A DNA stretch of 64,000 bases from the NCBI GenBank assembly GCA_030529505.1, contig JAUMWT010000002.1, positions 87,225-151,224 on the forward strand, in the 5' to 3' direction. Made by a program: the position numbers and the translations under genes. Under the pieces are notes generated by a model that was not told the origin of the DNA, did not search any database, and saw only the letters and a list, made by a program, of their open reading frames with translations. Origin of the DNA: Allobrachymonas sp. (GTDB taxonomy: Bacteria > Pseudomonadota > Gammaproteobacteria > Burkholderiales > Burkholderiaceae_C). Positions within the stretch are counted from its first letter, which is position 1. The number at the start of each line of letters is the position of its first letter. This document shows, piece by piece, positions 1-64,000 of this stretch.

Positions 1-2313
1 AAGCGCTGGTGGCAGCAAAAACTTGAAAGCAGCCGCGCCACGCCCGTGTTGGATGCCGAGCACAAGCTGCGCATTCTCGATCGCCTGACTGCGGCTGAAG
101 GGCTGGAGCGTTTTCTGCACAGCAAATACGTGGGGCAAAAGCGCTTTTCGCTTGAGGGCGGCGAGAGCTTCATCGTCGCCATGGACGAAGTGGTGCGCGA
201 AGCGGGCAAGCGCGGCCTGCAAGAAGTGGTGATCGGCATGGCCCACCGCGGGCGGCTGAATGTGCTCGTGAACATGCTGGGCAAGCTGCCCAAGGATTTG
301 TTTGCCGAATTCGAGCAGACCGCGCCCGAGAAATTGTCCAGCGGCGACGTGAAATACCACCAGGGCTTCAGCTCCAACGTGGCCACGCCCAATGGGCCGC
401 TGCACCTCACGCTGCTGTTCAACCCCTCGCACCTGGAGATTGTCGATCCCGTGGTGCAGGGTAGCGTGCGAGCGCGGCTGGATCGCCGCGGCGACCCCGA
501 AGGCAAGCACGTGCTGCCGCTTCTTGTGCATGGCGATGCGGCCTTTGCCGGCCAGGGCGTGGTGATGGAAACCCTGGCCCTGGCCGAAACGCGCGGCTAT
601 CACACCGGCGGCACGCTGCATATCGTCATCAACAACCAGATCGGCTTTACCACCAGCGACCCGCGCGACAGCCGCTCCACCCTGTACTGCACCGACGTGG
701 TCAAGATGATGGAAGCGCCCGTGCTGCATGTGAACGCCGACGAGCCCGAGGCCGTGGCCCTGTGCGTGCAGTGGGCGATGGAATACCGTGCCACCTTCCA
801 CAAGGACGTGGTGATCGACATCATCTGCTACCGCAAGCTGGGCCACAACGAGCAGGACACGCCCATGCTCACCCAGCCGCTGATGTACAAGAAGATCGGC
901 CAGCACCCCGGCACGCGCAAGCTCTATGCCGACCGGCTGGCCGCGCAGGGCCTGGGCGACACCCTGGGCGACGACATGGTGCAGGCCTACCGCAGCGCGC
1001 TGGATGAAGGCCGCCACACCGTTGACCCGGTAGTAGGGGGCTTCAAGCGCCACTTCAGCGCCAATTGGGCGCAGTTTCTCGACCAGCCGTGGACGGACAC
1101 GGCCGCCACCGCCATTCCGCTGGCGGAATGGAAGCGTCTGGCCGAGCGCATCACGCAAGTGCCGGCCGATTTCAGCGTGCACCCGCTGGCGCGCAAGGTG
1201 CTCGACGACCGCGCCGCCATGGGCCGCGGCGACATCCAGGTGGACTGGGGCATGGGCGAGCACATGGCTTTTGCCACGCTGCTGGCCGAGGGCTTTCCGA
1301 TTCGCATCTCGGGACAGGACTGCGGCCGCGGCACCTTCACCCACCGCCACGCCGTGCTGCACGACCAGCGCCGCGAAAGGTTTGATGAGGGCATCTACAT
1401 CCCCCTGCAAAACCTGGAACCCGACCAGCCGCAGTTCACGGTGATTGACTCCATCCTTTCGGAAGAGGCCGTGCTGGGCTTTGAATACGGCTACGCCTCC
1501 AACGCGCCGCGCACCCTGGTGATTTGGGAGGCGCAGTTTGGCGACTTCGCCAATGGCGCGCAGGTGGTGATCGACCAGTTCATCGCCAGCGGCGAAGTGA
1601 AGTGGGGCCGCTTGAACGGCCTCACCCTCATGCTGCCGCACGGCTACGAGGGCCAGGGCCCCGAGCACAGCTCGGCGCGGCTGGAGCGCTTCATGCAGCT
1701 TGCGGCCGACCACAACATGCAAATCGTGCAGCCCACCACGGCCAGCCAGATCTTTCACGTGCTGCGCCGCCAGATGATTCGCGATTTGCGCAAGCCCCTC
1801 ATCATCATGACGCCCAAATCCCTGCTGCGCAGCAAAGACGCCACCTCGCCGCTGGAAGCGTTCACGCACGGGGGCTTTCAAACCGTCATCCCCGAGCAGA
1901 AAGCCAGCGTCGTCAAGAACGCCAAAAAGGTCAAGCGCGTGCTGGTGTGCTCGGGCAAGGTCTATTACGACCTGGCCAAAAAGCGCGACGAGCTGGGCAC
2001 AGACGATGTGGCGCTGATCCGCATCGAGCAGCTCTACCCCTTCCCGCACAAGGCTTTTGCCGCCGAGCTGAAGAAATACCCCAAGGCCACCGAGGTGCTG
2101 TGGTGCCAGGACGAACCCAAGAACCAGGGCGCCTGGTTCTTCGTGCAGCACTCGCTGCTCGAAGACATGGCCCCCGGGCAAAAGCTTGGCTATGCGGGCC
2201 GCGCCGCGTCAGCCTCGCCTGCGGTGGGCTACATCCGCCTGCACCAGGAACAGCAAAAGAATCTGGTGGAAGACGCCTTCGCCCCCATCCAGGGCCGGGC
2301 GCTGGAGCGTTGA
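1..2313 (+). CDS. sucA: 2-oxoglutarate dehydrogenase E1 component (5' end outside window)
   Basis: Thiamine-diphosphate dependent decarboxylase of the 2-oxoglutarate dehydrogenase complex (TCA cycle, cytoplasm). The frame is open from base 1, so the N-terminal part lies upstream; about 770 codons are visible. The segments YVGQKRFSLEGGESFI, GMAHRGRLNVL, FNPSHLEIVDPVVQGSVRA and DIICYRKLGHNEQDTP are the usual E1o landmarks, and the C-terminal half has the transketolase-like pyrimidine domain (GQDCGRGTFTHRHAVLHDQ, GHGYEGQGPEHSSARLERF-like region). odhB follows after 71 bp on the same strand, so the two are presumably co-transcribed. Identification is secure; only the start is missing. Confidence 0.97.
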   Translation, partial: KRWWQQKLESSRATPVLDAEHKLRILDRLTAAEGLERFLHSKYVGQKRFSLEGGESFIVAMDEVVREAGKRGLQEVVIGMAHRGRLNVLVNMLGKLPKDLFAEFEQTAPEKLSSGDVKYHQGFSSNVATPNGPLHLTLLFNPSHLEIVDPVVQGSVRARLDRRGDPEGKHVLPLLVHGDAAFAGQGVVMETLALAETRGYHTGGTLHIVINNQIGFTTSDPRDSRSTLYCTDVVKMMEAPVLHVNADEPEAVALCVQWAMEYRATFHKDVVIDIICYRKLGHNEQDTPMLTQPLMYKKIGQHPGTRKLYADRLAAQGLGDTLGDDMVQAYRSALDEGRHTVDPVVGGFKRHFSANWAQFLDQPWTDTAATAIPLAEWKRLAERITQVPADFSVHPLARKVLDDRAAMGRGDIQVDWGMGEHMAFATLLAEGFPIRISGQDCGRGTFTHRHAVLHDQRRERFDEGIYIPLQNLEPDQPQFTVIDSILSEEAVLGFEYGYASNAPRTLVIWEAQFGDFANGAQVVIDQFIASGEVKWGRLNGLTLMLPHGYEGQGPEHSSARLERFMQLAADHNMQIVQPTTASQIFHVLRRQMIRDLRKPLIIMTPKSLLRSKDATSPLEAFTHGGFQTVIPEQKASVVKNAKKVKRVLVCSGKVYYDLAKKRDELGTDDVALIRIEQLYPFPHKAFAAELKKYPKATEVLWCQDEPKNQGAWFFVQHSLLEDMAPGQKLGYAGRAASASPAVGYIRLHQEQQKNLVEDAFAPIQGRALER

Positions 2314-2384
2314 TCGCGCCGAAAACACACGCCCCCAAGCGCCTACCCCTTTGAACCGTTCACTGAAATTGCGAGAAACACCCC

Positions 2385-3734
2385 ATGTCCATCGTAGAAG
2401 TCAAAGTCCCGCAGCTGTCTGAATCCGTGGCCGAAGCCACCCTGTTGCAATGGAAGAAAAAAGTCGGCGACGCCGTTGCCGCAGATGAAATCCTGGTTGA
2501 TGTAGAAACCGACAAGGTCGTGCTCGAAGTGCCCGCGCCCGCTGCGGGCGTGCTGGCATCCATTGAGCAAGGCGATGGCGCCACCGTTACCTCGGGCCAG
2601 CTCATTGCCCGCATCGACACGGCTGCCGGGGCAGGCGCAGCAGCCGCAGCGCCCGTTCATTCACCCGCTGCGGTGGTGAGCAGCCCTGTGCCGCACCCGG
2701 CCGCCGCGCCCACTCCTACGGCTGCTGCCGCCATCAGCCACGCCACGCAGGCAGCGGGTGCGGCAGCTGTAGCGGCAGGCAGCAAGGCCGATGTGCGCAT
2801 GCCCGCAGCGGCCAAACTCATGGCCGATCATCAACTGCCCGCAGGCTCGGTGGTGGGCACGGGCAAAGACGGCCGCGTGACCAAGGGCGATGTGCTGGGC
2901 GCGCTGCAAGCAGGCACCGCTGCGGCAGCCACAGCCGGTGCAGCCACCGCTGCGCCCAAGGCCGCGCACATTCCCACCGGCGTGCCCACCAGCAGCCTGC
3001 CGCAAGCGGCCGCGGCCGTGCCCGACCTGGGCGAGCGCCCGCTGGAACGCGTGCCCATGAGCCGCCTGCGCGCGCGCATTGCCGAGCGCCTGCTGCAATC
3101 GCAGGCCAGCAACGCCATCCTCACCACCTTCAATGAAGTGAACATGCAGCCGGTGATGGAGATGCGCAAGAAGTTTCAGGAACAGTTCGAGAAAGAGCAC
3201 GGCGTCAAGCTTGGCTTCATGAGCTTTTTCGTCAAGGCCGCCGTGCACGCGCTGAAAAAATTCCCCATCCTCAACGCCAGCGTGGACGGCAACGACATCG
3301 TCTATCACGGCTACTTCGACATCGGCATTGCCGTGGGCAGCCCGCGCGGCCTGGTCGTGCCCATTCTGCGCAACGCCGACCAGATGCGCTTTGCCGACAT
3401 CGAGAAGAAGATTGCCGAACTGGGCGCCAAAGCGCGCGACGGCAAGCTGGGCCTTGAAGAGATGAGCGGCGGCACCTTCTCGATCAGCAACGGCGGCGTG
3501 TTCGGTTCCATGATGTCCACCCCCATCATCAACCCGCCGCAATCGGCCATTCTGGGCGTGCACGCCACCAAAGAGCGCCCAGTGGTCGAAAACGGCCAGA
3601 TCGTCATTCGCCCCATCAACTACCTGGCGCTGAGCTACGACCACCGCATCATCGACGGGCGCGAAGCCGTGCTGGGCCTGGTGGCGATGAAAGAAGCGCT
3701 CGAAGACCCCGCCCGCCTGCTGTTCGACATCTGA
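2385..3734 (+). CDS. odhB: Dihydrolipoyllysine succinyltransferase, E2 of 2-oxoglutarate dehydrogenase
   Basis: E2 core enzyme that transfers succinyl from lipoyl-lysine to CoA. 449 aa. Residues 1-77 form one lipoyl domain with the lipoylated lysine in [10 protein letters not shown] (Lys44); an Ala/Pro-rich linker follows, then the peripheral-subunit binding domain ([13 protein letters not shown]...GRVTKGDVL, about 140-172), a second Ala-rich linker and the acyltransferase domain from about 220, with the catalytic [13 protein letters not shown] motif near residue 420. The linkers are richer in Ala and Thr than in E. coli SucB. Start ATG is 71 bp after sucA. The next gene, an SMR transporter, begins only 13 bp after the stop. 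Confidence 0.97.
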
Positions 3735-3747
3735 AGGGGCCGCTTGC

Positions 3748-4071
3748 GTGACTAGCCCTTGGCTTTTGCTCGTGCTGGCTGGCCTGTTTGAAATGGGCTG
3801 GCCGCTGGGCTTTAAGCTCACTGAACAGCCCGCCTTCAAACTCTGGGGCTGGCTCATCGCCATCGTGTGCATAGGCTTGTCGGGCTGGCTGCTGTGGCTG
3901 GCGCAAAAGCACATTCCCATTGGCACAGCCTACGCGGTGTGGACGGGCATTGGCGGCGCAGGCACCTTTGTGGTGGGTGTACTGTTTTTTGGCGATGCTT
4001 TGTCCGTCTGGCGCACGCTGGGCGTGTGTCTGATCGTGGGTGGGGTGGTCACGCTCAAGCTGGCGCATTGA
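3748..4071 (+). CDS. SugE/Gdx-type small multidrug resistance (SMR) transporter
   Basis: 107-aa inner-membrane protein with four hydrophobic helices and a GTG start. The conserved first-helix glutamate is Glu15 (LAGLFEMGWPLGFK), and IPIGTAYAVWTGIGGAGTFVVGVLFFGD matches the SMR signature; the SugE-like details (EMGW rather than EMGT) favour the guanidinium-exporting Gdx branch over the EmrE drug-exporter branch. It sits 13 bp after odhB and before a tautomerase-like gene and lpd, that is, inside the odh operon, which is an unusual place. I see no guanidine riboswitch upstream. Family call is firm; substrate is inferred from the family. Confidence 0.9.
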   Translation: MTSPWLLLVLAGLFEMGWPLGFKLTEQPAFKLWGWLIAIVCIGLSGWLLWLAQKHIPIGTAYAVWTGIGGAGTFVVGVLFFGDALSVWRTLGVCLIVGGVVTLKLAH

Positions 4072-4099
4072 TTCACGCAATAAGGAAAGATTGTTTGCA

Positions 4100-4471
4100 A
4101 TGCCCCATCTCACCCTTGAAGTGACCAATAACCTTCGGTCAAGCATTAACGCGACAACGTTGTTGCAAGCGGCGCACCAGGCCCTGCTGGTATCGGGCGT
4201 GTTTGCGGCTGCCGACGTGAAAAGCCGCCTGCTGTGGCTGGACACTTTCTGCGTGGGGCAGGCAGATGCTGCCGAAAAGGCCGAAGGCTTCATCCACGCC
4301 CGGCTTGATTTGCTGGCGGGCCGCCCGCCCGAAGTGCGGCAGAGCTTGGCTGAAGCGGTGGTAGCGACACTCAAAGCTCACATCACGCCCAGCCAGCCCG
4401 TGCAAATCAGCTGCCTAGTGCGTGAAATGGAACGCAGCCACTACGCCAAATACTGTTCTCATCGTTCATGA
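4100..4471 (+). CDS. 5-carboxymethyl-2-hydroxymuconate isomerase-like tautomerase
   Basis: 123 aa. The protein starts MPHLTLEVTNNL; once Met is removed the N-terminal proline is the catalytic base used throughout the tautomerase superfamily. Length and pattern (N-terminal PHL.LE.T.N, C-terminal ISCLVREMERSHYAKY) fit the CHMI family (HpaF/HpcD) of homoprotocatechuate breakdown. No other aromatic-degradation gene is nearby, so the true substrate is unclear. The start at 4100 was chosen over an in-frame upstream ATG at 4040 because only it gives the Pro1 enzyme and it clears the sugE-like gene. The stop lies 21 bp before lpd. Confidence 0.82.
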   Translation: MPHLTLEVTNNLRSSINATTLLQAAHQALLVSGVFAAADVKSRLLWLDTFCVGQADAAEKAEGFIHARLDLLAGRPPEVRQSLAEAVVATLKAHITPSQPVQISCLVREMERSHYAKYCSHRS

Positions 4472-4491
4472 TTTTTTCGAAGGAAATGGCC

Positions 4492-5934
4492 ATGACCCCA
4501 TCATTCGACCTCATCGTCATCGGCGCGGGCCCCGGCGGCTACATCGCCGCCATTCGCGCCGCGCAGTTGGGCCTGCACGTGGCCTGTATTGACGATTGGA
4601 CAAACGCCAACGGCAAGCCCGCCCCTGGCGGCACCTGCACCAATGTGGGCTGCATCCCCAGCAAGGCGCTGCTGCAAAGCTCTGAGCATTACGAGCAGGC
4701 CGCCAAGCACTTTGGCGAGCACGGCATCAGCCTCAAAGACCTGAAGATGGACGTGGCGAAGATGATCGCCCGCAAAGACCAGGTCGTGCAGCAGAACAAC
4801 GACGGCATCCTCTATCTGTTCAAAAAGAACAAGGTGCAGTTCTTCCACGGCCGCGGCAGCTTCGCCCAGGCCATGCCGGGCGGCTACGAAATTCGCGTCA
4901 GCGGCAGCGCGGGCGAAGAAACGCTCACCGCCAAGCAGGTGGTCGTGGCTACGGGCTCCAGTGCGCGCGCGCTGCCGGGCGCGCCGTTTGATGAAGAGGC
5001 CATTCTCAGCAACGCGGGGGCCCTGCGCATGGGGGCCGTGCCCAAAAAACTGGGCGTGATCGGCTCGGGCGTGATCGGGCTGGAAATGGGCAGCGTGTGG
5101 CGCAGGCTGGGGGCCGAAGTCACGATTCTGGAAGGGCAGCCCACCTTCCTCGGCGCGGTGGACGAGCAGATCGCCAAAGAGGCGAAAAAGGCTTTCGACA
5201 AACAGGGCCTGAAGATCGCGCTGGGCGTGAAAGTGGGCGAGGTCAAGGTCAGCAGAAAAGGCAAAGCCACGCAAGTGAGCGTGGCCTATACCGATGCCCA
5301 GGGTGCCGAGCAAAAGCTGGTGGTGGACAAGCTCATCGTCAGCATTGGCCGCGTGCCCAACACCGAGGGCCTGAACGCCCAGGCCGTGGGCCTGCAGCTG
5401 GACGAGCGCGGCGCCATCGTGGTGGATGACGATTGCCGCACCAGCCTGCCCGGCGTGTGGGCCGTGGGTGACGTGGTGCGCGGCCCCATGCTCGCGCACA
5501 AGGCCGAAGAAGAAGGCGTGGCCGTGGCCGAGCGCATCGCGGGCCAGCACGGGCATGTGGATTTCAGGCTGATTCCCTGGGTCATCTACACCAGCCCCGA
5601 AATCGCCTGGGTGGGCCAGACCGAACAGCAGCTCAAGGCGCAGGGCCTGGCCTACAAGGCGGGCACCTTTCCCTTCATGGCCAATGGCCGCGCGCGTGCG
5701 CTGGGCGATACCACGGGCCTGGTCAAGTTCCTGGCCGATGCGGCCACGGATGAAATCTTGGGCGTGCACATCATCGGCCCCAGCGCCAGCGAACTGATTG
5801 CCGAAGCCTGCGTGGCCATGGCCTTCCGCGCCAGCAGCGAAGACATTGCCCGCATCTGCCATGCGCACCCCAGCTTGAGCGAGGCCACCAAAGAAGCCGC
5901 GCTGGCCGTGGACAAGCGCACATTGAATTTCTGA
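4492..5934 (+). CDS. lpd: Dihydrolipoyl dehydrogenase (E3)
   Basis: FAD-dependent E3 that reoxidises dihydrolipoamide for the 2-oxoglutarate (and possibly pyruvate) dehydrogenase complex. 480 aa. Residues 8-16 carry the FAD-binding GAGPGGY; the redox disulphide is Cys49/Cys54 in GGTCTNVGCIPSKALL; NAD-binding GSGVIGLEMGSVW lies near 190; the C-terminal dimer interface has the catalytic CHAHPSLSEA. The start at 4492 (MTPSFDLIVIGAG) is preferred to an ATG at 4468 because AAGGA lies 8 bp upstream and 4468 would overlap the previous stop. It completes the sucA-odhB-lpd set, separated from odhB by two small genes. Confidence 0.97.
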   Translation: MTPSFDLIVIGAGPGGYIAAIRAAQLGLHVACIDDWTNANGKPAPGGTCTNVGCIPSKALLQSSEHYEQAAKHFGEHGISLKDLKMDVAKMIARKDQVVQQNNDGILYLFKKNKVQFFHGRGSFAQAMPGGYEIRVSGSAGEETLTAKQVVVATGSSARALPGAPFDEEAILSNAGALRMGAVPKKLGVIGSGVIGLEMGSVWRRLGAEVTILEGQPTFLGAVDEQIAKEAKKAFDKQGLKIALGVKVGEVKVSRKGKATQVSVAYTDAQGAEQKLVVDKLIVSIGRVPNTEGLNAQAVGLQLDERGAIVVDDDCRTSLPGVWAVGDVVRGPMLAHKAEEEGVAVAERIAGQHGHVDFRLIPWVIYTSPEIAWVGQTEQQLKAQGLAYKAGTFPFMANGRARALGDTTGLVKFLADAATDEILGVHIIGPSASELIAEACVAMAFRASSEDIARICHAHPSLSEATKEAALAVDKRTLNF

Positions 5935-6212
5935 TCGGCGCAGGCAGTAAGCGCATCGGCAGGCGCGCCGTGCCTGTACAAAGCCAGTACTGCGTGCGTG
6001 GCCCATGCGCCAACCCAATGGGGTGGGCGCTATCATGGGCCTTGCAAATGCGATTGTTGATGCAGCGCAGCGCCCGCCGTTTTGATGCAAGCAATGCAAG
6101 CGGCACAGCGGCCATTTGTCATTTGTACTGCGATTCACCCTGTGATTGGCCCTGTGCCCCAAGCCGAGCCTGCAAGCGTTTAATCCCAAGTTGACCACTC
6201 CCAGCCACCACC
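5935..6212. other. Intergenic region lpd-zapE
   Basis: 278 bp without a credible gene on either strand and without a clear terminator. It presumably holds the zapE promoter, but I cannot point to convincing -35/-10 boxes. Confidence 0.5.
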
Positions 6213-7322
6213 ATGCAAACCGTTGAACAGATTTACCACCGCGAAATTGCCGCGCGCGGCTTTCAAAGCGACCCCGCCCAACTGCACGCCGTGGCTGCGC
6301 TGGATCGCTGCGTGCGCGAATGGGCCGGGTTCGAGCAGGCGCGTTCCAGCTTTTTGAAAAAGCTGTTCAGCAAGCCCAGCATTCCGCGCGGCGTGTATAT
6401 GTACGGCGGCGTGGGCCGAGGCAAAAGCTTCTTGATGGATTGCTTTTACGAGGCCGTGCCGGTGCAACTCAAAACGCGCCTGCACTTCCACGAATTCATG
6501 CGCGAGGTGCACCGCGAGCTGGGCAAGCTGCAAGGCGTGGCCGACCCCCTGCAAGTGCTCGGCGCCAAAATGGCGCAGCGCTTTCGCCTGATCTGCTTCG
6601 ACGAATTCCACGTGGCCGACGTGACCGACGCCATGATCCTGCATCGCCTGCTCGAAGCCCTGTTCAGCAATGGCGTGGGCTTCGTCACCACCTCCAACTT
6701 CAAGCCCGACGAGCTCTATCCCAACGGCCTGCACCGCGATCGCATCCTGCCCGCCATCGATCTGCTCAATGCGCGGCTGGAAGTCATCAACGTCGATCAC
6801 GGGGTGGACTACCGCCAGCGCCCGCTGGAATATTTGTCCACCTACATCACCGATCCGCAACCGCAGGCCGACGAGCAAATGCAGCACATCTTTGCGCAAC
6901 TGGCCACCGGGGCCGATGCGCCCGGCGCCCAGCACGATGTGGAACTGGGATCGCGCCAGATTGCCGTGCGCAAGCGGTCGGGCCATGTGGCCTGGTTCGA
7001 CTTTCGCGAGCTGTGCGACAAGCCCCTGTCGCAAAACGACTATCTGGAGCTGGCCGGCCTGTTCCAGACCATCATGGTCTCGGGCGTGCCCAAAATGGGG
7101 CCGGCCATGGCCTCGATGGCGCGGCGCTTCACCCTGCTGGTGGACGTGCTCTACGACCGGCGCGTCAAACTCGTGGTCGCGGCCGAAGTGCCCGCGCCCG
7201 ATTTGTATACCGAGGGCACGCTTGCGCACGAATTCGTGCGCACCGTCTCGCGCCTGCAAGAAATGCAATCGGCCGAATACCAGGCTCTGGAGTACCGCCA
7301 TGTGGACAGTTCCATCACCTGA
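6213..7322 (+). CDS. zapE: Cell division ATPase ZapE (AFG1-like)
   Basis: 369-aa AAA-type ATPase of the AFG1/ZapE family, which in E. coli associates with FtsZ at constriction and affects Z-ring stability. Walker A is YGGVGRGKSFLMD (about residues 64-75), Walker B ICFDEFHVADVTDAMIL (about 127-143), and SNFKPDELYPNGLHRDRILPAI carries the family-specific arginine region. Length matches the family. The 3' end overlaps the next small gene by 23 bp. The role is assigned from family knowledge. Confidence 0.93.
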   Translation: MQTVEQIYHREIAARGFQSDPAQLHAVAALDRCVREWAGFEQARSSFLKKLFSKPSIPRGVYMYGGVGRGKSFLMDCFYEAVPVQLKTRLHFHEFMREVHRELGKLQGVADPLQVLGAKMAQRFRLICFDEFHVADVTDAMILHRLLEALFSNGVGFVTTSNFKPDELYPNGLHRDRILPAIDLLNARLEVINVDHGVDYRQRPLEYLSTYITDPQPQADEQMQHIFAQLATGADAPGAQHDVELGSRQIAVRKRSGHVAWFDFRELCDKPLSQNDYLELAGLFQTIMVSGVPKMGPAMASMARRFTLLVDVLYDRRVKLVVAAEVPAPDLYTEGTLAHEFVRTVSRLQEMQSAEYQALEYRHVDSSIT

Positions 7323-7773
7323 AGCCTCTTTGCATGCATCCGTGGCGCACCGCCCCCTGCGCCATCCACGCCGCCAGCGCCATCACTCGGCCTTGCGTGC
7401 AGTTGCCGTAACGGCTGCGCTCAGTCTGGCGGGCCTGCTGGCCGCCTGCACGCCCCCAACATTTCCAGACCCGGCCCCCACGAAAGAAGAAGTGCCCTTT
7501 CTCGGCCAGCAGATGACGCACGCGCAAATCGGCCAATGGCTGGCCAAAGTGGCTGCCCAGCGCGCGCAGTTGCAGCAAACCCTGCAAGCGCAAAAGATGG
7601 GGTGCTACCAGCGCTTTTTCGTCAACACCTGCTTGCGCCAAAGCCGGCAAAGCTACCAACAGCAAGCCGCCATCTTGCGCAAGCAAGAAATCGAATTGCG
7701 CCGCCAGGAGCGCGTACTCGTTGAAATCGACAAGCAACTGCGCCTGAAAGAGCGCGGGCAGAGCGCGCAGTAA
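7300..7773 (+). CDS. Small putative lipoprotein with coiled-coil tail
   Basis: 157 aa, function unknown. After a long basic N-terminus comes a hydrophobic stretch ending in LSLAGLLAAC, a credible lipobox with acylated Cys50. The mature part has Gln/Arg-rich heptad-like helices (QQQAAILRKQEIELRRQERVLVEIDKQLRLKER) suggesting a coiled coil, and two further Cys (MGCYQRFFVNTCLRQ). The ATG at 7300 overlaps zapE by 23 bp; a GTG at 7342 would give a more normal signal-peptide length and is an alternative start. Close linkage to zapE suggests co-transcription. I do not recognise the family. Confidence 0.65.
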   Translation: MWTVPSPEASLHASVAHRPLRHPRRQRHHSALRAVAVTAALSLAGLLAACTPPTFPDPAPTKEEVPFLGQQMTHAQIGQWLAKVAAQRAQLQQTLQAQKMGCYQRFFVNTCLRQSRQSYQQQAAILRKQEIELRRQERVLVEIDKQLRLKERGQSAQ

Positions 7774-7991
7774 GCGATTGGCCAAACAGAGCACGGATCG
7801 CTTTCAGCCACTGGACGTCAGCGTTTGCTTCGCTGCCAACGATTTGCGCCGGATGATTGCTGTTGTGCGGGTCATTGCGTGCAAGGTGCCAGCAACCAGT
7901 GGTCGCGTCAACAGCCTGTGCCTTTTACCGGTGGGCTTATGCGCCGCTTGGCACGATGGGCTTTGCCCACTACCATTTGCCCCATTGCTCT

Positions 7992-8154
7992 AGAGCCTGT
8001 TCACGATCTCATGGTGAGGTGATTGGAAATGGAGCGGGATGGGATGCAGGGCGCAAATTGCAGTGCATGGCCCGTGCTATGGACAAGATTTGCAACGCAG
8101 CAGACCGCCCGCTTCCATGTTCAGGCGCACGCGATGAGATCGTGAACAGGCGCT
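7992..8154. repeat. Palindromic-ended repeat, copy A
   Basis: 163-bp copy of the repeat family described in the findings. Left end AGAGCCTGTTCACGATCTC, right end GAGATCGTGAACAGGCGCT, i.e. inverted ends with one mismatch. The inside contains a conserved stretch around ATGGACAAGATTTGCAACGC and a small hairpin (CATGGC/GCTATG). The right terminus overlaps by one base the stop codon of the minus-strand ATPase gene. The 218 bp between the lipoprotein gene and this copy show nothing else. Confidence 0.85.
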
Positions 8155-10175
8155 TACGCCGCCACCGGACGGCGCACCAGATGGCTGCTGCCGGGGTGGA
8201 TGGGCAGCAGGGCGGTTTCGGGCTGCTTGCCCGCCGCATCGGGCGTGCCGTTCTGAGCGTCGTTGTAGCGTACGAAACGCTTGCGCTCGACCGTGGGATC
8301 GGGCACGGGCACGGCCGAGAGCAGGGCTTGCGTGTAAGGGTGCTGAGGGTTGGCAAAGAGATCTTCCACTTCGGCCGTTTCCACGATCTGGCCGCGGTAC
8401 ATCACGGCCACGCGGTGGGCGATGTGCCGCACCACCGACAGATCGTGTGCGATGAAGAGGTAGCTCATGCCCAGTTCAGCCTGCAAATCGCCCAGCAGAT
8501 TGATGATTTGCGCGCGGATGGACACGTCGAGCGCGGACACCGGCTCGTCGCAAATCACGAGCTTGGGGTTGAGCGCAATGGCGCGCGCGATGCCGATGCG
8601 CTGCAACTGCCCGCCCGAAAACTCGTGCGGGTAGCGGCTGGCGTGTTCGGGCGCCAGGCCCACGCGGCGCAGCAGCTCGTCGATGCGTTCGGCGCTGATG
8701 GGCAGCCCGTGGATGATGAAAGGCTCGCTCAGCAATTCGCGCACGGTGTAGCGCGGGTCGAGGCAGCCGTGCGGGTCTTGAAACACCATCTGCATGTGCT
8801 GGCGCGCGGTGCGCAGCTGCTCGCGGTTCATGCGCAGCAGGTCTTGCCCGCAGAAGCGCACAACGCCGCTGCTGGGCTCGTGCAGGCGCAGGATGCAGCG
8901 GCTCAGGCTGGATTTGCCGCAGCCCGATTCGCCCACAACGCCCAGCGTTTCACCGGCGCGCACCTGCAGGCTGACATTGCGCACGGCGTGTACGGCATGC
9001 GGTTTTTTCCAAGGCAAAAGCGGGCGCCCGCCGTGAAAGGTTTTGCACAAACGCTCCACTTCCAGCACGGGGGGCGCGTTGTTTGCATCGTCCGCGTGCG
9101 GGGTGTGGCTGTAGGGCAGGTGGTGGTCGCAGCCGTGCGCCTTGCCGGGGTGCCGGATGCTGGCGCTGCAGAACTGGCTGGGGTGGTGGCAGGCCGTGGC
9201 GTGGCCTTGATCATCTGCCTGGAGGGTGGGAACGGCGTGGCGGCAGGTGTCGCTGGCTTGCGCGCAGCGCGGGTGAAAGGCGCAGCCTGCAGGCAGATCG
9301 GTGAGCGAAGGCGGCTGCCCCGGGATGGGGTGCAGGCGCTGCTGGCGCTGGGCGTCGATGCGCGTGAGCGAATCGAGCAGGCCGTGCGTGTAGTGGTGGC
9401 GCGGGGCGCTGAACAGGGTTTTGACCGCGGCGCTTTCGACCACGCGCCCGGCGTACATCACCAGCACGCGGTCGGCCTGGCTGGCCACCAGGCCCAGATC
9501 GTGCGTGATGAGCACGAGCGCGGTGTTGCGCTTCTCGCGCAGGCGCGCGAGCAGTTCCATGATTTGCGCCTGCACGGTCACGTCCAGCGCGGTGGTGGGC
9601 TCGTCGGCGATGAGGATGCGCGGGTTGTTGGCCAGGGCCATGGCGATCACCACGCGCTGGCGCATGCCGCCCGAGAACTGGTGCGGGTAGTCGCGGGCGC
9701 GCTCTTGCGGGTTGGGAATGCCCACTTCGTGCAGCAGCTCCACGGCCTGGGCCAGCGCGGCTTTCTGGCTCATGCGCCGGTGCGAGCGAATGGCCTCGGC
9801 GATTTGCTCGCCCACGCGGTGCACGGGGTTCAGGGCCGAGAGCGGATCCTGAAACACCATGCCGATGTCTTTGCCGCGCAGCTGGCGGCGCTGGGCCTCG
9901 GGCAATTGCAGGATGTCGCGGCCATCGAGCAGCACCCGCCCGCTGATGTGCGCCGTTGGGGGCAGCAGGCCCATGATGCTCAGGGACGAAATCGATTTGC
10001 CCGATCCGCTTTCGCCCACGATGGCCAGGCACTCGCCCGCGTGCAATTGCCAGTTGGCGCCATTGACGGCATGTACCACGCCGTGGGCGGAGTCGAAAGC
10101 GACGGACAGATGCTGCACGTCCAGCAGCGGCGCGTGCTGGGGCGGGTGGTGGCAGTGGGAGCAGGTGGCGGGCAT
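8154..10175 (-). CDS. Fused double ATP-binding protein of a dipeptide/nickel-type ABC importer
   Basis: 673 aa with two complete ABC domains, corresponding to DppD and DppF joined in one chain. Domain 1 (about 20-270): Walker A GESGSGKS, signature SGGMRQRV, Walker [14 protein letters not shown] four-Cys oligopeptide-ABC C-terminal region follows ([16 protein letters not shown]...ATACHHP). Domain 2 (about 370-620): [38 protein letters not shown]. It energises the two permeases encoded upstream. The start lies one base after the stop of the MFS gene, so translation is probably coupled. The stop codon touches repeat copy A. The transported compound is not readable from the ATPase. Confidence 0.93.
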
Positions 10176-10176
10176 G

Positions 10177-11898
10177 TCAGGATGCGGCTGGCTTGGGAGG
10201 AGTGGATGAATCGCGGCCCAGTTGGTAGCGCATGATCAGCAGGATGATGATGCCGGCGCTGAAGGCCAGCAGCAGAATCGTCACGAACCAGGGCAGCGCC
10301 ACGTGTGCGCCGTGGCTGTCTTTGCTCAGCAGGGCGCCAATGCCCGTGCTGCCCAGCAATACGGCCAGGCCGCCAAAGGAATTGAGCAGGCCGTAGTAGG
10401 AGCCGAGCCGCCGCTCGTGCGCCAGGCGCGCCACCAGATCGTTGGTGAAGGGGTTGGCCAGCATCTTGCCCAGGGTGAACAGCACGATCATGGCCAGCGC
10501 GGGCGCGACGGCCCAGGGCTTGGCCAAAGGCGGCAGCAGGCTGGCCAGCGCAATGGCGGCAAAGCCCGCAGCCATGATCGAAAAGCCCATCGGAATGGCG
10601 CGCTTCCAGCCCAGGGTGCGGCGCGCCCAGGCCGTGAGGCTGACCTGTCCCACGATCACCATGCCCGAGCTGATGGCCATCATCACGCCCAGCATCTTGT
10701 CGTGGCCCATGGAGCGCGTGAGCTCCACCGGCAGCGCCAGATAGAGCTGGTTGTAGGCCAGCAGATAGGTGCTGTTGGCCAGCGCAAACCACAGGAACAT
10801 GCGGTTGCCCAGCACCTCGCCCCAGCCCTTGAGCACGGATTCGTTCCGGTGCAGCGGCGCCAGATCGGGGAACAGGAAATAATAAGCCAGCCACACGCCC
10901 ACGAAAATGCCCGCCGCCACCAGGCAGGCGAAGCGGTAATCCACCAGCAGCACCAGCGTGCCGATCAAGGGGCCGAGCGTGGCGCCCAGTTGCAGCGTGA
11001 CCGAACTCATGGCAAACACCTGCGTGCGCGGCAGGCCGGTGTCGTGCTCCACCTCGCCGGCGGCGCGGGCGATGGATGATTCCACCGCGGGCGAAAACAG
11101 CGCGGCGGCAAAGCCGATCAGCAACACCCCGGTGACCACGCCCGCGAGTTGCGTGCTCAGGCCCAGCATCACGAAACCGGCGATGCGAATGGGCACGCCT
11201 ACCAGAATCACCTGGCGCGGGCCGTAGCGATCAGTCAGCGTGCCGCCCAGCACAAACAGGCCCTGTTGCGAGAACGAGCGCAGGCCCAGAATCAGGCCGA
11301 TGGTGGCGCCGGGCAGGCCCAGCGTTTGCCCCAGATAGGTGGCCAGATAGGGCAGCACCATGTAAAAGCCGATGTTGAAACACAGCTGCGTGACCAGCAG
11401 CAGCTGCACATAGGTGGGCAGGCCCGAAAAATCGCGCAGCACGGCAAAGCGCGCCGCCAGGCCTGCCAGCAGCCCGGCGGGCGGTGTGGATGCAGAAGCA
11501 GGCGGCGTTGCGGGGGGCGAGGCGGTTGAGGCGCCTGGCTGGGCAGAGGTAGTGGTGGCAGCGGCAGTGGCTGGCCCTGCCGCCGTTGGCCTGCCGGCTT
11601 GTGCGCCGTGCGGCGCGGCATGAGGTGCCGGGGTGGGCGGCTCGTTGCCGCTTGTGCCATTTGCTTCATTTGCGCCACTGGTGTCATTTGCCGACGTGAC
11701 CGCTGCGCTTGCGGCAACTGCCCGGACATGCGCCGTCTCCCGGGCCGGGCCGTTGGGCTTGCCTGGCTTGGGGTGGCCTTGCTCGCCCAGGCCCGCTGCC
11801 GTTGCAGCCGCAGGGGCATCGGGCGCGGCCGCAGCAGTGTGCGCTGCGGCAGAAGGCTCGGCAGAAAACAGATCAGGGTGCGAGGGCTTGGCGCTCAT
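10177..11898 (-). CDS. MFS transporter with long Ala/Pro-rich N-terminal extension
   Basis: 573 aa. Residues 1 to about 160 are low complexity (Ala, Pro, Thr, Gly; NDTSGANEANGTSGNE) and contain no membrane helix; from PTYVQLLLVTQLCFN onwards there are about 12 hydrophobic segments with the MFS loop motif GGTLTDRYGPRQVI. Its ATG overlaps the stop of the upstream permease gene (ATGA), and its stop is one base from the ATPase start, so it is embedded in the ABC operon. By analogy with CntE of the staphylopine system it could export a compound that the ABC importer takes back up; that is inference. A downstream start that removes the extension cannot be excluded. Confidence 0.88.
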   Translation of the reverse strand: MSAKPSHPDLFSAEPSAAAHTAAAAPDAPAAATAAGLGEQGHPKPGKPNGPARETAHVRAVAASAAVTSANDTSGANEANGTSGNEPPTPAPHAAPHGAQAGRPTAAGPATAAATTTSAQPGASTASPPATPPASASTPPAGLLAGLAARFAVLRDFSGLPTYVQLLLVTQLCFNIGFYMVLPYLATYLGQTLGLPGATIGLILGLRSFSQQGLFVLGGTLTDRYGPRQVILVGVPIRIAGFVMLGLSTQLAGVVTGVLLIGFAAALFSPAVESSIARAAGEVEHDTGLPRTQVFAMSSVTLQLGATLGPLIGTLVLLVDYRFACLVAAGIFVGVWLAYYFLFPDLAPLHRNESVLKGWGEVLGNRMFLWFALANSTYLLAYNQLYLALPVELTRSMGHDKMLGVMMAISSGMVIVGQVSLTAWARRTLGWKRAIPMGFSIMAAGFAAIALASLLPPLAKPWAVAPALAMIVLFTLGKMLANPFTNDLVARLAHERRLGSYYGLLNSFGGLAVLLGSTGIGALLSKDSHGAHVALPWFVTILLLAFSAGIIILLIMRYQLGRDSSTPPKPAAS

Positions 11899-12788
11899 TT
11901 GGATTGGATTTCGACGTCGGTGGCGTTGGAGCCCAGCGCCGCAAACAGAATGCTGATGATCACGATGGTGGCCGCCGGGGCCACCAGCACCAGCGGGGCG
12001 CGGTCGGCGAAGCCGCGCGCTTCGGACAGCATGGCGCCCCACTCGGCCTGCGGCGGACGCGGGCCCAGACCCAGAAAGGACAGGCCGGAAAACGCCAGCA
12101 GCTTGCTGGGCAGGCGCAGCGCCATGTAGGTGAGCAGGGGGCGCGCGATATTGGGCCAAACGTGGTGCAGCAAAATCCGGCGCGAGCCAGCGCCCAGCGC
12201 AATGGCCGCTTCCACGTAACCGGCGGCCAGCGTGCGCGTGGTGAGCTGGTAGGCCAGGCGCGCAAACACCACCCAGCCCAGCGCCGTCATGCCCACGGCC
12301 AGCGTCAGCGTGCCGGTGCCAAAGGCGGCCACGAAGCCCAGCATGACGAGGATGTTGGGGATGATGACCAGGGTGTCGTTGAGCGTGAGCGCGACGGTGG
12401 CCAGCAGGCCGCCGCGCCAGGCCGCCAGGATGCCGATGGCCGCGCCGATGATGAAGCTCACCGCCAGCGACAGCGCGGCCACGCCCACCGACAGCACCGC
12501 GCCGTGCGCCAGCCGCGTGAGCACGTCGCGCCCGAACTGGTCGGTGCCCAGCGGGTGCTGCAGCGAGGCGGGCAAGAGCCGCTTGCCCAGCGCCACCTGA
12601 TTGGGGTCGTAGGGGCTGAACAGCAGCACGGCGGCAAACAGCAGGGCCAGCGCCAGCAGGCCGCCCAGCGGCAGCCAGAACTGCCACTGAAAAGGTTTTT
12701 TGCGCCGCGCCGGGCGCGCAGCCGCCGCAGGGGGCGGGCAGCCCGCAGCAGCGGGGGCGGATGAAGGGGAGGGGCAGCTCGTCGTCAT
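11895..12788 (-). CDS. ABC transporter inner-membrane permease, DppC/NikC type
   Basis: 297 aa. About six hydrophobic segments; the N-terminal region FSPYDPNQVALGKRLLPASLQHPLGTDQFGRDVLTRLAHGA is diagnostic for the DppC/OppC/NikC family, and the EAA-like loop EAAIALGAGSRRILLHHVWPNI contacts the ATPase. ATG at 12788 is used; an in-frame TTG at 12809 is possible. It lies 25 bp after the partner permease and overlaps the MFS gene by four bases. Confidence 0.92.
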   Translation of the reverse strand: MTTSCPSPSSAPAAAGCPPPAAAARPARRKKPFQWQFWLPLGGLLALALLFAAVLLFSPYDPNQVALGKRLLPASLQHPLGTDQFGRDVLTRLAHGAVLSVGVAALSLAVSFIIGAAIGILAAWRGGLLATVALTLNDTLVIIPNILVMLGFVAAFGTGTLTLAVGMTALGWVVFARLAYQLTTRTLAAGYVEAAIALGAGSRRILLHHVWPNIARPLLTYMALRLPSKLLAFSGLSFLGLGPRPPQAEWGAMLSEARGFADRAPLVLVAPAATIVIISILFAALGSNATDVEIQSK

Positions 12789-12813
12789 GGCAGGAAATGA
12801 ATGCGGCAAAGCC

Positions 12814-13746
12814 TCAGCGGTAGCGGATGCGGGGATCGATCAGCACGGCCAGCACGTCGCTCAACAGGCCCACGCCCAGGCCCGCCACCAGCGTGACGAA
12901 GAGGCCGCCCTGCAGCATGGGCAGGTCGAGGTTGGTCACGGCGTCGTACAGCAGATTGCCCATGCCGGGAATGGTGAAGATCACTTCGGTGACCACGCTG
13001 CCGCCCATCAGGCTGGCCAGAAAGGTGCTGCCAATGGCCATCGTGCCCGTGAGCGACACGCGCCCGGCGTGCCAGAGCACGCGCCACGGCGGCAGGCCCT
13101 TGGCGCGCGCCGTGCGGATGAAGGATTGCTTGAGCGCGTCCACCGTTTCGCTGCGCACCAGTTGGGCCAGCAGGCCCATGGGCACGAGCGAGGTGGCAAT
13201 GACCGGCAGCACCATGTGCCTGGGCGTTGCCCAGCCGCCCGTGGGCAGCCAGCGCAACTGCACGGCCAGAACCAGAATCAGCAAGGGCGCCAGCACGTGC
13301 ATGGGCACGGAAATGACCGTGCGCGTGAGCAGATTGAGCGCCCGGTCGAACCAGCCGCCTTGCCGCGCCGCGGCGAACAGGCCCAGCGGCACGGCCATGA
13401 TCACGGCCAGCGCCATGGCCAGGCCGCCGAGCAGGCCCGAGATGCCCAGCGCCTTCATCACCGCCGGCCGCACGGGCTTGCGGCTGGCGTAGCCGTAACC
13501 AAAATCGCCCTTGAGCAATTGTTTGGTGAAGCTGGCGTACTGCACCAGCAAGGGGCGATCCAGTGCCAGCTCTTCGCGGATGGCTTGCAGCACCTTCGGG
13601 TCGGGCTCGGACTCGGCGATGCGCGCGCGCAGCGTGGCGCGCGCCACATCGGTGCCGGTGAGCGTGGGCAGTGCAAAAACGAACACCGACAAAGCCAACA
13701 GCACCAGCGGCACGGCCACGAGTCGTCGCAGCAAAACGGCGAGCAT
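12814..13746 (-). CDS. ABC transporter inner-membrane permease, DppB/NikB type
   Basis: 310 aa. Starts MLAVLLRRLVAVPLVLLALSVFVFAL, the typical DppB first helix, followed by a periplasmic loop with FTKQLLKGDFGYGYASRKPV. The cytoplasmic EAA-type loop is RTARAKGLPPWRVLWHAGRVSL. It forms the heterodimeric channel with the product of the next gene. The start is 12 bp after the stop of the substrate-binding protein gene. Confidence 0.93.
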   Translation of the reverse strand: MLAVLLRRLVAVPLVLLALSVFVFALPTLTGTDVARATLRARIAESEPDPKVLQAIREELALDRPLLVQYASFTKQLLKGDFGYGYASRKPVRPAVMKALGISGLLGGLAMALAVIMAVPLGLFAAARQGGWFDRALNLLTRTVISVPMHVLAPLLILVLAVQLRWLPTGGWATPRHMVLPVIATSLVPMGLLAQLVRSETVDALKQSFIRTARAKGLPPWRVLWHAGRVSLTGTMAIGSTFLASLMGGSVVTEVIFTIPGMGNLLYDAVTNLDLPMLQGGLFVTLVAGLGVGLLSDVLAVLIDPRIRYR

Positions 13747-13758
13747 GGCACGCTTTCC

Positions 13759-15348
13759 TTAGGGGTTCAGCGTGGTGGTATGCGTCACCAGGTGCTGGTC
13801 CAGCGGATCGTGCACGGCCTCTTTCACGCGGCTGGAGAAGACGCGGCGCGAGGTGTCGTTGTACACCGGCAGGCCCACCTTGTGGTCGATCAGGTATTGC
13901 GCGGCCTTGGCGAAGATGGCGGCGCGGTCTTCGGGCTTCTCGGCCGTGGCCGCGCTTTGCCAGATGGCGTCAAAGTCTTTTTCGCAGAAGGCGTTCAGGT
14001 TGTAGGAACCTTCGCAGCCGAAGTCGCTGGCCAGGAAGCTGGCGGCATCGGGCATGTCGGTGTAGAAGCTGCGCGAGAGCAGCACCAGATCGTGCTCCTT
14101 GGCCATGACCTTGGGCTCGAACACGGTGTTGTAGTCCACCACGTCCAGCGTGATGGCAAAGCCGCCTTGCTCCAGATTGTCTTTGATGACGTTGGCGGTG
14201 GCGGCCAGTTCGGGGCGGCCGGGGTAGGTCATGAGGTTGAGCTTCAGGTCTTCGGGCTTGACGCCGGATTCGGCAATCAGCTTCTTGGCCTGATCCAGAA
14301 AGTCGGCCGGGCGGGCGGCGGCCTTGGGCGCCCAGCTCACGCCGCCGAAGTAGCCGGCGGCCGGCGCGCCCATGCCTTCGAGCACGGCGGCCACGATGGC
14401 GTCGCGGTCGATCAGCAGGTCAATGGCCTGGCGGATTTTCTCGTTCTTGAGCGTGGGCTTGGTGAAGTTGACGTAGAGCGTGGAAGCGCGCGGCAGCTCG
14501 ATGTTGTCGGCCACCAGGGCGCTGTCTTTCTTGGCCTCGAGCACGTTGTTGGGCGCGATGGAGTTGGCCACGTGCACTTCGCTCACTTTCAGGGCATTGA
14601 AGCGGGCGGCTGCATCAGCGATGAAGCGCACTTCCACACCGGCCAGTTGGGGCTTGCCGCCCCAGTAGTCGTCAAAGCGTTCCAGCGTCAGGCCCACGCC
14701 GGCTTCGTGTTTGCTGATTTTGTAGGGGCCGCTGCTGAAGCCGATGGGGTTGACGGGGTCGCTGGCGAAAGCGCCCTTGGCCAGAATGGCGGTGCTCGGG
14801 CCGCCCAGGCGCAGGGGCAGGACGGGGTCGGGCTTGGTGGTGGAGATTTTGACGGTGTCGGCATCCACCGCTTCGGCCACGAGGCCCGTGCCTTTGAGGG
14901 CGCGCGGCGGCGTGGCGGCTTTCATGATGTGGCTCAGCGAGGCGACGACGGCTTCTGAATCCAGCATGCTGCCGTCGTGGAATTTCACGTCGGTGCGCAG
15001 GTCGAATTCCCAGCTCGTGTCGCCAGTGCGGCGCCATTGCGTGGCCAGGGCGGGATGGGCCTTGCCGTCGAGCGTGACGCGCACCAGGGCTTCGGTCGCG
15101 CCGGCTTGCATCAGGTTGTAGGCGGCGTCGCCTTCAATGGCCAGTGTGCCTCTGTCTTTGAAGGACGTGGCAATGCGCAGGACGTTGTCGCCCGCAGGCG
15201 CGGCGCTGGCTGCAGGGGCCGAGCCGGGCGCGGAGGCGGCTGGCGGCGCGGCTTTTTCGCCGCAGGCCACCAGCGCCACGGCCAGCGACAGGGCCGAAAG
15301 CCCGTAGGCAAAGGGGCGGCTGACAAAAGAATGTTTGGAGGTTTGCAT
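13759..15348 (-). CDS. DppA/NikA-family substrate-binding lipoprotein of the ABC importer
   Basis: 529 aa, family 5 extracellular solute-binding protein. N-terminus MQTSKHSFVSRP then a hydrophobic core ending LAVALVAC: lipobox with acylated Cys29, followed by an Ala/Pro-rich linker (residues 30-55). Family landmarks: WEFDLRTDVKFHDGSMLDSEAV, GPYKISKHEAGVGLTLERFDDYWGGKP and KNEKIRQAIDLLIDRDAIV. The start at 15348 follows an AAAGGTGA-type ribosome binding site; an in-frame upstream ATG at 15423 would bury the signal peptide and is rejected. The ligand could be a peptide, a metal chelate or a small organic molecule; with methyltransferases and an MFS exporter in the same block, a self-made chelator is a reasonable hypothesis. 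Confidence 0.92.
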   Translation of the reverse strand: MQTSKHSFVSRPFAYGLSALSLAVALVACGEKAAPPAASAPGSAPAASAAPAGDNVLRIATSFKDRGTLAIEGDAAYNLMQAGATEALVRVTLDGKAHPALATQWRRTGDTSWEFDLRTDVKFHDGSMLDSEAVVASLSHIMKAATPPRALKGTGLVAEAVDADTVKISTTKPDPVLPLRLGGPSTAILAKGAFASDPVNPIGFSSGPYKISKHEAGVGLTLERFDDYWGGKPQLAGVEVRFIADAAARFNALKVSEVHVANSIAPNNVLEAKKDSALVADNIELPRASTLYVNFTKPTLKNEKIRQAIDLLIDRDAIVAAVLEGMGAPAAGYFGGVSWAPKAAARPADFLDQAKKLIAESGVKPEDLKLNLMTYPGRPELAATANVIKDNLEQGGFAITLDVVDYNTVFEPKVMAKEHDLVLLSRSFYTDMPDAASFLASDFGCEGSYNLNAFCEKDFDAIWQSAATAEKPEDRAAIFAKAAQYLIDHKVGLPVYNDTSRRVFSSRVKEAVHDPLDQHLVTHTTTLNP

Positions 15349-15720
15349 GGCTGTGAAATCACCTTTCTTTTGGGTCAATGGATGCGCTGACAAAGCAGAA
15401 AAAACATCCCGTGCTGCATCCATCGTTCAAAGCGCGGGATAGAGAAAAGAATTTGAAAAGAACCGGCATCGGGGGCCTGAGCCGTTTGGGACGATGGCTT
15501 GAGCGGCCTGGCGAATCCGGCGGCAACCCCGGCTTGCAGTGATTGGGCATGGGATAACGGCTTGGCTGCGGCGGCTGGAGGGCGGCGAGCCGCGCAGGGC
15601 GGTTTGCGCCAAGCCAGGCCGTTGCGGGGCTCGGGCGCGGCTCGCGTCCGGCTGCAGCTTCCGACCGCGTTCAACCCAGGTTCCATGCCAGTGTGCCGCC
15701 ACCATCATCAATCCCCTGGC
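15349..15720. other. Gap between the bidomain methyltransferase and the binding-protein gene
   Basis: 372 bp with no credible gene. It is the only sizeable gap in the minus-strand block 8.15-18.0 kb, so it may hold a second promoter for the ABC genes. Near 15413-15440 an ATCCCG/CGGGAT inverted pair is present, too widely spaced to call a terminator. Confidence 0.4.
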
Positions 15721-17277
15721 TCATGCCTTTGGCGCATGGCCCCAAACGACGTAGGTTTCGCCATCGTCGTGCTCGCTGCCCATGGTGCGCAGATTCATGG
15801 CGTGCACTTCGTCGAGCAAGCGCCACTGCACGTTGGTGTAGCCCGCGGCTTCGAGCAGGGCGGCCACCTTGGGCGCGTGGTTGTCTTGCATCAGCGGCAG
15901 GTTGTTGCGGGTGCGGGCGTTGTACACCTCGTGCCACAGCTCGTACCAGGGCTTGCCCACGTAGTCGCTTTGCTTCCAGCCCTTGGCGAACCAGGTGCCG
16001 TCAAACACGGCCAGCACGCCGCCGGGCTTGAGCAGCTTCTTGGCCTCGGTGAGGGTGCGCATGGGGTCGGGCAGGGTCCAGAACAGGTAGCGGCTCACCA
16101 CCGCGTCGTAAGAGGCAGGCTCGCCCGTGGGGGTGGTGGCATTGCCCAGTTCAAACGTCACGTTGTTCAGGCCCTGCGCCTGCGCGTCCTGGCGGGCGCG
16201 CTTGAGCATGTTTTCGGCGGTGTCGATGCCGCGCACCTGATGGCCCATGTGCGCCAGGTTCAGGCTCACGAAGCCGGGGCCGCAGCCCAGGTCGAGCACA
16301 TTGGCGGGCGCGGGCGGCAGCACGCTGGCGAATTCCTTGCGCCAGGCCGCATCGGCTTCTTCGCGGTTGTAGCCGGGGGCGTGCTGCACTTCGGTGTCGT
16401 ACTCCTGCGAGCGTTTGGGGTCGTTCCAGTAATTGAGGATTTGCTCGGTAACGGAATTTTTGCCCTGCTCCACAAAGGGCCGGCTCTTGATGCCCATGAG
16501 CACGCGGTCGTCAAAGCGTTGCCAGATGGTGTTGACTTCGGTGCAGCCGGCCTGGCGCAAGGCCAGCGCGTGCAGGCTCAGGGTGTTGAGCTTGGAGGTG
16601 TGGCGGTCGCCGTAGAGCTTGTCGGCCTCGGCCTGGCGCTGGGCGCGCTCGGCAAAGGCGGGCTTGAGCGCGGCTTCCTGCTCCATCGCCTGCCACCAGG
16701 CATCCCAGTCCAGCACGTCGGGCTGGGCCAGCGAGCGTTTGAGGGCGCGGTCTTTGTCGGCCTCGGCCAGATGGCGCGAGACGCGGTCGGGCAGCTCGTA
16801 GGCGAAATGGTCGCCATTCAAAAACATGCCGCCTTCGGGCATGAGGGCGGCAACGTCGCTGTAAGCCTTGATGAGCTGCTCGGGCCGCAGCCAGTGCAGG
16901 GCGGTGGTGGAAACGGCCGCGTCGATCTGCTGCGTGGGCAGTTGCGCCGTCCAGTCGGGCGCGCGCATGTCCACGTCCACGATCGTGACGCGATCGCCAA
17001 AACGCGCCAGAAAATGGCGCGCCATGGTCAGCAGCACGGGGTCGGAATCGACCGCAATGGCCTTGGCCAGCGGAAAGGCATCGAGCATGCGCTGGGTGAG
17101 CGAACCCGGGCCGCAGCCCAGGTCGATGAAGGTGAATTGCGTGCCCACATGGTCGGCCAGGGCCTGCTGCATCACGGCAAAGCGGTCTTCGCGAAATTCG
17201 ATGTAGGCGGTCTGCTGCCGGTCCCACGAGGCCAGCAGGGCGGCCCAATCGGTGTTGGCGTTGTTTGAGGCGTTCAT
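15721..17277 (-). CDS. Two-domain SAM-dependent methyltransferase
   Basis: 518 aa made of two class I methyltransferase modules. Domain 1 (about 20-260) has motif I FIDLGCGPGS at 50-59 and the acidic post-motif VDSDPVLL. Domain 2 (about 275-518) has motif I VLDLGCGPGF near 325 and the YLFWTLPDPM and LKPGGVLAVFDGTW segments. Domain 2 is clearly homologous to the whole neighbouring methyltransferase (shared LPPAP, LGCG.GF, WTLPDP, LAVFDGTW and LPLM.DN). ATG at 17277 overlaps the upstream stop by ATGA; a start at 17331 would overlap more and is not used. The substrate is unknown; its position suggests it modifies the compound handled by the transporter genes downstream. Confidence 0.87.
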   Translation of the reverse strand: MNASNNANTDWAALLASWDRQQTAYIEFREDRFAVMQQALADHVGTQFTFIDLGCGPGSLTQRMLDAFPLAKAIAVDSDPVLLTMARHFLARFGDRVTIVDVDMRAPDWTAQLPTQQIDAAVSTTALHWLRPEQLIKAYSDVAALMPEGGMFLNGDHFAYELPDRVSRHLAEADKDRALKRSLAQPDVLDWDAWWQAMEQEAALKPAFAERAQRQAEADKLYGDRHTSKLNTLSLHALALRQAGCTEVNTIWQRFDDRVLMGIKSRPFVEQGKNSVTEQILNYWNDPKRSQEYDTEVQHAPGYNREEADAAWRKEFASVLPPAPANVLDLGCGPGFVSLNLAHMGHQVRGIDTAENMLKRARQDAQAQGLNNVTFELGNATTPTGEPASYDAVVSRYLFWTLPDPMRTLTEAKKLLKPGGVLAVFDGTWFAKGWKQSDYVGKPWYELWHEVYNARTRNNLPLMQDNHAPKVAALLEAAGYTNVQWRLLDEVHAMNLRTMGSEHDDGETYVVWGHAPKA

Positions 17278-18023
17278 TTTTTCTCCTGGGGTTTGAAGCC
17301 GCGCACGACGTACAGGCTGTCTTGCGGCCATTCCTGGCTGTGGTATTGGCGATAGACGGCGTTGGCGTGCGCCATCATTTCGAACTGCACGTCCACGAAG
17401 CCCGCGTCTTGCAGGATGGCGGCCACTTTTTCGGGCGGGTTGTCGTGCATCAGGGGCAGGCTGGCCTGCACCTCGGGCGTGTAGGAATCAAGCCAGATCT
17501 TGTCGCGCGGCTTGCTGGGGTCGCGCTGCTGCCACATCTCGCGGTTTTTGTACCAGGTGCCATCGAACACGGCCAGCATGCCGCCCGGGCGCAGCAGTTG
17601 CAGCGCGCCGCGCGCGGCGGCCAGCGGGTCGGGCAGCGTCCAGTACACCCAGCGGGCGGTGACGACGTCGAAATGATTGGCGGGCAGGCTGGCCTGCGGC
17701 TGCATGGCATTGCCTTGCACGAAGCGGATGTCGAGCTGGCGATCCGCGGCTTTCTGGCGGGCGGCGGCGAGCATGTTCTCGCCCTGATCCAGCCCCGTGA
17801 CCCGATGCCCCAGCCCGGCCAGCAATACGCTGGCAAAGCCCGTGCCGCAGCCGATGTCGGCGATTTGCACGGGCGCAGGGGGCAGATAGCGTTGGAATTC
17901 TTCGCGCCAGACGGCGTCGTCGCGTTCCACGCCAATGCCTTCGGCATGGCCCGCGTCGTATTCATCGACGCAAAGATGTGAATTCCAGAAGGCATTGACC
18001 TGTCGGGTGGCGCTGGCAGTCAT
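17274..18023 (-). CDS. SAM-dependent methyltransferase
   Basis: 249 aa, single class I methyltransferase fold: motif I IADIGCGTGF (54-63), acidic residue GLDQGENML, motif IV-like ARWVYWTLPDP and motif VI LRPGGMLAVFDGTWYKN. It is a paralogue of the C-terminal half of the next gene, so the pair probably arose by duplication and fusion. It is the first gene of the minus-strand block. A candidate operator lies just upstream (18053-18080). The substrate cannot be deduced. Confidence 0.87.
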   Translation of the reverse strand: MTASATRQVNAFWNSHLCVDEYDAGHAEGIGVERDDAVWREEFQRYLPPAPVQIADIGCGTGFASVLLAGLGHRVTGLDQGENMLAAARQKAADRQLDIRFVQGNAMQPQASLPANHFDVVTARWVYWTLPDPLAAARGALQLLRPGGMLAVFDGTWYKNREMWQQRDPSKPRDKIWLDSYTPEVQASLPLMHDNPPEKVAAILQDAGFVDVQFEMMAHANAVYRQYHSQEWPQDSLYVVRGFKPQEKK

Positions 18024-18052
18024 GGTTTTTGAGGAGATGTTGGGGACAGTTT

Positions 18053-18080
18053 GTATGACACATGGGTGAATGTATCACCC
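18053..18080. promoter_or_regulatory. Candidate operator upstream of the methyltransferase/ABC block
   Basis: Two overlapping patterns lie 30-57 bp before the first gene. GGGTGA-N5-TCACCC (18064-18080) is a perfect six-base inverted repeat. GTATGA-N16-TCACCC (18053-18080) has one half-site identical to the E. coli NikR operator (GTATGA-N16-TCATAC) at the exact spacing, with the other half matching at four of six bases. Both are seen in the sequence; the regulator is inference. Confidence 0.4.
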
Positions 18081-18272
18081 TTGGGATTGAGAGGCAATCT
18101 CAGGCCCATTTTCAGAGGGGCGCGCTCTGGTTTGGGCGGGTGCGCCCTTGTTATGGGCTGGCTGGCGTTCTGCGTGCGTTTGCGGCGCGCGCCGGGGAGG
18201 CGCGGCGCAGCTTGCACGGGCCGGTGAGGCGGCCGAGCCGGCGCATCAAGCGCATCAAGCCCGGCAGGCCCA

Positions 18273-18920
18273 TCAGCCCATGATGGCGGGGAACATTTTC
18301 TTCAGCCCCTCGCTGATCACTTCCACGCTCATCGAGGCCAGCACCAGGCCCATGAGGCGCGTCATCACATTGATGCCGGTGCGCCCCATGAAGCGGGCGA
18401 TGTGCGGCGCGGCGGAATAGCTCAGGTACACCGAGGCGGCCACCAGCGCGGTGTAGAGCAGCAGCACGAGCATTTCGAGCCAGTTTTGCGTGCGGTTGGC
18501 AAAAATCACCATGGTGGACATGCTGGCCGGCCCCGTGAGCATGGGAATGGCCAGCGGAATCACCGCGATGCTGGCCTGGCTGGCGGCGTAGCTGGTTTCT
18601 TCGACATTGGTTTTGGATTTGACCGGCTGGGCGTTGAGCATGCTCAGCGCGCTCATGATGAGCAGGATGCCGCCGGCGACCTGAAAGCTTGCCAGCGAAA
18701 TGCCGAAGAAGGACAGGATGCGCAGGCCCAGCAGGGCGCAGACGAGCAGCACCACCAGCACCGTCAGGCTGGTGGCGCGGATGGTCTTCTTGCGCTCCAG
18801 ATCGCTGAAGCCGTTGGTCAGGTGGATGAAGATGGGGATGCTCGCCAGCGGGTTGACCAGCGCCAGCAGCGTGATCAGCGGTTGCAGAGAAAGGGATGAC
18901 AGATCGAAGGTGAAAGACAT
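18273..18920 (-). CDS. MarC-family integral membrane protein
   Basis: 215 aa, six predicted helices. LLALVNPLASIPIFIHLTNG at residues 18-37 and LAIPMLTGPASMSTMVIFANR are MarC/YchE/YhgN signatures. The biological role of the family is unsettled. The start at 18920 gives the usual family length; an upstream extension to 19121 is composed of low-complexity sequence and is not used. No operon partner is evident; the gene after it on the same strand starts 249 bp away. Confidence 0.88.
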   Translation of the reverse strand: MSFTFDLSSLSLQPLITLLALVNPLASIPIFIHLTNGFSDLERKKTIRATSLTVLVVLLVCALLGLRILSFFGISLASFQVAGGILLIMSALSMLNAQPVKSKTNVEETSYAASQASIAVIPLAIPMLTGPASMSTMVIFANRTQNWLEMLVLLLYTALVAASVYLSYSAAPHIARFMGRTGINVMTRLMGLVLASMSVEVISEGLKKMFPAIMG

Positions 18921-19185
18921 GGTGGCGGGGTGGCTAGTGGTTGGGGGCAGAAAGAAAAGAAAGGCGCTTGCGCGGCGGATTGTGAATGGGCTGGGAAGAA
19001 GAGCTTGCAGCGGGGCGTGACGATAGGGGCAATGGTGTGGGGCCGGGGAGCTTGCGTGATGGCTGCGGATTGACGTGATGGGGCAGAGAGCGGCTGAGCG
19101 GCCGCACGAATCATGCAGCACTGCGCTTAGTGCGTCCCGGCGGCTTCAGTCCATGCGCTCAGTCTGGGGTCTTGCATTTTTTTGC

Positions 19186-21072
19186 TTAATGGCCTGCGCC
19201 GCCAGCCGATGCGCCACCAGGCACCACGGCCTGCGGCGCGTAGGCGCCCGGAAAGGCGGTGGCAAAAGGGTCTTGCTCGGCCGGGGTGAGGGCGCGGCTG
19301 GTGCTTGGGCTGGCGCTGCCTGCGTCGCTTGTGTGGGCGGCATCGGCCGGGTGGGCAGGCATGTCGGGGGTGATGCTGGGTACGGCCCCGTCACCGGCCG
19401 GGGCAAAGGCCGCTGCGGGTGCAGGCAAGGCTGCGGTGGAGGCAGCAGGAGCGTCGGCGGGCCGCTCCATCGTCCAGTCCACCAGCGCCTCGAACGCGGG
19501 GCGTGCGGCGGCCGCGCCTGCGCCATTGGCCATGGCCACCAGCACATAGTGTTTGCCGTTGTTGGCCAGCACATAGCCCGCCAGGGCCGAAGCGTTGTTG
19601 AGCGTGCCCGTTTTCAGGTGCGAGCTGCCGGGCTGGCGCACGCGGCTGCGGCGCAGGGTGCCGTCAATGCCCGCAATGGGCATGGATGAGACGAATTCGG
19701 ACATCGAAGGCGACTTCCACATTGCCTGCAACATCGCGCCCATGGAAGAGGCGCTGATGCGATCCGTGCGCGACAGGCCCGAACCGTTGCTGATCGTGGG
19801 CGGCGGCGCATCGCCCAGGCGCGAGCGCCACCATTGCTGCACGGTGGCGTTGGCGCTGTCGTAGCTGCCGCGGCCAGTGGCGTGCAGGCCCATGCTCAAA
19901 AACACCTGGCTGGCCATCACGTTGTTGCTGTATTTGTTGATGTCGCGAATGACTTCGGTGAGCGCAGGCGAGACGGCCTCGGCCAGCGGCGGGCGCTGGC
20001 GCAGCGCTTCGGGCACGGGGGCAAAGCGCACCTGGCCCGTGATGCGCCCGCCCAGTTGCAGCCACATGCCGGCAATGGCGCGCGCGGCAAACTCATCGGG
20101 CGCGGCATAGGCCAGGGCCCAGCTCTTGCTGCCGCAAGCGCTGGGGTAGTGGCCGCTGAAGCTGATGGTGCGGCTGCTGCCAACGGCAGCGCCCAGCTTG
20201 TTGTGCCAGGCGCCGCAATCGCTGTTTGACAGGGGCAGGGTGGGCGTGACCGTGACGCCCGCCAGCGGCGGCGTGAGGCCCACGCGAGCCACCCCCTGCG
20301 CCGGGTCGGGCGTGAAGTTGAGCACCAAAGCCTTGAAATTGACGAGCAGCGCATCAGGCGCGGCGTTGTAGGGGCGCAGCGGCTCGCCATCAAAGGCGCC
20401 CGCCTCGTGCGGCGGCAGGGCAAAGGCGGTGTTGTCCAGCACCAGGTCGCCCTCGATGTGTTGAATGCCCGCCTGGCGGATTTGTTGCAGCAGCAGCCAC
20501 AAGCGCTCCACCACCAGCTTGGGGTCGCCCTGGCCCTGGATGTAGAGGTTGCCGCGCAAAGTGTCGTGCTGCAGGCTGCCATCGGCCCATACCGGCGTGC
20601 GCCAGGTGTAGGCTGCGCCCAGCACATCCAGCGCAGCGGCGGTGGTCACCAGCTTCATGACCGAAGCGGGGTTCAGCGCCGTGCCCGTGTTCAGGTTCAC
20701 CAGCGGTGCGCCGCCATCGGCCGGGGCCACCAGCAGGGCCACCTGCTCGATCGGCAGGCGCGCGCGCGCCAAGGCAGCCGTCACTTCGGGCGGCACACCT
20801 GTGGCGGCAGCCAGCTCGGCCAAAGCGGGCGTGGGCGCATCGTCAAACACCTGGTGCTGCGCGGCTGCTGGGGCACTGGCCGGTGCCGATGCACTGCGCA
20901 CTGCCGCGGCAGATGTTGCGCTGGAAGCCGTGTTACCCGCCGGGGCGTTGGCGCTGCATGCGGCCAACAGGTGCAGAAAGCAGGAGGCAGCCACGCAGGC
21001 CCACCAGCTCATGCGCGGTTTGCGATGGTTGAATGAAGAAAGGGGCTGTGCAGTGAAACAGTGCGGGCGCAT
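19186..21072 (-). CDS. dacB: D-alanyl-D-alanine carboxypeptidase/endopeptidase, PBP4 (DacB) family
   Basis: 628 aa, low-molecular-mass penicillin-binding protein acting on periplasmic peptidoglycan. Active-site motifs: SVMK (TALNPASVMKLVTTAAAL), SNN (NKYSNNVMAS) and KTG (HLKTGTLNNASALAGYV). The N-terminus ends in FLHLLAAC, so the protein is probably a lipoprotein, which is not usual for E. coli PBP4. The C-terminal 110 residues after the transpeptidase fold are an Ala/Pro-rich tail (PADAPAASTAALPAPAAAFAPAG...) of unknown use. Start 21072 supplies the basic n-region (NHRKPR); 21012 is an alternative without it. Confidence 0.92.
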   Translation of the reverse strand: MRPHCFTAQPLSSFNHRKPRMSWWACVAASCFLHLLAACSANAPAGNTASSATSAAAVRSASAPASAPAAAQHQVFDDAPTPALAELAAATGVPPEVTAALARARLPIEQVALLVAPADGGAPLVNLNTGTALNPASVMKLVTTAAALDVLGAAYTWRTPVWADGSLQHDTLRGNLYIQGQGDPKLVVERLWLLLQQIRQAGIQHIEGDLVLDNTAFALPPHEAGAFDGEPLRPYNAAPDALLVNFKALVLNFTPDPAQGVARVGLTPPLAGVTVTPTLPLSNSDCGAWHNKLGAAVGSSRTISFSGHYPSACGSKSWALAYAAPDEFAARAIAGMWLQLGGRITGQVRFAPVPEALRQRPPLAEAVSPALTEVIRDINKYSNNVMASQVFLSMGLHATGRGSYDSANATVQQWWRSRLGDAPPPTISNGSGLSRTDRISASSMGAMLQAMWKSPSMSEFVSSMPIAGIDGTLRRSRVRQPGSSHLKTGTLNNASALAGYVLANNGKHYVLVAMANGAGAAAARPAFEALVDWTMERPADAPAASTAALPAPAAAFAPAGDGAVPSITPDMPAHPADAAHTSDAGSASPSTSRALTPAEQDPFATAFPGAYAPQAVVPGGASAGGAGH

Positions 21073-21425
21073 GGCGCGTGGGGCAGGGCGGAATCATCAA
21101 AAGGTGAAAGTGTAGTGGTTTGTGACAAACGGTTGTGCAGAGAAAGAGAGTTCTAAGCATTGGCCAGCAATACAAACAGATCAGGCCGCTGAGGCTGATG
21201 TTTTGAACCATACGAACGGCACAAGTGCTGACCTTTCATTGGCCGCCAATCAGACAACGATGGGAAAAACGTAAAAACATTGGCCCCAATTGGCAGCAAG
21301 AACAGATTGGCTGTTCATGATGTCCGTTCTCGTTCATTTCCTGTCATCGCAGTACACTGCGCTGGGGTTTGTGGCTTCAATAACGAGGTGGCCGTTTCAA
21401 CATCCGATTTGAATGAAGGCAAAAA
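21073..21425. other. AT-richer divergent intergenic region
   Basis: 353 bp between dacB (minus) and the FAH-family gene (plus). No gene is visible. It is clearly less GC-rich than the surroundings and marks the left edge of the AT-rich patch that extends to about 22480. Confidence 0.5.
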
Positions 21426-22097
21426 ATGGCTATGCACAACGTGATATTGCGTGATCGTGTTTCAGGCGATAAAACCGTGCCGGTGAACAATATCTATTGC
21501 ATCGGCCGCAATTATGTGGATCATGTTGCTGAATTGAAAAATGAAATGCCCGAAGAGCTCGTGGTGTTCATGAAACCCAATAACAGCCTTTTGCCCTCGG
21601 GTGGCACCATTCATTTGCCAGCATACAGCCAATCTGTGCATTATGAGTGTGAATTGTTGTTGCTGATTGGGCGTGATTCAGATGCGGCGAGTATTGAAAA
21701 TCCACTGGATTGCGTTGCTGCTTATGGTGTGGGGCTGGATTTAACGGCGCGCGACGTGCAAATACGCCTGAAAGAAAAGGGTTTGCCGTGGACCAAGGCC
21801 AAAGGTTTTCGCGGCGCAGCTTGCGTCTCGGATTTTGTACCGGCCAGGCAAATAAGCGATCCCCAAAACTGCGAATTCACTTTGCACATCAATGGCGAGT
21901 TGCGTCAGCATGGCCGCTGTATGCACATGATCCATTCGCTGCCTGATATTTTGAGAGAGTTAGCGGACACTTACGGTCTATGCGCAGGAGATGTGGTGTT
22001 TACTGGCACGCCAGCCGGCGTGGGGCTGTTGCACGCAGGTGATCGGCTGCTGCTGGATTTGGCTGGTCAAGTGCAAGCCACTTTTAATGTGTGTTAA
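21426..22097 (+). CDS. Fumarylacetoacetate hydrolase (FAH) family protein
   Basis: 223 aa. The core is IYCIGRNYVDHVAELKNEMP, VVFMKPNNSLLPSGG, then the metal-binding acids in HYECELLLLIG (Glu-x-Glu) and GLDLTARDVQ (Asp), followed by KGLPWTKAKGF and GDVVFTGTPAGVGLL. Such proteins hydrolyse acylpyruvates or decarboxylate oxaloacetate (FAHD1-like); which of these applies cannot be told. Base composition is visibly more AT-rich than neighbouring genes and its codons use more A/T in third position, so lateral acquisition is plausible. It stands alone with AT-rich flanks. Confidence 0.88.
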   Translation: MAMHNVILRDRVSGDKTVPVNNIYCIGRNYVDHVAELKNEMPEELVVFMKPNNSLLPSGGTIHLPAYSQSVHYECELLLLIGRDSDAASIENPLDCVAAYGVGLDLTARDVQIRLKEKGLPWTKAKGFRGAACVSDFVPARQISDPQNCEFTLHINGELRQHGRCMHMIHSLPDILRELADTYGLCAGDVVFTGTPAGVGLLHAGDRLLLDLAGQVQATFNVC

Positions 22098-22481
22098 TGC
22101 TGGAGATGGATCGCGCTGCATCTATTCATATCGGATGCACAAACAAAGATTGATGTTGAAAAATTGGTTTTCATTACCTGGATTTTTATTTGTTAGTTCA
22201 ATTAAATTGGATTAATTTCAAGTGTTTGAAAAATTTTATTGACTCAATATCTTTTCTGAGAGAGGTTGGCACCATTTATATGGCTTTATGGGGGTGTAAA
22301 TGAATGGTGTGATCTGATTCTGAATTGATTAAAGACCAATAAATATTGAATAAAAAAGGAGCAAAATGAATGCTCGAACACAAACGAAAATCTGAGCCGT
22401 ATTTGATTCACTACGTTTGAGTGTTCGTTCGTGACACTTATATTGAGTATTTGGCAAGTTTGAATCAGGCAGGGCAAAACC
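22098..22481. other. AT-rich intergenic region with hairpins
   Basis: 384 bp, the most AT-rich stretch in the window. No gene is seen. GAGCA-N7-TGCTC at about 22359-22375 and a longer imperfect inverted pair (CGAACACAAACG with CGTTTGAGTGTTCG, about 22376-22431) could form RNA hairpins, but no T-run follows, so I do not call a terminator. Confidence 0.45.
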
Positions 22482-24113
22482 ATGCGTTTTTTTGAACATC
22501 AAACCCGGGCGCGCCGCGGCACGGCGCGATTGCTGGTGCTCTATGTCCTGGCTGTGTTATTGACGGTGGGGCTGCTGGTGTGGGTGTGCAGTTGGTTTTT
22601 TCCGCGCGATGCAGATCGCCTGCGCTATGCGCTGGTCACTGCCGTGCCGTTTGCTGTTGTGATATTGGGCGCGAGCCTGTATCGCCTGCGCGAGCTGTCG
22701 CAAGGCGGCGGAGCGGCGGTGGCGCTTTCGCTGGGCGGGCAGATGCTGCAAGATGGCCCGACGGCCACGCTGGCCGAGCGGCGGGCGCTCAATGTGGTGG
22801 AAGAAATGGCCTTGGCCGCGGGCGTGCGCCGCCCGGCGCTGTACGTGCTGCCCGATTCGAGCATCAACGCCTTTGCCGCGGGCATGGACGGCAAGGATGC
22901 CGTGATTGGCCTGACGCGCGGAGCGATCGAACAGCTCGACCGCGGCGAATTGCAAGCCGTGGTGGCGCATGAGTTCAGCCACATCCTCAACGGCGACATG
23001 CGCCTGAACATGCGCCTGGCGGGCTATTTGTTCGGCCTGCAAATGATCGCCGTGCTGGGCCAGTACCTGTTGAGCGACCGCCCCACCCACCGCGCCTGGC
23101 GGCGCAGCAGTGATTCGGGCAGCGGCTCCAGCGGCTGGGTGCTGATCGTGGTGGGGCTGGCCTGCATGGTGCTGGGCTGGCTGGGCGCGCTGCTGGCGGG
23201 TTGGGTTCAGGCCGCCATCAGCCGCCAGCGCGAATACCTGGCCGATGCCTCGGCCGTGCAATTCACCCGCCAAACCGAAGGCATGGCTGGCGCCTTGTAC
23301 AAGATTGCCCTTTCGCCCCAGCGCCGCCTGCGCCTGCTGCACGCCAGCGAATACGCGCACTTCATGTTCGGCAGCGTGGATCTGCCGCGTGTTTTCGAGG
23401 GCTTGTCGGCCACCCACCCCAAGCTGATCGATCGCATTCGCCGCGTCAACCCCGCGCGTGCCCATGAATGGGCAAAAGAATTGCAGGCCGCTCAAAGCTG
23501 GAGCGACCGGCGTCCCACGCCCGGCGTGCTGGCCATGTCGCGCCAGCGGCAAGAGCAGGCCTGGGCCAGCGCCGAGCAAGAGGCGCAGTGGCAAGCCCAT
23601 TGGCAAGGACTGCAAGCGCAAGAGGCAGCACGCATGCAAGTGGCCGATGCCTTGCGTGCCCGCATCTTGCAAGATCAGCCCGATTACGCACGGCGGCAAA
23701 GCCTGTTGCGCCGCAGCGCGCCGGGCATCTGGCTGGCGCTGGCCGCCAAGGGCGAACGTGCCCCCTTGCTGCTGCACGCCTTGTTGGCGCCCGCCGGTGT
23801 GGCGCCCAGTGCGGCGGGCGACGGCGTGGGCCAAGCCCTGTACCGCCGCTTGCTGCGCCGCCCGCTGCCCGAAACCTGCCAGCAGGATTTGTTGGCCTAT
23901 TTGCTGCCTTTGGCTGTGGCCGCGCATGCCCCTGCCGATTTGCTGGCCGCAGCCGAAGCCGTTTACCGCAGCAATTTGCAGCCCACGCCCACGCAACAAG
24001 CCCTGTGGCAGACACTGCATGCCCATCTGGAAGAAGCCGCGCGCCTGGAGGCTGCAAGCGATGCGGCAGAGGACGATGCGGAAAGCGCCACGGTGATGTG
24101 GCAAGCGGCTTGA
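22482..24113 (+). CDS. Membrane-bound M48 family zinc metallopeptidase (HtpX/Ste24-like)
   Basis: 543 aa. Two N-terminal helices (about 17-39 and 48-66), then the peptidase domain with the zinc motif VVAHEFSHILNGD near residue 163 (HExxH) and the third ligand region REYLADASAVQF. Two more helices lie between them (about 185-255). The C-terminal 240 residues are Ala/Gln-rich and helical with no recognised domain, making it longer than classical HtpX (about 290 aa). Family members degrade membrane or periplasmic proteins. It is monocistronic as far as can be seen. Note that the gene returns to the high GC of the region right after the AT-rich patch. Confidence 0.88.
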   Translation: MRFFEHQTRARRGTARLLVLYVLAVLLTVGLLVWVCSWFFPRDADRLRYALVTAVPFAVVILGASLYRLRELSQGGGAAVALSLGGQMLQDGPTATLAERRALNVVEEMALAAGVRRPALYVLPDSSINAFAAGMDGKDAVIGLTRGAIEQLDRGELQAVVAHEFSHILNGDMRLNMRLAGYLFGLQMIAVLGQYLLSDRPTHRAWRRSSDSGSGSSGWVLIVVGLACMVLGWLGALLAGWVQAAISRQREYLADASAVQFTRQTEGMAGALYKIALSPQRRLRLLHASEYAHFMFGSVDLPRVFEGLSATHPKLIDRIRRVNPARAHEWAKELQAAQSWSDRRPTPGVLAMSRQRQEQAWASAEQEAQWQAHWQGLQAQEAARMQVADALRARILQDQPDYARRQSLLRRSAPGIWLALAAKGERAPLLLHALLAPAGVAPSAAGDGVGQALYRRLLRRPLPETCQQDLLAYLLPLAVAAHAPADLLAAAEAVYRSNLQPTPTQQALWQTLHAHLEEAARLEAASDAAEDDAESATVMWQAA

Positions 24114-24132
24114 TCAAACGCCAGCGGCCAAC

Positions 24133-24172
24133 TGGGCAATTGGGCGATTAGGCGATTGGGCGATTGGGCGAT
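24133..24172. repeat. Tandem octamer repeat
   Basis: Five consecutive 8-bp units, TGGGCGAT consensus (TGGGCAAT, TGGGCGAT, TAGGCGAT, TGGGCGAT, TGGGCGAT), 20 bp after the M48 gene. Non-coding microsatellite; copy number may vary between strains. Confidence 0.85.
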
Positions 24173-24372
24173 TGGCCCTGTGCGTGCGTGCCGCTTGCTC
24201 TTGAGCCGGCAAGGAGTTGGTGCTTTTGTAGCGCCAGTCGGGGGGCTTGCGTTGTGGCCGCCTGTTGACCACTCCGTGACTGCTGTCGCTTCACGTCGCG
24301 CTCAACGACGCACTTGGCCCAACCCTGCAGATGATGGAGCCATGAACTGCTTGCCAGCAAGGGCTGCCCCAT

Positions 24373-24396
24373 GTTAGATTGAGCGCTCAGTCTAAC
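24373..24396. promoter_or_regulatory. TetR-family operator palindrome
   Basis: A 24-bp inverted repeat, halves GTTAGATTGAGC and GCTCAGTCTAAC, 11 of 12 positions matched. It ends one base before the ATG of the TetR-family gene, so it very probably overlaps the promoter and mediates autorepression of the whole efflux operon. Confidence 0.75.
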
Positions 24397-24397
24397 A

Positions 24398-25378
24398 ATG
24401 GCTTTTGTGTTTATGCGCACCCTCGATCCCGAAAAGCAAGAGGCCAAACGCCGCCACATCATGGATGCGGCCATACGCTGTTTTGGCAAAAACGGTTTTC
24501 ACGGCACCTCGACCAACGCCATTTGCGCCGAAGCGGGCATGAGCCCCGGCAACCTGTTCCATTACTTTGCGAGCAAGCAGGCGCTGATTGCCGCGATCAT
24601 TGAAAGCGAGCACGCGGCCTATGCCGCCCGCTTTGCCGAATTGCGCACCGAGCCGGATGCTTTTGTGGCTTTGGAAAAAATCGCCCGCGCCGTGCTGGAT
24701 CAATGCAGCAACCCGCTCTATGCCCGGCTGTGGCTGGAAATTGCCGCTGAAGCCGCTGCAAACGACGAGATCGGTCAGGTCATGGCGGCCAGCACGATTG
24801 CCTACCAGAAAGACCTGGCCGCCTTGGTGCGGCGCGGGCAAGCGGCCGGGCAAATCGCGGCGGACTTGAAGCCGAAAGACGTGGCCATGTGGCTGTTGGC
24901 CATGTCCGACGGTTTTGCCGTGCAAATGCTGGGCCGATCCAGCGACAGCCTGGCCAAGCACGCCGAGGTGCTGGTGCCGCTGGTGCGCCGTTTGCTGATG
25001 CCGCAAGCGACGGGTGGCCGCGGCGCTGCGCGCGCGCCGGGTGAAACCGGCAGGCGGAAAACAAGCCGCCAAACAGAACGTCAAATAGGACGCCAAACAA
25101 GCCGAGAAGCAAGCGATCAAGATTCGACAAGCCTGCGAAAAACAGCCGCACGTTCAGAGGGCGCACGTGCAGCAACGCCACGAGCAGCCGCCGCGCGCAG
25201 GGCCAGCGAAGGCGCTGCCAGCCCAAGCGTGGCAGCACGCCCAAGGGGCAGCCGGGCCGCCGGCTCCGTCAGCAAGGTTCGCACCACAGCCCAGACCACA
25301 GGGCCGCGTCCAGAGGCGAGTGCGCCCCAGGCGACGCAGCGAACGCGACACGCCAGCACAGTCAGGAGGTCAACATGA
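24398..25378 (+). CDS. TetR-family repressor (CecR/YbiH-like) with basic C-terminal tail
   Basis: 326 aa. The N-terminal helix-turn-helix is IMDAAIRCFGKNGFHGTSTNAICAEAGMSPGNLFHYFASKQAL (about 21-63), followed by an all-helical ligand domain up to about residue 200. The last 125 residues are low-complexity and very basic (repeated RQT, RAA, ARRAS), which the family normally lacks. Its ATG is one base past a near-perfect operator, and its stop overlaps the HlyD start (ATGA). The gene order that follows (HlyD, OMF, ABC fusion, permease) mirrors E. coli cecR-ybhGFSR. An ATG at 24413 is an alternative start. Confidence 0.88.
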   Translation: MAFVFMRTLDPEKQEAKRRHIMDAAIRCFGKNGFHGTSTNAICAEAGMSPGNLFHYFASKQALIAAIIESEHAAYAARFAELRTEPDAFVALEKIARAVLDQCSNPLYARLWLEIAAEAAANDEIGQVMAASTIAYQKDLAALVRRGQAAGQIAADLKPKDVAMWLLAMSDGFAVQMLGRSSDSLAKHAEVLVPLVRRLLMPQATGGRGAARAPGETGRRKTSRQTERQIGRQTSREASDQDSTSLRKTAARSEGARAATPRAAAARRASEGAASPSVAARPRGSRAAGSVSKVRTTAQTTGPRPEASAPQATQRTRHASTVRRST

Positions 25379-26373
25379 ATCCACATCGCTTGCGGCCCAA
25401 GCTGGGCCTGATGCTGGCCGCCGCCTTGACGCTGGCCGGGGCGGCTTGGTATGCACATCAGGCACACAGTGCCAAGGCGCTGCCTGCGGGCTTTGTCCAA
25501 TCCAACGGCCGCTTGGAGCTCAAACGCCTGGACGTGGCCAGCCTCTACCCCGGTCGCGTGCAAGCCATGCGTGTGGACGAAGGCAGCGAGGTCAAAGCCG
25601 GCGATGTGCTGGCCGAGTTGTCGTCTGACGTGAGCAGCAGCCGTTTGGAGCTGGCCCGCGCGCAGAGGCAGCGCGCGCAAGAAAGCAGCGCCCGGGCCGA
25701 GGCCGAAATCAAGGCCCACGGCCAGCGCTTGAAAGTGGCGCAGCTGGAGTTGGATAACGCGCTGAAGCTGCGCCGCGACGAGCTGGTGTCTGACAGCGAA
25801 GTGAGCAAACGCCGGGCCGAGCGCGACAGCGCCGCTGCTGCCGTGCAGGCCGCGCGCGCGGCCCAGGCCGAATCGCTGGCCGCGGTGCAGGCCGCGCAGG
25901 CACAGATGAACGAGGCGGACTCAGCCAACAGCGACATGCTCATCCGCAGCCCGCAAGACGGGCGGGTGGAATACCGCCTGGCCGAAGCCGGCAGCGTCAT
26001 CGCCGCAGGCAGCAAGGTGGTGAGCTTGCTCGATCCGGCCGATGCGTCGATGCATCTCTTTCTGCCCAATACGCAGGCCAGCCGCCTGAAAGTAGGGGAC
26101 GAGGCGCGCATCGTGCTCGATGGCTGGGACGCCGTGTGGCCCGCGCGCATCAGCTTCATCGCGTCGGAAGCGCAGTTCACGCCCAAAAACGTGGAAACCG
26201 CCAACGAGCGTGCCAAGCTCGTTTTCAAGATCCGGCTCAAGCTGCCGCCCGAGGTGGCGCGCCAATACGCGGGCTGGCTCAAAGGCGGCATGACGGGCAA
26301 TGGCTATGTGCGCACCGACGCCGCGCAATCCTGGCCCGCGCAGCTGGCCGTGAAGCTGCCGCAATCAAGGTGA
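25375..26373 (+). CDS. HlyD-family periplasmic adaptor (YbhG-like)
   Basis: 332 aa membrane-fusion protein. One N-terminal anchor helix (LGLMLAAALTLAGAAWYAHQA), a biotinyl-lipoyl-like half domain (RLDVASLYPGRVQAMRVDEGSEVKAGDVLAEL), a long Ala/Arg/Glu-rich coiled-coil hairpin (about 85-185), the second lipoyl half (MLIRSPQDGRVEYRLAEAGSVIAAGSKVVSL) and a beta-barrel domain. It would link the inner-membrane ABC exporter to the outer-membrane channel encoded next. Translationally coupled to the regulator by a 4-bp overlap. Confidence 0.9.
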   Translation: MNPHRLRPKLGLMLAAALTLAGAAWYAHQAHSAKALPAGFVQSNGRLELKRLDVASLYPGRVQAMRVDEGSEVKAGDVLAELSSDVSSSRLELARAQRQRAQESSARAEAEIKAHGQRLKVAQLELDNALKLRRDELVSDSEVSKRRAERDSAAAAVQAARAAQAESLAAVQAAQAQMNEADSANSDMLIRSPQDGRVEYRLAEAGSVIAAGSKVVSLLDPADASMHLFLPNTQASRLKVGDEARIVLDGWDAVWPARISFIASEAQFTPKNVETANERAKLVFKIRLKLPPEVARQYAGWLKGGMTGNGYVRTDAAQSWPAQLAVKLPQSR

Positions 26374-26385
26374 AGGGGCCGGATC

Positions 26386-27876
26386 ATGCGCATGAAAACG
26401 CCATCACACAGCAGGGCCGCCAGCGTGTTGGCCAGCACCGTTGCACTGGCGCTGGCGGCTTGCAGCAGCACCCAGGTGGATTTGCGCAGCCAGGTGGCGC
26501 TGCCGCAAAACTTTGAGCAAGCATCTCAAGCCAACGGGCAGAAAAATCCCCAAGCCGCGCTGGATATCAGCCGCTGGTGGCAGCAGTGGAACGATCCGGT
26601 GCTCAGCCAACTGATCGAGCAGGGCTTGCAGCACGGCCACGACGCGCGCATCGCCCGCAGCCGCCTGCAAGAGGCGCGTGCCCAGAGCCGCCTGGCCTTT
26701 GCCGATCAAGGCCCCATGGCCGGTGCCAATGCCAGGCTGTCCCGCTTGGATGGGCGCATCAGCAACCCGCTGGAGGATTCCAGTCGTGCGGCCCTGCGGC
26801 AATTGCCTGCGGCCTCCAGTCTGAGCAGCGACAGCTTCAAACTGGAAGGCAGCAGCCTCACGGGCGGCCTCACTGCTTCGTGGGAGCCCGACTTTTTTGG
26901 CCAAAAACGCAGCGATGCCGACGCCGCCCGCCACGCTGCCCTGGGCGTGCAAGAGCAACTGCACGGTGCGCAATTGCTGCTGGCGGCTGATATGGCCGAG
27001 CACTACTTTCAGGCCCGCGCCGCGCAAAGCCGCTTGCACAGTTCTGAGCGTCACATCGCCACGCTGCAACGCCTGCTGCAATACGCGCAAGGGCGCTTTC
27101 AGGCCGGGCAAGTCAATGCCTACCATGTGCAGCAAGTGCGCATGCAGCTGGCGGCCGCGCAAGCCCGCCACAGCACCATCGGGGCCGAATACGCCGCACA
27201 CGTGCGCAGCATCGCCGTGCTGGCGGGGCAAACGCCACAGGGCTTTCGCCTGCCCGATAGCGGCGTGGATGTATTGGCCGTGCAAGCCGCAGCGCCCGCT
27301 GGCACTACTCCGCAGGGCCTGCTGGAGCGCCGCCCCGATCTGCGCGCGCATGCCGCGCAGGTACAGGCCCACGCGGCCAAACTGGCCAGCGCCAAGGCCG
27401 ATTTGCTGCCGCGCTTTTCGATCGAATTTTTGGGGCAGGGCAGCATTGGCGTGGACAGCGCCACCGACTTGGAAGGCTGGGGCAGCTTGCTGCGCTTGGG
27501 TATTCAGGTGCCGCTGTTCACCAACGGGCGCATTCAGGCCAACATCGCCGCGGCCGATGCGCGCCTGCAAACCGCCTTGCTGCAATACGACCAGACCCTG
27601 CTGCGCGCGCTGGGCGAAGTGGATAGCGCCTACCAGGCCCATGCGGCGCTGCTGCGCCAAAACACGCTGCTGGCCAGCGCCCATCAGCAGGCAGAGCGGC
27701 AGGTGCGTGCTGCCGAGCAACTCTTTCGCCACGGCCAGCACACGCTGGACGATGCCTTGCGCGCCCGCCTGAACGAAGCTGATCTGCACAGTCAATTAAC
27801 ACAGTCGCGTCTGAGCCAAGCCCAAGCCGCCGTGGCCTTGTACAAGGCTCTGGGCGGAGGATGGAGTGCAGAGTGA
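26386..27876 (+). CDS. Outer-membrane efflux lipoprotein, NodT/OprM family
   Basis: 496 aa. Signal peptide with lipobox VALALAACSST; then the typical N-terminal DISRWWQQWNDPVLSQLIEQGLQHGHDARIARSRLQEARAQ and the internally repeated OEP architecture, including the LLERRPDLRAHAAQVQAHAAKLASAKADLLPRFSI signature near residues 310-345. It provides the TolC-like exit duct for the HlyD/ABC system. E. coli ybhGFSR lacks its own channel gene, so this operon is more self-contained. The end overlaps the next gene by 4 bp (GTGA) or 16 bp depending on start. Confidence 0.92.
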   Translation: MRMKTPSHSRAASVLASTVALALAACSSTQVDLRSQVALPQNFEQASQANGQKNPQAALDISRWWQQWNDPVLSQLIEQGLQHGHDARIARSRLQEARAQSRLAFADQGPMAGANARLSRLDGRISNPLEDSSRAALRQLPAASSLSSDSFKLEGSSLTGGLTASWEPDFFGQKRSDADAARHAALGVQEQLHGAQLLLAADMAEHYFQARAAQSRLHSSERHIATLQRLLQYAQGRFQAGQVNAYHVQQVRMQLAAAQARHSTIGAEYAAHVRSIAVLAGQTPQGFRLPDSGVDVLAVQAAAPAGTTPQGLLERRPDLRAHAAQVQAHAAKLASAKADLLPRFSIEFLGQGSIGVDSATDLEGWGSLLRLGIQVPLFTNGRIQANIAAADARLQTALLQYDQTLLRALGEVDSAYQAHAALLRQNTLLASAHQQAERQVRAAEQLFRHGQHTLDDALRARLNEADLHSQLTQSRLSQAQAAVALYKALGGGWSAE

Positions 27877-30800
27877 GCAAGAACGACGCGGCTCATCCAG
27901 TCAGCCCGATTGATCACCCCGACCGGGCTGGGGATCCTGAATCGGGCGGCGCACAGACAAAAGCCAGCGGGCATGTCCGTGCCCAGCACGCACCGGCGGT
28001 TGTTGTCCAATCCGTCTCTCACCGCTACGGGCCAACACAGGCGCTGGATGCGGTGTCACTCACCATTCCGCGCGGGGGCACGGTGGGCCTGATCGGGCCA
28101 GATGGCGTGGGCAAATCCACGCTGCTGGGCCTGATCGCGGGCGTGCGCCGCATTCAGACCGGAACGGTTGAAGTGCTGGGCGGCGATATGGCCAACAAGC
28201 GGGTGCGCCAGCAGCTGTCGCACCGCATCGCCTACATGCCGCAAGGGCTGGGCAAGAATCTGTACCCGACGCTGAGCGTGCACGAAAACGTGGATTTTCA
28301 CGCGCGCCTGTTCGGTTTGAAGGCGCGTGAGCGCAAGGCGCGCATCCGGCACTTGCTCGCCGCCACGGGGCTGGCACCGTTTGCCGGGCGGGCAGCGGGC
28401 AAGCTCTCGGGCGGCATGAAGCAAAAACTCAGCCTGTGCTGCGCGCTGGTGCACTCGCCCGATTTGCTGATTCTGGATGAGCCCACCACGGGCGTGGACC
28501 CGCTCTCGCGCCGCCAGTTCTGGGCGTTGGTGCGCAGCCTGCGCGCGCAAACCGCGCAGATGACAGTGATTGTTGCCACCGCCTACATCGACGAGGCCGA
28601 GCAGTTCGAGCGCTTGCTGGCCATGGACGATGGCAAGCTGCTCGTCAACCAGCCCACGCAAGCGGTGCTGGCGCAGTACCAAGCTGCCAGTCTGGAAGAG
28701 GCCTACATCCAGATGCTGCCGCCCGAAAAACGCCAGGGCGTGGGCCACCTGGAAATCACGCCCTTTGTGCCCGACCCGCAATCGCCGCCCGCGATCGAAG
28801 CGCACGGGCTGACCAAACGCTTTGGCCGCTTCACGGCGGTGGACCATGTGAGCTTTCGCATCGAAAAGGGCGAGATCTTTGGCTTCCTCGGCGCCAATGG
28901 CTGCGGCAAATCCACCACCATGAAAATGCTCACGGGCCTGCTCGATGCGAGCGCGGGCAGCGCTCAATTGCTGGGCCGCCCCGTGGATGCCAGTGACAGG
29001 AGCAGCCGCCTGCGCGTGGGCTATATGTCGCAGGCGTTTTCGCTGTACGAAGAGCTGAGCGTGCGCCAGAACCTGCAATTGCATGCACGGCTGTACCAAA
29101 TGGGCGCGGCCGGTGCGCAAGCCGTGCGCGATGCGCTGGTGCAGTTTGACCTGGAGCATGTGGCCGACACCAAGCCCGAAGCCCTGCCACTGGGCATGCG
29201 CCAGCGCTTGCAACTGGCAGCGGCCTGTCTGCACCGGCCCGAGGTGCTGATTCTGGACGAGCCTACCTCGGGTGTGGACCCTGCCGCGCGCGACTTGTTC
29301 TGGCGCATCTTGGTGCGGCTGTCGCGGCAAGATCGCATGACCATTTTCGTTTCCACCCACTTCATGAACGAGGTGGAACGTTGCGACCGCATGTCGCTGA
29401 TGAACCGCGGGCGCGTGCTGGTGATGGGCACGCCAGCCGAAGTGCTGGCCCAAAGCGGGCAGCCCAATACCGAAGAAGCCTTCATCCACTTCTTGCAGCA
29501 AGATGCCGCGCGCGAGGCCGCCGAACTGAGAGCCGATATGCAGGCCGAGATGGCGGGCGAGACGGTGTACGCCAGAGCGGATGAAGCTGCAAAGGAAAGA
29601 ACGATCGACGCAGGCGCTGAGCGACCGGAGCGTGTAGCAGCTGCCGCGAGTAATAAGCCAGGCGCAGCGGATGCAGCAGAAGCAGCAGAAGCGGCGGGTA
29701 CCGAAACTGTGCGTGATGATGAAGCCCAGGCATCAACAGCCATGCATGCGCCGCCTGAAGCACAGCCCGAAACAGTGCCCAACGCCATGTCTGCTGTTGC
29801 GGTTTGCGCTTCTGCCTCTTTGTGCACGCGGGCTGCGACTGCCCGCAAGCACAGCCTGCGTGATCGTTTGGGCACGGTCTGGACCTTTGCCCGGCGCGAA
29901 ACCAAGGAGTTGCTGCGCGATCCCATCCGTCTGTTCTTTGCCGTGATGGGGCCAGTCATCATGCTCGCAGCCGTGGGCTGGAGCATTTCTTACGACGTGA
30001 GCCATCTGCGTTTCAGCCTGCTGGATCGCGACCAAAGCGCGGAAAGCCGCCGTCTGGCCGAATCGTTTCGCGGCTCGGCCTATTTTGTGGAAGGTCCGCC
30101 CGTGGCATCGCAGGCCGAAGCCGAGGCTGCCTTGCAAGGTCGGCAGGCCGATCTGGTGCTGGACATCGCTCCCGGCTTTGGCCGCGATGTGGCCCTGGGC
30201 CGCCAGCCGCTGCTGGCGATCTACATCGATGGCACCGATCCTTTCAACGCCAACACCGCTGCAGGCTATGCCACGGCCTTGCTGGAAGGCTACAAGCGCG
30301 AGTTGCTGGCCGAGCGCGGCATCGAGCTGCCCACGCTGGCGGCGCTGGAGTCGCGCTTCATGTACAACCCCGACTTCAAAAGCACCCACGGCGTGGTGCC
30401 CAATATCCTGGTGCTGGTGCTGGTGATGATTCCGGCCATCATGACGGCGCTGTCGGTTGTGCGCGAGCGCGAAATCGGCTCCATCGCTAATCTGTACGCC
30501 TCGCCCGCCTCGGTGGCGCAATACCTGCTGGGCAAGCAACTGCCCTATCTGGCGATGGGGCTGCTCAACTTCGTGATGTTGAGCGCGATGGTGGTGCTCT
30601 GGTTCGGCGTGCCGCTCAAGGGGTCTTTCTTGGCGCTGCTGCTGGGCGCGCTGCTGCTGGTGGGGGCCTCCACCGGGCTGGGGCTCTTGGTGTCCTCATT
30701 CACGCGATCGCAAACGGCCGCCTTCTTCATCGCCGCGCTGGGCACCATGATTCCCACGCTCAACTTCTCCGGCATCATCCATCCGCTCTCGAGCATGGAA

Positions 30801-30980
30801 GGCAGCGCCTACGCGATTGGTGTGGGTTTTCCGGCCTCGTGGTTTCAGCGCATCAGCAGCGGCGGCTTTGCCAAAGGGCTGGGCCTGGGCGACTTTGTGG
30901 CCGAATACGCCATGCTGGCGCTGTTTGGCCTGCTGTATCTGGGGCTGGCATCGCTGCTGCTGAAAAAACAGGAGAAGTAG
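27861..30980 (+). CDS. ABC exporter: two ATPase domains fused to an ABC-2 permease (YbhF-YbhS type)
   Basis: Up to 1039 aa. NBD1: Walker A GPDGVGKST near residue 81, signature LSGGMKQKLSL, Walker B LLILDEPTTGVDPLSRRQ. NBD2: GANGCGKST near 346, signature LPLGMRQRLQL (degenerate), Walker B LILDEPTSGVDPAARD. Residues about 545-670 are an acidic Ala/Glu-rich linker. From TVWTFARRETKELLRDPIRL on, the sequence is an ABC-2 transmembrane domain with six helices and a large periplasmic loop. In E. coli these are separate YbhF and YbhS. A GTG at 27873, spaced better from GGAGGATGGAG and overlapping the previous stop, may be the true start (1035 aa). A damaged copy of codons for NBD1 lies at 61.9-62.4 kb. 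Confidence 0.9.
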   Translation: MECRVSKNDAAHPVSPIDHPDRAGDPESGGAQTKASGHVRAQHAPAVVVQSVSHRYGPTQALDAVSLTIPRGGTVGLIGPDGVGKSTLLGLIAGVRRIQTGTVEVLGGDMANKRVRQQLSHRIAYMPQGLGKNLYPTLSVHENVDFHARLFGLKARERKARIRHLLAATGLAPFAGRAAGKLSGGMKQKLSLCCALVHSPDLLILDEPTTGVDPLSRRQFWALVRSLRAQTAQMTVIVATAYIDEAEQFERLLAMDDGKLLVNQPTQAVLAQYQAASLEEAYIQMLPPEKRQGVGHLEITPFVPDPQSPPAIEAHGLTKRFGRFTAVDHVSFRIEKGEIFGFLGANGCGKSTTMKMLTGLLDASAGSAQLLGRPVDASDRSSRLRVGYMSQAFSLYEELSVRQNLQLHARLYQMGAAGAQAVRDALVQFDLEHVADTKPEALPLGMRQRLQLAAACLHRPEVLILDEPTSGVDPAARDLFWRILVRLSRQDRMTIFVSTHFMNEVERCDRMSLMNRGRVLVMGTPAEVLAQSGQPNTEEAFIHFLQQDAAREAAELRADMQAEMAGETVYARADEAAKERTIDAGAERPERVAAAASNKPGAADAAEAAEAAGTETVRDDEAQASTAMHAPPEAQPETVPNAMSAVAVCASASLCTRAATARKHSLRDRLGTVWTFARRETKELLRDPIRLFFAVMGPVIMLAAVGWSISYDVSHLRFSLLDRDQSAESRRLAESFRGSAYFVEGPPVASQAEAEAALQGRQADLVLDIAPGFGRDVALGRQPLLAIYIDGTDPFNANTAAGYATALLEGYKRELLAERGIELPTLAALESRFMYNPDFKSTHGVVPNILVLVLVMIPAIMTALSVVREREIGSIANLYASPASVAQYLLGKQLPYLAMGLLNFVMLSAMVVLWFGVPLKGSFLALLLGALLLVGASTGLGLLVSSFTRSQTAAFFIAALGTMIPTLNFSGIIHPLSSMEGSAYAIGVGFPASWFQRISSGGFAKGLGLGDFVAEYAMLALFGLLYLGLASLLLKKQEK

Positions 30981-31096
30981 TCGTGAGCCAAGCACCATGT
31001 AGCGCAAGCCAAGCAGGCCCGGCCAAACGCCCAGGCCAGCCGCCGCAGGTTCTGCCAAGCCCTGATTGGACGAGGCCCATTGAACAAGGAAAGCCC

Positions 31097-31789
31097 ATGA
31101 AACATCCGATTGAAATCTACCGGGGCGCCGATGGCCAGGCGCAAGTGGAAGTGCGCTTCGGGCAGGAGACGGTGTGGCTGAGCCTGCAACAAATGGCCGA
31201 CCTCTTCGGGCGCGACAAATCCGTCATCTCCCGCCACTTGAAAAACATCTTTGCCGAAGGCGAATTGGAGCGAGATTCAGTTGTTGCAAAAAATGCAACA
31301 GTTCAAATGGAAGGCAAGCGGCAGGTGAGTCGTGAAATCGAGTACTACAACCTGGATGCCATCCTTTCCGTCGGCTATCGCGTCAACTCCAAGGCGGGTA
31401 CCCAATTCCGCATCTGGGCCACTGCCCGCCTCAAAGACTATTTGTTGAAGGGCTATGCCCTCAACCACCAGCGTTTGCAGCAAAACGCGGCCGAGCTGGC
31501 GCAGAGCGTGTTTGGTGAAGCGGCCTACCCCAGCGTGGAAAGCAAGGCCGCGCATCTACTGTATTTCGTGGTCAAGAACCACCCCTTCACCGATGGCAAC
31601 AAGCGCAGCGGCGCCTTCTTGTTTGTCGACTTTCTGAATCGCAACGGCCGCTTGCTCAATGCCTGCGGCCAACCCATCATCAACGATACCGGTCTGGCTG
31701 CTCTCACCCTGCTGGTGGCCGAGTCCGACCCGCAGCAAAAAGAAGTGCTGATTCGCCTGGTGATGCACATGCTGCATCGCCCGGATTGA
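31097..31789 (+). CDS. RhuM-family protein with truncated Fic/Doc motif
   Basis: 230 aa. The N-terminal two thirds (MKHPIEIYRGADGQAQVEVRF, VWLSLQQMADLFGRDKSVISRHLKNIF, YYNLDAILSVGYRVNSKAGTQFRIWATARLKDYLLKGYALN) is the RhuM domain. The C-terminus carries KNHPFTDGNKRSGAFLFVDFL, the Fic/Doc-type HPFxDGNKR motif. RhuM-Fic proteins are usually about 330 aa; here roughly 100 residues between RLQQNAAEL and FGEAAYPSVESKAA seem absent, so the Fic fold may be incomplete. It sits between the two permease genes of an efflux operon, which it interrupts. Family function is not settled (virulence or toxin-like, AMP-transfer). The start at 31097 follows AAGGA. Confidence 0.82.
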   Translation: MKHPIEIYRGADGQAQVEVRFGQETVWLSLQQMADLFGRDKSVISRHLKNIFAEGELERDSVVAKNATVQMEGKRQVSREIEYYNLDAILSVGYRVNSKAGTQFRIWATARLKDYLLKGYALNHQRLQQNAAELAQSVFGEAAYPSVESKAAHLLYFVVKNHPFTDGNKRSGAFLFVDFLNRNGRLLNACGQPIINDTGLAALTLLVAESDPQQKEVLIRLVMHMLHRPD

Positions 31790-31838
31790 GGCCACTTTCC
31801 CACTCGCCCAAGTGTGAAACAACTGCGAAAGATCCGCC

Positions 31839-32966
31839 ATGCGTAGCCTGCACAACATCCTGGCCTTGAGCGCCAAAGAACTGCGCAGCCTGTTGGGCGA
31901 TACGGTGCTGCTCGTGCTGATCGTGTTTGCCTTCACCGGTCTGGTGTGTTCGGCCGCCACGGGCGTGAGCCGCGACGTGCACAACGCCCCGGTGGGCGTG
32001 GTGGATCTGGATCAATCGCCGCTGAGCCGCCAGATGGTGGCGGCCTTGCAGCCACCGCATTTTCAAAAGCCTGTGCCGGTTCAGCGCGAAGAAGTCGATG
32101 CGCTGATGGACAAGGGCCAGATGCTGTTCGTGATCGAATTTCCCCCCCACTTTCAGCGCGATGTGGAACTGGGCCGCGCGCCGCAAGTGCAACTGTTGGC
32201 CGATGCCACCACCATTGCGCAGGCGGGGCAGGGGCAGGTTTATATCGGGCGCATTTTTCAGAACGAGATCGTCGATTTCTTGCAGAAAAAGCGTCTCATC
32301 GAAAGCCTCACGCCCGTGAGGCCGGTCATCAAGCTGCAGTTCAACCCCAATGGCAACGATGTGTGGCCGATGGCCATCATGGAGGTGGACAACATGATCG
32401 CCATGATCACGCTCGTGCTGGTGGGCGCGGCCGTGATTCGCGAGCGCGAGCGCGGCACCATCGAGCACTTGCTGGTCATGCCCGTGGGCGCGTTCGAGAT
32501 CGTGCTGGCCAAAATCCTGGCCAACGGCCTGGTGATTTGCACGGTGGCGCTGCTGTCCATGCGCTTCATGGTCGGCGGCCTGCTGGGCGTGCCGCTGGCC
32601 GGTTCGCTGGGGCTGTTTGCGCTGGGCGCGGCCGTGTTCATGTTTGCCATGGCGGCGCTGGCCATCATGCTGGCAACACTGGCGCCCACCATGCCGCAGT
32701 ACAGCTTGCTGATGATGCCCGTGTACATCATCGCGCTGATGTTTTCGGGCTCGTCTTCGCCGCGCAGCAACATGCCTGCTGCGGCGCAATGGATCAGCGA
32801 ATACTGGCCCACCACGCAGTTCGTGTCGCTGGCGCAAAGCGTGCTGCTGCGCGGTGCGGGCATCGACGTGGTGTGGCCGCAACTGGCCGTGATGGCCGCC
32901 ACCGGCCTGCTGTTTCTGGGCTATGCCCTGTTCCGCTTCAGAAAGATGCTGGAGCAGCAGGGTTAG
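31839..32966 (+). CDS. ABC-2 type permease (YbhR-like)
   Basis: 375 aa. N-terminal helix then a periplasmic domain (VHNAPVGVVDLDQSPLSRQMVAAL...FVIEFPPHFQRDVELGR), then five C-terminal helices from about residue 180 with VIRERERGTIEHLLVMPVGAFEIVLAKILANGLV, the ABC-2 permease hallmark. It should pair with the permease part of the ATPase fusion to form the exporter channel. It is separated from that gene by the RhuM-Fic gene. Confidence 0.92.
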   Translation: MRSLHNILALSAKELRSLLGDTVLLVLIVFAFTGLVCSAATGVSRDVHNAPVGVVDLDQSPLSRQMVAALQPPHFQKPVPVQREEVDALMDKGQMLFVIEFPPHFQRDVELGRAPQVQLLADATTIAQAGQGQVYIGRIFQNEIVDFLQKKRLIESLTPVRPVIKLQFNPNGNDVWPMAIMEVDNMIAMITLVLVGAAVIRERERGTIEHLLVMPVGAFEIVLAKILANGLVICTVALLSMRFMVGGLLGVPLAGSLGLFALGAAVFMFAMAALAIMLATLAPTMPQYSLLMMPVYIIALMFSGSSSPRSNMPAAAQWISEYWPTTQFVSLAQSVLLRGAGIDVVWPQLAVMAATGLLFLGYALFRFRKMLEQQG

Positions 32967-33073
32967 CCCTGTTGGGCGAATGGCGCCATCGTGTTCACAA
33001 TGCGTGTGAGCCAGTACGCATCGCCCGCTTTGCCGTGGACGCGCCGCCTGCCACCCCAACCCGGAGAACCCGC

Positions 33074-33475
33074 ATGCCCCCAGCCTCAGCTTATCCACCT
33101 GCCATTGATCCCCATCGGGTCGGCGAATACGATGCCCATTGCTTTTCGGGTGGCGGCTATTTTTACGATGAAGTGCTGGAATACCGCGTGTGGTGCCACC
33201 CCGAACGCGGCGCGCCAGACGAGGCGGAGGGCAGCGACTATTTCTACGCCTTTGCCACTTACGAAGAGGCGCTGGCGTTTGCTGAGCAAACCGCAGGCGC
33301 AGAAGAGCCCGTGGTGCTGGTGCGGCAGCACGAATACATCAACGAGCCGCAGCCCGGCGTCTATCAACACTGCCGCAGCGTGCGCATCACCGAATGGCTG
33401 CCGCAATGGTTGGCAGGCGGAAAACGTGCAGCCAACAGCATTGCCCACTTTTTGCAAACCCAGCAACAGCCATGA
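33074..33475 (+). CDS. Conserved hypothetical protein
   Basis: 133 aa, soluble, acidic and aromatic-rich: EYDAHCFSGGGYFYDEVLEYRVWCHPERGA, DYFYAFATYEEALAFAEQTAGAEEPVVLVRQHEYINEP, then RITEWLPQWL. This pattern is familiar from proteins often labelled acetyltransferase in Proteobacteria, but no GNAT motif is visible, so I leave the function open. ATG at 33074 chosen; the stop overlaps a possible small gene (ATGA). Confidence 0.72.
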   Translation: MPPASAYPPAIDPHRVGEYDAHCFSGGGYFYDEVLEYRVWCHPERGAPDEAEGSDYFYAFATYEEALAFAEQTAGAEEPVVLVRQHEYINEPQPGVYQHCRSVRITEWLPQWLAGGKRAANSIAHFLQTQQQP

Positions 33476-33597
33476 CATCACCTGTGAACCTGCACGATTT
33501 GCCCGATCCGCAACAGCACCTGCCTGAGACGGCAGCCGGGCGTGCAAGCACAGGATGGCTGGATCTGGAAAGCAGGCAGGCCACCATTGATTCATGA
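33472..33597 (+). CDS. Possible small protein
   Basis: 41 codons, MTSPVNLHDLPDPQQHLPETAAG..., beginning in an ATGA overlap with the preceding gene. No motif is recognised. The coupling geometry is the only support; it may be untranslated. Confidence 0.25.
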   Translation: MTSPVNLHDLPDPQQHLPETAAGRASTGWLDLESRQATIDS

Positions 33598-33646
33598 CCG
33601 ACATGGAACCCATTCCGCCTTTAAAAACCAAAGGAGGAAGTCAAAG

Positions 33647-33973
33647 ATGAAAACCATTTATTTCTTGTTGTGCATCGCGGGCACTGTGCTGCCCTTGAGC
33701 CAATTCGTGCCATGGCTGGCAGCACATGGCTTGAATGCGCCACTGATGGTGCAGCAGATCGCCGCATCGCCCCTGTCGGCCTTTGCCTGGCTGGATGTGC
33801 TGGTATCCGCGCTGGCCGTGATCGCTTTTGTGCTTTACGAGGGGCGGCGTTTGCGCATGCCCCGCGCCTGGCTGGCGCTGCTGGGCCTGTGCGTGGGCGT
33901 GTCGCTGGCCTTGCCCCTGTTTTTGTGGATGCGCGAACGGCATGAGCAACGTCGGCCACACGGTGCCGTTTGA
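33647..33973 (+). CDS. DUF2834 membrane protein
   Basis: 108 aa, three hydrophobic helices. MKTIYFLLCIAGTVLPLSQFVPWLAAHGLNAPLMVQQIAASPLSAFAWLDVLVSALAVIAFVLYEGRRL matches the DUF2834 pattern (GTVLPxxxFxPWL, DVLVSAL, FxxxEGRR, LPLFLWMRE). Function unknown. A strong AGGAGG site lies 9 bp before the ATG. Confidence 0.85.
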   Translation: MKTIYFLLCIAGTVLPLSQFVPWLAAHGLNAPLMVQQIAASPLSAFAWLDVLVSALAVIAFVLYEGRRLRMPRAWLALLGLCVGVSLALPLFLWMRERHEQRRPHGAV

Positions 33974-34051
33974 AGTGCGCGCCATCGTGCTGATGGATGA
34001 AATGCGACCGTTGAACAAGGCTGTATAAACCGATCAAGGAGCAACACCACC

Positions 34052-34705
34052 ATGCACGCCGATGAACTGCTGGCCGAACTGAAGCGCCACGCTAACCCCG
34101 AACGTGCCGCGCCCATGGCGGCTTACATGAAGCATCGTTTCGACTACCTGGGCATTGCCAAGCCACAGTTGGCCAAAATTTGCAAACCGTTTCTTAAAAA
34201 TGCGGTGGCGGAGCAGGTGGACTGGCGATTCATCAAGCAATGCTGGGCCAGCCCCTGGCGCGAGATGCAATACGCAGCGCTGCAATATCTGCAAGCAGTG
34301 CAGAAAAAGCTCACGCCGAAAGACATTCCGCGCCTGCAAAGGCTCATCAGCGAAAAATCGTGGTGGGATACGGCGGATTGCCTCGACCGCATCGTGGGCG
34401 GCATCGCACTGGCCTATCCTGAAGTAAATGCAACATTGCTCACCTGGAGCCAGAGCGACAACCTCTGGCTGCGACGCGTGGCGATTGATCACCAACTGCT
34501 GCGCAAAGCGCAGACCGATACAGATCTGCTGGAGCAAATCCTCTGCAACAACCTGGGGCAGAGCGAGTTTTTCATCAATAAAGTCATTGGCTGGGCGCTG
34601 CGCGACTACAGCAAAACCAGTCCGCAATGGGTGCGCACGTTTATCGACAAGCACTGCAGCCGCATGGCCAAACTCAGCGTCCGTGAGGCCAGCAAATACC
34701 TTTGA
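34052..34705 (+). CDS. DNA alkylation repair enzyme, AlkD-like
   Basis: 217 aa of HEAT-like helical repeats. MAAYMKHRFDYLGIAKPQLAKICKPFLK, KSWWDTADCLDRIVGG and FFINKVIGWALRDYSKTSPQWVRTFIDKH match the AlkD family, which releases 3- and 7-alkylated purines. The WWDT-D motif contains the Trp and Asp that line the DNA-binding cleft. RBS AAGGAG precedes the start. No SOS or Ada box is seen upstream. Confidence 0.88.
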   Translation: MHADELLAELKRHANPERAAPMAAYMKHRFDYLGIAKPQLAKICKPFLKNAVAEQVDWRFIKQCWASPWREMQYAALQYLQAVQKKLTPKDIPRLQRLISEKSWWDTADCLDRIVGGIALAYPEVNATLLTWSQSDNLWLRRVAIDHQLLRKAQTDTDLLEQILCNNLGQSEFFINKVIGWALRDYSKTSPQWVRTFIDKHCSRMAKLSVREASKYL

Positions 34706-34740
34706 ACGGGTGCGGAGCTGCCAGCCTGTTCACGCCTTGT

Positions 34741-35136
34741 TCAGGGCTGTGCTTCGGCCTGTTGCTGGGCAAACACTTCTTTGGCAACGAACACGGCGTT
34801 CAGCACCTTGGGAAAGCCCAGATACGGCACGCAGTGGATGAAGGTTTCGATGATCTGCTCGCGGCTCAGGCCCACATTCAGTGCGGCATGGATGTGCACA
34901 TGCAGCTGTTTTTCGCAGCTGCCCTGTGCAGCCAAGGCCGCCAGCGTGATCAGTTCGCGCTGTTGCAAATCCAGATGCGGGCGCATGTAAATCTCGCCAA
35001 AGGCAAAGCCGATGATGTATTGCCCCAAGTCGGGCGCCACATCGGCCAGGGCCTGCATCACTTTGTCGCCCTGCTCGCCGTCGATTTCGTTCAGCTTGGT
35101 CAAGCCGCGTTGCAAGAGCTGGTGATCGTTCAGCAT
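34741..35136 (-). CDS. Carboxymuconolactone decarboxylase (CMD) family protein
   Basis: 131 aa. Core LVTLAALAAQGSCEKQLHVHIHAALNVGLSREQIIETFIHCVPYLGFPKVLNAV-type sequence is the CMD/AhpD fold; the AhpD CxxC is not present (GSCEKQLHVH has one Cys). Such proteins in this context are often redox or aldehyde-stress related. It is divergent from a MerR-family regulator with a shared operator, so that regulator very likely controls it. The start at 35136 follows GGAGAG; upstream extension to 35217 would cross the operator. Confidence 0.87.
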   Translation of the reverse strand: MLNDHQLLQRGLTKLNEIDGEQGDKVMQALADVAPDLGQYIIGFAFGEIYMRPHLDLQQRELITLAALAAQGSCEKQLHVHIHAALNVGLSREQIIETFIHCVPYLGFPKVLNAVFVAKEVFAQQQAEAQP

Positions 35137-35181
35137 GGTTCTCTCCTTGCGTGTTGAAAAAACAATGCGCACAATGCTAGA

Positions 35182-35201
35182 ACTTAGAGTGCACTCCAAG
35201 T
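35182..35201. promoter_or_regulatory. MerR-type operator between the CMD and MerR genes
   Basis: Inverted repeat with halves ACTTAGAGTG and CACTCCAAGT, nine of ten positions matching, in the 73-bp divergent spacer. The CTTxGAGTxxACTCxAAG form is typical of AdhR/NmlR-type MerR regulators. Confidence 0.7.
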
Positions 35202-35209
35202 CAAGCCCC

Positions 35210-35608
35210 ATGTACAAAATCCAGACCTTTGCCGAGCAGGTTGGTGTGAGCGCAGAGACGCTGCGCTATTATGAAAAACTGGGCCTGTTGCGGCCTGCGC
35301 GCAATGCGGGTGGGCAGCGGGTTTACAGCGATGCCGATGCGGCGTGGGTCGCTTTTTTGCTGCGCCTGAAAGCGACGGACATGCCATTGGAGCAGATTGC
35401 CAAGTATTCGCAGCTGCGCCATGCGGGCGACAGCACCCTGCGCGAGCGCTACGCCCTGCTGCTGGCGCACAGCGATCGCCTGGCCGAGAAGCAGCGGGCG
35501 TTGGCAGAGCACCAAGCCCACCTGGGCAACAAGCTGCGGATTTATCAGCAGATGCTGAATCAACAGCCCGCCCAAAAACGTGCAAAAAACGGCGGCAGAA
35601 AAAAATGA
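35210..35608 (+). CDS. MerR-family transcriptional regulator
   Basis: 132 aa. N-terminal winged helix YKIQTFAEQVGVSAETLRYYEKLGLLRPARNAGGQRVYSDADAAWVAFLLRLKATDMPLEQI, then a coiled-coil dimerisation helix (LAEKQRALAEHQAHLGNKLRIYQQML) and a Lys/Arg-rich tail. No metal-binding Cys is present, which points to the organic/aldehyde-sensing branch rather than metal sensors. Divergent from the CMD gene. Confidence 0.92.
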   Translation: MYKIQTFAEQVGVSAETLRYYEKLGLLRPARNAGGQRVYSDADAAWVAFLLRLKATDMPLEQIAKYSQLRHAGDSTLRERYALLLAHSDRLAEKQRALAEHQAHLGNKLRIYQQMLNQQPAQKRAKNGGRKK

Positions 35609-36078
35609 GGTGTACATCGATTGGCTGCCGAGCAGCATCAGGCGGGGCTGCTGTGAACCGTTTTTTCGTGGCCCCGATGCACGGTGCTGGGTCTGGGGTC
35701 TGTTCACGCTTCTTTGAGCGATGCCTTGCGCTTCAAAAGCGCTACTCGCCAAGGCGACGGGCGCATCGCCATGCGACGCCTGGCCAAGCGGGCAAGGCAG
35801 GCGATGGCCTTTTGAGTACAACCCGGAGGCAAGCGGCTTGCCAGAGCGCTCCTCTTTGTTGTGCTTCTTGCGCGACACACCCGGTCTGCGCTGCCATTGC
35901 ATGCATTTTTCTAGGCCTCGATTGGCACGCTGGCAGGCCGCTTCGCATGATCGAAGGAGCGTGAACAGACCCTGGAGGAGAGTCGGGTGTCAGGTTTTTG
36001 CCGCAGGCTGCGACTACAGCCCTGTCGGCCGGTGCCCAATTAGGTTTTAACCGGCCACATCGCAACAAGGAGATCGAC
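35609..36078. other. Intergenic region holding an inverted-repeat element
   Basis: 470 bp without a credible gene. Most of it is the 277-bp element at 35696-35972. The last 100 bp lead into the thioredoxin-like gene and contain its ribosome binding site AAGGAG. Confidence 0.6.
35696..35972. mobile_element. 277-bp non-coding element with 15-bp perfect terminal inverted repeats
   Basis: Left end GGGTCTGTTCACGCT (35696-35710), right end AGCGTGAACAGACCC (35958-35972), exactly complementary. No transposase is encoded. The CTGTTCACG core is shared with the smaller repeat family in this window, but the interior is different. Looks like a MITE or a deleted insertion sequence; no target-site duplication is obvious. 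Confidence 0.6.
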
Positions 36079-36618
36079 ATGAAAACAAGCCAATGGAAAG
36101 TTCTGTCTTACGTCGCTGCCTTGGCGACTGGGGCCATTCTGTTCTTGCAACCCATACGCTCGGCCGAGGCGGCTTCGCCCACGTCTGCAGCCCTGAACCA
36201 GCTGCAAGACGTGCAGGGCAAGCCGGCCATCACTTACTTGAAGGCGGGCAAGCCCACTTTGGTGAAATTCTGGGCCAGCTGGTGCCCGCAGTGCCTGTCG
36301 GAGCTGGGGCATACCGAGGCCTGGGCGAAAGATGCACGATTCCAGAAAGCCAATCTGGTTACGCTGACTTCGCCGGGGCATTTCGGTGAAAAGAAACAGG
36401 GCGATTTCCAGAAGTGGTATCGCGGCCTGAATTACCCGGCCCTGCCGGTGCTGACGGACGAAGGCGGCGGCATTGCCAAGTCCCTCAAGGTCACGGGCTA
36501 CCCTTCTTGGGCCGTGCTGGATCAAAAGGGCGAGGTGGTGCGCGTGGTCAAAGGCAGCATCAACGAGGCACAAGCCCTGGCCTTGATCGACAACCCCCAG
36601 GCCGATCTGGGGCGCTGA
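36079..36618 (+). CDS. Periplasmic thioredoxin-like protein, truncated duplicate of the MsrAB N-terminal domain
   Basis: 179 aa. Signal-anchor [25 protein letters not shown], then a TlpA/thioredoxin-like fold with the redox motif [14 protein letters not shown]. It is nearly identical to residues 1-180 of the MsrAB encoded next, at DNA level too. In this copy one T is missing relative to the downstream copy (CGC TGA AAA versus CGT TTG AAA), which creates the stop and cuts off the MsrA/MsrB part. The complete redox domain suggests it could still work as a stand-alone electron donor. Confidence 0.85.
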   Translation: MKTSQWKVLSYVAALATGAILFLQPIRSAEAASPTSAALNQLQDVQGKPAITYLKAGKPTLVKFWASWCPQCLSELGHTEAWAKDARFQKANLVTLTSPGHFGEKKQGDFQKWYRGLNYPALPVLTDEGGGIAKSLKVTGYPSWAVLDQKGEVVRVVKGSINEAQALALIDNPQADLGR

Positions 36619-36687
36619 AAACCGTTGTGGCCAGCAGTGCCAAGAAGGCGATTGTTTCGGCCAGCCACATTGCACAAGGAGATCGAC

Positions 36688-38280
36688 ATGAAAAGCAAAT
36701 GGAAAGCCCTGGCTTTTGTCGCCGCTCTGGCGACCGGGGCCATTCTGTTCTTGCAACCCACGCGCCCGGCCGAGGCGGCCTCGCCCACGGCAGTGGCCTT
36801 GAACCAGCTGCAAGACGTGCAGGGCAAGCCGGCCACCACTTACTTGAAGGCGGGCAAGCCCACTTTGGTGAAGTTCTGGGCCAGCTGGTGCCCGCAGTGC
36901 CTGTCGGAACTGGGGCATACCGAGGCCTGGGCGAAAGATGCACGATTCCAGAAAGCCAATCTGGTTACGCTGACTTCGCCGGGGCATTTCGGTGAAAAGA
37001 AACAGGGCGATTTCCAGAAGTGGTATCGCGGCCTGAATTACCCGGCCCTGCCGGTGCTGACGGATGCGGGTGGCGGCATTGCCAAAGCCCTCAAGATCAC
37101 GGGCTACCCCTCTTGGGCCGTGCTCGATAAAAAGGGTGAGGTGGTGCGCGTGGTCAAAGGCAGCATCAACGAGGCGCAAGCCCTGGCCTTGATCGACAAC
37201 CCCAAGGCCGATTTGGATCGTTTGAAAACCGTTGCCGCCAGCAGCGCCAAGAAGGCAGCTGCTTCGGCCAGCAACAAGAAAGGCGTGAACAAAATGAATA
37301 CCAAAACCATCTATCTGGCCGGCGGCTGCTTCTGGGGGCTGGAAGCCTACTTCCAGCGCATCGATGGCGTGGTGGATGCCGTATCGGGCTATGCCAATGG
37401 CAAAACCAACAACCCTTCGTATGAGGATGTGACGCGCCGCAACACCGGCCACGCCGAAACGGTGAAGGTGGTGTACGACAGCAGCAAGCTCAGCCTGGAC
37501 GACATCCTGCAGTACTACTTCCGCGTGGTGGATCCCACCAGCCTGAACAAACAGGGCAACGACCGCGGCACGCAATACCGCACCGGCGTGTATTACACCG
37601 ATGCGGCCGAGCAAGGCGTGATTGCCGCTGCGCTGAAAAAAGAGCAGGGCAAATACAGCCTGCCCATCGTGGTCGAGAACCTGCCGCTCAAGCACTTTTA
37701 CGAGGCCGAGGAATACCATCAGGACTACCTGATCAAGAATCCCAACGGTTACTGCCACATCGACATCACCAAGGCCGACGAACCCCTGCCCGGCAAAAGC
37801 AAACCCGCGCCGGCCCAAAAAAAGGGCTTTGACGCAGCCACCTACCGCAAGCCTTCGGATGCCGAACTCAAGCGCATCCTCACGCCTGCGCAATACAACG
37901 TGACGCAAAAGGCTGGTACCGAGCACGCCTTCAGCCACGAGTACGACCACTTGTTCGCCCCCGGCATCTATGTGGACGTGGTGAGCGGCGAACCCCTGTT
38001 CAGCTCGGCTGACAAATACAACTCGGGCTGCGGCTGGCCCAGCTTCACGCGTCCGATCAATAAATCGGCCGTGACCGAGCACGAGGACCTGAGCTACAAC
38101 ATGCGCCGCACCGAAGTGCGCAGCCGCGCGGCCGATTCGCACCTGGGCCACGTCTTCAACGACGGCCCCAAAGACAAAGGCGGCTTGCGCTACTGCATCA
38201 ATGGCGTGAGCCTGCGCTTCATCCCGCTGGCGCAGATGGACGCCGAAGGCTACGGCCACCTGAAATCGCTGGCGCGTTGA
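36688..38280 (+). CDS. msrAB: Trifunctional thioredoxin-MsrA-MsrB protein (PilB type)
   Basis: 530 aa, exported methionine sulfoxide reductase like Neisseria PilB. Residues 1-25 signal anchor; 40-180 thioredoxin-like domain with WCPQC; about 205-375 MsrA with the catalytic Cys in [11 protein letters not shown]; about 385-525 MsrB with zinc-type [20 protein letters not shown] and catalytic Cys in [11 protein letters not shown]. MsrA reduces S- and MsrB R-methionine sulfoxide, with electrons relayed by the N-terminal domain (usually from DsbD/CcdA). ATG at 36688 is preceded by AAGGAG. A strong terminator follows 23 bp after the stop. Confidence 0.95.
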
Positions 38281-38302
38281 TCGCAGCGCCCGGCCCAAGC
38301 AA

Positions 38303-38330
38303 GAGCCAGCCGCCGCGCTGGCTCTTTTTT
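38303..38330 (+). terminator. Rho-independent terminator after msrAB
   Basis: GAGCCAGC-N6-GCTGGCTC stem of eight pairs followed by TTTTTT. Confidence 0.92.
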
Positions 38331-38559
38331 GTGTGTGGATTGACGTGATGGATCGGTGTGGCTTGCGCGTGGCTAACGTGTGGTTGGAGCGTGCGGCTGA
38401 TACACATCAAATATGCGTTTGATGCATGGCCGATGCGCAGTGGATGTGCCGGGGCAAACATCAGCCGCGGCGGATAATGCGCAGGTTTGTGCGCCACCCT
38501 GCCTCGGCCTGCGCTGGCTGTGTTGGGGCCGATGGTTGGCCTGTGATTTCCTGCTCGTG

Positions 38560-39390
38560 ATGGCTATGTCTGTATCCGAATCTTCTGCCGCAGCCGCGTA
38601 TTTTTTGGCGATTGATACCAGCACCGAAGTGCTCAGCCTCGCGCTGGGCGCAGCTGCATTGTCTGCATCGGCCCGTGACGCGTCGCCGCCCCTGTGGCAA
38701 TACACGGGCGCGGGCGGCAGCCACTCGTCAGCCACGCTGATCCCCGAAACCATGCGCCTGCTCGCGCAAGCGGGTTTGCGCTTGCAAGATGTGCAGGCGC
38801 TGGTGGTGGGCATTGGGCCGGGCTCGTTCACCGGCCTGCGCACTGCCTGCGCCGTGGCGCAAGGCTTGGCGCTGGGCGCGGGCACGCCCGTCTTGCCCAT
38901 CAGCACCCTGCTGGCCGTGGCCGAAGATTGGCGCGAGCGGCAGGCCGTGCAGCAGGCGCAAGGCCGGGTGTGGGCCTTGCTGGATGCGCGCATGGATGAA
39001 ATCTATGCCGCCTGCTGGCAGTGGCGCAGCGATGCGGCGCAGCTTGCCCATGCTGCCGTGCAATGGCAATGCGTGCAGGCGCCGGTGCTGGTCGCGCCCG
39101 AAGACCTGCTGGCCCTGCCGGGCTGGCAAGCAGAGGACGCCTGGGCGGGCAATGTGCAAGCCGTGTATGGGCAGCGCTTGCCCCGGCCGGTCAAAACGGT
39201 GATAGGGGCTGCCATGCCCACGGCTGCAGCCTTGCTGCGCCTGGCGCCTGCCTTGTGGCAACAAGGCGCAGCGGTGGATGCCGCCTTGCTGCTGCCGCAC
39301 TACGTGCGCGACAAGGTGGCGCAAACAACAGCCGAGCGGGCCGCTGAAAAGGCGGCTGCGCAAGCCGCGGCCGCCCAGGCGCAGAGCTGA
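38560..39390 (+). CDS. tsaB: tRNA threonylcarbamoyladenosine biosynthesis protein TsaB
   Basis: 276 aa, ASKHA-fold partner of TsaD in t6A37 formation. N-terminus FLAIDTSTEVLSLAL, then HSSATLIPETMRLLAQAGL and the highly conserved VVGIGPGSFTGLRTACAVAQGLA. The C-terminus ends in a lysine/alanine tail. ATG at 38560 (or 38566) is used; an upstream ATG at 38413 adds an unrelated Cys/Trp-rich stretch. RimI follows 61 bp downstream, the common tsaB-rimI pairing. Confidence 0.93.
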   Translation: MAMSVSESSAAAAYFLAIDTSTEVLSLALGAAALSASARDASPPLWQYTGAGGSHSSATLIPETMRLLAQAGLRLQDVQALVVGIGPGSFTGLRTACAVAQGLALGAGTPVLPISTLLAVAEDWRERQAVQQAQGRVWALLDARMDEIYAACWQWRSDAAQLAHAAVQWQCVQAPVLVAPEDLLALPGWQAEDAWAGNVQAVYGQRLPRPVKTVIGAAMPTAAALLRLAPALWQQGAAVDAALLLPHYVRDKVAQTTAERAAEKAAAQAAAAQAQS

Positions 39391-39451
39391 GTGCGTGCCT
39401 GTGCCTGCCTGTTTCGCGTTTGAAGTTCACCTCTGAACGTCGCGCCTGAAC

Positions 39452-40012
39452 ATGACGAGCGAATCGCCCCGGCCATCGCCCCCTGCCATGCGGCACGCTG
39501 ATGCGGCCAGTGGCGGTGCAGGCGGCCCGGCGTATCACTTTGCCCCTGCGCGTGAGGCGGATCTGGACGCCATCCTGCACGTGGAGCAGGCGGCCTATCC
39601 CTTGCCCTGGTCGCGCGAAAGCCTGCGTGACATCTTGACGCGGCAGGGCAGCCAGTGTGGCGATTACGTGGTGCAGCTGCTGTGGTCGCAGCCTGTGGTC
39701 GGGCCGGCCGTGTTGCAGGGCTATTTCATCGCGCTGCTGGGCTTTGAGGAGATGCACCTGCTCAACCTGGCCGTGCACCCGGCTTTTCAGGGGCAGGGCT
39801 GTGCCGTGCTGTTCTTGCAGCAATTGCGCCATTGCGCCTGTGCCTATGGCGCGCGCGCCCTGTGGCTGGAGGTGCGCGAAAGCAACCAGCGCGCACGCGC
39901 CCTGTACCAGCGCTTCGGCTTTGCCGAGGTGAGCGTGCGCCCCAATTACTACCCCACGCCATCGGGCGGGCGCGAGCATGCGGTGGTGATGCAACTGCCC
40001 TTGGTGGGCTGA
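39452..40012 (+). CDS. rimI: Ribosomal protein S18-alanine N-acetyltransferase RimI
   Basis: 186-aa GNAT enzyme acetylating the N-terminal Ala of S18. DLDAILHVEQAAYPLPWSRESLRDIL (motif C/D), LNLAVHPAFQGQGCAVLFLQQL (acetyl-CoA binding Q/R-x-x-G-x-G/A, here QGQGCA) and LEVRESNQRARALYQRFGFAEVSVRPNYY (motif B, very typical of RimI). About 25 extra N-terminal residues are Pro/Ala-rich. The last base of its stop codon is the first base of a truncated copy of the repeat family. Confidence 0.92.
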   Translation: MTSESPRPSPPAMRHADAASGGAGGPAYHFAPAREADLDAILHVEQAAYPLPWSRESLRDILTRQGSQCGDYVVQLLWSQPVVGPAVLQGYFIALLGFEEMHLLNLAVHPAFQGQGCAVLFLQQLRHCACAYGARALWLEVRESNQRARALYQRFGFAEVSVRPNYYPTPSGGREHAVVMQLPLVG

Positions 40013-40051
40013 GAGCCTGCTCAAAGCCTCCTCATGGGCGGTTGAATGTGG
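40012..40051. repeat. Truncated palindromic repeat, left end only
   Basis: AGAGCCTGCTCAAAGCCTCC then TCATGGGCGGTTGAATG resembles the first 40 bp of the other copies (same orientation as the 50.0 kb copy). No matching right end follows. It starts on the last base of the rimI stop codon. Confidence 0.6.
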
Positions 40052-40200
40052 CAAGGTTTGAATCAGGGCGCAGAAGGCGCAGAGAGATCGCAAAAATCAC
40101 AGAGGCTTTGCAATGGGTTTTCAGGAGAAAGGAAAGCCCATTCACTGCAGAGGCGCAGAGATTCTGATGTGAACGCATCGCAACGTGGTCAAGCACTTGA

Positions 40201-40246
40201 GGCACAGCAGCCGTTCCTGATGAGCCAGCTGCTGTGCCTTCTTTGA
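40201..40246. terminator. Hairpin, possible terminator in the rimI-maeB gap
   Basis: AGGCACAGCAGC (40201-40212) and GCTGCTGTGCCT (40229-40240) are perfect 12-base inverted repeats followed by TCTTTG. The T-tract is weak. The surrounding 40065-40290 also has paired CAGAAGGCGCAGAG / CTGCGCCCTCTGCG segments and two to three copies of CCTTTTCCGTGT. Confidence 0.45.
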
Positions 40247-40391
40247 AGTTTCTGCGCCCTCTGCGTGACTTCTGCGTTTTCTGTGTCCTTTTCCGTGTCC
40301 TTTTCCGTGTCCACCCAGTCATTCGATCGGCCCAAGCCACCCGCCGCGCCGGTGTCGTGCGCGAGCTGTGCAACAATCGTTGCTGACTGTT

Positions 40392-40551
40392 AGAACCTGT
40401 TCAAGATCTCAACGTAAGGTTGAGGATGGAGCGGGATGGGATGCAAGGCGCAAATCGAAGTGCATAGCCCGTACTATGGACAAGATTTGCAACACGGCAG
40501 ACCGCCCGCTTCCATTTTCAAGCTCCCGCAAAGAGAGCTTGAACAGGTTCT
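40392..40551. repeat. Palindromic-ended repeat, copy B
   Basis: 160 bp, ends AGAACCTGTTCAAG and CTTGAACAGGTTCT, a perfect 14-base inverted pair that differs from copy A at matching positions in both arms. The interior matches copy A (CATAG...CTATGGACAAGATTTGCAAC). It lies 68 bp upstream of maeB, whose promoter is therefore either beyond or inside it. Confidence 0.85.
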
Positions 40552-40619
40552 CAAGCCCCTGGCCCCTCGGCATTGGCGCGGCACAAGGGCTGGCGTTGAA
40601 CATTCGAGGAACCGCACCC

Positions 40620-42944
40620 ATGAGCACAGATAGCCAGATGGCCCCCGGCGAAATCGCCTTGCGCGAGGCCGCGTTTGAATACCACCGCCTGGGCGCGCCC
40701 GGCAAAATTTCCATCCATCCCACCAAGCCCCTGGCCAACCAGCGCGATCTGAGTTTGGCCTACAGCCCCGGCGTGGCCTACCCCTGCCTGGCGATTCAGG
40801 CCGACCCGAGTCAGGCCGCCGAATACACCGCGCGCGGCAATCTGGTGGGTGTGGTCACCAACGGCACGGCCGTGCTGGGCCTGGGCGACATCGGCCCGCT
40901 GGCAGGCAAGCCGGTGATGGAGGGCAAGGGCTGCCTCTTCAAGAAATTTGCCGATATCGACGTGTTCGACATCGAGCTGGACGAACGCGACCCCGACAAG
41001 CTCGTGGACATCATCGCCGCGCTGGAGCCCACGCTGGGCGGCGTCAACCTCGAAGACATCAAGGCGCCCGAATGCTTCTACATCGAGAAGAAGCTGCGCG
41101 AGCGCATGAACATCCCCGTCTTTCACGACGATCAGCACGGCACCGCCATCATCTCGGGCGCGGCCCTGCTCAACGGGTTGGAACTGGTGGGCAAAGACAT
41201 TGCCCAGGTCAAAGTCGCCGTGAGCGGTGCGGGCGCGGCTGCCATTGCCTGCCTGGACGTGATGGTGGGCCTGGGCCTGCGGCGCGAGAACATCTACGTG
41301 TGCGATTCCAAGGGCGTGATTTACCAAGGCCGCCCCGGCACGCTGGACGAATCCAAGGCCCGCTATGCGCAGCAAACCGATGCCCGCACCCTGGCCGACG
41401 TGGTGCGCGGGGCCGATGTGTTTCTGGGCTGCTCCACCAAGGGCGTGCTCACGGGCGAGATGGTCAAGACCATGGCCGACAGGCCCGTGATTCTGGCGCT
41501 GGCCAACCCCGAGCCGGAGATTCGTCCCGAAGAAGCCAAGGCCGCGCGGCCCGACTGCATCATCGCCACCGGCCGGTCGGACTATCCGAACCAGGTCAAC
41601 AATGTGCTGTGCTTCCCCTACATCTTCCGCGGGGCGCTCGATTGCGGCGCCACCCGCATCACCGAAGAGATGAAGCTGGCCTGCGTGCGCGAAATCGCCG
41701 CGCTGGCCAAGATGGAAATCAGCGACGAAGTGGCGCAAGCCTATCTGGGGCAGGAGCTGCGCTTCGGCCCCGACTACATCATCCCCAAGCCCTTCGATTC
41801 GCGCCTGATTCTGCGCATTGCGCCGGCCGTGGCGCAGGCGGCCAAAGAATCGGGCGTGGCCACCCGCCCCATCGAGGATTTGCAGGCCTATCGCGAGAAC
41901 CTGGGCACGCGCGTCACGCACACGGGGCTGTTCATGCGGCCGGTTTTCCAGGCCGCCAAAGAGGCATCGGCCCTGGCCAAGCGCGTGGTCTATGCCGAAG
42001 GCGAAGAGCCGCGCGTGCTGCGCGCCGCGCAAATGGCGCTGGACGAAGGCATTGCCCGCCCCTTTCTCATCGGCCGGCCCGACGTGATTCAGCGCCGCAT
42101 CGAAGAACTGGGCCTGCACATCCGCGTGGGCCAGGACATCGGCATCATCGATCCGCGCAACAACCCACACTACTTCAGCTATGCCGAGAAGTACCACGAA
42201 ATCATGGGCCGCGAAGGCTTGTCGCCCGAAGGGGCCAAGGCCGCCGTCAACCGCAACCACACCGTGATCGCCGCGCTGGCCGTGCACATGGGCGATGCCG
42301 ACGCCATGATCTGCGGCCTGCACGGCAACTTCGACAAGCACCTGCAAATCGTGCGCGACGTGATCGGGCTGGAGCCGGGCGCGGCCAACTTTGCCGCGCT
42401 CAGCGCCGTGCTGCTGGAAAAGCACACCCTCTTCATCACCGACACCTACGTCAACGAAGACCCCAGCGCCGAAGAGCTGGCCGACATCGCGCGCATGGCC
42501 GCCATCAAGGTGCAACGCTTTGGCATCACGCCGCGCGTGGCCTTCCTCTCGCACTCGAACTTCGGCAGCAGCAAGCGCGCCAGCGCACTCAAAATGCGCC
42601 GCGCACACGACATCTTCCGCACCCTGGCACCGCACATTTCTTGCGAAGGCGAGCTGCAAGGCGACAGTGCCCTGGACGCCCAGCTGCGCAACGCCCGCCT
42701 CTCGTCCAATCGGCTCGAATGCAGCGCCAACCTGCTGGTCTGCCCCAATCTGGACGCCGCCAACATCCTGTTCAATGTGCTCAAGGTCACGGGCGGCAAG
42801 GGCCTGACCATTGGCCCCACCTTGCTGGGGGCCAACGCCAGCGTGCACATCCTCACGCCCTCGGCCAGCATGCGGCGCATTCTGAACCAAACGGCCATTG
42901 CCGTGGCCAGCGCCGAAGCCCGCCGGGGCCCAGCAACGCATTGA
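40620..42944 (+). CDS. maeB: NADP-dependent malic enzyme with phosphotransacetylase-like C-terminus
   Basis: 774 aa. Residues 1-430 are the malic enzyme: [63 protein letters not shown] and nucleotide-binding [15 protein letters not shown]. Residues about 440-774 are a phosphotransacetylase-like domain ([40 protein letters not shown]-type end) that in MaeB is regulatory (acetyl-CoA). Converts malate to pyruvate plus CO2 and NADPH. The start at 40620 is taken because an earlier ATG at 40368 would translate through repeat copy B. Confidence 0.95.
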
Positions 42945-43450
42945 GCTGAACATTGGGCCTGAACCGCTTGTGCCGCTGCCGCTGTTGGCCGCGCCATGTG
43001 CTTGGGGCCAGCGCGAAGGCGCAGTCTGCCTTGGTGCTTGAACCGTGGCAGCTGCGCTCCCTGCTTGCCAAGTGGCGAATACGGCAGGTCGGCCCTTGAT
43101 GAATAGCAGTTCTTGCTTGCAGGCCGCCAGCCACACTGGCAGCAGAGGCCATGCGGGCTGTCGCTTTGCTGCATTCGCGATGTTTGCTGTTTTCGCTGTG
43201 GCAGCAATCCTTGCGCATGCCGGATCGCTTCGTTTCGGCAGCCGCTTGATGCAGGCTTGGCACAGCGTGCATTGGGCCGGCACGGGCCACGTTTGAACAT
43301 TGGCGATGCCCCCCATGAAAAAAGCCCAGCAGAAATGCTGGGCTTTTTGTGTGCGGCGCTGGATGGCCATCAGAGGCTGCGCGATCAGCGCCTGATCAGA
43401 ACATCCATCCAGTCACCCATCCAGGCCGCCATTGCGGCAATCAGAGCAGC
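42945..43450. other. Intergenic region maeB / Spy-like gene
   Basis: 506 bp between convergent genes. Open frames here (for example 43045-43296) are Ala/Cys-rich without motifs, lack a ribosome binding site and look like chance. The only clear feature is the bidirectional terminator near 43320-43348. Confidence 0.55.
43318..43348. terminator. Bidirectional Rho-independent terminator
   Basis: AGCCCAGCA-GAAA-TGCTGGGCT stem (43323-43344) flanked by an A-run and a T-run, so it can stop transcription from maeB (plus) and from the Spy-like gene (minus). Confidence 0.92.
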
Positions 43451-43912
43451 TTACTTCTTGCCGCGGGCTTTGCCCTTGGGCGCAGCGGCGGGCGCTTGCT
43501 GCTGGGGCGCGCGCTCGGCCGTCATGTCGTCAAAGGTTTTTTTCTGGTTGGCGTCCAGCGCGTTGTACAGGGCCACCGAAGCGTCGAAGCGGCCGAACAG
43601 GAAGTTGTTCTGCTCGGTGTGCAGCTTCTTCAAAAAGGCCACGCGCTCGGGCGTTTTCATGGCGTTGAACTGATCGGGTGTGGGCGTTTGCGAGGGGCGG
43701 AAATCCGTGGTGTAAGCTGCCACGTATTTTTGCCAGACTGCTTCTTGCGCCGGGGTGATTTTCAAATCGGCCTTCATCATGTCGATGGGGTTGCTGGCCG
43801 CAGCAGGCGCTGTTGCGGCTTGTTGGGCAAAAGCCGCAGGGGCGGCTCCCAAGGCGCTCAACAAAGCGATAGCAGCAACGGGCTTGGAAAACAGTTTGAA
43901 AGCGGGGTTCAC
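43451..43912 (-). CDS. Periplasmic Spy/LTXXQ-like protein
   Basis: 153 aa with a GTG start preceded by AAAGGA. Signal peptide ending AAPAAFA-QQ. The mature part is helical: DMMKADLKITPAQEAVWQKYVAAY (an LTxxQ-type repeat), TPERVAFLKKLHTEQNNFLFGRFDASVALYNALDANQKKTFDDM (second repeat, LDANQKKTF). This matches Spy/CpxP-like chaperone-type proteins. The tail is Ala/Lys-rich. Function inferred only from the repeat pattern. Confidence 0.8.
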   Translation of the reverse strand: MNPAFKLFSKPVAAIALLSALGAAPAAFAQQAATAPAAASNPIDMMKADLKITPAQEAVWQKYVAAYTTDFRPSQTPTPDQFNAMKTPERVAFLKKLHTEQNNFLFGRFDASVALYNALDANQKKTFDDMTAERAPQQQAPAAAPKGKARGKK

Positions 43913-44237
43913 AGGCAAATCCTTTCTTGTGGGCCAAATTTGTGGGCTGAATGCCCAATGCAAATGGACAGCTGCACACCATAGCACAGCTTGCTCCAAA
44001 GGTAAGGCTGGCGGCTGGGCGCTGCAATGCGTGGCAGGCCTTATTTTGTAAAGGGGTGTTCATGCTCTCATTGCAAACGGCAGCAAAAACAAACTGAAAA
44101 AACAAATGCGCAAACAAAATCGAAAGCAAAAACACAAAACAAAAAACCGCCCAAAGGCGGTTTTTTGCCATCTGCTGGCAGCGCACCCATTCAAACGGGC
44201 GGCAGCCTGCTGCGCAAGCTGCCGGGCTGGCCTGAAA
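43913..44237. other. Intergenic region Spy-like gene / rpsT
   Basis: 325 bp. Contains the promoter region of the Spy-like gene, an A-rich tract (44070-44145) and the rpsT terminator. No gene seen. Confidence 0.55.
44143..44166 (-). terminator. Terminator of rpsT
   Basis: CCGCC / GGCGG stem (44147-44151 with 44156-44160) flanked by A and T runs on both sides; on the minus strand it follows rpsT by about 70 bp. Confidence 0.8.
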
Positions 44238-44531
44238 TCAGGCGCTGGCCAAAGCCTTGACTTTGGCGGAAAGACGGCTCTTGTCGCGAGCGGCCTTGTT
44301 CTTGTGGAAGATGCCTTTGTCGGCGATCGTGTCTACCACCGATTGCATCTTGCCGAACAGCTCTTGCGCCTTGGCTTTGTCGCCAGCGGCCACGGCTTTT
44401 TCGACGTTCTTGACGGCGGTGCGGTATTTGGAGCGCAGCGAGGTATTGGCTGCATTCAGTTTGACGTTCTGGCGGGCGCGCTTGCGGCCGGACGCCAGGC
44501 GGGGGCTTTTTTGCGGTTTGGCTGATGCCAT
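44238..44531 (-). CDS. rpsT: 30S ribosomal protein S20
   Basis: 97 aa. [47 protein letters not shown] and [23 protein letters not shown] are typical S20, which binds 16S rRNA. Slightly longer than E. coli S20 (87 aa), as usual in beta-proteobacteria. Monocistronic with its own terminator. Confidence 0.96.
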
Positions 44532-44929
44532 GATCTGTATTCCTTTGTGTTGGCGGATGTTGTCAGCAGAGCCGCGGATTATAGCGCCAGGCCTTGTTCA
44601 ATGCCCGGATGCCTGCCTCTTTGCGAGCCCAGCCGTGCCATGCTGCAACAGCCGCTGCAGTTGGCGCTGGCGAATGGGCAAGGGAGGACTCCCGATGCAT
44701 GGCGGGCAGGATGGTTTGCAGTGAGCCGGTTCGATTGGCGCCTCGCTCCCTATTGCGCCGCATATTCGCATATTCAATTGCCTTGTGGCCGAGATTTTGA
44801 ACGGATTCTGGGAAACGGTGAGCGCGCCTTCTGAGCTTGACATTGCTGCCTTGCGACGTGGCTCATGAAATCACGAAAATAGGTGTTAACCCTAGGTTTT
44901 AAGCGCCTTGTACGAGTAAGTCCATCCTT

Positions 44930-45110
44930 ACAATCTTTTCCGTCAACGGTTCCCTTGTGTGGGCTGCAATGGTCGGCACGATGGGATGAAAAGGGAAGCC
45001 GGTGCGGTTCGGAGTCGCATGTCATGCAATCCATGCATGGTGTGCGTCAGGCCCGAAACCCAAGCCGGCGCTGCCCCCGCAACTGTAGGCGGAGAGCAAG
45101 GTTGAAGAAG
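44930..45110 (+). promoter_or_regulatory. Cobalamin (B12) riboswitch in front of nrdHIEF
   Basis: Conserved core pieces in the right order: GGTTCCC (44948-44954), GATGAAAAGGGAAGCCGGTG (44985-45004) and, after a variable arm, GCCGGCGCTGCCCCCGC plus AACTGTAGGCGG (45064-45092), the B12 box region. This is the standard AdoCbl/MeCbl riboswitch core. TTGTAC...TACAAT at about 44908-44935 could be the promoter, with a short spacer. Ligand binding is expected to favour the terminator that follows. Confidence 0.93.
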
Positions 45111-45183
45111 CGCCAAACGCGTTGCATGCATGGCCCCAAGGGCTTTTGGATGGCATGCAGCGGCTTCGTTTGAGGCGTTTTTT
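45110..45183 (+). terminator. Expression-platform terminator of the cobalamin riboswitch
   Basis: GCGCCAAACGCGTTGCATGC (45110-45129) can pair, with small bulges, with GCATGCAGCGGCTTCG and TTTGAGGCG (45153-45177), directly followed by TTTTTT (45178-45183). Placement between riboswitch core and nrdH indicates transcriptional attenuation. Confidence 0.75.
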
Positions 45184-45411
45184 AAAAGTCACTGGGCGTT
45201 CGATCGCCCGGGAAGGCAACAGCCAAGCCAAGACCCGCAAGCCAGGAGACCTGCCGTGACCGGTGGCCGCGCAACGCCGCAGCCATTGCTCTTTGAACCC
45301 ATGCGGTGGGCGTGGGCGGGTGTCGTTGCCGGGCAATTCTTTTTCCGTTTGTTGCCCGCGTCTGAAACGTCTGCCGCCATCCCACCCGATGATGAGAAGG
45401 ATTGGCTGGCC

Positions 45412-45633
45412 ATGACCGTCACTGTTTACTCCAAACCGGCTTGTGTGCAATGCACCGCCACCACCCGCGCGCTGGACGCCAAGGGCATTGCCTACCGTGT
45501 GGTTGATTTGAGCAAGGATGCCGTGGCCCTGGCGAAGGTGGCCGCACTCGGTTACAAGCAAGCGCCGGTCGTCATCGCCGGTGATGCGCATTGGGCCGGT
45601 TTTCGCCCTGACATGATCGGCCGCCTGGCCTGA
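45412..45633 (+). CDS. nrdH: Glutaredoxin-like NrdH redoxin
   Basis: 73 aa. MTVTVYSKPACVQCTATTRALDAKGIAYRVVDLSKD with the CVQC active site, and APVVIAGDAHWAGFRPDMIGRLA with the NrdH-type WSGFRPD-like end. It supplies electrons to class Ib ribonucleotide reductase, taking them from thioredoxin reductase. The start at 45412 follows AGAAGG. It is the first gene after the B12 riboswitch; the upstream in-frame extension back to 45130 overlaps the terminator and is not coding. Confidence 0.93.
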   Translation: MTVTVYSKPACVQCTATTRALDAKGIAYRVVDLSKDAVALAKVAALGYKQAPVVIAGDAHWAGFRPDMIGRLA

Positions 45634-46027
45634 TGCGGCACAGGCAAGGCGCCGCTGTTCGCATCACGGGCATAGCTTGCTTTCCCTGATAAGCAAGCAG
45701 CCACTTCGGACAGCGGCTGTTGCCGTTCTTGAACGAAGTGGCTTGCCCGGTCGGTTCCAGCGCATCCATTCCTTGATTCGTCTTTCCGTTTGTCCGCGCG
45801 GCCAGCCCGGCCGGCTGGCAATGGGGGGCTGTTCACGGCAAATGACGCAGCCTGGAGGGGTGGGCAAGCGGCTTGGCTTCAATCCGCCGGCCGCGAGGAG
45901 GCGCCAAGCGCGCCGTCAAAGCGTGTGCTTGCTGGCAGAGAAGGTGCGCCGCCGTGACTGGGCGTGATGTGTGGCGGCGTTTTCGCTTGGATGCAGTGCA
46001 GCGGCAAAGCTTGGCCAAACCTTGGAT
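45634..46027 (+). other. nrdH-nrdI spacer with alternative hairpins
   Basis: 394 bp inside the operon, without a credible gene. GCTTGCT (45675-45681) pairs with AGCAAGC (45692-45698); GCCACTTCG (45700-45708) pairs with CGAAGTGGC (45734-45742), and this second stem can extend into the first by TTGC/GCAAG, so the two compete. No T-run follows. Purpose unknown. Confidence 0.55.
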
Positions 46028-46441
46028 ATGGGTGCTCTGATTTACTTTTCTTCCGCCTCGGGCAATACCGAGCGTTTCGTGTCGCGGCTGGGTCTGCCAG
46101 CCGCGCGCATACCGATTTCGCCGCAACAGCCCGCGCCCGAGCCGCTGGAGCCTTTCGTGTTGATTTGTCCAACTTATGCCGATGGGCAAGGGCGCGGGGC
46201 CGTAGCCAAGCCGGTGATCCATTTTCTGAACGATGCCCGCCGCCGGGCCCTGCTGCGCGGGGTGATCGGCACGGGCAACCGAAATTTCGGTCATCTGTTT
46301 GCCCATGCCGGGCGGGTGATTGCCGACAAATGCCAGGTGCCGCTGCTCTACCGTTTCGAGCTGGCCGGCACCGAAACCGATATCGCCTGCGTGCGCCGCG
46401 GCTTAGCCACATTTTGGGAGATGCAATGCTTGACACCGTAA
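46028..46441 (+). CDS. nrdI: Ribonucleotide reductase flavodoxin NrdI
   Basis: 137 aa. [30 protein letters not shown] has the FMN phosphate loop (SSASGNT), and [41 protein letters not shown] is diagnostic for NrdI. It provides the oxidant to build the Mn(III)2-Tyr cofactor in NrdF. Its end overlaps nrdE by 16 bp. Confidence 0.95.
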
Positions 46442-48594
46442 AACCCGCGCTGCGGGAAGAGGCCATGTCTGACGAGGCCAAACCTTCGCTCGACTACCAC
46501 GCCCTCAATGCGATGCTGAATCTCTATGACGAGAACGGCCACATTCAGTTCGAAGCGGACCGGATGGCGGCCCGTCAGTATTTCCTTCAGCACGTCAACC
46601 AGAACACGGTGTTCTTCCACAACCTGGATGAAAAGCTCCGCTATCTGGTGGACGAGGGTTACTACGATGCGACGGTGCTCGACCAGTATTCGCGGAATTT
46701 TCACCGGAAGATCTGGGACGAGGCCTATGCCCGGAAATTCCGCTTTCCGACCTTTCTGGGTGCTTTCAAGTACTACACCTCCTATACCCTGAAAACCCGC
46801 AACGGTCTGCGTTACCTCGAGCGTTTCGAAGATCGTGTCGTGATGGTGGCGCTGACGCTGGCGCGTGGCGACGAGCAGCTGGCGCTGCGCTTCATGGACG
46901 AGATCATCTCGGGCCGTTTCCAGCCCGCCACGCCGACCTTCCTCAATGCCGGTAAATCCAGTCGCGGCGAGCTGATCTCCTGCTTCCTGCTGCGGCTGGA
47001 AGACAACATGGAGAGCATCGGCCGGTCGATCAATTCTGCCCTGCAGCTTTCCAAGCGCGGAGGCGGTGTCGCGCTGATGCTGACCAATCTGCGTGAGCAT
47101 GGTGCGCCGATCAAGGGCATCGAGAACCAGTCCTCGGGCGTCATTCCGGTGATGAAGCTGCTGGAGGATGCGTTTTCCTATGCCAACCAGCTGGGCGCGC
47201 GCCAGGGAGCCGGAGCCGTCTACCTCAATGCCCATCACCCGGACATCCTGCGTTTTCTGGACACGAAGCGCGAGAACGCCGACGAGAAGATCCGCATCAA
47301 GACCCTGTCGCTGGGCGTGGTGATTCCCGACGTGACCTTCGAGCTGGCCAAGCGCAACGTCGATATGTATCTGTTCTCGCCGCATGACGTGGAGCGGGTT
47401 TATGGCATGCCGTTCTCGGATATCTGCATCACCGAGAAATACGAGGAGATGGTCGACGACAAGCGCATCCGGAAGAAGAAGATCAACGCACGCGAATTCT
47501 TCCAGACGCTGGCCGAGATCCAGTTTGAAAGCGGCTATCCGTACATCATGTTCGAAGACACGGTCAATCGCGCGAACCCGATCGCCGGACGCATCTCGAT
47601 GTCGAACCTGTGTTCGGAAATCCTGCAGGTCAACGAGGCCTCGACCTTCAACGACGATCTGTCGTACCAGCACCTGGGCACCGACATTTCCTGCAACCTG
47701 GGCTCGCTGAACATCGCGATGACGATGGATGGCCCGGACTTCGGTGGCACGGTGGAGACGGCCATCCGGGCGCTGACGGCCGTCTCGGAAATGTCGGCCA
47801 TCGACAGCGTGCCCTCGGTGCGCCGGGGCAATGACGAGGCGCATGCCGTCGGCCTGGGGCAGATGAACCTGCACGGTTTTCTGGCACGCGAGCGGATCCA
47901 CTACGGCAGCCCCGAGGGGATCGACTTCACGCGTGTCTATTTTGCGGCCGTGGCCTACCATGCGATCCGCGCCTCGAACCTGCTGGCCCGTGAGAAAGGG
48001 CAGACCTTCGTGGGTTTCGAGCAGTCCCGTTATGCCGATGGCAGCTTCTTCGAGAAGTATGTCTCGAAGGACTGGCTGCCGGAAACGGAAACGGTCAAGG
48101 CCCTGTTCGAGCAGAAGGGGGTCGAGCTGCCGACGCGCGAGCAGTGGGCGGCCCTGCGCGAGGCCGTGATGAAGGATGGGCTCTACAACCGGAACCTGCA
48201 GGCCGTGCCGCCGACCGGTTCGATCAGCTACATCAATCATTCGACCTCGTCGATCCATCCGATCGTCTCGAAGATCGAGATCCGCAAGGAAAGCAAGATC
48301 GGCCGTGTCTATTACCCGGCGCCCTTCATGACGAACGAGAACCTCGAGTTCTACCGGGACGCCTACGAGATCGGCCCGGAAGCGCTGATCGACACCTATG
48401 CGGCGGCCACCGAACATGTGGATCAGGGGCTGTCGCTGACGCTGTTCTTCCCGGCCGAGGCCACGACGCGCGACATCAACCGGGCTCAGATCTATGCCTG
48501 GAAGAAGGGGATCAAGACGATCTATTACGTGCGCTTGCGCCAAGCCGCCTTGGAAGGCACCGAGGTGCAGGGCTGCGTTTCCTGCGCCTTGTGA
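46426..48594 (+). CDS. nrdE: Class Ib ribonucleoside-diphosphate reductase large subunit
   Basis: 722 aa, catalytic alpha subunit. Active-site features: [63 protein letters not shown] and [15 protein letters not shown], and the C-terminal redox pair CVSCAL that NrdH reduces. The N-terminal ATP-cone of class Ia NrdA is absent, as usual for NrdE. Codon use from about 46.45 to 48.53 kb looks different from neighbouring genes (more GTC, TCG, CCG, GGT, CGG), while the last 60 bp look native. ATG at 46426 chosen; 46465 is possible. Confidence 0.96.
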
Positions 48595-48635
48595 TCGGGG
48601 CTGCTGGCATCTGGCATGGTGGCAGCGGCGATTGA

Positions 48636-49748
<1,113 letters not shown>

Positions 49749-49850
49749 GCGGCGCTGGGTGCGCTTGCGTCTTTGGCGTGATGCTGCCGGGCGCCCCTGC
49801 GTGCGACCACCAGTCATTGCGCGGCATGACGCGCAATGAATTGGCGCCTG

Positions 49851-49894
49851 GAGCCTGTTCAAGATCTCAAGGCAAGGCGATTGGGAACAGGCTC
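49851..49894. repeat. Internally deleted palindromic repeat
   Basis: 44 bp: GAGCCTGTTC ... GAACAGGCTC with 24 bp between, of which AAGGCAAGGCGATTGG matches the inner flank of full copies. Looks like a deletion derivative retaining both ends. Confidence 0.65.
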
Positions 49895-50011
49895 TTGCAG
49901 CGGCTGAATGGGCGGGGGCTGCGCCATTGGGGGAGCCTGCCTTGGCAGGGGCGCAAGCCCTTTGCCCGCCCGTAGTGCTGGGGGTGGCTTGGAGATGGCC
50001 GGATGCAAGTA

Positions 50012-50175
50012 AGAACCTGTTTACGATCTCCTCACGGGCGCTTGAATGATGGAAGCGGGCGGCCTGCTGCGTTGCAAATCTTGTCCATAGCACGGGCTAT
50101 GCCCTTCGATTTGCGCCTTGCACTCCATCCCGCGCCATATCCAATCGCCTCGCGTTGAGATCGTAAACAGGCTCT
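50012..50175. repeat. Palindromic-ended repeat, copy D
   Basis: 164 bp. Ends CCTGTTTACGATCTC and GAGATCGTAAACAGG: a TTTAC/GTAAA variant present in both arms. Interior on this strand is the reverse complement of copies A and B, with CATAGCACGGGCTATG forming the central hairpin. Confidence 0.85.
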
Positions 50176-50530
50176 AAGCCCTGTGCCACTTGCTGCTTTG
50201 CTGGGCTTGTGAGCCGAGGCGGAGCGCCAATACCCGGTGCGTGAAAGCGGCTTGTCGGATGGATGGCCACGATGGCGCAGTAGCCGATCAAGGGTTGCCA
50301 GGGCGTGCGCGTGGGGCTTGAGGCCAAGCAGCTTTGTTCACTGAATGTTTGCTCTGGTCTGAGCAAACTGGTTTCACGCGGCACGCGGCATGCACAAGGC
50401 CCAAGCCACGCAATCCAGCCCCTATCCCATTTGCCCGTGACAGGCAGAAGCCTTCATGGCATGGCCTTCATCACGCGCAAGGTCAAGTGCCAAGCGCGCG
50501 GGCAGACGCAAGCCACGCGCGGGCTGAGGT

Positions 50531-51415
50531 TTACAAGCGGGCGTTTTCGTCTTTGGTGGTCATGCGCCATTGGCTGCGTGCTTCGCTGGCCTGGGTGACG
50601 AGGGCGTGCAGTTGCTCGCCGTTGTGCGCTTCCATGGCGCGGGCGAAGGTGTGCAAGGCGTCGATCAGCAAATCGGTTTGCAGCAGGATTTCTTCGCGGT
50701 TGCACAAAAAGATGTCGCGCCACATGGCGGGGTCGCTCGCGGCAATGCGCGTGAAGTCGCGAAAGCCCGATCCGCCCAGGGCCAGCGTGTCGGTGGCGGC
50801 GTCTTGGTGCAGGATGCTGTGCATGAGCGCAAAGGCCGTGAGGTGCGGCAGGTGGCTGATGGCGGCAAAGGCCGCGTCGTGCGCCTGCGGCGTCATGGTC
50901 TGCACCTTGCAGCCCAAGGCTTCCCACAAGGCGGTGATTTGCTGCAACGCACCAATGCGCGTTAGGCGCGTAGGCGTGAGGATGACTTGCTTGCCGCGGT
51001 ACAAATCGGCATCGGCATGCGCAATGCCCGCCACCTCTTTGCCGGCGATGGGGTGAGCAGGCACGAACTGGCCCACTCGCGTGCCCAAAGCAGCCTCGGC
51101 CGCTTCGATCACGTTTTGCTTGGTGGAGCCCACGTCCATCACGATGGCTTGCTCGGGCAGGCTGTTGGCCATGCCCAGAAAGACGCTTTCGCTGGCGGCC
51201 ACGGGCACGGCCAGCACCACCAGATCGGCGTGTGCCACGGCATCGGCCGGGCAGCTGGCGGCTGCGTGAATCACGCCCATTTGCTGCGCGGTTTGCAGGG
51301 TGTGCGCTTGGGGCGCATAGGCCACGATGTGGCGCACCAGGCGGGCGCGCTGCATGGCCAGCGCGAGCGATCCGCCCATGAGGCCGCAGCCGATCAATGC
51401 CAGGCGATTGAACAT
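50531..51415 (-). CDS. tyrA: Prephenate dehydrogenase
   Basis: 294 aa, NAD(P)-dependent oxidative decarboxylation of prephenate to 4-hydroxyphenylpyruvate (tyrosine pathway). N-terminal Rossmann LIGCGLMGGSLALAMQRARL; VMDVGSTKQNVIEAAEAAL and FVPAHPIAGKEVAGI (catalytic His region); helical C-terminal domain. Only 24 bp after pheA on the same strand, so they are co-transcribed. The usual downstream aroA is absent; the 3' side is repeat-containing non-coding DNA. Confidence 0.94.
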   Translation of the reverse strand: MFNRLALIGCGLMGGSLALAMQRARLVRHIVAYAPQAHTLQTAQQMGVIHAAASCPADAVAHADLVVLAVPVAASESVFLGMANSLPEQAIVMDVGSTKQNVIEAAEAALGTRVGQFVPAHPIAGKEVAGIAHADADLYRGKQVILTPTRLTRIGALQQITALWEALGCKVQTMTPQAHDAAFAAISHLPHLTAFALMHSILHQDAATDTLALGGSGFRDFTRIAASDPAMWRDIFLCNREEILLQTDLLIDALHTFARAMEAHNGEQLHALVTQASEARSQWRMTTKDENARL

Positions 51416-51439
51416 GGTGAGGGTTGGCAGGCCAAAGGG

Positions 51440-52534
51440 TTATTCGCAGGGCGCGCCCACGGCGTAGGCACCCAGCACTTTGTAGAAGGCGCAGATCGGG
51501 CGCAGATCGTTGAGCGCGGCTTGCACTTTCGGATCGCTGATGTGGCCTTGCAAATCGATGTAGAAAAAATATTCCCACTGCTGGCCGTTGCGGGCGGGGC
51601 GCGATTCAAAGCGCGTCATCGATACGCCGTGGCGCTTGATGGGTTCGAGCATGTCGTACAAGGCGCCGGGGCGGTTGACGACCGAGACCACCAGGCTGGT
51701 GCAGTCGTTGCCCGAGGCTTCGGGCATTTGCTGCTTGTGCGGCAGGCAGATGATGGCAAAGCGCGTGCGGTTGTAGGCCTCGTCTTGAATCGAGGGGGCC
51801 ACGGCATGCAAGCCAAAGCGGCTGCCCGCGCGCAGGCTGGCAATGGCCGCGCAGGCAGGGTTGGCCGCGGCCAGGCGCGCGCCTTCGGCATTGCTGGCCA
51901 CGGCCTGGCGCTCGGCCTGGGGCAGATGGGTGTTGAGCCAGTTCTGGCACTGGGCCAGGGCCTGCGGGTGGGCGTAAACGGTTTGAATGCCTTGCAGGCC
52001 GTGCTCTTTGCGCAGCAGGTTGTGGCGAATCATCAGGCTGACTTCGCCAATGATGTGCACCGGTGAGGTGAGGAACAGATCGAGCGAGCGCGTGACCACG
52101 CCTTCGGTCGAGTTCTCGACCGGCACCACGCCAAAAGCGGCGCGGCCCGAGGCGGTGGCCTCGAACACCTCGTCGAAACTGGCGCAGGGTACGTGTTCGA
52201 TGCTCACGCCGAAAAAGGCTTCGGCCGCCTGCTCGCTGAAGGTGCCAGCAGGGCCAAGATAGGCCACGCGGTGCGGCTCTTCCAGCGCACGGCAAGCCGA
52301 CATCACTTCGCGCCAGATGTTGGCGATGCTGTCCGCGCGCAAAGGCCCCTGGTTGGCCGCTTGCAGTTTGTGGATGACTTGCGCCTCGCGCTCGGGGCGA
52401 TAGACTTGCGAGCCTTCCTGCCGCTTGATGTCGCCAATGGCATTGGCCAGCGTGGCGCGCTGGTTGAGCAGTTGCAGCAATTGCTGGTCGAGTGCGTCGA
52501 TGGCGTCGCGTAACTCGGCGATGGTGCGGCTCAT
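51440..52534 (-). CDS. pheA: Bifunctional chorismate mutase / prephenate dehydratase (P-protein)
   Basis: 364 aa. Residues 1-90 AroQ chorismate mutase (AELRDAIDALDQQLLQLLNQRATLANAIGDIK); 95-275 prephenate dehydratase (VAYLGPAGTFSEQAAEAFFG, VPVENSTEGVVTRSLDLF, AAIASLRAGSRFGL); 280-364 ACT domain with VVNRPGALYDMLEPIKRHGVSMTRFESRP (phenylalanine feedback GAL and ESRP motifs). serC, commonly between gyrA and pheA in this order, is missing; a DUF2059 gene takes its place. Confidence 0.95.
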   Translation of the reverse strand: MSRTIAELRDAIDALDQQLLQLLNQRATLANAIGDIKRQEGSQVYRPEREAQVIHKLQAANQGPLRADSIANIWREVMSACRALEEPHRVAYLGPAGTFSEQAAEAFFGVSIEHVPCASFDEVFEATASGRAAFGVVPVENSTEGVVTRSLDLFLTSPVHIIGEVSLMIRHNLLRKEHGLQGIQTVYAHPQALAQCQNWLNTHLPQAERQAVASNAEGARLAAANPACAAIASLRAGSRFGLHAVAPSIQDEAYNRTRFAIICLPHKQQMPEASGNDCTSLVVSVVNRPGALYDMLEPIKRHGVSMTRFESRPARNGQQWEYFFYIDLQGHISDPKVQAALNDLRPICAFYKVLGAYAVGAPCE

Positions 52535-52759
52535 GGTGGGTAGGGGGTGGATGCGCAGTGCGCGTTGATGGCTGTTCAGATGGTGCTGATAGTCTGTTTA
52601 TTGCCTCAGCACGTGGTGATTACGCGGTGATGGGAAACCGGAAGCGATGGCGCGGAATGGTTGGCGGGCGAACAGGATTGGCCAGGTAGCCGACACGTTC
52701 GCTTTCATCGCTTCCACGTTCAAACATGCGTGAGGCAATCGGCGAATAGAGCCTGTGGC

Positions 52760-53371
52760 TTATTTGCGCGCAGCGCCCGAGCGGGCGCTGCCGCTGCGGC
52801 CGTTACCGGCGCCGATGATTTTGGCGGCACGGGCATCGAATTCCTTGATGCGCGACTCCACATCGGCGCGGGTGGCTTCCACCAGTTTTTGCCCCAGCAG
52901 ATTGGCCATGTGCGGGTTGGCGGCGTAGTACTTCTTGATCACGGGCGATTCCAGAAACGCCACCAGTTGCTTGAGCTCATCCGCCGTGAAGCGCTCGCTG
53001 TAAGCCGGCACCAGCACGTCGATGCTGATGCGTTCGTTGCGCGTCTTGATCAGGCGCACCACATCGTCGTTGAACTTTTTCAGCTCCACATCAAGTTGGT
53101 CGGCCACCGTCTTTTGGCGGGCGGCGGGCATATTGTCCAGGCGCGGCAGCCAGGCTTCAACCACGGCGCGGTTGGCCGTGCCCGCGAGTTGGGCGATCAG
53201 GGCATCCATGTCCTGCGCTTTTTGCAGGTTGACGATGCGCGTGGCCAGCTCTTTTTTGGCGGCGTCTTGTTTGTCTTGGGCGTGAGCAGCGGGCGCCAGC
53301 ACGGCAGTGCAGAGCAGGGCGGCGGCAATGGTTTTGCCCAGGTTCAGAAAAGGTCTCATGGAATTGTTCAT
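52760..53371 (-). CDS. DUF2059 periplasmic protein
   Basis: 203 aa. MNNSMRPFLNLGKTIAAALLCTAVLAPAAHA gives a cleavable signal peptide (AHA-QD). The mature part is helical, with DVLVPAYSERFTADELKQLVAFLESPVIKKYYAANPHMANLLGQKLVEAT, the characteristic DUF2059 region. Function unknown. Tail is Gly/Ser/Arg-rich. The start at 53371 is supported by the signal peptide; the frame is open for another 190 bp upstream, which is not used. It lies 74 bp after gyrA and may be in its operon. Confidence 0.87.
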   Translation of the reverse strand: MNNSMRPFLNLGKTIAAALLCTAVLAPAAHAQDKQDAAKKELATRIVNLQKAQDMDALIAQLAGTANRAVVEAWLPRLDNMPAARQKTVADQLDVELKKFNDDVVRLIKTRNERISIDVLVPAYSERFTADELKQLVAFLESPVIKKYYAANPHMANLLGQKLVEATRADVESRIKEFDARAAKIIGAGNGRSGSARSGAARK

Positions 53372-53444
53372 GGCAACTGTCACAAAAAGAGTGCCGCAGC
53401 ACTGAGTGCTGCGGCGTGTGGAAGGCTCTGATTCATGGCCGGAA

Positions 53445-56162
<2,718 letters not shown>

Positions 56163-56481
56163 GCGGGAAAAGTAGACGTGTAAATAAGCAAGCTGCGACG
56201 GCGCATGCCATCACATGTTCGGCATACGTTCAAGGCACAGGGATTGCAGCGCATTCTAACCCTTGTCATCTGTGCGGCTTGGGCTCGAGAGGCGCTGCCA
56301 GCCTGTGGCAAGCAAACAACAAAGAGGGCGTTTTCTACTTTTCGTTCGGGACGGGAGCAGTTCGGAGCGGTTACAGTCGTTCCGTGCTGTGGCACAATCG
56401 GTCTGACGAGTTATAACTCCTGGCAATTCGACTCGCATTAATCGTGCAGCTCCTGCTGTGGTATTTATCAAGAGGATACAC
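56163..56481. other. Divergent gyrA-ompA promoter region
   Basis: 319 bp. TTACAG (56371-56376) and CACAAT (56393-56398), 16 bp apart, are a weak promoter candidate for ompA. No gene visible. Confidence 0.45.
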
Positions 56482-57102
56482 ATGAAGAAACTGAATAAAC
56501 TGGCTGTGTTGTTCGCAACGGTTGCCGTGGCAGGTGGCGCTATGGCCTCTGGCTCTACAACTGCCAGCGACAACTGGCGCAATAACCACGGCAATCTGCA
56601 GTGGAAAAACGGCACAAACGAATTGTGCTGGCGCAACAACTACTGGACACCGGCCACCGCTGCCCCCGGCTGCGATGGTGCCATCGTTGCCCAACCCGAG
56701 GCTCCGCGTCCCGCTCCGCCCCAGCCTCGTCCACAACCTCCCGTTACCAGCAAAATCACTTACGCTGCTGACGCCTTCTTCGATTTTGACAAGTCCGTGC
56801 TGAAGCCCGCTGGCCGCGCCTCGCTGGATGATCTGGTCGCCAAGATCCGGGGCATCAATGTGGAAACCATCATCAGCACCGGTCACACCGATTCCATCGG
56901 TACCGATGCCTACAACCAGCGCCTGTCGTTGCGTCGTGCCAACGCTGTGAAGGCTTACCTGGTTTCCAAAGGTATTCCCGCTGATCGCATCGTGGTGGAA
57001 GGCAAGGGCGAGAAACAGCCCGTGGCCAGCAACGCCACGCGCGAAGGCCGTGCCAAGAACCGTCGCGTAGAGATCGAAGTGGTGGGTTCCCGCACCAACT
57101 GA
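56482..57102 (+). CDS. ompA: OmpA-family outer-membrane/peptidoglycan-binding protein
   Basis: 206 aa. Signal peptide MKKLNKLAVLFATVAVAGGAMA-SG, a short Trp/Asn-rich segment (NWRNNHGNLQWKNGTNELCWRNNYW with the two-Cys pair), a Pro-rich hinge (APRPAPPQPRPQPP) and the OmpA C-terminal domain (ADAFFDFDKSVLKPAGRASLDDL, GHTDSIGTDAYNQRLSLRRANAVKAYL, NRRVEIEV). There is no beta-barrel, so this is a short Burkholderiales-type OmpA anchored by the N-terminus or periplasmic. Start 56482 chosen by the signal peptide and AAGAGG site. Strong terminator downstream. Confidence 0.94.
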   Translation: MKKLNKLAVLFATVAVAGGAMASGSTTASDNWRNNHGNLQWKNGTNELCWRNNYWTPATAAPGCDGAIVAQPEAPRPAPPQPRPQPPVTSKITYAADAFFDFDKSVLKPAGRASLDDLVAKIRGINVETIISTGHTDSIGTDAYNQRLSLRRANAVKAYLVSKGIPADRIVVEGKGEKQPVASNATREGRAKNRRVEIEVVGSRTN

Positions 57103-57125
57103 TCCATCGGTTTCTACCGACAAGC

Positions 57126-57155
57126 AAAAAAGCCCCGTTGATCGGGGCTTTTTTG
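57126..57155. terminator. Terminator after ompA
   Basis: AGCCCCG (57131-57137), loop TTGAT, CGGGGCT (57143-57149), flanked by A- and T-runs. Confidence 0.93.
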
Positions 57156-57157
57156 TT

Positions 57158-58131
57158 GTCTGCACAAAGAAATAATGGGCCATCTCTTGAGCAGAGGGGG
57201 CAGCGCAGTGTGGCGCTTTTGAAAGCAGGAGGGTTCGCTGCGATTGGAAATGGAAGGTGGAGTGTCCGAAATTTCTCTGGCTGCGCTCGTTCATTTTTCA
57301 GTGCGATCCGCGTTTTGCCTGAATTCCCTTGTCGTACAAACGAATCAAACAATGGCAAATTGCAGGTCAAGTTGGCTTGCTGCCGCTGGCTTTTCTTGGC
57401 TATAGAGTGCGTACGGCGCGAGAAGGCCAAGTTGCGGTTTGTTGCGATGACTGCTTTTGGGATTGTTGAATGGATTGAAGTAGGGACTTGGCTAAACAGA
57501 GCCATCTCCGTGTGCTTGGCTGTTCTGTCGTTCCTGATCGGCTCTTTTTCATGCTTAACGCAGAGATGCGTATGGATACGAGAAGGCTGACTGTGGCTTG
57601 CCGCTTGATGGTGGCTGTGTATCGGCTAGGCTGAGATGGAGTCTCGGGGCGCTGCGGCTTTGGGCACGCTCACGGAAAGCGGCCTGTATTGAGAGCTACT
57701 CCATGATCTTTTCAGGAGCGCGATGAATACATGGCCGCGTTTGAGTTGCGGCGCCCCAATCTTGTGCACGCACGGCACGGGCGATGCAATGCGGTGATAT
57801 GTGTCTCGGTATGCGCCTTGTACCCTGCCTTTCTCTCATCCTGCTCCACATATCCGGATCGCCTTGCGCTGCAGAATATCGTGAGCAGTCATTCTTGGGT
57901 GGCCGTATTGGTTTGCTGAGGCGCTTTGATGTGCGCAGTGGCTGTAGTGATCTGGATTCAGCCCAGGTGCCGAGAAGAGGCCCCTGCAAATGAGGCGCGC
58001 AAGCGGGGCAGTGAGAAAAATTCAATGGCGATTGACGCAGCTCAAGCAGGTGGGAGGAATGCGCCGCTCGCTATCCATTGCACGTGCCCTTTGGGGGCGA
58101 GGTTTGGATTTTTCTCGGGCCGAGATGGAAG
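57158..58131. other. Long non-coding stretch between ompA and 4.5S RNA
   Basis: About 970 bp. The open frames here (for example 57138-57590) start inside the terminator, have no ribosome binding site and no recognisable domain. The stretch contains a decayed copy of the palindromic repeat at 57694-57891. I see nothing else. Confidence 0.55.
57694..57891. repeat. Decayed palindromic repeat
   Basis: About 198 bp recognisable by spaced matches to the 62.8 kb copy: AGAGC...GATCTT at the left, AATCTTGT, CGGGCGATGC, ATGCGCCTTG, CCTGCTCCACATATCC and ATCGTGAGCAG at the right. The inverted ends no longer match well. An old, degenerate copy. Confidence 0.6.
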
Positions 58132-58229
58132 GTGACGAGCCTTGACCCCGGCACTGACTCCGCAGTTAGGGCTGCTTGGTTCCCCACCTGACCCGGTTGG
58201 CTGCCTCATCATGCGGGAAGGCCCGTCAC
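58132..58229 (-). ncRNA. ffs: 4.5S RNA (signal recognition particle RNA)
   Basis: On the minus strand the apical domain reads GGTCAGGT-GG-GGAA-CC-AAGCAGCC: the SRP symmetric loop, GGAA tetraloop and asymmetric loop, with a GG/CC pair below the tetraloop where E. coli has CC/GG. The ends pair over a long stem: GTGACG with CGTCAC, GCCTT with AAGGC, CCCGCA with TGCCGGG. A -10 box TACAAT (58235-58240, minus strand) lies six bases before the 5' end. The RNA binds Ffh for co-translational targeting. Boundaries are set by the stem and may be off by a few bases. Confidence 0.88.
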
Positions 58230-58347
58230 CGCGCATTGTAGGCGATAGGTGCGCTGAAAATGCAGAAATGCAGGCACGGCTTTTTGTGAATGCAAGGCAA
58301 GCAAGCGTAATTTGTGCCCAACGAGCGAGTACAGCTTGAGTTGGGCG

Positions 58348-59364
58348 TCAACCGCTTTGCGGCACCATGCAAAGGGCTTGCGGGTTGACCAGGTTGACGG
58401 GTTGCCCGGCTGCAAAAGCGAGCACGCTGTCGAACGCTTCGTTGAAGTCGTGCTCGTAGGCTTCGAGCTCGACATGTCCGATGTGCGGCGTGCACAGGCA
58501 GTTTTCGAGCCGCAGCAAGGTGTTGCCGGGCAGCACGGGCTCTGTTTCGAGCACGTCGATGGCGGCCATGCCGGGGCGGCCGCGGTTCAGGGCGGTGACC
58601 AGCACATCGGTCTGCAGCAACTCAGCGTGGGCGGTGTTGATGAGCACGGCGGTGGGCTTCATCATGCTGAGATCAGCCAAGGTGATGATGCCGCGCGTTT
58701 CGGGCAAGAGTTGCAGATGCAGGCTCAGGAAGTCGCTTTCGCGAAACAGTTGCTCGCGATCGGCGGCAATGGCATAACCGGCATTGCTTGCCTGTTGCAG
58801 GGAGTGCTCGCTGCCCCAGACCAGCACATGCATGCCAAAGGCGCGGCCGTAGCTGGCCACCAATTGGCCGACGCGGCCAAAGCCCCACAGCCCCAGCGTT
58901 TTGCCGTGCAGGCGGGTGCCCAGGCCGAAGTTCGGCGGCATGGACAAAGCCTTGAGGCCCGATTGTTGCCACACGCCGTGCCGCAGATTGGCGATGTATT
59001 GCGGCAAGCGGCGGCTGGCCGCCATGAGCAGGGCCCAGGTGAGTTCGGCCGTGGCAACCGGCGATTTGCTGCCGGCAACGACAGCGATGCGGTGATCGGT
59101 ACAGGCCGCGACGTCGATGTGATCGCTGCTGGGGCCGGTGTGCACAATCAGTTTGAGGCGTGGCAGCTTTTCGATCAGTTGGCGCGAGATGCTGGTGCGT
59201 GCGCGGATCAGCACGATGATGTCGGCCTCGCGCAGGCGCACAGAGAGTTGACCCACGCCTTTGATGGTGTTGGTATACACCTTGGCCTGAAAAGCATCAA
59301 GCTTGCTGGCGCAGGGAAGTTTGCGCACGGCGTCCTGATAATCGTCAAGGATTACGACATTCAT
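58348..59364 (-). CDS. D-2-hydroxyacid dehydrogenase family protein
   Basis: 338 aa NAD(P)-dependent dehydrogenase. The N-terminus MNVVILDDYQDAVRKL and the pattern RARTSISRQLIEKLPRLKLIVHTGPSSDHIDVAACTDHRIAVV are of the serA/phosphoglycerate dehydrogenase-like type. Nucleotide-binding LGLWGFGRVGQLVASYGRAFGMHV, catalytic Arg/Glu region INTAHAELLQTDVLVTAL and His in TPHIGHVELEAYE. Substrate unknown (often annotated as hydroxyacid or glyoxylate reductase-like). ATG at 59364 or 59367. 4.5S RNA is 118 bp downstream on the same strand. Confidence 0.9.
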   Translation of the reverse strand: MNVVILDDYQDAVRKLPCASKLDAFQAKVYTNTIKGVGQLSVRLREADIIVLIRARTSISRQLIEKLPRLKLIVHTGPSSDHIDVAACTDHRIAVVAGSKSPVATAELTWALLMAASRRLPQYIANLRHGVWQQSGLKALSMPPNFGLGTRLHGKTLGLWGFGRVGQLVASYGRAFGMHVLVWGSEHSLQQASNAGYAIAADREQLFRESDFLSLHLQLLPETRGIITLADLSMMKPTAVLINTAHAELLQTDVLVTALNRGRPGMAAIDVLETEPVLPGNTLLRLENCLCTPHIGHVELEAYEHDFNEAFDSVLAFAAGQPVNLVNPQALCMVPQSG

Positions 59365-59740
59365 CATGGCTGCATTGTGCATCAACTCGCTTGCACAAGG
59401 CCGTGTGCTGCCTCTTCTTTTTTTCTTGCAAAAGCCTTGCAGGCTGCGGCTCGCAGCGGGATCGGGTTGGATGGCAAAGGGCTGGGGCAGCAGGTTTTGC
59501 AAAGGGTTTTCAGAACCCTTGCCTGCAAGCGCATGATCGTGTTTTGGGCATGTGAAGCGTGCTGGGGATGATTTGCTTCTGGCTGGGATGGCAGCTACGC
59601 AGCATGCGCTTCAGCTTTGTGGGCGGTGACTTGCATTGAATGAAGCAGGTTGCCGCGGTGGAGAGAAGCTTGCGAGAAGGCTTGCGTTTACGCATCGCTG
59701 GGTAGTTGGGAACGTGCCCGATCCATTCACGCCCCTCCTT

Positions 59741-59932
59741 TCAGTTTGGTAGCGCCGCCTGCACATTGCTGTGGCTGGCGGGTTTGTAGGCTTGTGTTTC
59801 GTCGAGCAGGATGGCCATGGGCGCAAAGCCCTGCTGGCTGCGGCGTGTGACGATGCGCGCAAGCGATGGGCCGCTGTTGAGCGCGCGCAGCAAGCGGGGC
59901 CAGAGGCGGTGCATGAAAAGGGATGTGCTCAT
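59741..59932 (-). CDS. Possible small protein downstream of lexA
   Basis: 63 codons from ATG 59932 (GGAAG lies about 11 bp upstream; 59950 is an alternative start). MSTSLFMHRLWPRLLRALNSGPSLARIVTRRSQQGFAPMAILLDETQAYKP: basic N-terminal half, no known motif. It follows lexA by 77 bp on the same strand, where SOS genes such as cell-division inhibitors are sometimes found, but there is no similarity I can claim. Confidence 0.35.
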   Translation of the reverse strand: MSTSLFMHRLWPRLLRALNSGPSLARIVTRRSQQGFAPMAILLDETQAYKPASHSNVQAALPN

Positions 59933-60009
59933 GATGGTTTGGGCTTCCATGAGAAGAAAACGATGCGGAAACAAAGCAAGGATCGTGGCGCAAACGGCAG
60001 ATAAGGGCT

Positions 60010-60666
60010 TTACATCAGCACGCTGTTGCGGATCAGGCCAACGGCCAGGCCTTCGATGGCGAAGGGGTCGCCAGGCTGCACCACGATGGTGGGGTAATCG
60101 GGGTTTTCGGCGTGCAGTTCGATGTGCGAGGGCAGGCGCTGGTAACGCTTGACAGTGACTTCTTCGCCCAGCCGCGCCACCACGATCTGGCCGTTGCGCA
60201 CGTCTTGCGTGGCTTGCACGGCGAGCAAATCGCCATCGAGAATGCCCACGTCGCGCATCGACATGCCACGCACCTTGAGCAGGTAATCGGGCTTGCGGGC
60301 AAACAGCGTGGGAGCGACGTGGTAGGTGGTATCCACATGCTCTTGCGCGAGGATGGGCGAGCCCGCTGCCACGCGACCGATGAGGGGCAGGGCCAGCTGG
60401 GCGAAGGCGTCCAGCGTCATCTGCTGCAAGCCGCTGTTGGGCGCTGCCGCCTGCTTGAGGCGGATGCCGCGCGAGGTGCCGCTGACCAGTTCGATCACGC
60501 CCTTGCGCGCCAACGCCTTCAAGTGTTCTTCGGCGGCATTGGCCGAGCGAAAGCCCAATTGGGCCGCAATCTCGGCCCGGGTGGGCGGCGCGCCCGTGTT
60601 GGCAATGGCATGTTGGATCAGCTCCAGAATCTGCTGTTGGCGGGCGGTGAGTTTGGTGGTGCTCAT
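60010..60666 (-). CDS. lexA: SOS repressor LexA
   Basis: 218 aa. N-terminal winged helix ([55 protein letters not shown]), self-cleavage site Ala101-Gly102 (GRVAAGSP), catalytic Ser136 in [11 protein letters not shown] and Lys173 in EEVTVKRY. Represses SOS genes and itself; cleaved when RecA is activated. Two LexA-box-like sites lie in the divergent spacer to the asparaginase. Confidence 0.96.
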
Positions 60667-60723
60667 GGTTCAATACGCTTTCTTCGCGGGTTTGCTGTGC
60701 AAACGCAGCGATGATTCAATCAT

Positions 60724-60758
60724 CTGGTTATGTATCCAGTGACTGTATTTTTAACCAG
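60724..60758. promoter_or_regulatory. Two LexA-box-like sites
   Basis: CTGGTTATGTATCCAG (60724-60739) and CTGTATTTTTAACCAG (60743-60758), both 16 bp, compared with consensus CTGT-N8-ACAG. The second keeps CTGT on one side; the outer CTG/CAG is present in all four ends. They lie 58 bp before lexA and 31 bp before the asparaginase start. Confidence 0.65.
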
Positions 60759-60788
60759 TTTTTGATTTTTTGCAAGGGCTTGGCAAAA

Positions 60789-61889
60789 GTGGCAAAGATT
60801 GTGGTTTTGGCAACAGGTGGCACCATCGCCGGACAAGCCGCGCACGCGGGCGAAGGCGTGGCTTATCAGGCCGCGCAGCTGCAGGTGGAAGACTTGCTGC
60901 AGCACATCGCTGGCTTGCCGGAGCTGCTGGGCAGCGACACCTTGTTGGGCGAGCAAGTGGCGCAGCTCAACAGCAAGGACATGGGCTTTGCCACCTGGCA
61001 AGTCTTGGTGCAGCGTTGTGCGCATTGGCTGGCGCAGCCCGATGTGCGGGCGCTGGTGGTGACGCATGGCACCGACACGCTGGAAGAAACCGCCTTCTTC
61101 TTGCAGCAGGCCCTGGCCGCTGCGCCCGATGCGGCCGCCTGGCGCCACAAGCCGCTGCTGCTGACATGTGCCATGCGGCCTGCTACAGCCCGCCTGAGCG
61201 ATGGCCCGCAAAACCTGGCCGATGCCGTGGCGCTGGCGCGTGATGCCCATGCCCAAGGCGTGCTGGTGATGGTGGCGGGGCAGGTGCATGCGGCCGATGC
61301 CGTGCAAAAAATCCACCCCTATCGGCTGGATGCCTTCAGCAGTGGCGACGTTGGCCTGCTGGCTTATGTGGAAGAAGGGCGCGTGCGTTGGCTGCGTCAC
61401 CCGCCTGCCTGGCCGCAGGCCCGAATTCACGCCCACGCTCACGCCGCTGCTGGTACCAGCGTCAATACCGATGCCGATGATGAAGCAGGCGCAGCGCTGT
61501 GGCAGGCCTTGCAAAACGTGCCGCCTGCCCAATGGCCGTGGGTGGAGGTGCTGCACAGCCACGCAGGCGCCAATCCCCGTGCCCTGCAAGCCTTGGCGCA
61601 GGCCGGTGTGCAAGGCGTGGTGCTGGCCGCCACGGGCAACGCCACTGTGCACGCCGCTTTGGAAGAAGCCGCGCAGCAACTCGCGGCGCAAGGCGTGGCC
61701 GTGCGGCAAGCGCCGAGGTGCAGCGCCAGTGCCGTGGTGCGCAGTGCAGATTCGGTCGATGTGGTGCCCTTGGCCTGGCATGCGCGTGATGATGGGGAGC
61801 CAAGCGGCCCGCGTGGCGCGGCCTACGTTTTGCCCGTGAGCAAAGCGCGCGTGCAACTGTTGTTGCAGCTGTTGGCCCGCAAGGCATAG
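60789..61889 (+). CDS. L-asparaginase (type I/II family)
   Basis: 366 aa from GTG 60789 with AAGGG ten bases upstream. KIVVLATGGTIAG carries the first catalytic Thr, VVTHGTDTLEETAFFL the second Thr-Asp pair and the Lys region follows; LTCAMRPATARLSDGPQNLADAV is typical. No signal peptide is present, so cytoplasmic. The insertion RIHAHAHAAAGTSVNTDADDEAG is unusual. The promoter spacer it shares with lexA has SOS-like boxes, so expression might respond to DNA damage; that is inference. The frame is open to 60711 but no good start is there. Confidence 0.88.
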   Translation: MAKIVVLATGGTIAGQAAHAGEGVAYQAAQLQVEDLLQHIAGLPELLGSDTLLGEQVAQLNSKDMGFATWQVLVQRCAHWLAQPDVRALVVTHGTDTLEETAFFLQQALAAAPDAAAWRHKPLLLTCAMRPATARLSDGPQNLADAVALARDAHAQGVLVMVAGQVHAADAVQKIHPYRLDAFSSGDVGLLAYVEEGRVRWLRHPPAWPQARIHAHAHAAAGTSVNTDADDEAGAALWQALQNVPPAQWPWVEVLHSHAGANPRALQALAQAGVQGVVLAATGNATVHAALEEAAQQLAAQGVAVRQAPRCSASAVVRSADSVDVVPLAWHARDDGEPSGPRGAAYVLPVSKARVQLLLQLLARKA

Positions 61890-61918
61890 GGTGCGCGTTT
61901 GGATTCGGGCGGCTGGTG

Positions 61919-62420
61919 GCCAGCAAGTGCCGGATGCGCGTCTTGCGCTCACGCGCCTTCAAACCGAACAGGCGCGCGTGAAAATCCACGTTTTCGTGCA
62001 CGCTCAGCGTCGGGTACAGATTCTTGCCCAGCCCTTGCGGCATGTAGGCGATGCGGTGCGACAGCTGCTGGCGCACCCGCTTGTTGGCCATGTCGCCGCC
62101 CAGCACTGCAACCGTTCCGGTCTGAGAATCGGTTGACGATCTCGGCGCGAGTGGGCAAAAAGCGGTTTGGGATGGCTGCAAGGCACACATCTTTGTATGT
62201 GGCGCAATGCATGCCTGTGCAACATGAGCCAGATAGTTGCCGAGATTGGCAACACGGCAGACCACCCGCTTTCGTATTCAAGCGCCCGCGAGGAGATTGT
62301 GAACAGGCCCTGAGAATGCGGCGCACGCCCGCGATCAGGCTCACCGTGCCCCCCGCGCGGAATGGTGAGTGACACCGTATCCAGCGCCTGCGTTGGGCCG
62401 TAACGGAGGGAAACGACCTG
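61919..62420 (-). pseudogene. Broken duplicate of the ATPase domain 1 of the efflux ABC gene
   Basis: Minus-strand copy of about 28010-28354 of the ABC fusion gene. 61919-62128 is almost identical (few substitutions), keeping YMPQGLGKNLYPTLSVHENVDFHARLFGLKARER. A 180-bp repeat splits it at 62130-62309. The part at 62310-62420 continues upstream but lacks 42 bp between two GGCCTGATC-type direct repeats, which removes GPDGVGKSTLLGLI, the entire Walker A, and has one extra G in a G-run. Sequence identity fades before 62440. Non-functional. Confidence 0.88.
62130..62309. repeat. Palindromic-ended repeat, copy F (inside the ABC pseudogene)
   Basis: 180 bp, the most diverged intact copy: left GGTTGACGATCTC, right GAGATTGTGAACAGGCC. 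Flanked by direct 8-bp CTGAGAAT (62122-62129 and 62310-62317), which looks like a target-site duplication. Confidence 0.75.
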
Positions 62421-62828
62421 GAGAGAAACGGCGAATGGGGTGCTATGCATGAAAGTTGCTTGACCGCTTTTGCCGCCGCCCTTGCCACACAAGCGTGACG
62501 GGGCGGCGCTGCGTGGGCCGTAACTGCGCAATAGGCACTGGGCAGTGGGCAAAGCAGGGCAGGGCGCAGGGGGTGGGTAAAGCAGGGCTTGGGTCAATAT
62601 GGGCGGCGGCCCAGATGCCGTGGCTGCGCCGCGTCGTGAGCAGAGATGGTGGCAGAGACGGTGAGGCCTTGGCTGCGCCGTACCGCGCATGCCACACCCT
62701 GTGTAAATTCCGTGCAAATCCCATGCCGCAGGCTGGGCCAAGCGCGGCTGGCAAAGGGCCTGCGCTGGCACAATGCGGCTTGCTGCTGGCATGGCCTGCC
62801 TGGGGTGCCAGCAGGTGCCGTGCGCCTT

Positions 62829-62991
62829 AGAGCCTGTTCACGATCTCCTCGCGGGCGCTTGAATACGGAAGCGGGCAGTCTGCGGCGTTGCAAATCTTGT
62901 CCATAGCACGGGCTATGCCCTTCGATTTGCGCCTTGCATTCCATCCCGCTCCACATCCAATCACCTCACGATGAGATCGTGAACAGGCTCT
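62829..62991. repeat. Palindromic-ended repeat, copy G
   Basis: 163 bp, best-preserved copy: AGAGCCTGTTCACGATCTC and its exact complement as 19-bp terminal inverted repeats. Central hairpin CATAGC-ACGG-GCTATG. It lies upstream of the TPR membrane protein gene. Confidence 0.9.
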
Positions 62992-63118
62992 TAGGGTTGT
63001 GGCCCGTGCGCGCACTGGCCTTTCCTTGTTTTTTCATCCTTACTTCTGCCGTGTCAACAGGCGCGCAGGCCAGCGGCCCGCCGTCTGTATCGTGGTCTGT
63101 ATCGCGTACAGGTGCTGC

Positions 63119-63892
63119 ATGTTCGACATTCCCCATTTCTTCGGCATTGGCCTGCACGTCATCGTGGCAGCGTTTTTTGCCATTCACGCCGTGCGCCGCG
63201 GGCGCGAGCTGTATTGGCTGCTGATCCTGTTCATGTTCCCCTTGCTGGGCAGCGTGGTGTATTTCTTTGCCATCTACCTGCCCGAATCGCGCATCAACAA
63301 CCAGATGGGCAAGGTCGCCAACGTGGCCATGCAAACGCTGGATCCGGGCAAGGCCCTGCGCGAGGCGCAAAAAGCCTACGAACTCACGCCCACGGCGCAA
63401 AACCGCATGCGCCTGGCGCAATGCCTGCTCGATGCCGACCAGCCCGGCGCCGCTGCCGAACATTACGAGGCCTGCCTGCACGGGCCCTTTGCGTCGGATC
63501 CCGAAATCCGCCTGGGCGCGGCACAAGCACGGCTGGCCAACGGCCAGGCTGCCGCTGCGCAAGAACTGCTGCACAGCATCCGTGCGCAAGACCCGCAATT
63601 CCGGCCCGAGGCCGTGACCATCGCCCTGGCGCAAGCCCATGCCGAGCTGGGGCAGCAGGCGCAGGCCCGAGCCTTGTTTGAAGAGGCCGTGCAGCGTTTC
63701 GGCTCCTTCGAGGCGCACGCCGAATACACCATCTGGGCCGCAAACAGCGGGCAGGCGGACGTGGCCCGCGCGCAGCAGGCCGAGCTGCAAGCCATCATGC
63801 AGCACTGGAAAAACAACCGCCACGCCAAGGCGCTGAACAAGCAATTGCTCAAGCGGCTCGATGCGGCGCTGGGCCAGGCGGGCATCAAATAA
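63119..63892 (+). CDS. Inner-membrane TPR-like protein with PLDc_N-type membrane region
   Basis: 257 aa. Residues 1-60 have two hydrophobic helices separated by HAVRRGRELYW, with LLILFMFPLLGSVVYFFAIYLPE, a pattern of the phospholipase-D N-terminal membrane region. The rest is helical with TPR-like repeats (KAYELTPTAQNRMRLAQCLLDADQPGAAAEHYEACL, LAQAHAELGQQAQARALFEEAVQRFGS). No catalytic site is seen, so a scaffolding role is likely. ATG at 63119 is chosen to begin the first helix; the upstream frame is Cys/Arg-rich. Confidence 0.82.
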   Translation: MFDIPHFFGIGLHVIVAAFFAIHAVRRGRELYWLLILFMFPLLGSVVYFFAIYLPESRINNQMGKVANVAMQTLDPGKALREAQKAYELTPTAQNRMRLAQCLLDADQPGAAAEHYEACLHGPFASDPEIRLGAAQARLANGQAAAAQELLHSIRAQDPQFRPEAVTIALAQAHAELGQQAQARALFEEAVQRFGSFEAHAEYTIWAANSGQADVARAQQAELQAIMQHWKNNRHAKALNKQLLKRLDAALGQAGIK

Positions 63893-63898
63893 AAGAAA

Positions 63899-63943
63899 AG
63901 CGCCATTTATACGGGCGCCTGTTTGGCAGCGCCGGCAACAGGT
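63899..63943. terminator. Weak hairpins after the TPR gene
   Basis: GCGCC (63900-63904) with GGCGC (63914-63918), then CCTGTT...AACAGG, overlapping. Little T-run; possible weak terminator. Confidence 0.35.
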
Positions 63944-64000
63944 GCTGCTTAGACAGCGTCGTCATGAGATATTGAGCCACAACATCAAACAACGGATTTG

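Follow-up and report, generated by a model that had tools for sequence, protein, structure and literature searches.

The question raised by this locus is why methyltransferase genes lie in one block with the genes for an ABC importer and an MFS transporter, and what kind of molecule might connect them. In the window (the whole 64-kb stretch of DNA analysed), ORF calls placed seven genes on the minus strand at 8154-18023, and Pfam recognised three methyltransferase stretches, two of them within a single protein, SBP_bac_5, BPD_transp_1 in two proteins, MFS_1, and two copies each of ABC_tran and oligo_HPY, confirming the gene and domain content given in the initial annotation. MT1 (17274..18023, minus strand, 249 aa) is a class I SAM-dependent methyltransferase (Methyltransf_11, 77.7 bits), and MTAB (15721..17277, minus strand, 518 aa) is a double methyltransferase with an MT-A half (about residues 1-260, coded on the same strand at 16501-17277) and an MT-B half (about residues 261-518, likewise at 15721-16500), the latter a paralogue of MT1. 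The gene boundaries, taken from ORF coordinates with start codons picked by hand, bear out the annotated 1-4 bp overlaps only in part: MT1/MTAB and the permease and transporter genes P2/MFS overlap by 4 bp, and the remaining junctions are gaps of 1 bp (MFS-ATPase), 4 bp (P1-P2), 12 bp (SBP-P1) and 372 bp (MTAB-SBP). Because 372 bp separate MTAB from SBP, the block may comprise two transcription units. No outer-membrane receptor is encoded within the block. Between Brachymonas genomes, dN/dS was about 0.18-0.23 for MT1, MT-A, MTAB, SBP, P1 and MFS, the comparison covering neither P2 nor the ATPase, of which the congeners hold no copy; the value was about 0.37 for MT1 and its paralogue in the same genome (C52). 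The block genes are evidently real genes under purifying selection, not chance ORFs.

The substrate-binding lipoprotein of family 5 (SBP, 13759..15348, minus strand, 529 aa) starts with a signal-peptide-like stretch and, by eye, a lipobox-like LVAC. Its best NCBIfam model was Opp5A_nikA with 239.4 bits (cut-off 600), against 92.6 bits for DppA (cut-off 1005) and 65.9 bits for CntA (cut-off 800), the last falling short of a CntA-type assignment; the NikB/Opp2B-type permease P1 (12814..13746, minus strand) scored best with Opp2B (223.7 bits, cut-off 350; NikB 207, cut-off 447) and the NikC/Opp2C-type permease P2 (11895..12809, minus strand) with Opp2C (202.4 bits, cut-off 300), all three proteins remaining under every curated cut-off shown. 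The fused double ABC ATPase (8154..10175, minus strand), with OppD-like and OppF-like halves, exceeded the cut-offs of the nikD/nikE and Cnt ATPase models alike, and ATPase family scores do not discriminate the importer type. Opp5A pairs with Opp2BCDF in the Nik system of Staphylococcus aureus, and the top PDB sequence matches of SBP were the Ni-binding protein 3t66 of Bacillus halodurans and S. aureus NikA. Foldseek placed S. aureus 3rqt and NikA 4xkr at ranks 1 and 2 for the SBP model (pLDDT 66), a search in which family-5 proteins, DppA included, were ranked by small differences; six SBP relatives from viral contigs served only for the model alignment. Thus, the S. aureus and B. halodurans proteins are the top family and structure matches for SBP, and the Nik family the top one for both permeases, but SBP is only about 23-24% identical to them and its scores lie below the cut-offs. 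In the alignment with DppA, Arg355, which holds the peptide carboxylate, is replaced by Tyr, and Asp408 is kept as D431. A dipeptide or glutathione importer was rejected on these family scores and this alignment. The expectation of a metal-type importer was upheld by the best models of SBP and of the permeases, and SBP did not group with the plain dipeptide binders, so that assignment to the metal (Nik/Opp5A) type in preference to the dipeptide type is supported. After the orthologue in one congener (G004), the nearest relatives of SBP (34-37%) lie in ABC operons without methyltransferase or MFS genes, two of them adjoining catabolic genes.

The MFS transporter (10177..11898, minus strand) has a long, low-complexity N-terminal tail and is 42% identical both to EitD of pAPEC-O2-ColV (over 363 aa) and to the MFS protein of pLVPK-type plasmids (over 361 aa); it matches four NCBIfam families, with no EitD model among them, and is also MdtH-like. 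Its relatives on E. coli ColV and Cronobacter plasmids adjoin the FecBCD-type genes of EitABCD (EitC also by an NCBIfam model), and the EitABC operons of Nonomuraea and of genome G1069 contain relatives of MT-A and MT1. The Eit importer is of the FecBCD type, whereas that of the block is of the Nik/Opp type (SBP_bac_5 with BPD_transp_1). In Klebsiella pLVPK-type plasmids and in Rahnella, the MFS relatives adjoin a Nik-type SBP, fused permeases and ATPases, and in the Klebsiella cluster zigA, hisI and a Zur-like repressor lie about 3.5 kb away; a cluster of pLVPK appears as Zur-regulated in PMC2770081. The Klebsiella cluster thus has equal transporter parts (SBP 31% identical), but its permeases are fused, its ATPases are separate, and no methyltransferase is annotated in the 17-19 kb opened. 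These comparisons support placing the MFS protein with EitD of metal-importer operons.

SAM motif I (DxGxGxG) is present in the alignments of all three methyltransferase domains, as DIGCGTG in MT1 and DLGCGPG in the other two, and the MT1 family carries the signature RWVYWTLPDP / VFDGTW. MT1 has an orthologue in G004 (66%) and the paralogue C52 in its own genome (G000, 59%), which is flanked on one side by a ZnuABC/Azt-like transporter and on the other by a TonB receptor. In alphaproteobacteria, a FecB/FecCD importer adjoined the MT1-type relative in all seven strong matches from other genomes, one inside an EitABC operon, and in 0/20 of the next-ranked methyltransferase loci used as a control; six of the seven are orthologues of one another, 59-68% identical to the S. 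meliloti methyltransferase, and are not independent, and the count, for cases as for controls, detects only importers resembling the reference proteins. Among the eight clear matches of a Burkholderiales family (f20), three adjoined FecBCD and one larB-larC-larE, with no recognised metal importer or lar gene alongside the other four, and no metal importer adjoined the Natrinema relative. The nearest MT-A relatives found are actinobacterial, in Eit, Nik-type or zinc-island neighbourhoods. Six plasmid records contained MT-A relatives: one from Streptomyces shows the order SBP-P1-P2-ATPase-MT-A, in another MT-A lies between EitA and EitB, and in S. clavifer a shortened copy, annotated with 186 aa, spanning only residues 79-264 and lacking SAM motif I, lies in a zinc island beside a salicylate synthase. 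In Streptomyces NBC_01717, the cluster around MT-A is of the ATP-grasp/MFS kind and lacks an ABC importer. The MT-A and MT1 families are linked because MTAB fuses MT-A to the MT1 paralogue MT-B, and both recur beside metal importers in very different bacteria. The predicted structure of MTAB (mean pLDDT 40) was unusable, and a search of viral contigs for methyltransferase relatives returned none. A methyltransferase beside SBP genes at another locus (L041, genome G007) was dropped as a second case, being 27-32% identical on a long branch; the homologous locus C55 of the present genome contains no methyltransferase. The iron-related ABC pair SMb21431/21432 of S. meliloti, known from an excerpt of PMC2848241, could not be linked to the methyltransferase locus, which lies in an unannotated record. 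In portions of two further papers, a class I SAM methyltransferase of M. smegmatis is Zur- and zinc-dependent (PMC7174638) and Zur is bound at a Ni/dipeptide-type ABC operon of P. denitrificans (PMC5387054). A search of the open-access literature found no paper on methyltransferases in such cassettes, the sections used of PMC10563805 and PMC9409073 containing nothing on them.

The gene order varies within Brachymonas, and across the genomes and plasmid loci searched the full order is present only in this genome, two congeners holding parts of it. G004 carries MT-A as a gene of its own (73-74% identical), and in G001 MTAB is fused (79% identical) and directly followed by MFS without SBP, P1 or P2; these calls rest on similarity, since a simple caller picked antisense ORFs in the GC-rich sequence. 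The refuting outcome raised at the outset, that the order is not conserved outside close relatives, proved half true: the full order was not encountered beyond Brachymonas and differs among genomes of the genus.

The block joins an MFS protein, a predicted exporter, to an Opp-type importer, the pairing that also characterises the cnt-type clusters of staphylopine and pseudopaline; some staphylopine-type clusters also carry PF13649 methyltransferases, according to excerpts of PMC7438024. However, in the draft genome of this organism (83.5% complete) opine dehydrogenase (PF10100) had no match at E<=1 and nicotianamine synthase (PF03059) reached only 10.5 bits at best against a cut-off of 27.1, so that the annotated absence of both genes agrees with the search, and SBP scores just 66 bits with the CntA model. 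An opine (cnt) system was rejected, since neither CntL nor CntM was found in the draft genome. A genome search keyed to CntM misses systems without this gene, a limit stated in the same excerpts (PMC7438024).

Herein, we propose with moderate confidence that the block is a cassette for metal-chelate uptake with methyltransferases of its own, in which methylation probably acts on the metal-carrying molecule. SBP and the ABC importer would bring in a small ligand complexed with a transition metal, the MT-A, MT-B and MT1 domains would methylate the imported ligand in the cytosol, and the EitD-type MFS protein would export the methylated product. Zn(II) and Ni(II), unlike ferric iron, cannot be freed by reduction; the donor groups of the ligand would therefore be methylated after import, and the metal would fall off. 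This order, in which import precedes a methylation that loosens the metal and the spent ligand is discarded, is put forward tentatively, and we slightly prefer it to an order of synthesis, export and re-import. Because an EitD-type exporter is seldom found beside a methyltransferase and an importer in the relative loci opened, methylation after import is equally possible. We infer the ligand as the methyltransferase substrate, the direction of the MFS protein and the metal, which leans to nickel or zinc by importer family and neighbours, but to iron by the rhizobial relatives. Somewhat more doubtful is the general form of the proposal, namely that methylation is a metal-release step and that Nik-, Fec/Eit- and Znu-type importers generally employ the MT1 and MT-A families as "strip-and-discard" enzymes. 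If so, two uncharacterised methyltransferase families accompany metal importers across phylum boundaries and offer a test of how redox-inert metals leave their carriers; alternatively, metallophores could be made without the nicotianamine synthase/opine dehydrogenase pair. In either case, systems now missed by CntM-keyed genome scans, as described in part of PMC7438024, could be found.

The initial annotation had suggested a new exported and re-imported small molecule, perhaps a metal chelator; its metal-chelate part is strengthened by the importer type, the EitD-type MFS protein and the methyltransferase linkage, and the new exported molecule becomes one of two readings. Under that reading, the methyltransferases would build or cap a chelator from primary metabolites, the MFS protein would export it and the Nik-type importer would retrieve the loaded form, as the transporter pairing of staphylopine-type clusters, some with PF13649 methyltransferases, suggests (PMC7438024, in excerpt). 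It also draws on G001, which retains MTAB and MFS without the importer, on the S. clavifer copy, which has a salicylate synthase and a zinc island as neighbours, and on a methyltransferase and an MFS gene of M. avium paratuberculosis with consecutive locus numbers, induced by zinc starvation in the excerpt of PMC4298942. We regard it as slightly less likely than release after import: the block encodes no backbone-forming enzyme, searches of the draft genome turned up neither NAS nor opine dehydrogenase, seven alphaproteobacterial methyltransferase/importer stretches gave no EitD-type MFS match, and three annotated plasmid loci contained no recognised synthesis genes save an aminotransferase in Chelatococcus. 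The methyltransferases might instead be chance neighbours of a plain nickel/zinc or peptide ABC importer and an MFS drug pump, which would fit the 372 bp between MTAB and SBP, the unconserved full order and the operons without MT or MFS genes around the nearest SBP relatives outside the genus. Chance is nevertheless an unlikely cause when MT-A recurs with a Nik-type importer in Streptomyces, MT1 relatives adjoin FecBCD/Eit genes in alphaproteobacteria, and the neighbours of the paralogue in the same genome are a TonB receptor and a ZnuABC-like transporter.

Two further explanations assign the methyltransferases a function apart from chelate uptake. They could be metal-independent stand-ins induced by metal starvation, like HisI and FolE2 in Zur regulons, where, according to PMC2770081, paralogues of this kind often neighbour transporter and COG0523 genes; the Zur-dependent methyltransferase of M. 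smegmatis (PMC7174638, in part) is a precedent. The larBCE link and the Irr-like iron sites in rhizobia are not zinc-specific, and neither a position within eit operons nor the fusion of two methyltransferases would be expected, which renders zinc sparing improbable. Least probable is the detoxification of foreign chelating antibiotics, in which capping of thiol or nitrogen donors by the methyltransferases would be followed by expulsion of the product through the MFS protein, itself also MdtH-like. PDB sequence searches with the MT-B half and the MT1 profile do list Rv0560c (heterocyclic toxin methyltransferase) and thiol methyltransferase 1 among the relatives, but these matches are weak, reflect the general class I fold and are not top rows, and the importer in the same block would be left unexplained.

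Regulatory sites were sought upstream of the genes. The alphaproteobacterial Zur box (PMC5387054, as given in an excerpt) yielded nothing above plain base shuffles, either in nine spacers between MT and FecB genes or in nine stretches upstream of Brachymonas genes. A candidate operator, the inverted repeat GGGTGATACATTCACCC (18064..18080, no strand assigned), lies 40 bp upstream of MT1, and its core GTGATACATTCAC is kept upstream of MT1 in G004, where both arms differ in their outer bases (TTGTGA..TCACAA). With one mismatch allowed, the core occurred once in the window and also once in 27/100 shuffles, and a reversed control pattern also occurred once in G000; because shuffles and control match too, the case for an operator rests on the common position upstream of MT1 and not on the count. 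For Irr-like and Fur-like boxes, six Brachymonas upstream stretches contained nothing convincing, the best being an Irr-like 9 of 14 before MT1 (reached by 12/300 shuffles) and a Fur-like 13 of 19 before MTAB of G001 (14/300). Among the nine alphaproteobacterial spacers, four had no Irr-like box, a fifth had one at 15/500 shuffles, and the other four had one at <=1/500.

Thus, the present study shows that the block, which runs from 18023 to 8154 on the minus strand, combines a metal-type importer, an EitD-type MFS transporter and methyltransferases, and that two methyltransferase families recur beside three kinds of metal importer (Nik-type, Fec/Eit-type and Znu-type). This pair of importer-linked families, and not the seven-gene order, is the wider and more interesting result. 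The block comprises a 249 aa methyltransferase (MT1), a 518 aa protein fusing two methyltransferase domains, MT-A and MT-B (MTAB), a family-5 binding lipoprotein of 529 aa (SBP), two permeases (P1 and P2), the MFS transporter (10177-11898) and, as the last gene toward 8154, a fused double ATPase. The seven genes of the initial annotation stand, but the overlaps of 1-4 bp that it reported for most of them required correction: with start codons picked by hand, the overlap is 4 bp for both MT1/MTAB and P2/MFS, gaps of 4, 12 and 1 bp separate P1-P2, SBP-P1 and MFS-ATPase, respectively, and the MTAB-SBP gap is 372 bp. The upstream flank includes a MarC-like gene (domain match) and a gene that we take to be DacB-like; downstream lies a presumably ZapE-like gene. 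The host genome is a draft of 2.39 Mb, 83.5% complete. The block genes are real genes; across Brachymonas genomes, six pairs (MT1, MT-A, MTAB, SBP, P1 and MFS) share 66-83% protein identity with dN/dS of about 0.18-0.23. The overall GC content of the block (0.668) exceeds the window mean (0.628), and GC3 is similar to that of five neighbours (0.81-0.89 vs 0.81-0.86), so that codon composition gives no clear mark of foreign origin.

MT-B and MT1 are paralogues (about 43% identity). The congener G004 carries MT1 together with MT-A as a separate gene (73-74% identity), and G001 (62% complete) has MTAB with no MT1 match; therefore, the common core consists of MT-A and one or more MT1-type domains. 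In G001, MTAB is directly followed by MFS, and SBP, P1 and P2 are not in between. An SBP orthologue is present in two of nine Brachymonas genomes and MTAB, complete or partial, in three of nine; the seven-gene order is a rare Brachymonas assembly. Past the gene downstream of the G001 MFS, a degenerate ABC-ATPase-like stretch (L039:540-720, read by eye) is possibly the remnant of a lost importer. Brachymonas also has tandem family-5 binding proteins, two copies or three in G004, before a single ABC importer (G000:C55, L122:7416-15232; G001:C48; G004:C39; G007:C236).

The window's own genome has a second metal-uptake locus, C52 (L038:4439-10919), encoding a methyltransferase, a ZnuC/AztA-like ATPase, an ABC-3 permease, a ZnuA-like protein, an MT1 paralogue (59% identity) and a TonB receptor, with the paralogue placed between the ZnuABC/Azt-like transporter and the receptor. 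The receptor, present in one of nine Brachymonas genomes, matches a siderophore receptor model best, below its cut-off. Searching 359 Pseudomonadota genomes with an MT1 profile gave three strong own matches and seven more at 231-261 bits in six genomes, the rest reaching at most 98 bits. A FecB/FecCD-type importer gene lies within 200 bases of the methyltransferase in all seven non-own matches. By contrast, none of the next 20 loci in the ranking, which lists more than 140 weaker matches, has an importer permease or binding protein resembling the reference set within 5 kb (p 1.1e-6, uncorrected for relatedness). Six of the seven form a single orthologous group that also includes the S. meliloti pSymB gene; the seventh, a second copy in G1069, is directly behind EitA-EitB-EitC, and close to the other G1069 copy are a COG0523 gene and one for a Zur-like regulator. 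Five of 118 plasmid records matching MT1 were inspected: FecB-FecCD-FecE adjoins the relative in Sagittula, S. meliloti and Chelatococcus, does not adjoin it in Natrinema, and the fifth record (S. meliloti) is unannotated. Among Burkholderiales, eight genomes of family f20 have a clear MT1 match (82-116 bits; a ninth, at 64 bits, is left out of the count), with FecBCD as neighbours in three, TamB-like genes in three (Pfam-checked in one), larB-larC-larE in one and none recognised in one. At the lar locus (G396, L085:5062-8605), the MT1-family gene adjoins larB, with slightly overlapping ORF calls, followed by larC and larE; these are nickel-pincer cofactor (nucleotide) genes, and the MT1-family protein is possibly an unnoticed partner of this cofactor.

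MT-A relatives were found at 1e-8 in six of 72,556 plasmid records, all actinobacterial. The Streptomyces NBC_01201 plasmid has the order SBP-P1-P2-ATPase-MT-A, its SBP sharing 25% identity with the window SBP and likewise falling best in Opp5A_nikA; in Nonomuraea, MT-A is flanked by EitA-like and EitB-like genes. The S. clavifer copy is shortened and has no motif I; on one side it is flanked by a salicylate synthase gene and on the other by a zinc island that includes COG0523, rpmF and an importer of the Klebsiella type. A further MT-A belongs to an ATP-grasp/MFS cluster lacking an importer, and the two remaining records carry no annotation; in one of them, a COG0523-like gene lies about 5 kb from the relative. 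Across 378 Pseudomonadota genomes, a single non-own match passed 1e-18 (74 bits), and Nonomuraea MT-A groups with Brachymonas MT-A in the tree (96/89). The simplest reading is that MT-A was gained horizontally from Actinomycetota.

The block MFS shares 42% identity over about 360 residues with both EitD of pAPEC-O2-ColV and the MFS of Klebsiella pLVPK; a low-complexity Ala/Pro/Thr-rich tail of about 160 residues precedes its first MFS match. On the plasmids inspected, its relatives accompany FecBCD-type eit genes (E. coli ColV, Cronobacter) or a Nik-type SBP with fused permeases and ATPases (Klebsiella, Rahnella), the latter set also occurring with MFS in two gammaproteobacterial genomes (L118, L120). 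A Gordonia match, among metal-efflux genes, does not fit this pattern. About 3.5 kb away from the Klebsiella set are zigA and hisI, together with a repressor that scores highest against the Zur model, although below its cut-off. PMC2770081 marks a pLVPK cluster as Zur-regulated. Related importers that lack an adjoining MFS of this type are found next to zigA (L105) or a TonB receptor (L104). Published cases with a methyltransferase that may belong to the MT1 or MT-A family are a Zur- and zinc-dependent class I SAM methyltransferase of M. smegmatis (PMC7174638), consecutively numbered methyltransferase and MFS genes strongly induced by zinc starvation in M. avium paratuberculosis (PMC4298942), and the weakly zinc-responsive type-11 methyltransferase pden2984 of P. 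denitrificans, numbered near ABC genes pden2980-2982 (PMC5387054); the last source also describes a zinc-responsive, Zur-bound Ni/dipeptide-type ABC operon with COG0523.

The initial annotation proposed an exported and re-imported small molecule, perhaps a metal chelator built or capped by methylation. This interpretation is partly supported: a metal chelate is probable, and a new exported metallophore is possible. We infer that the methyltransferases would act on a metal-carrying ligand. We tentatively hypothesize that the ligand might be methylated after import, which would free the metal, and that MFS would discard the product; this fits the loci that pair a methyltransferase with an importer and showed no EitD-type exporter. 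That the methyltransferases instead make or cap a chelator exported by MFS is only slightly less probable; the pairing of MTAB with MFS in G001 and the resemblance of the block to cnt clusters fit this second reading.

The inverted repeat GTGATACATTCAC is upstream of MT1 in both the window and G004, its outer arm bases changed yet complementary (GGG..CCC vs TTG..CAA). Its 11-base core has one occurrence in G000 (the window's genome), two in G004 and none in G001; as a reversed control pattern is likewise present once in G000, the shared position alone speaks for the core. Irr-like boxes in four of nine rhizobial-type MT/FecB spacers point to iron there, and other methyltransferase neighbours suggest zinc (COG0523, Zur) or nickel (lar). 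The element GTCAAnnnATATC is common to the MT-FecB spacers of L079, L173, L175 and L078, adjoining an Irr-like box in three of the four, and a perfect dyad, TTAACATAAATGTTAA, is upstream of the first gene of C52. Elsewhere in the window, a TetR regulator, an HlyD-type adaptor, an outer-membrane efflux protein and ABC-2 exporters form a single plus-strand run (24398-32966), and an ORF at 36625-38280 fuses methionine sulfoxide reductase A and B domains, preceded by about 220 additional N-terminal residues.
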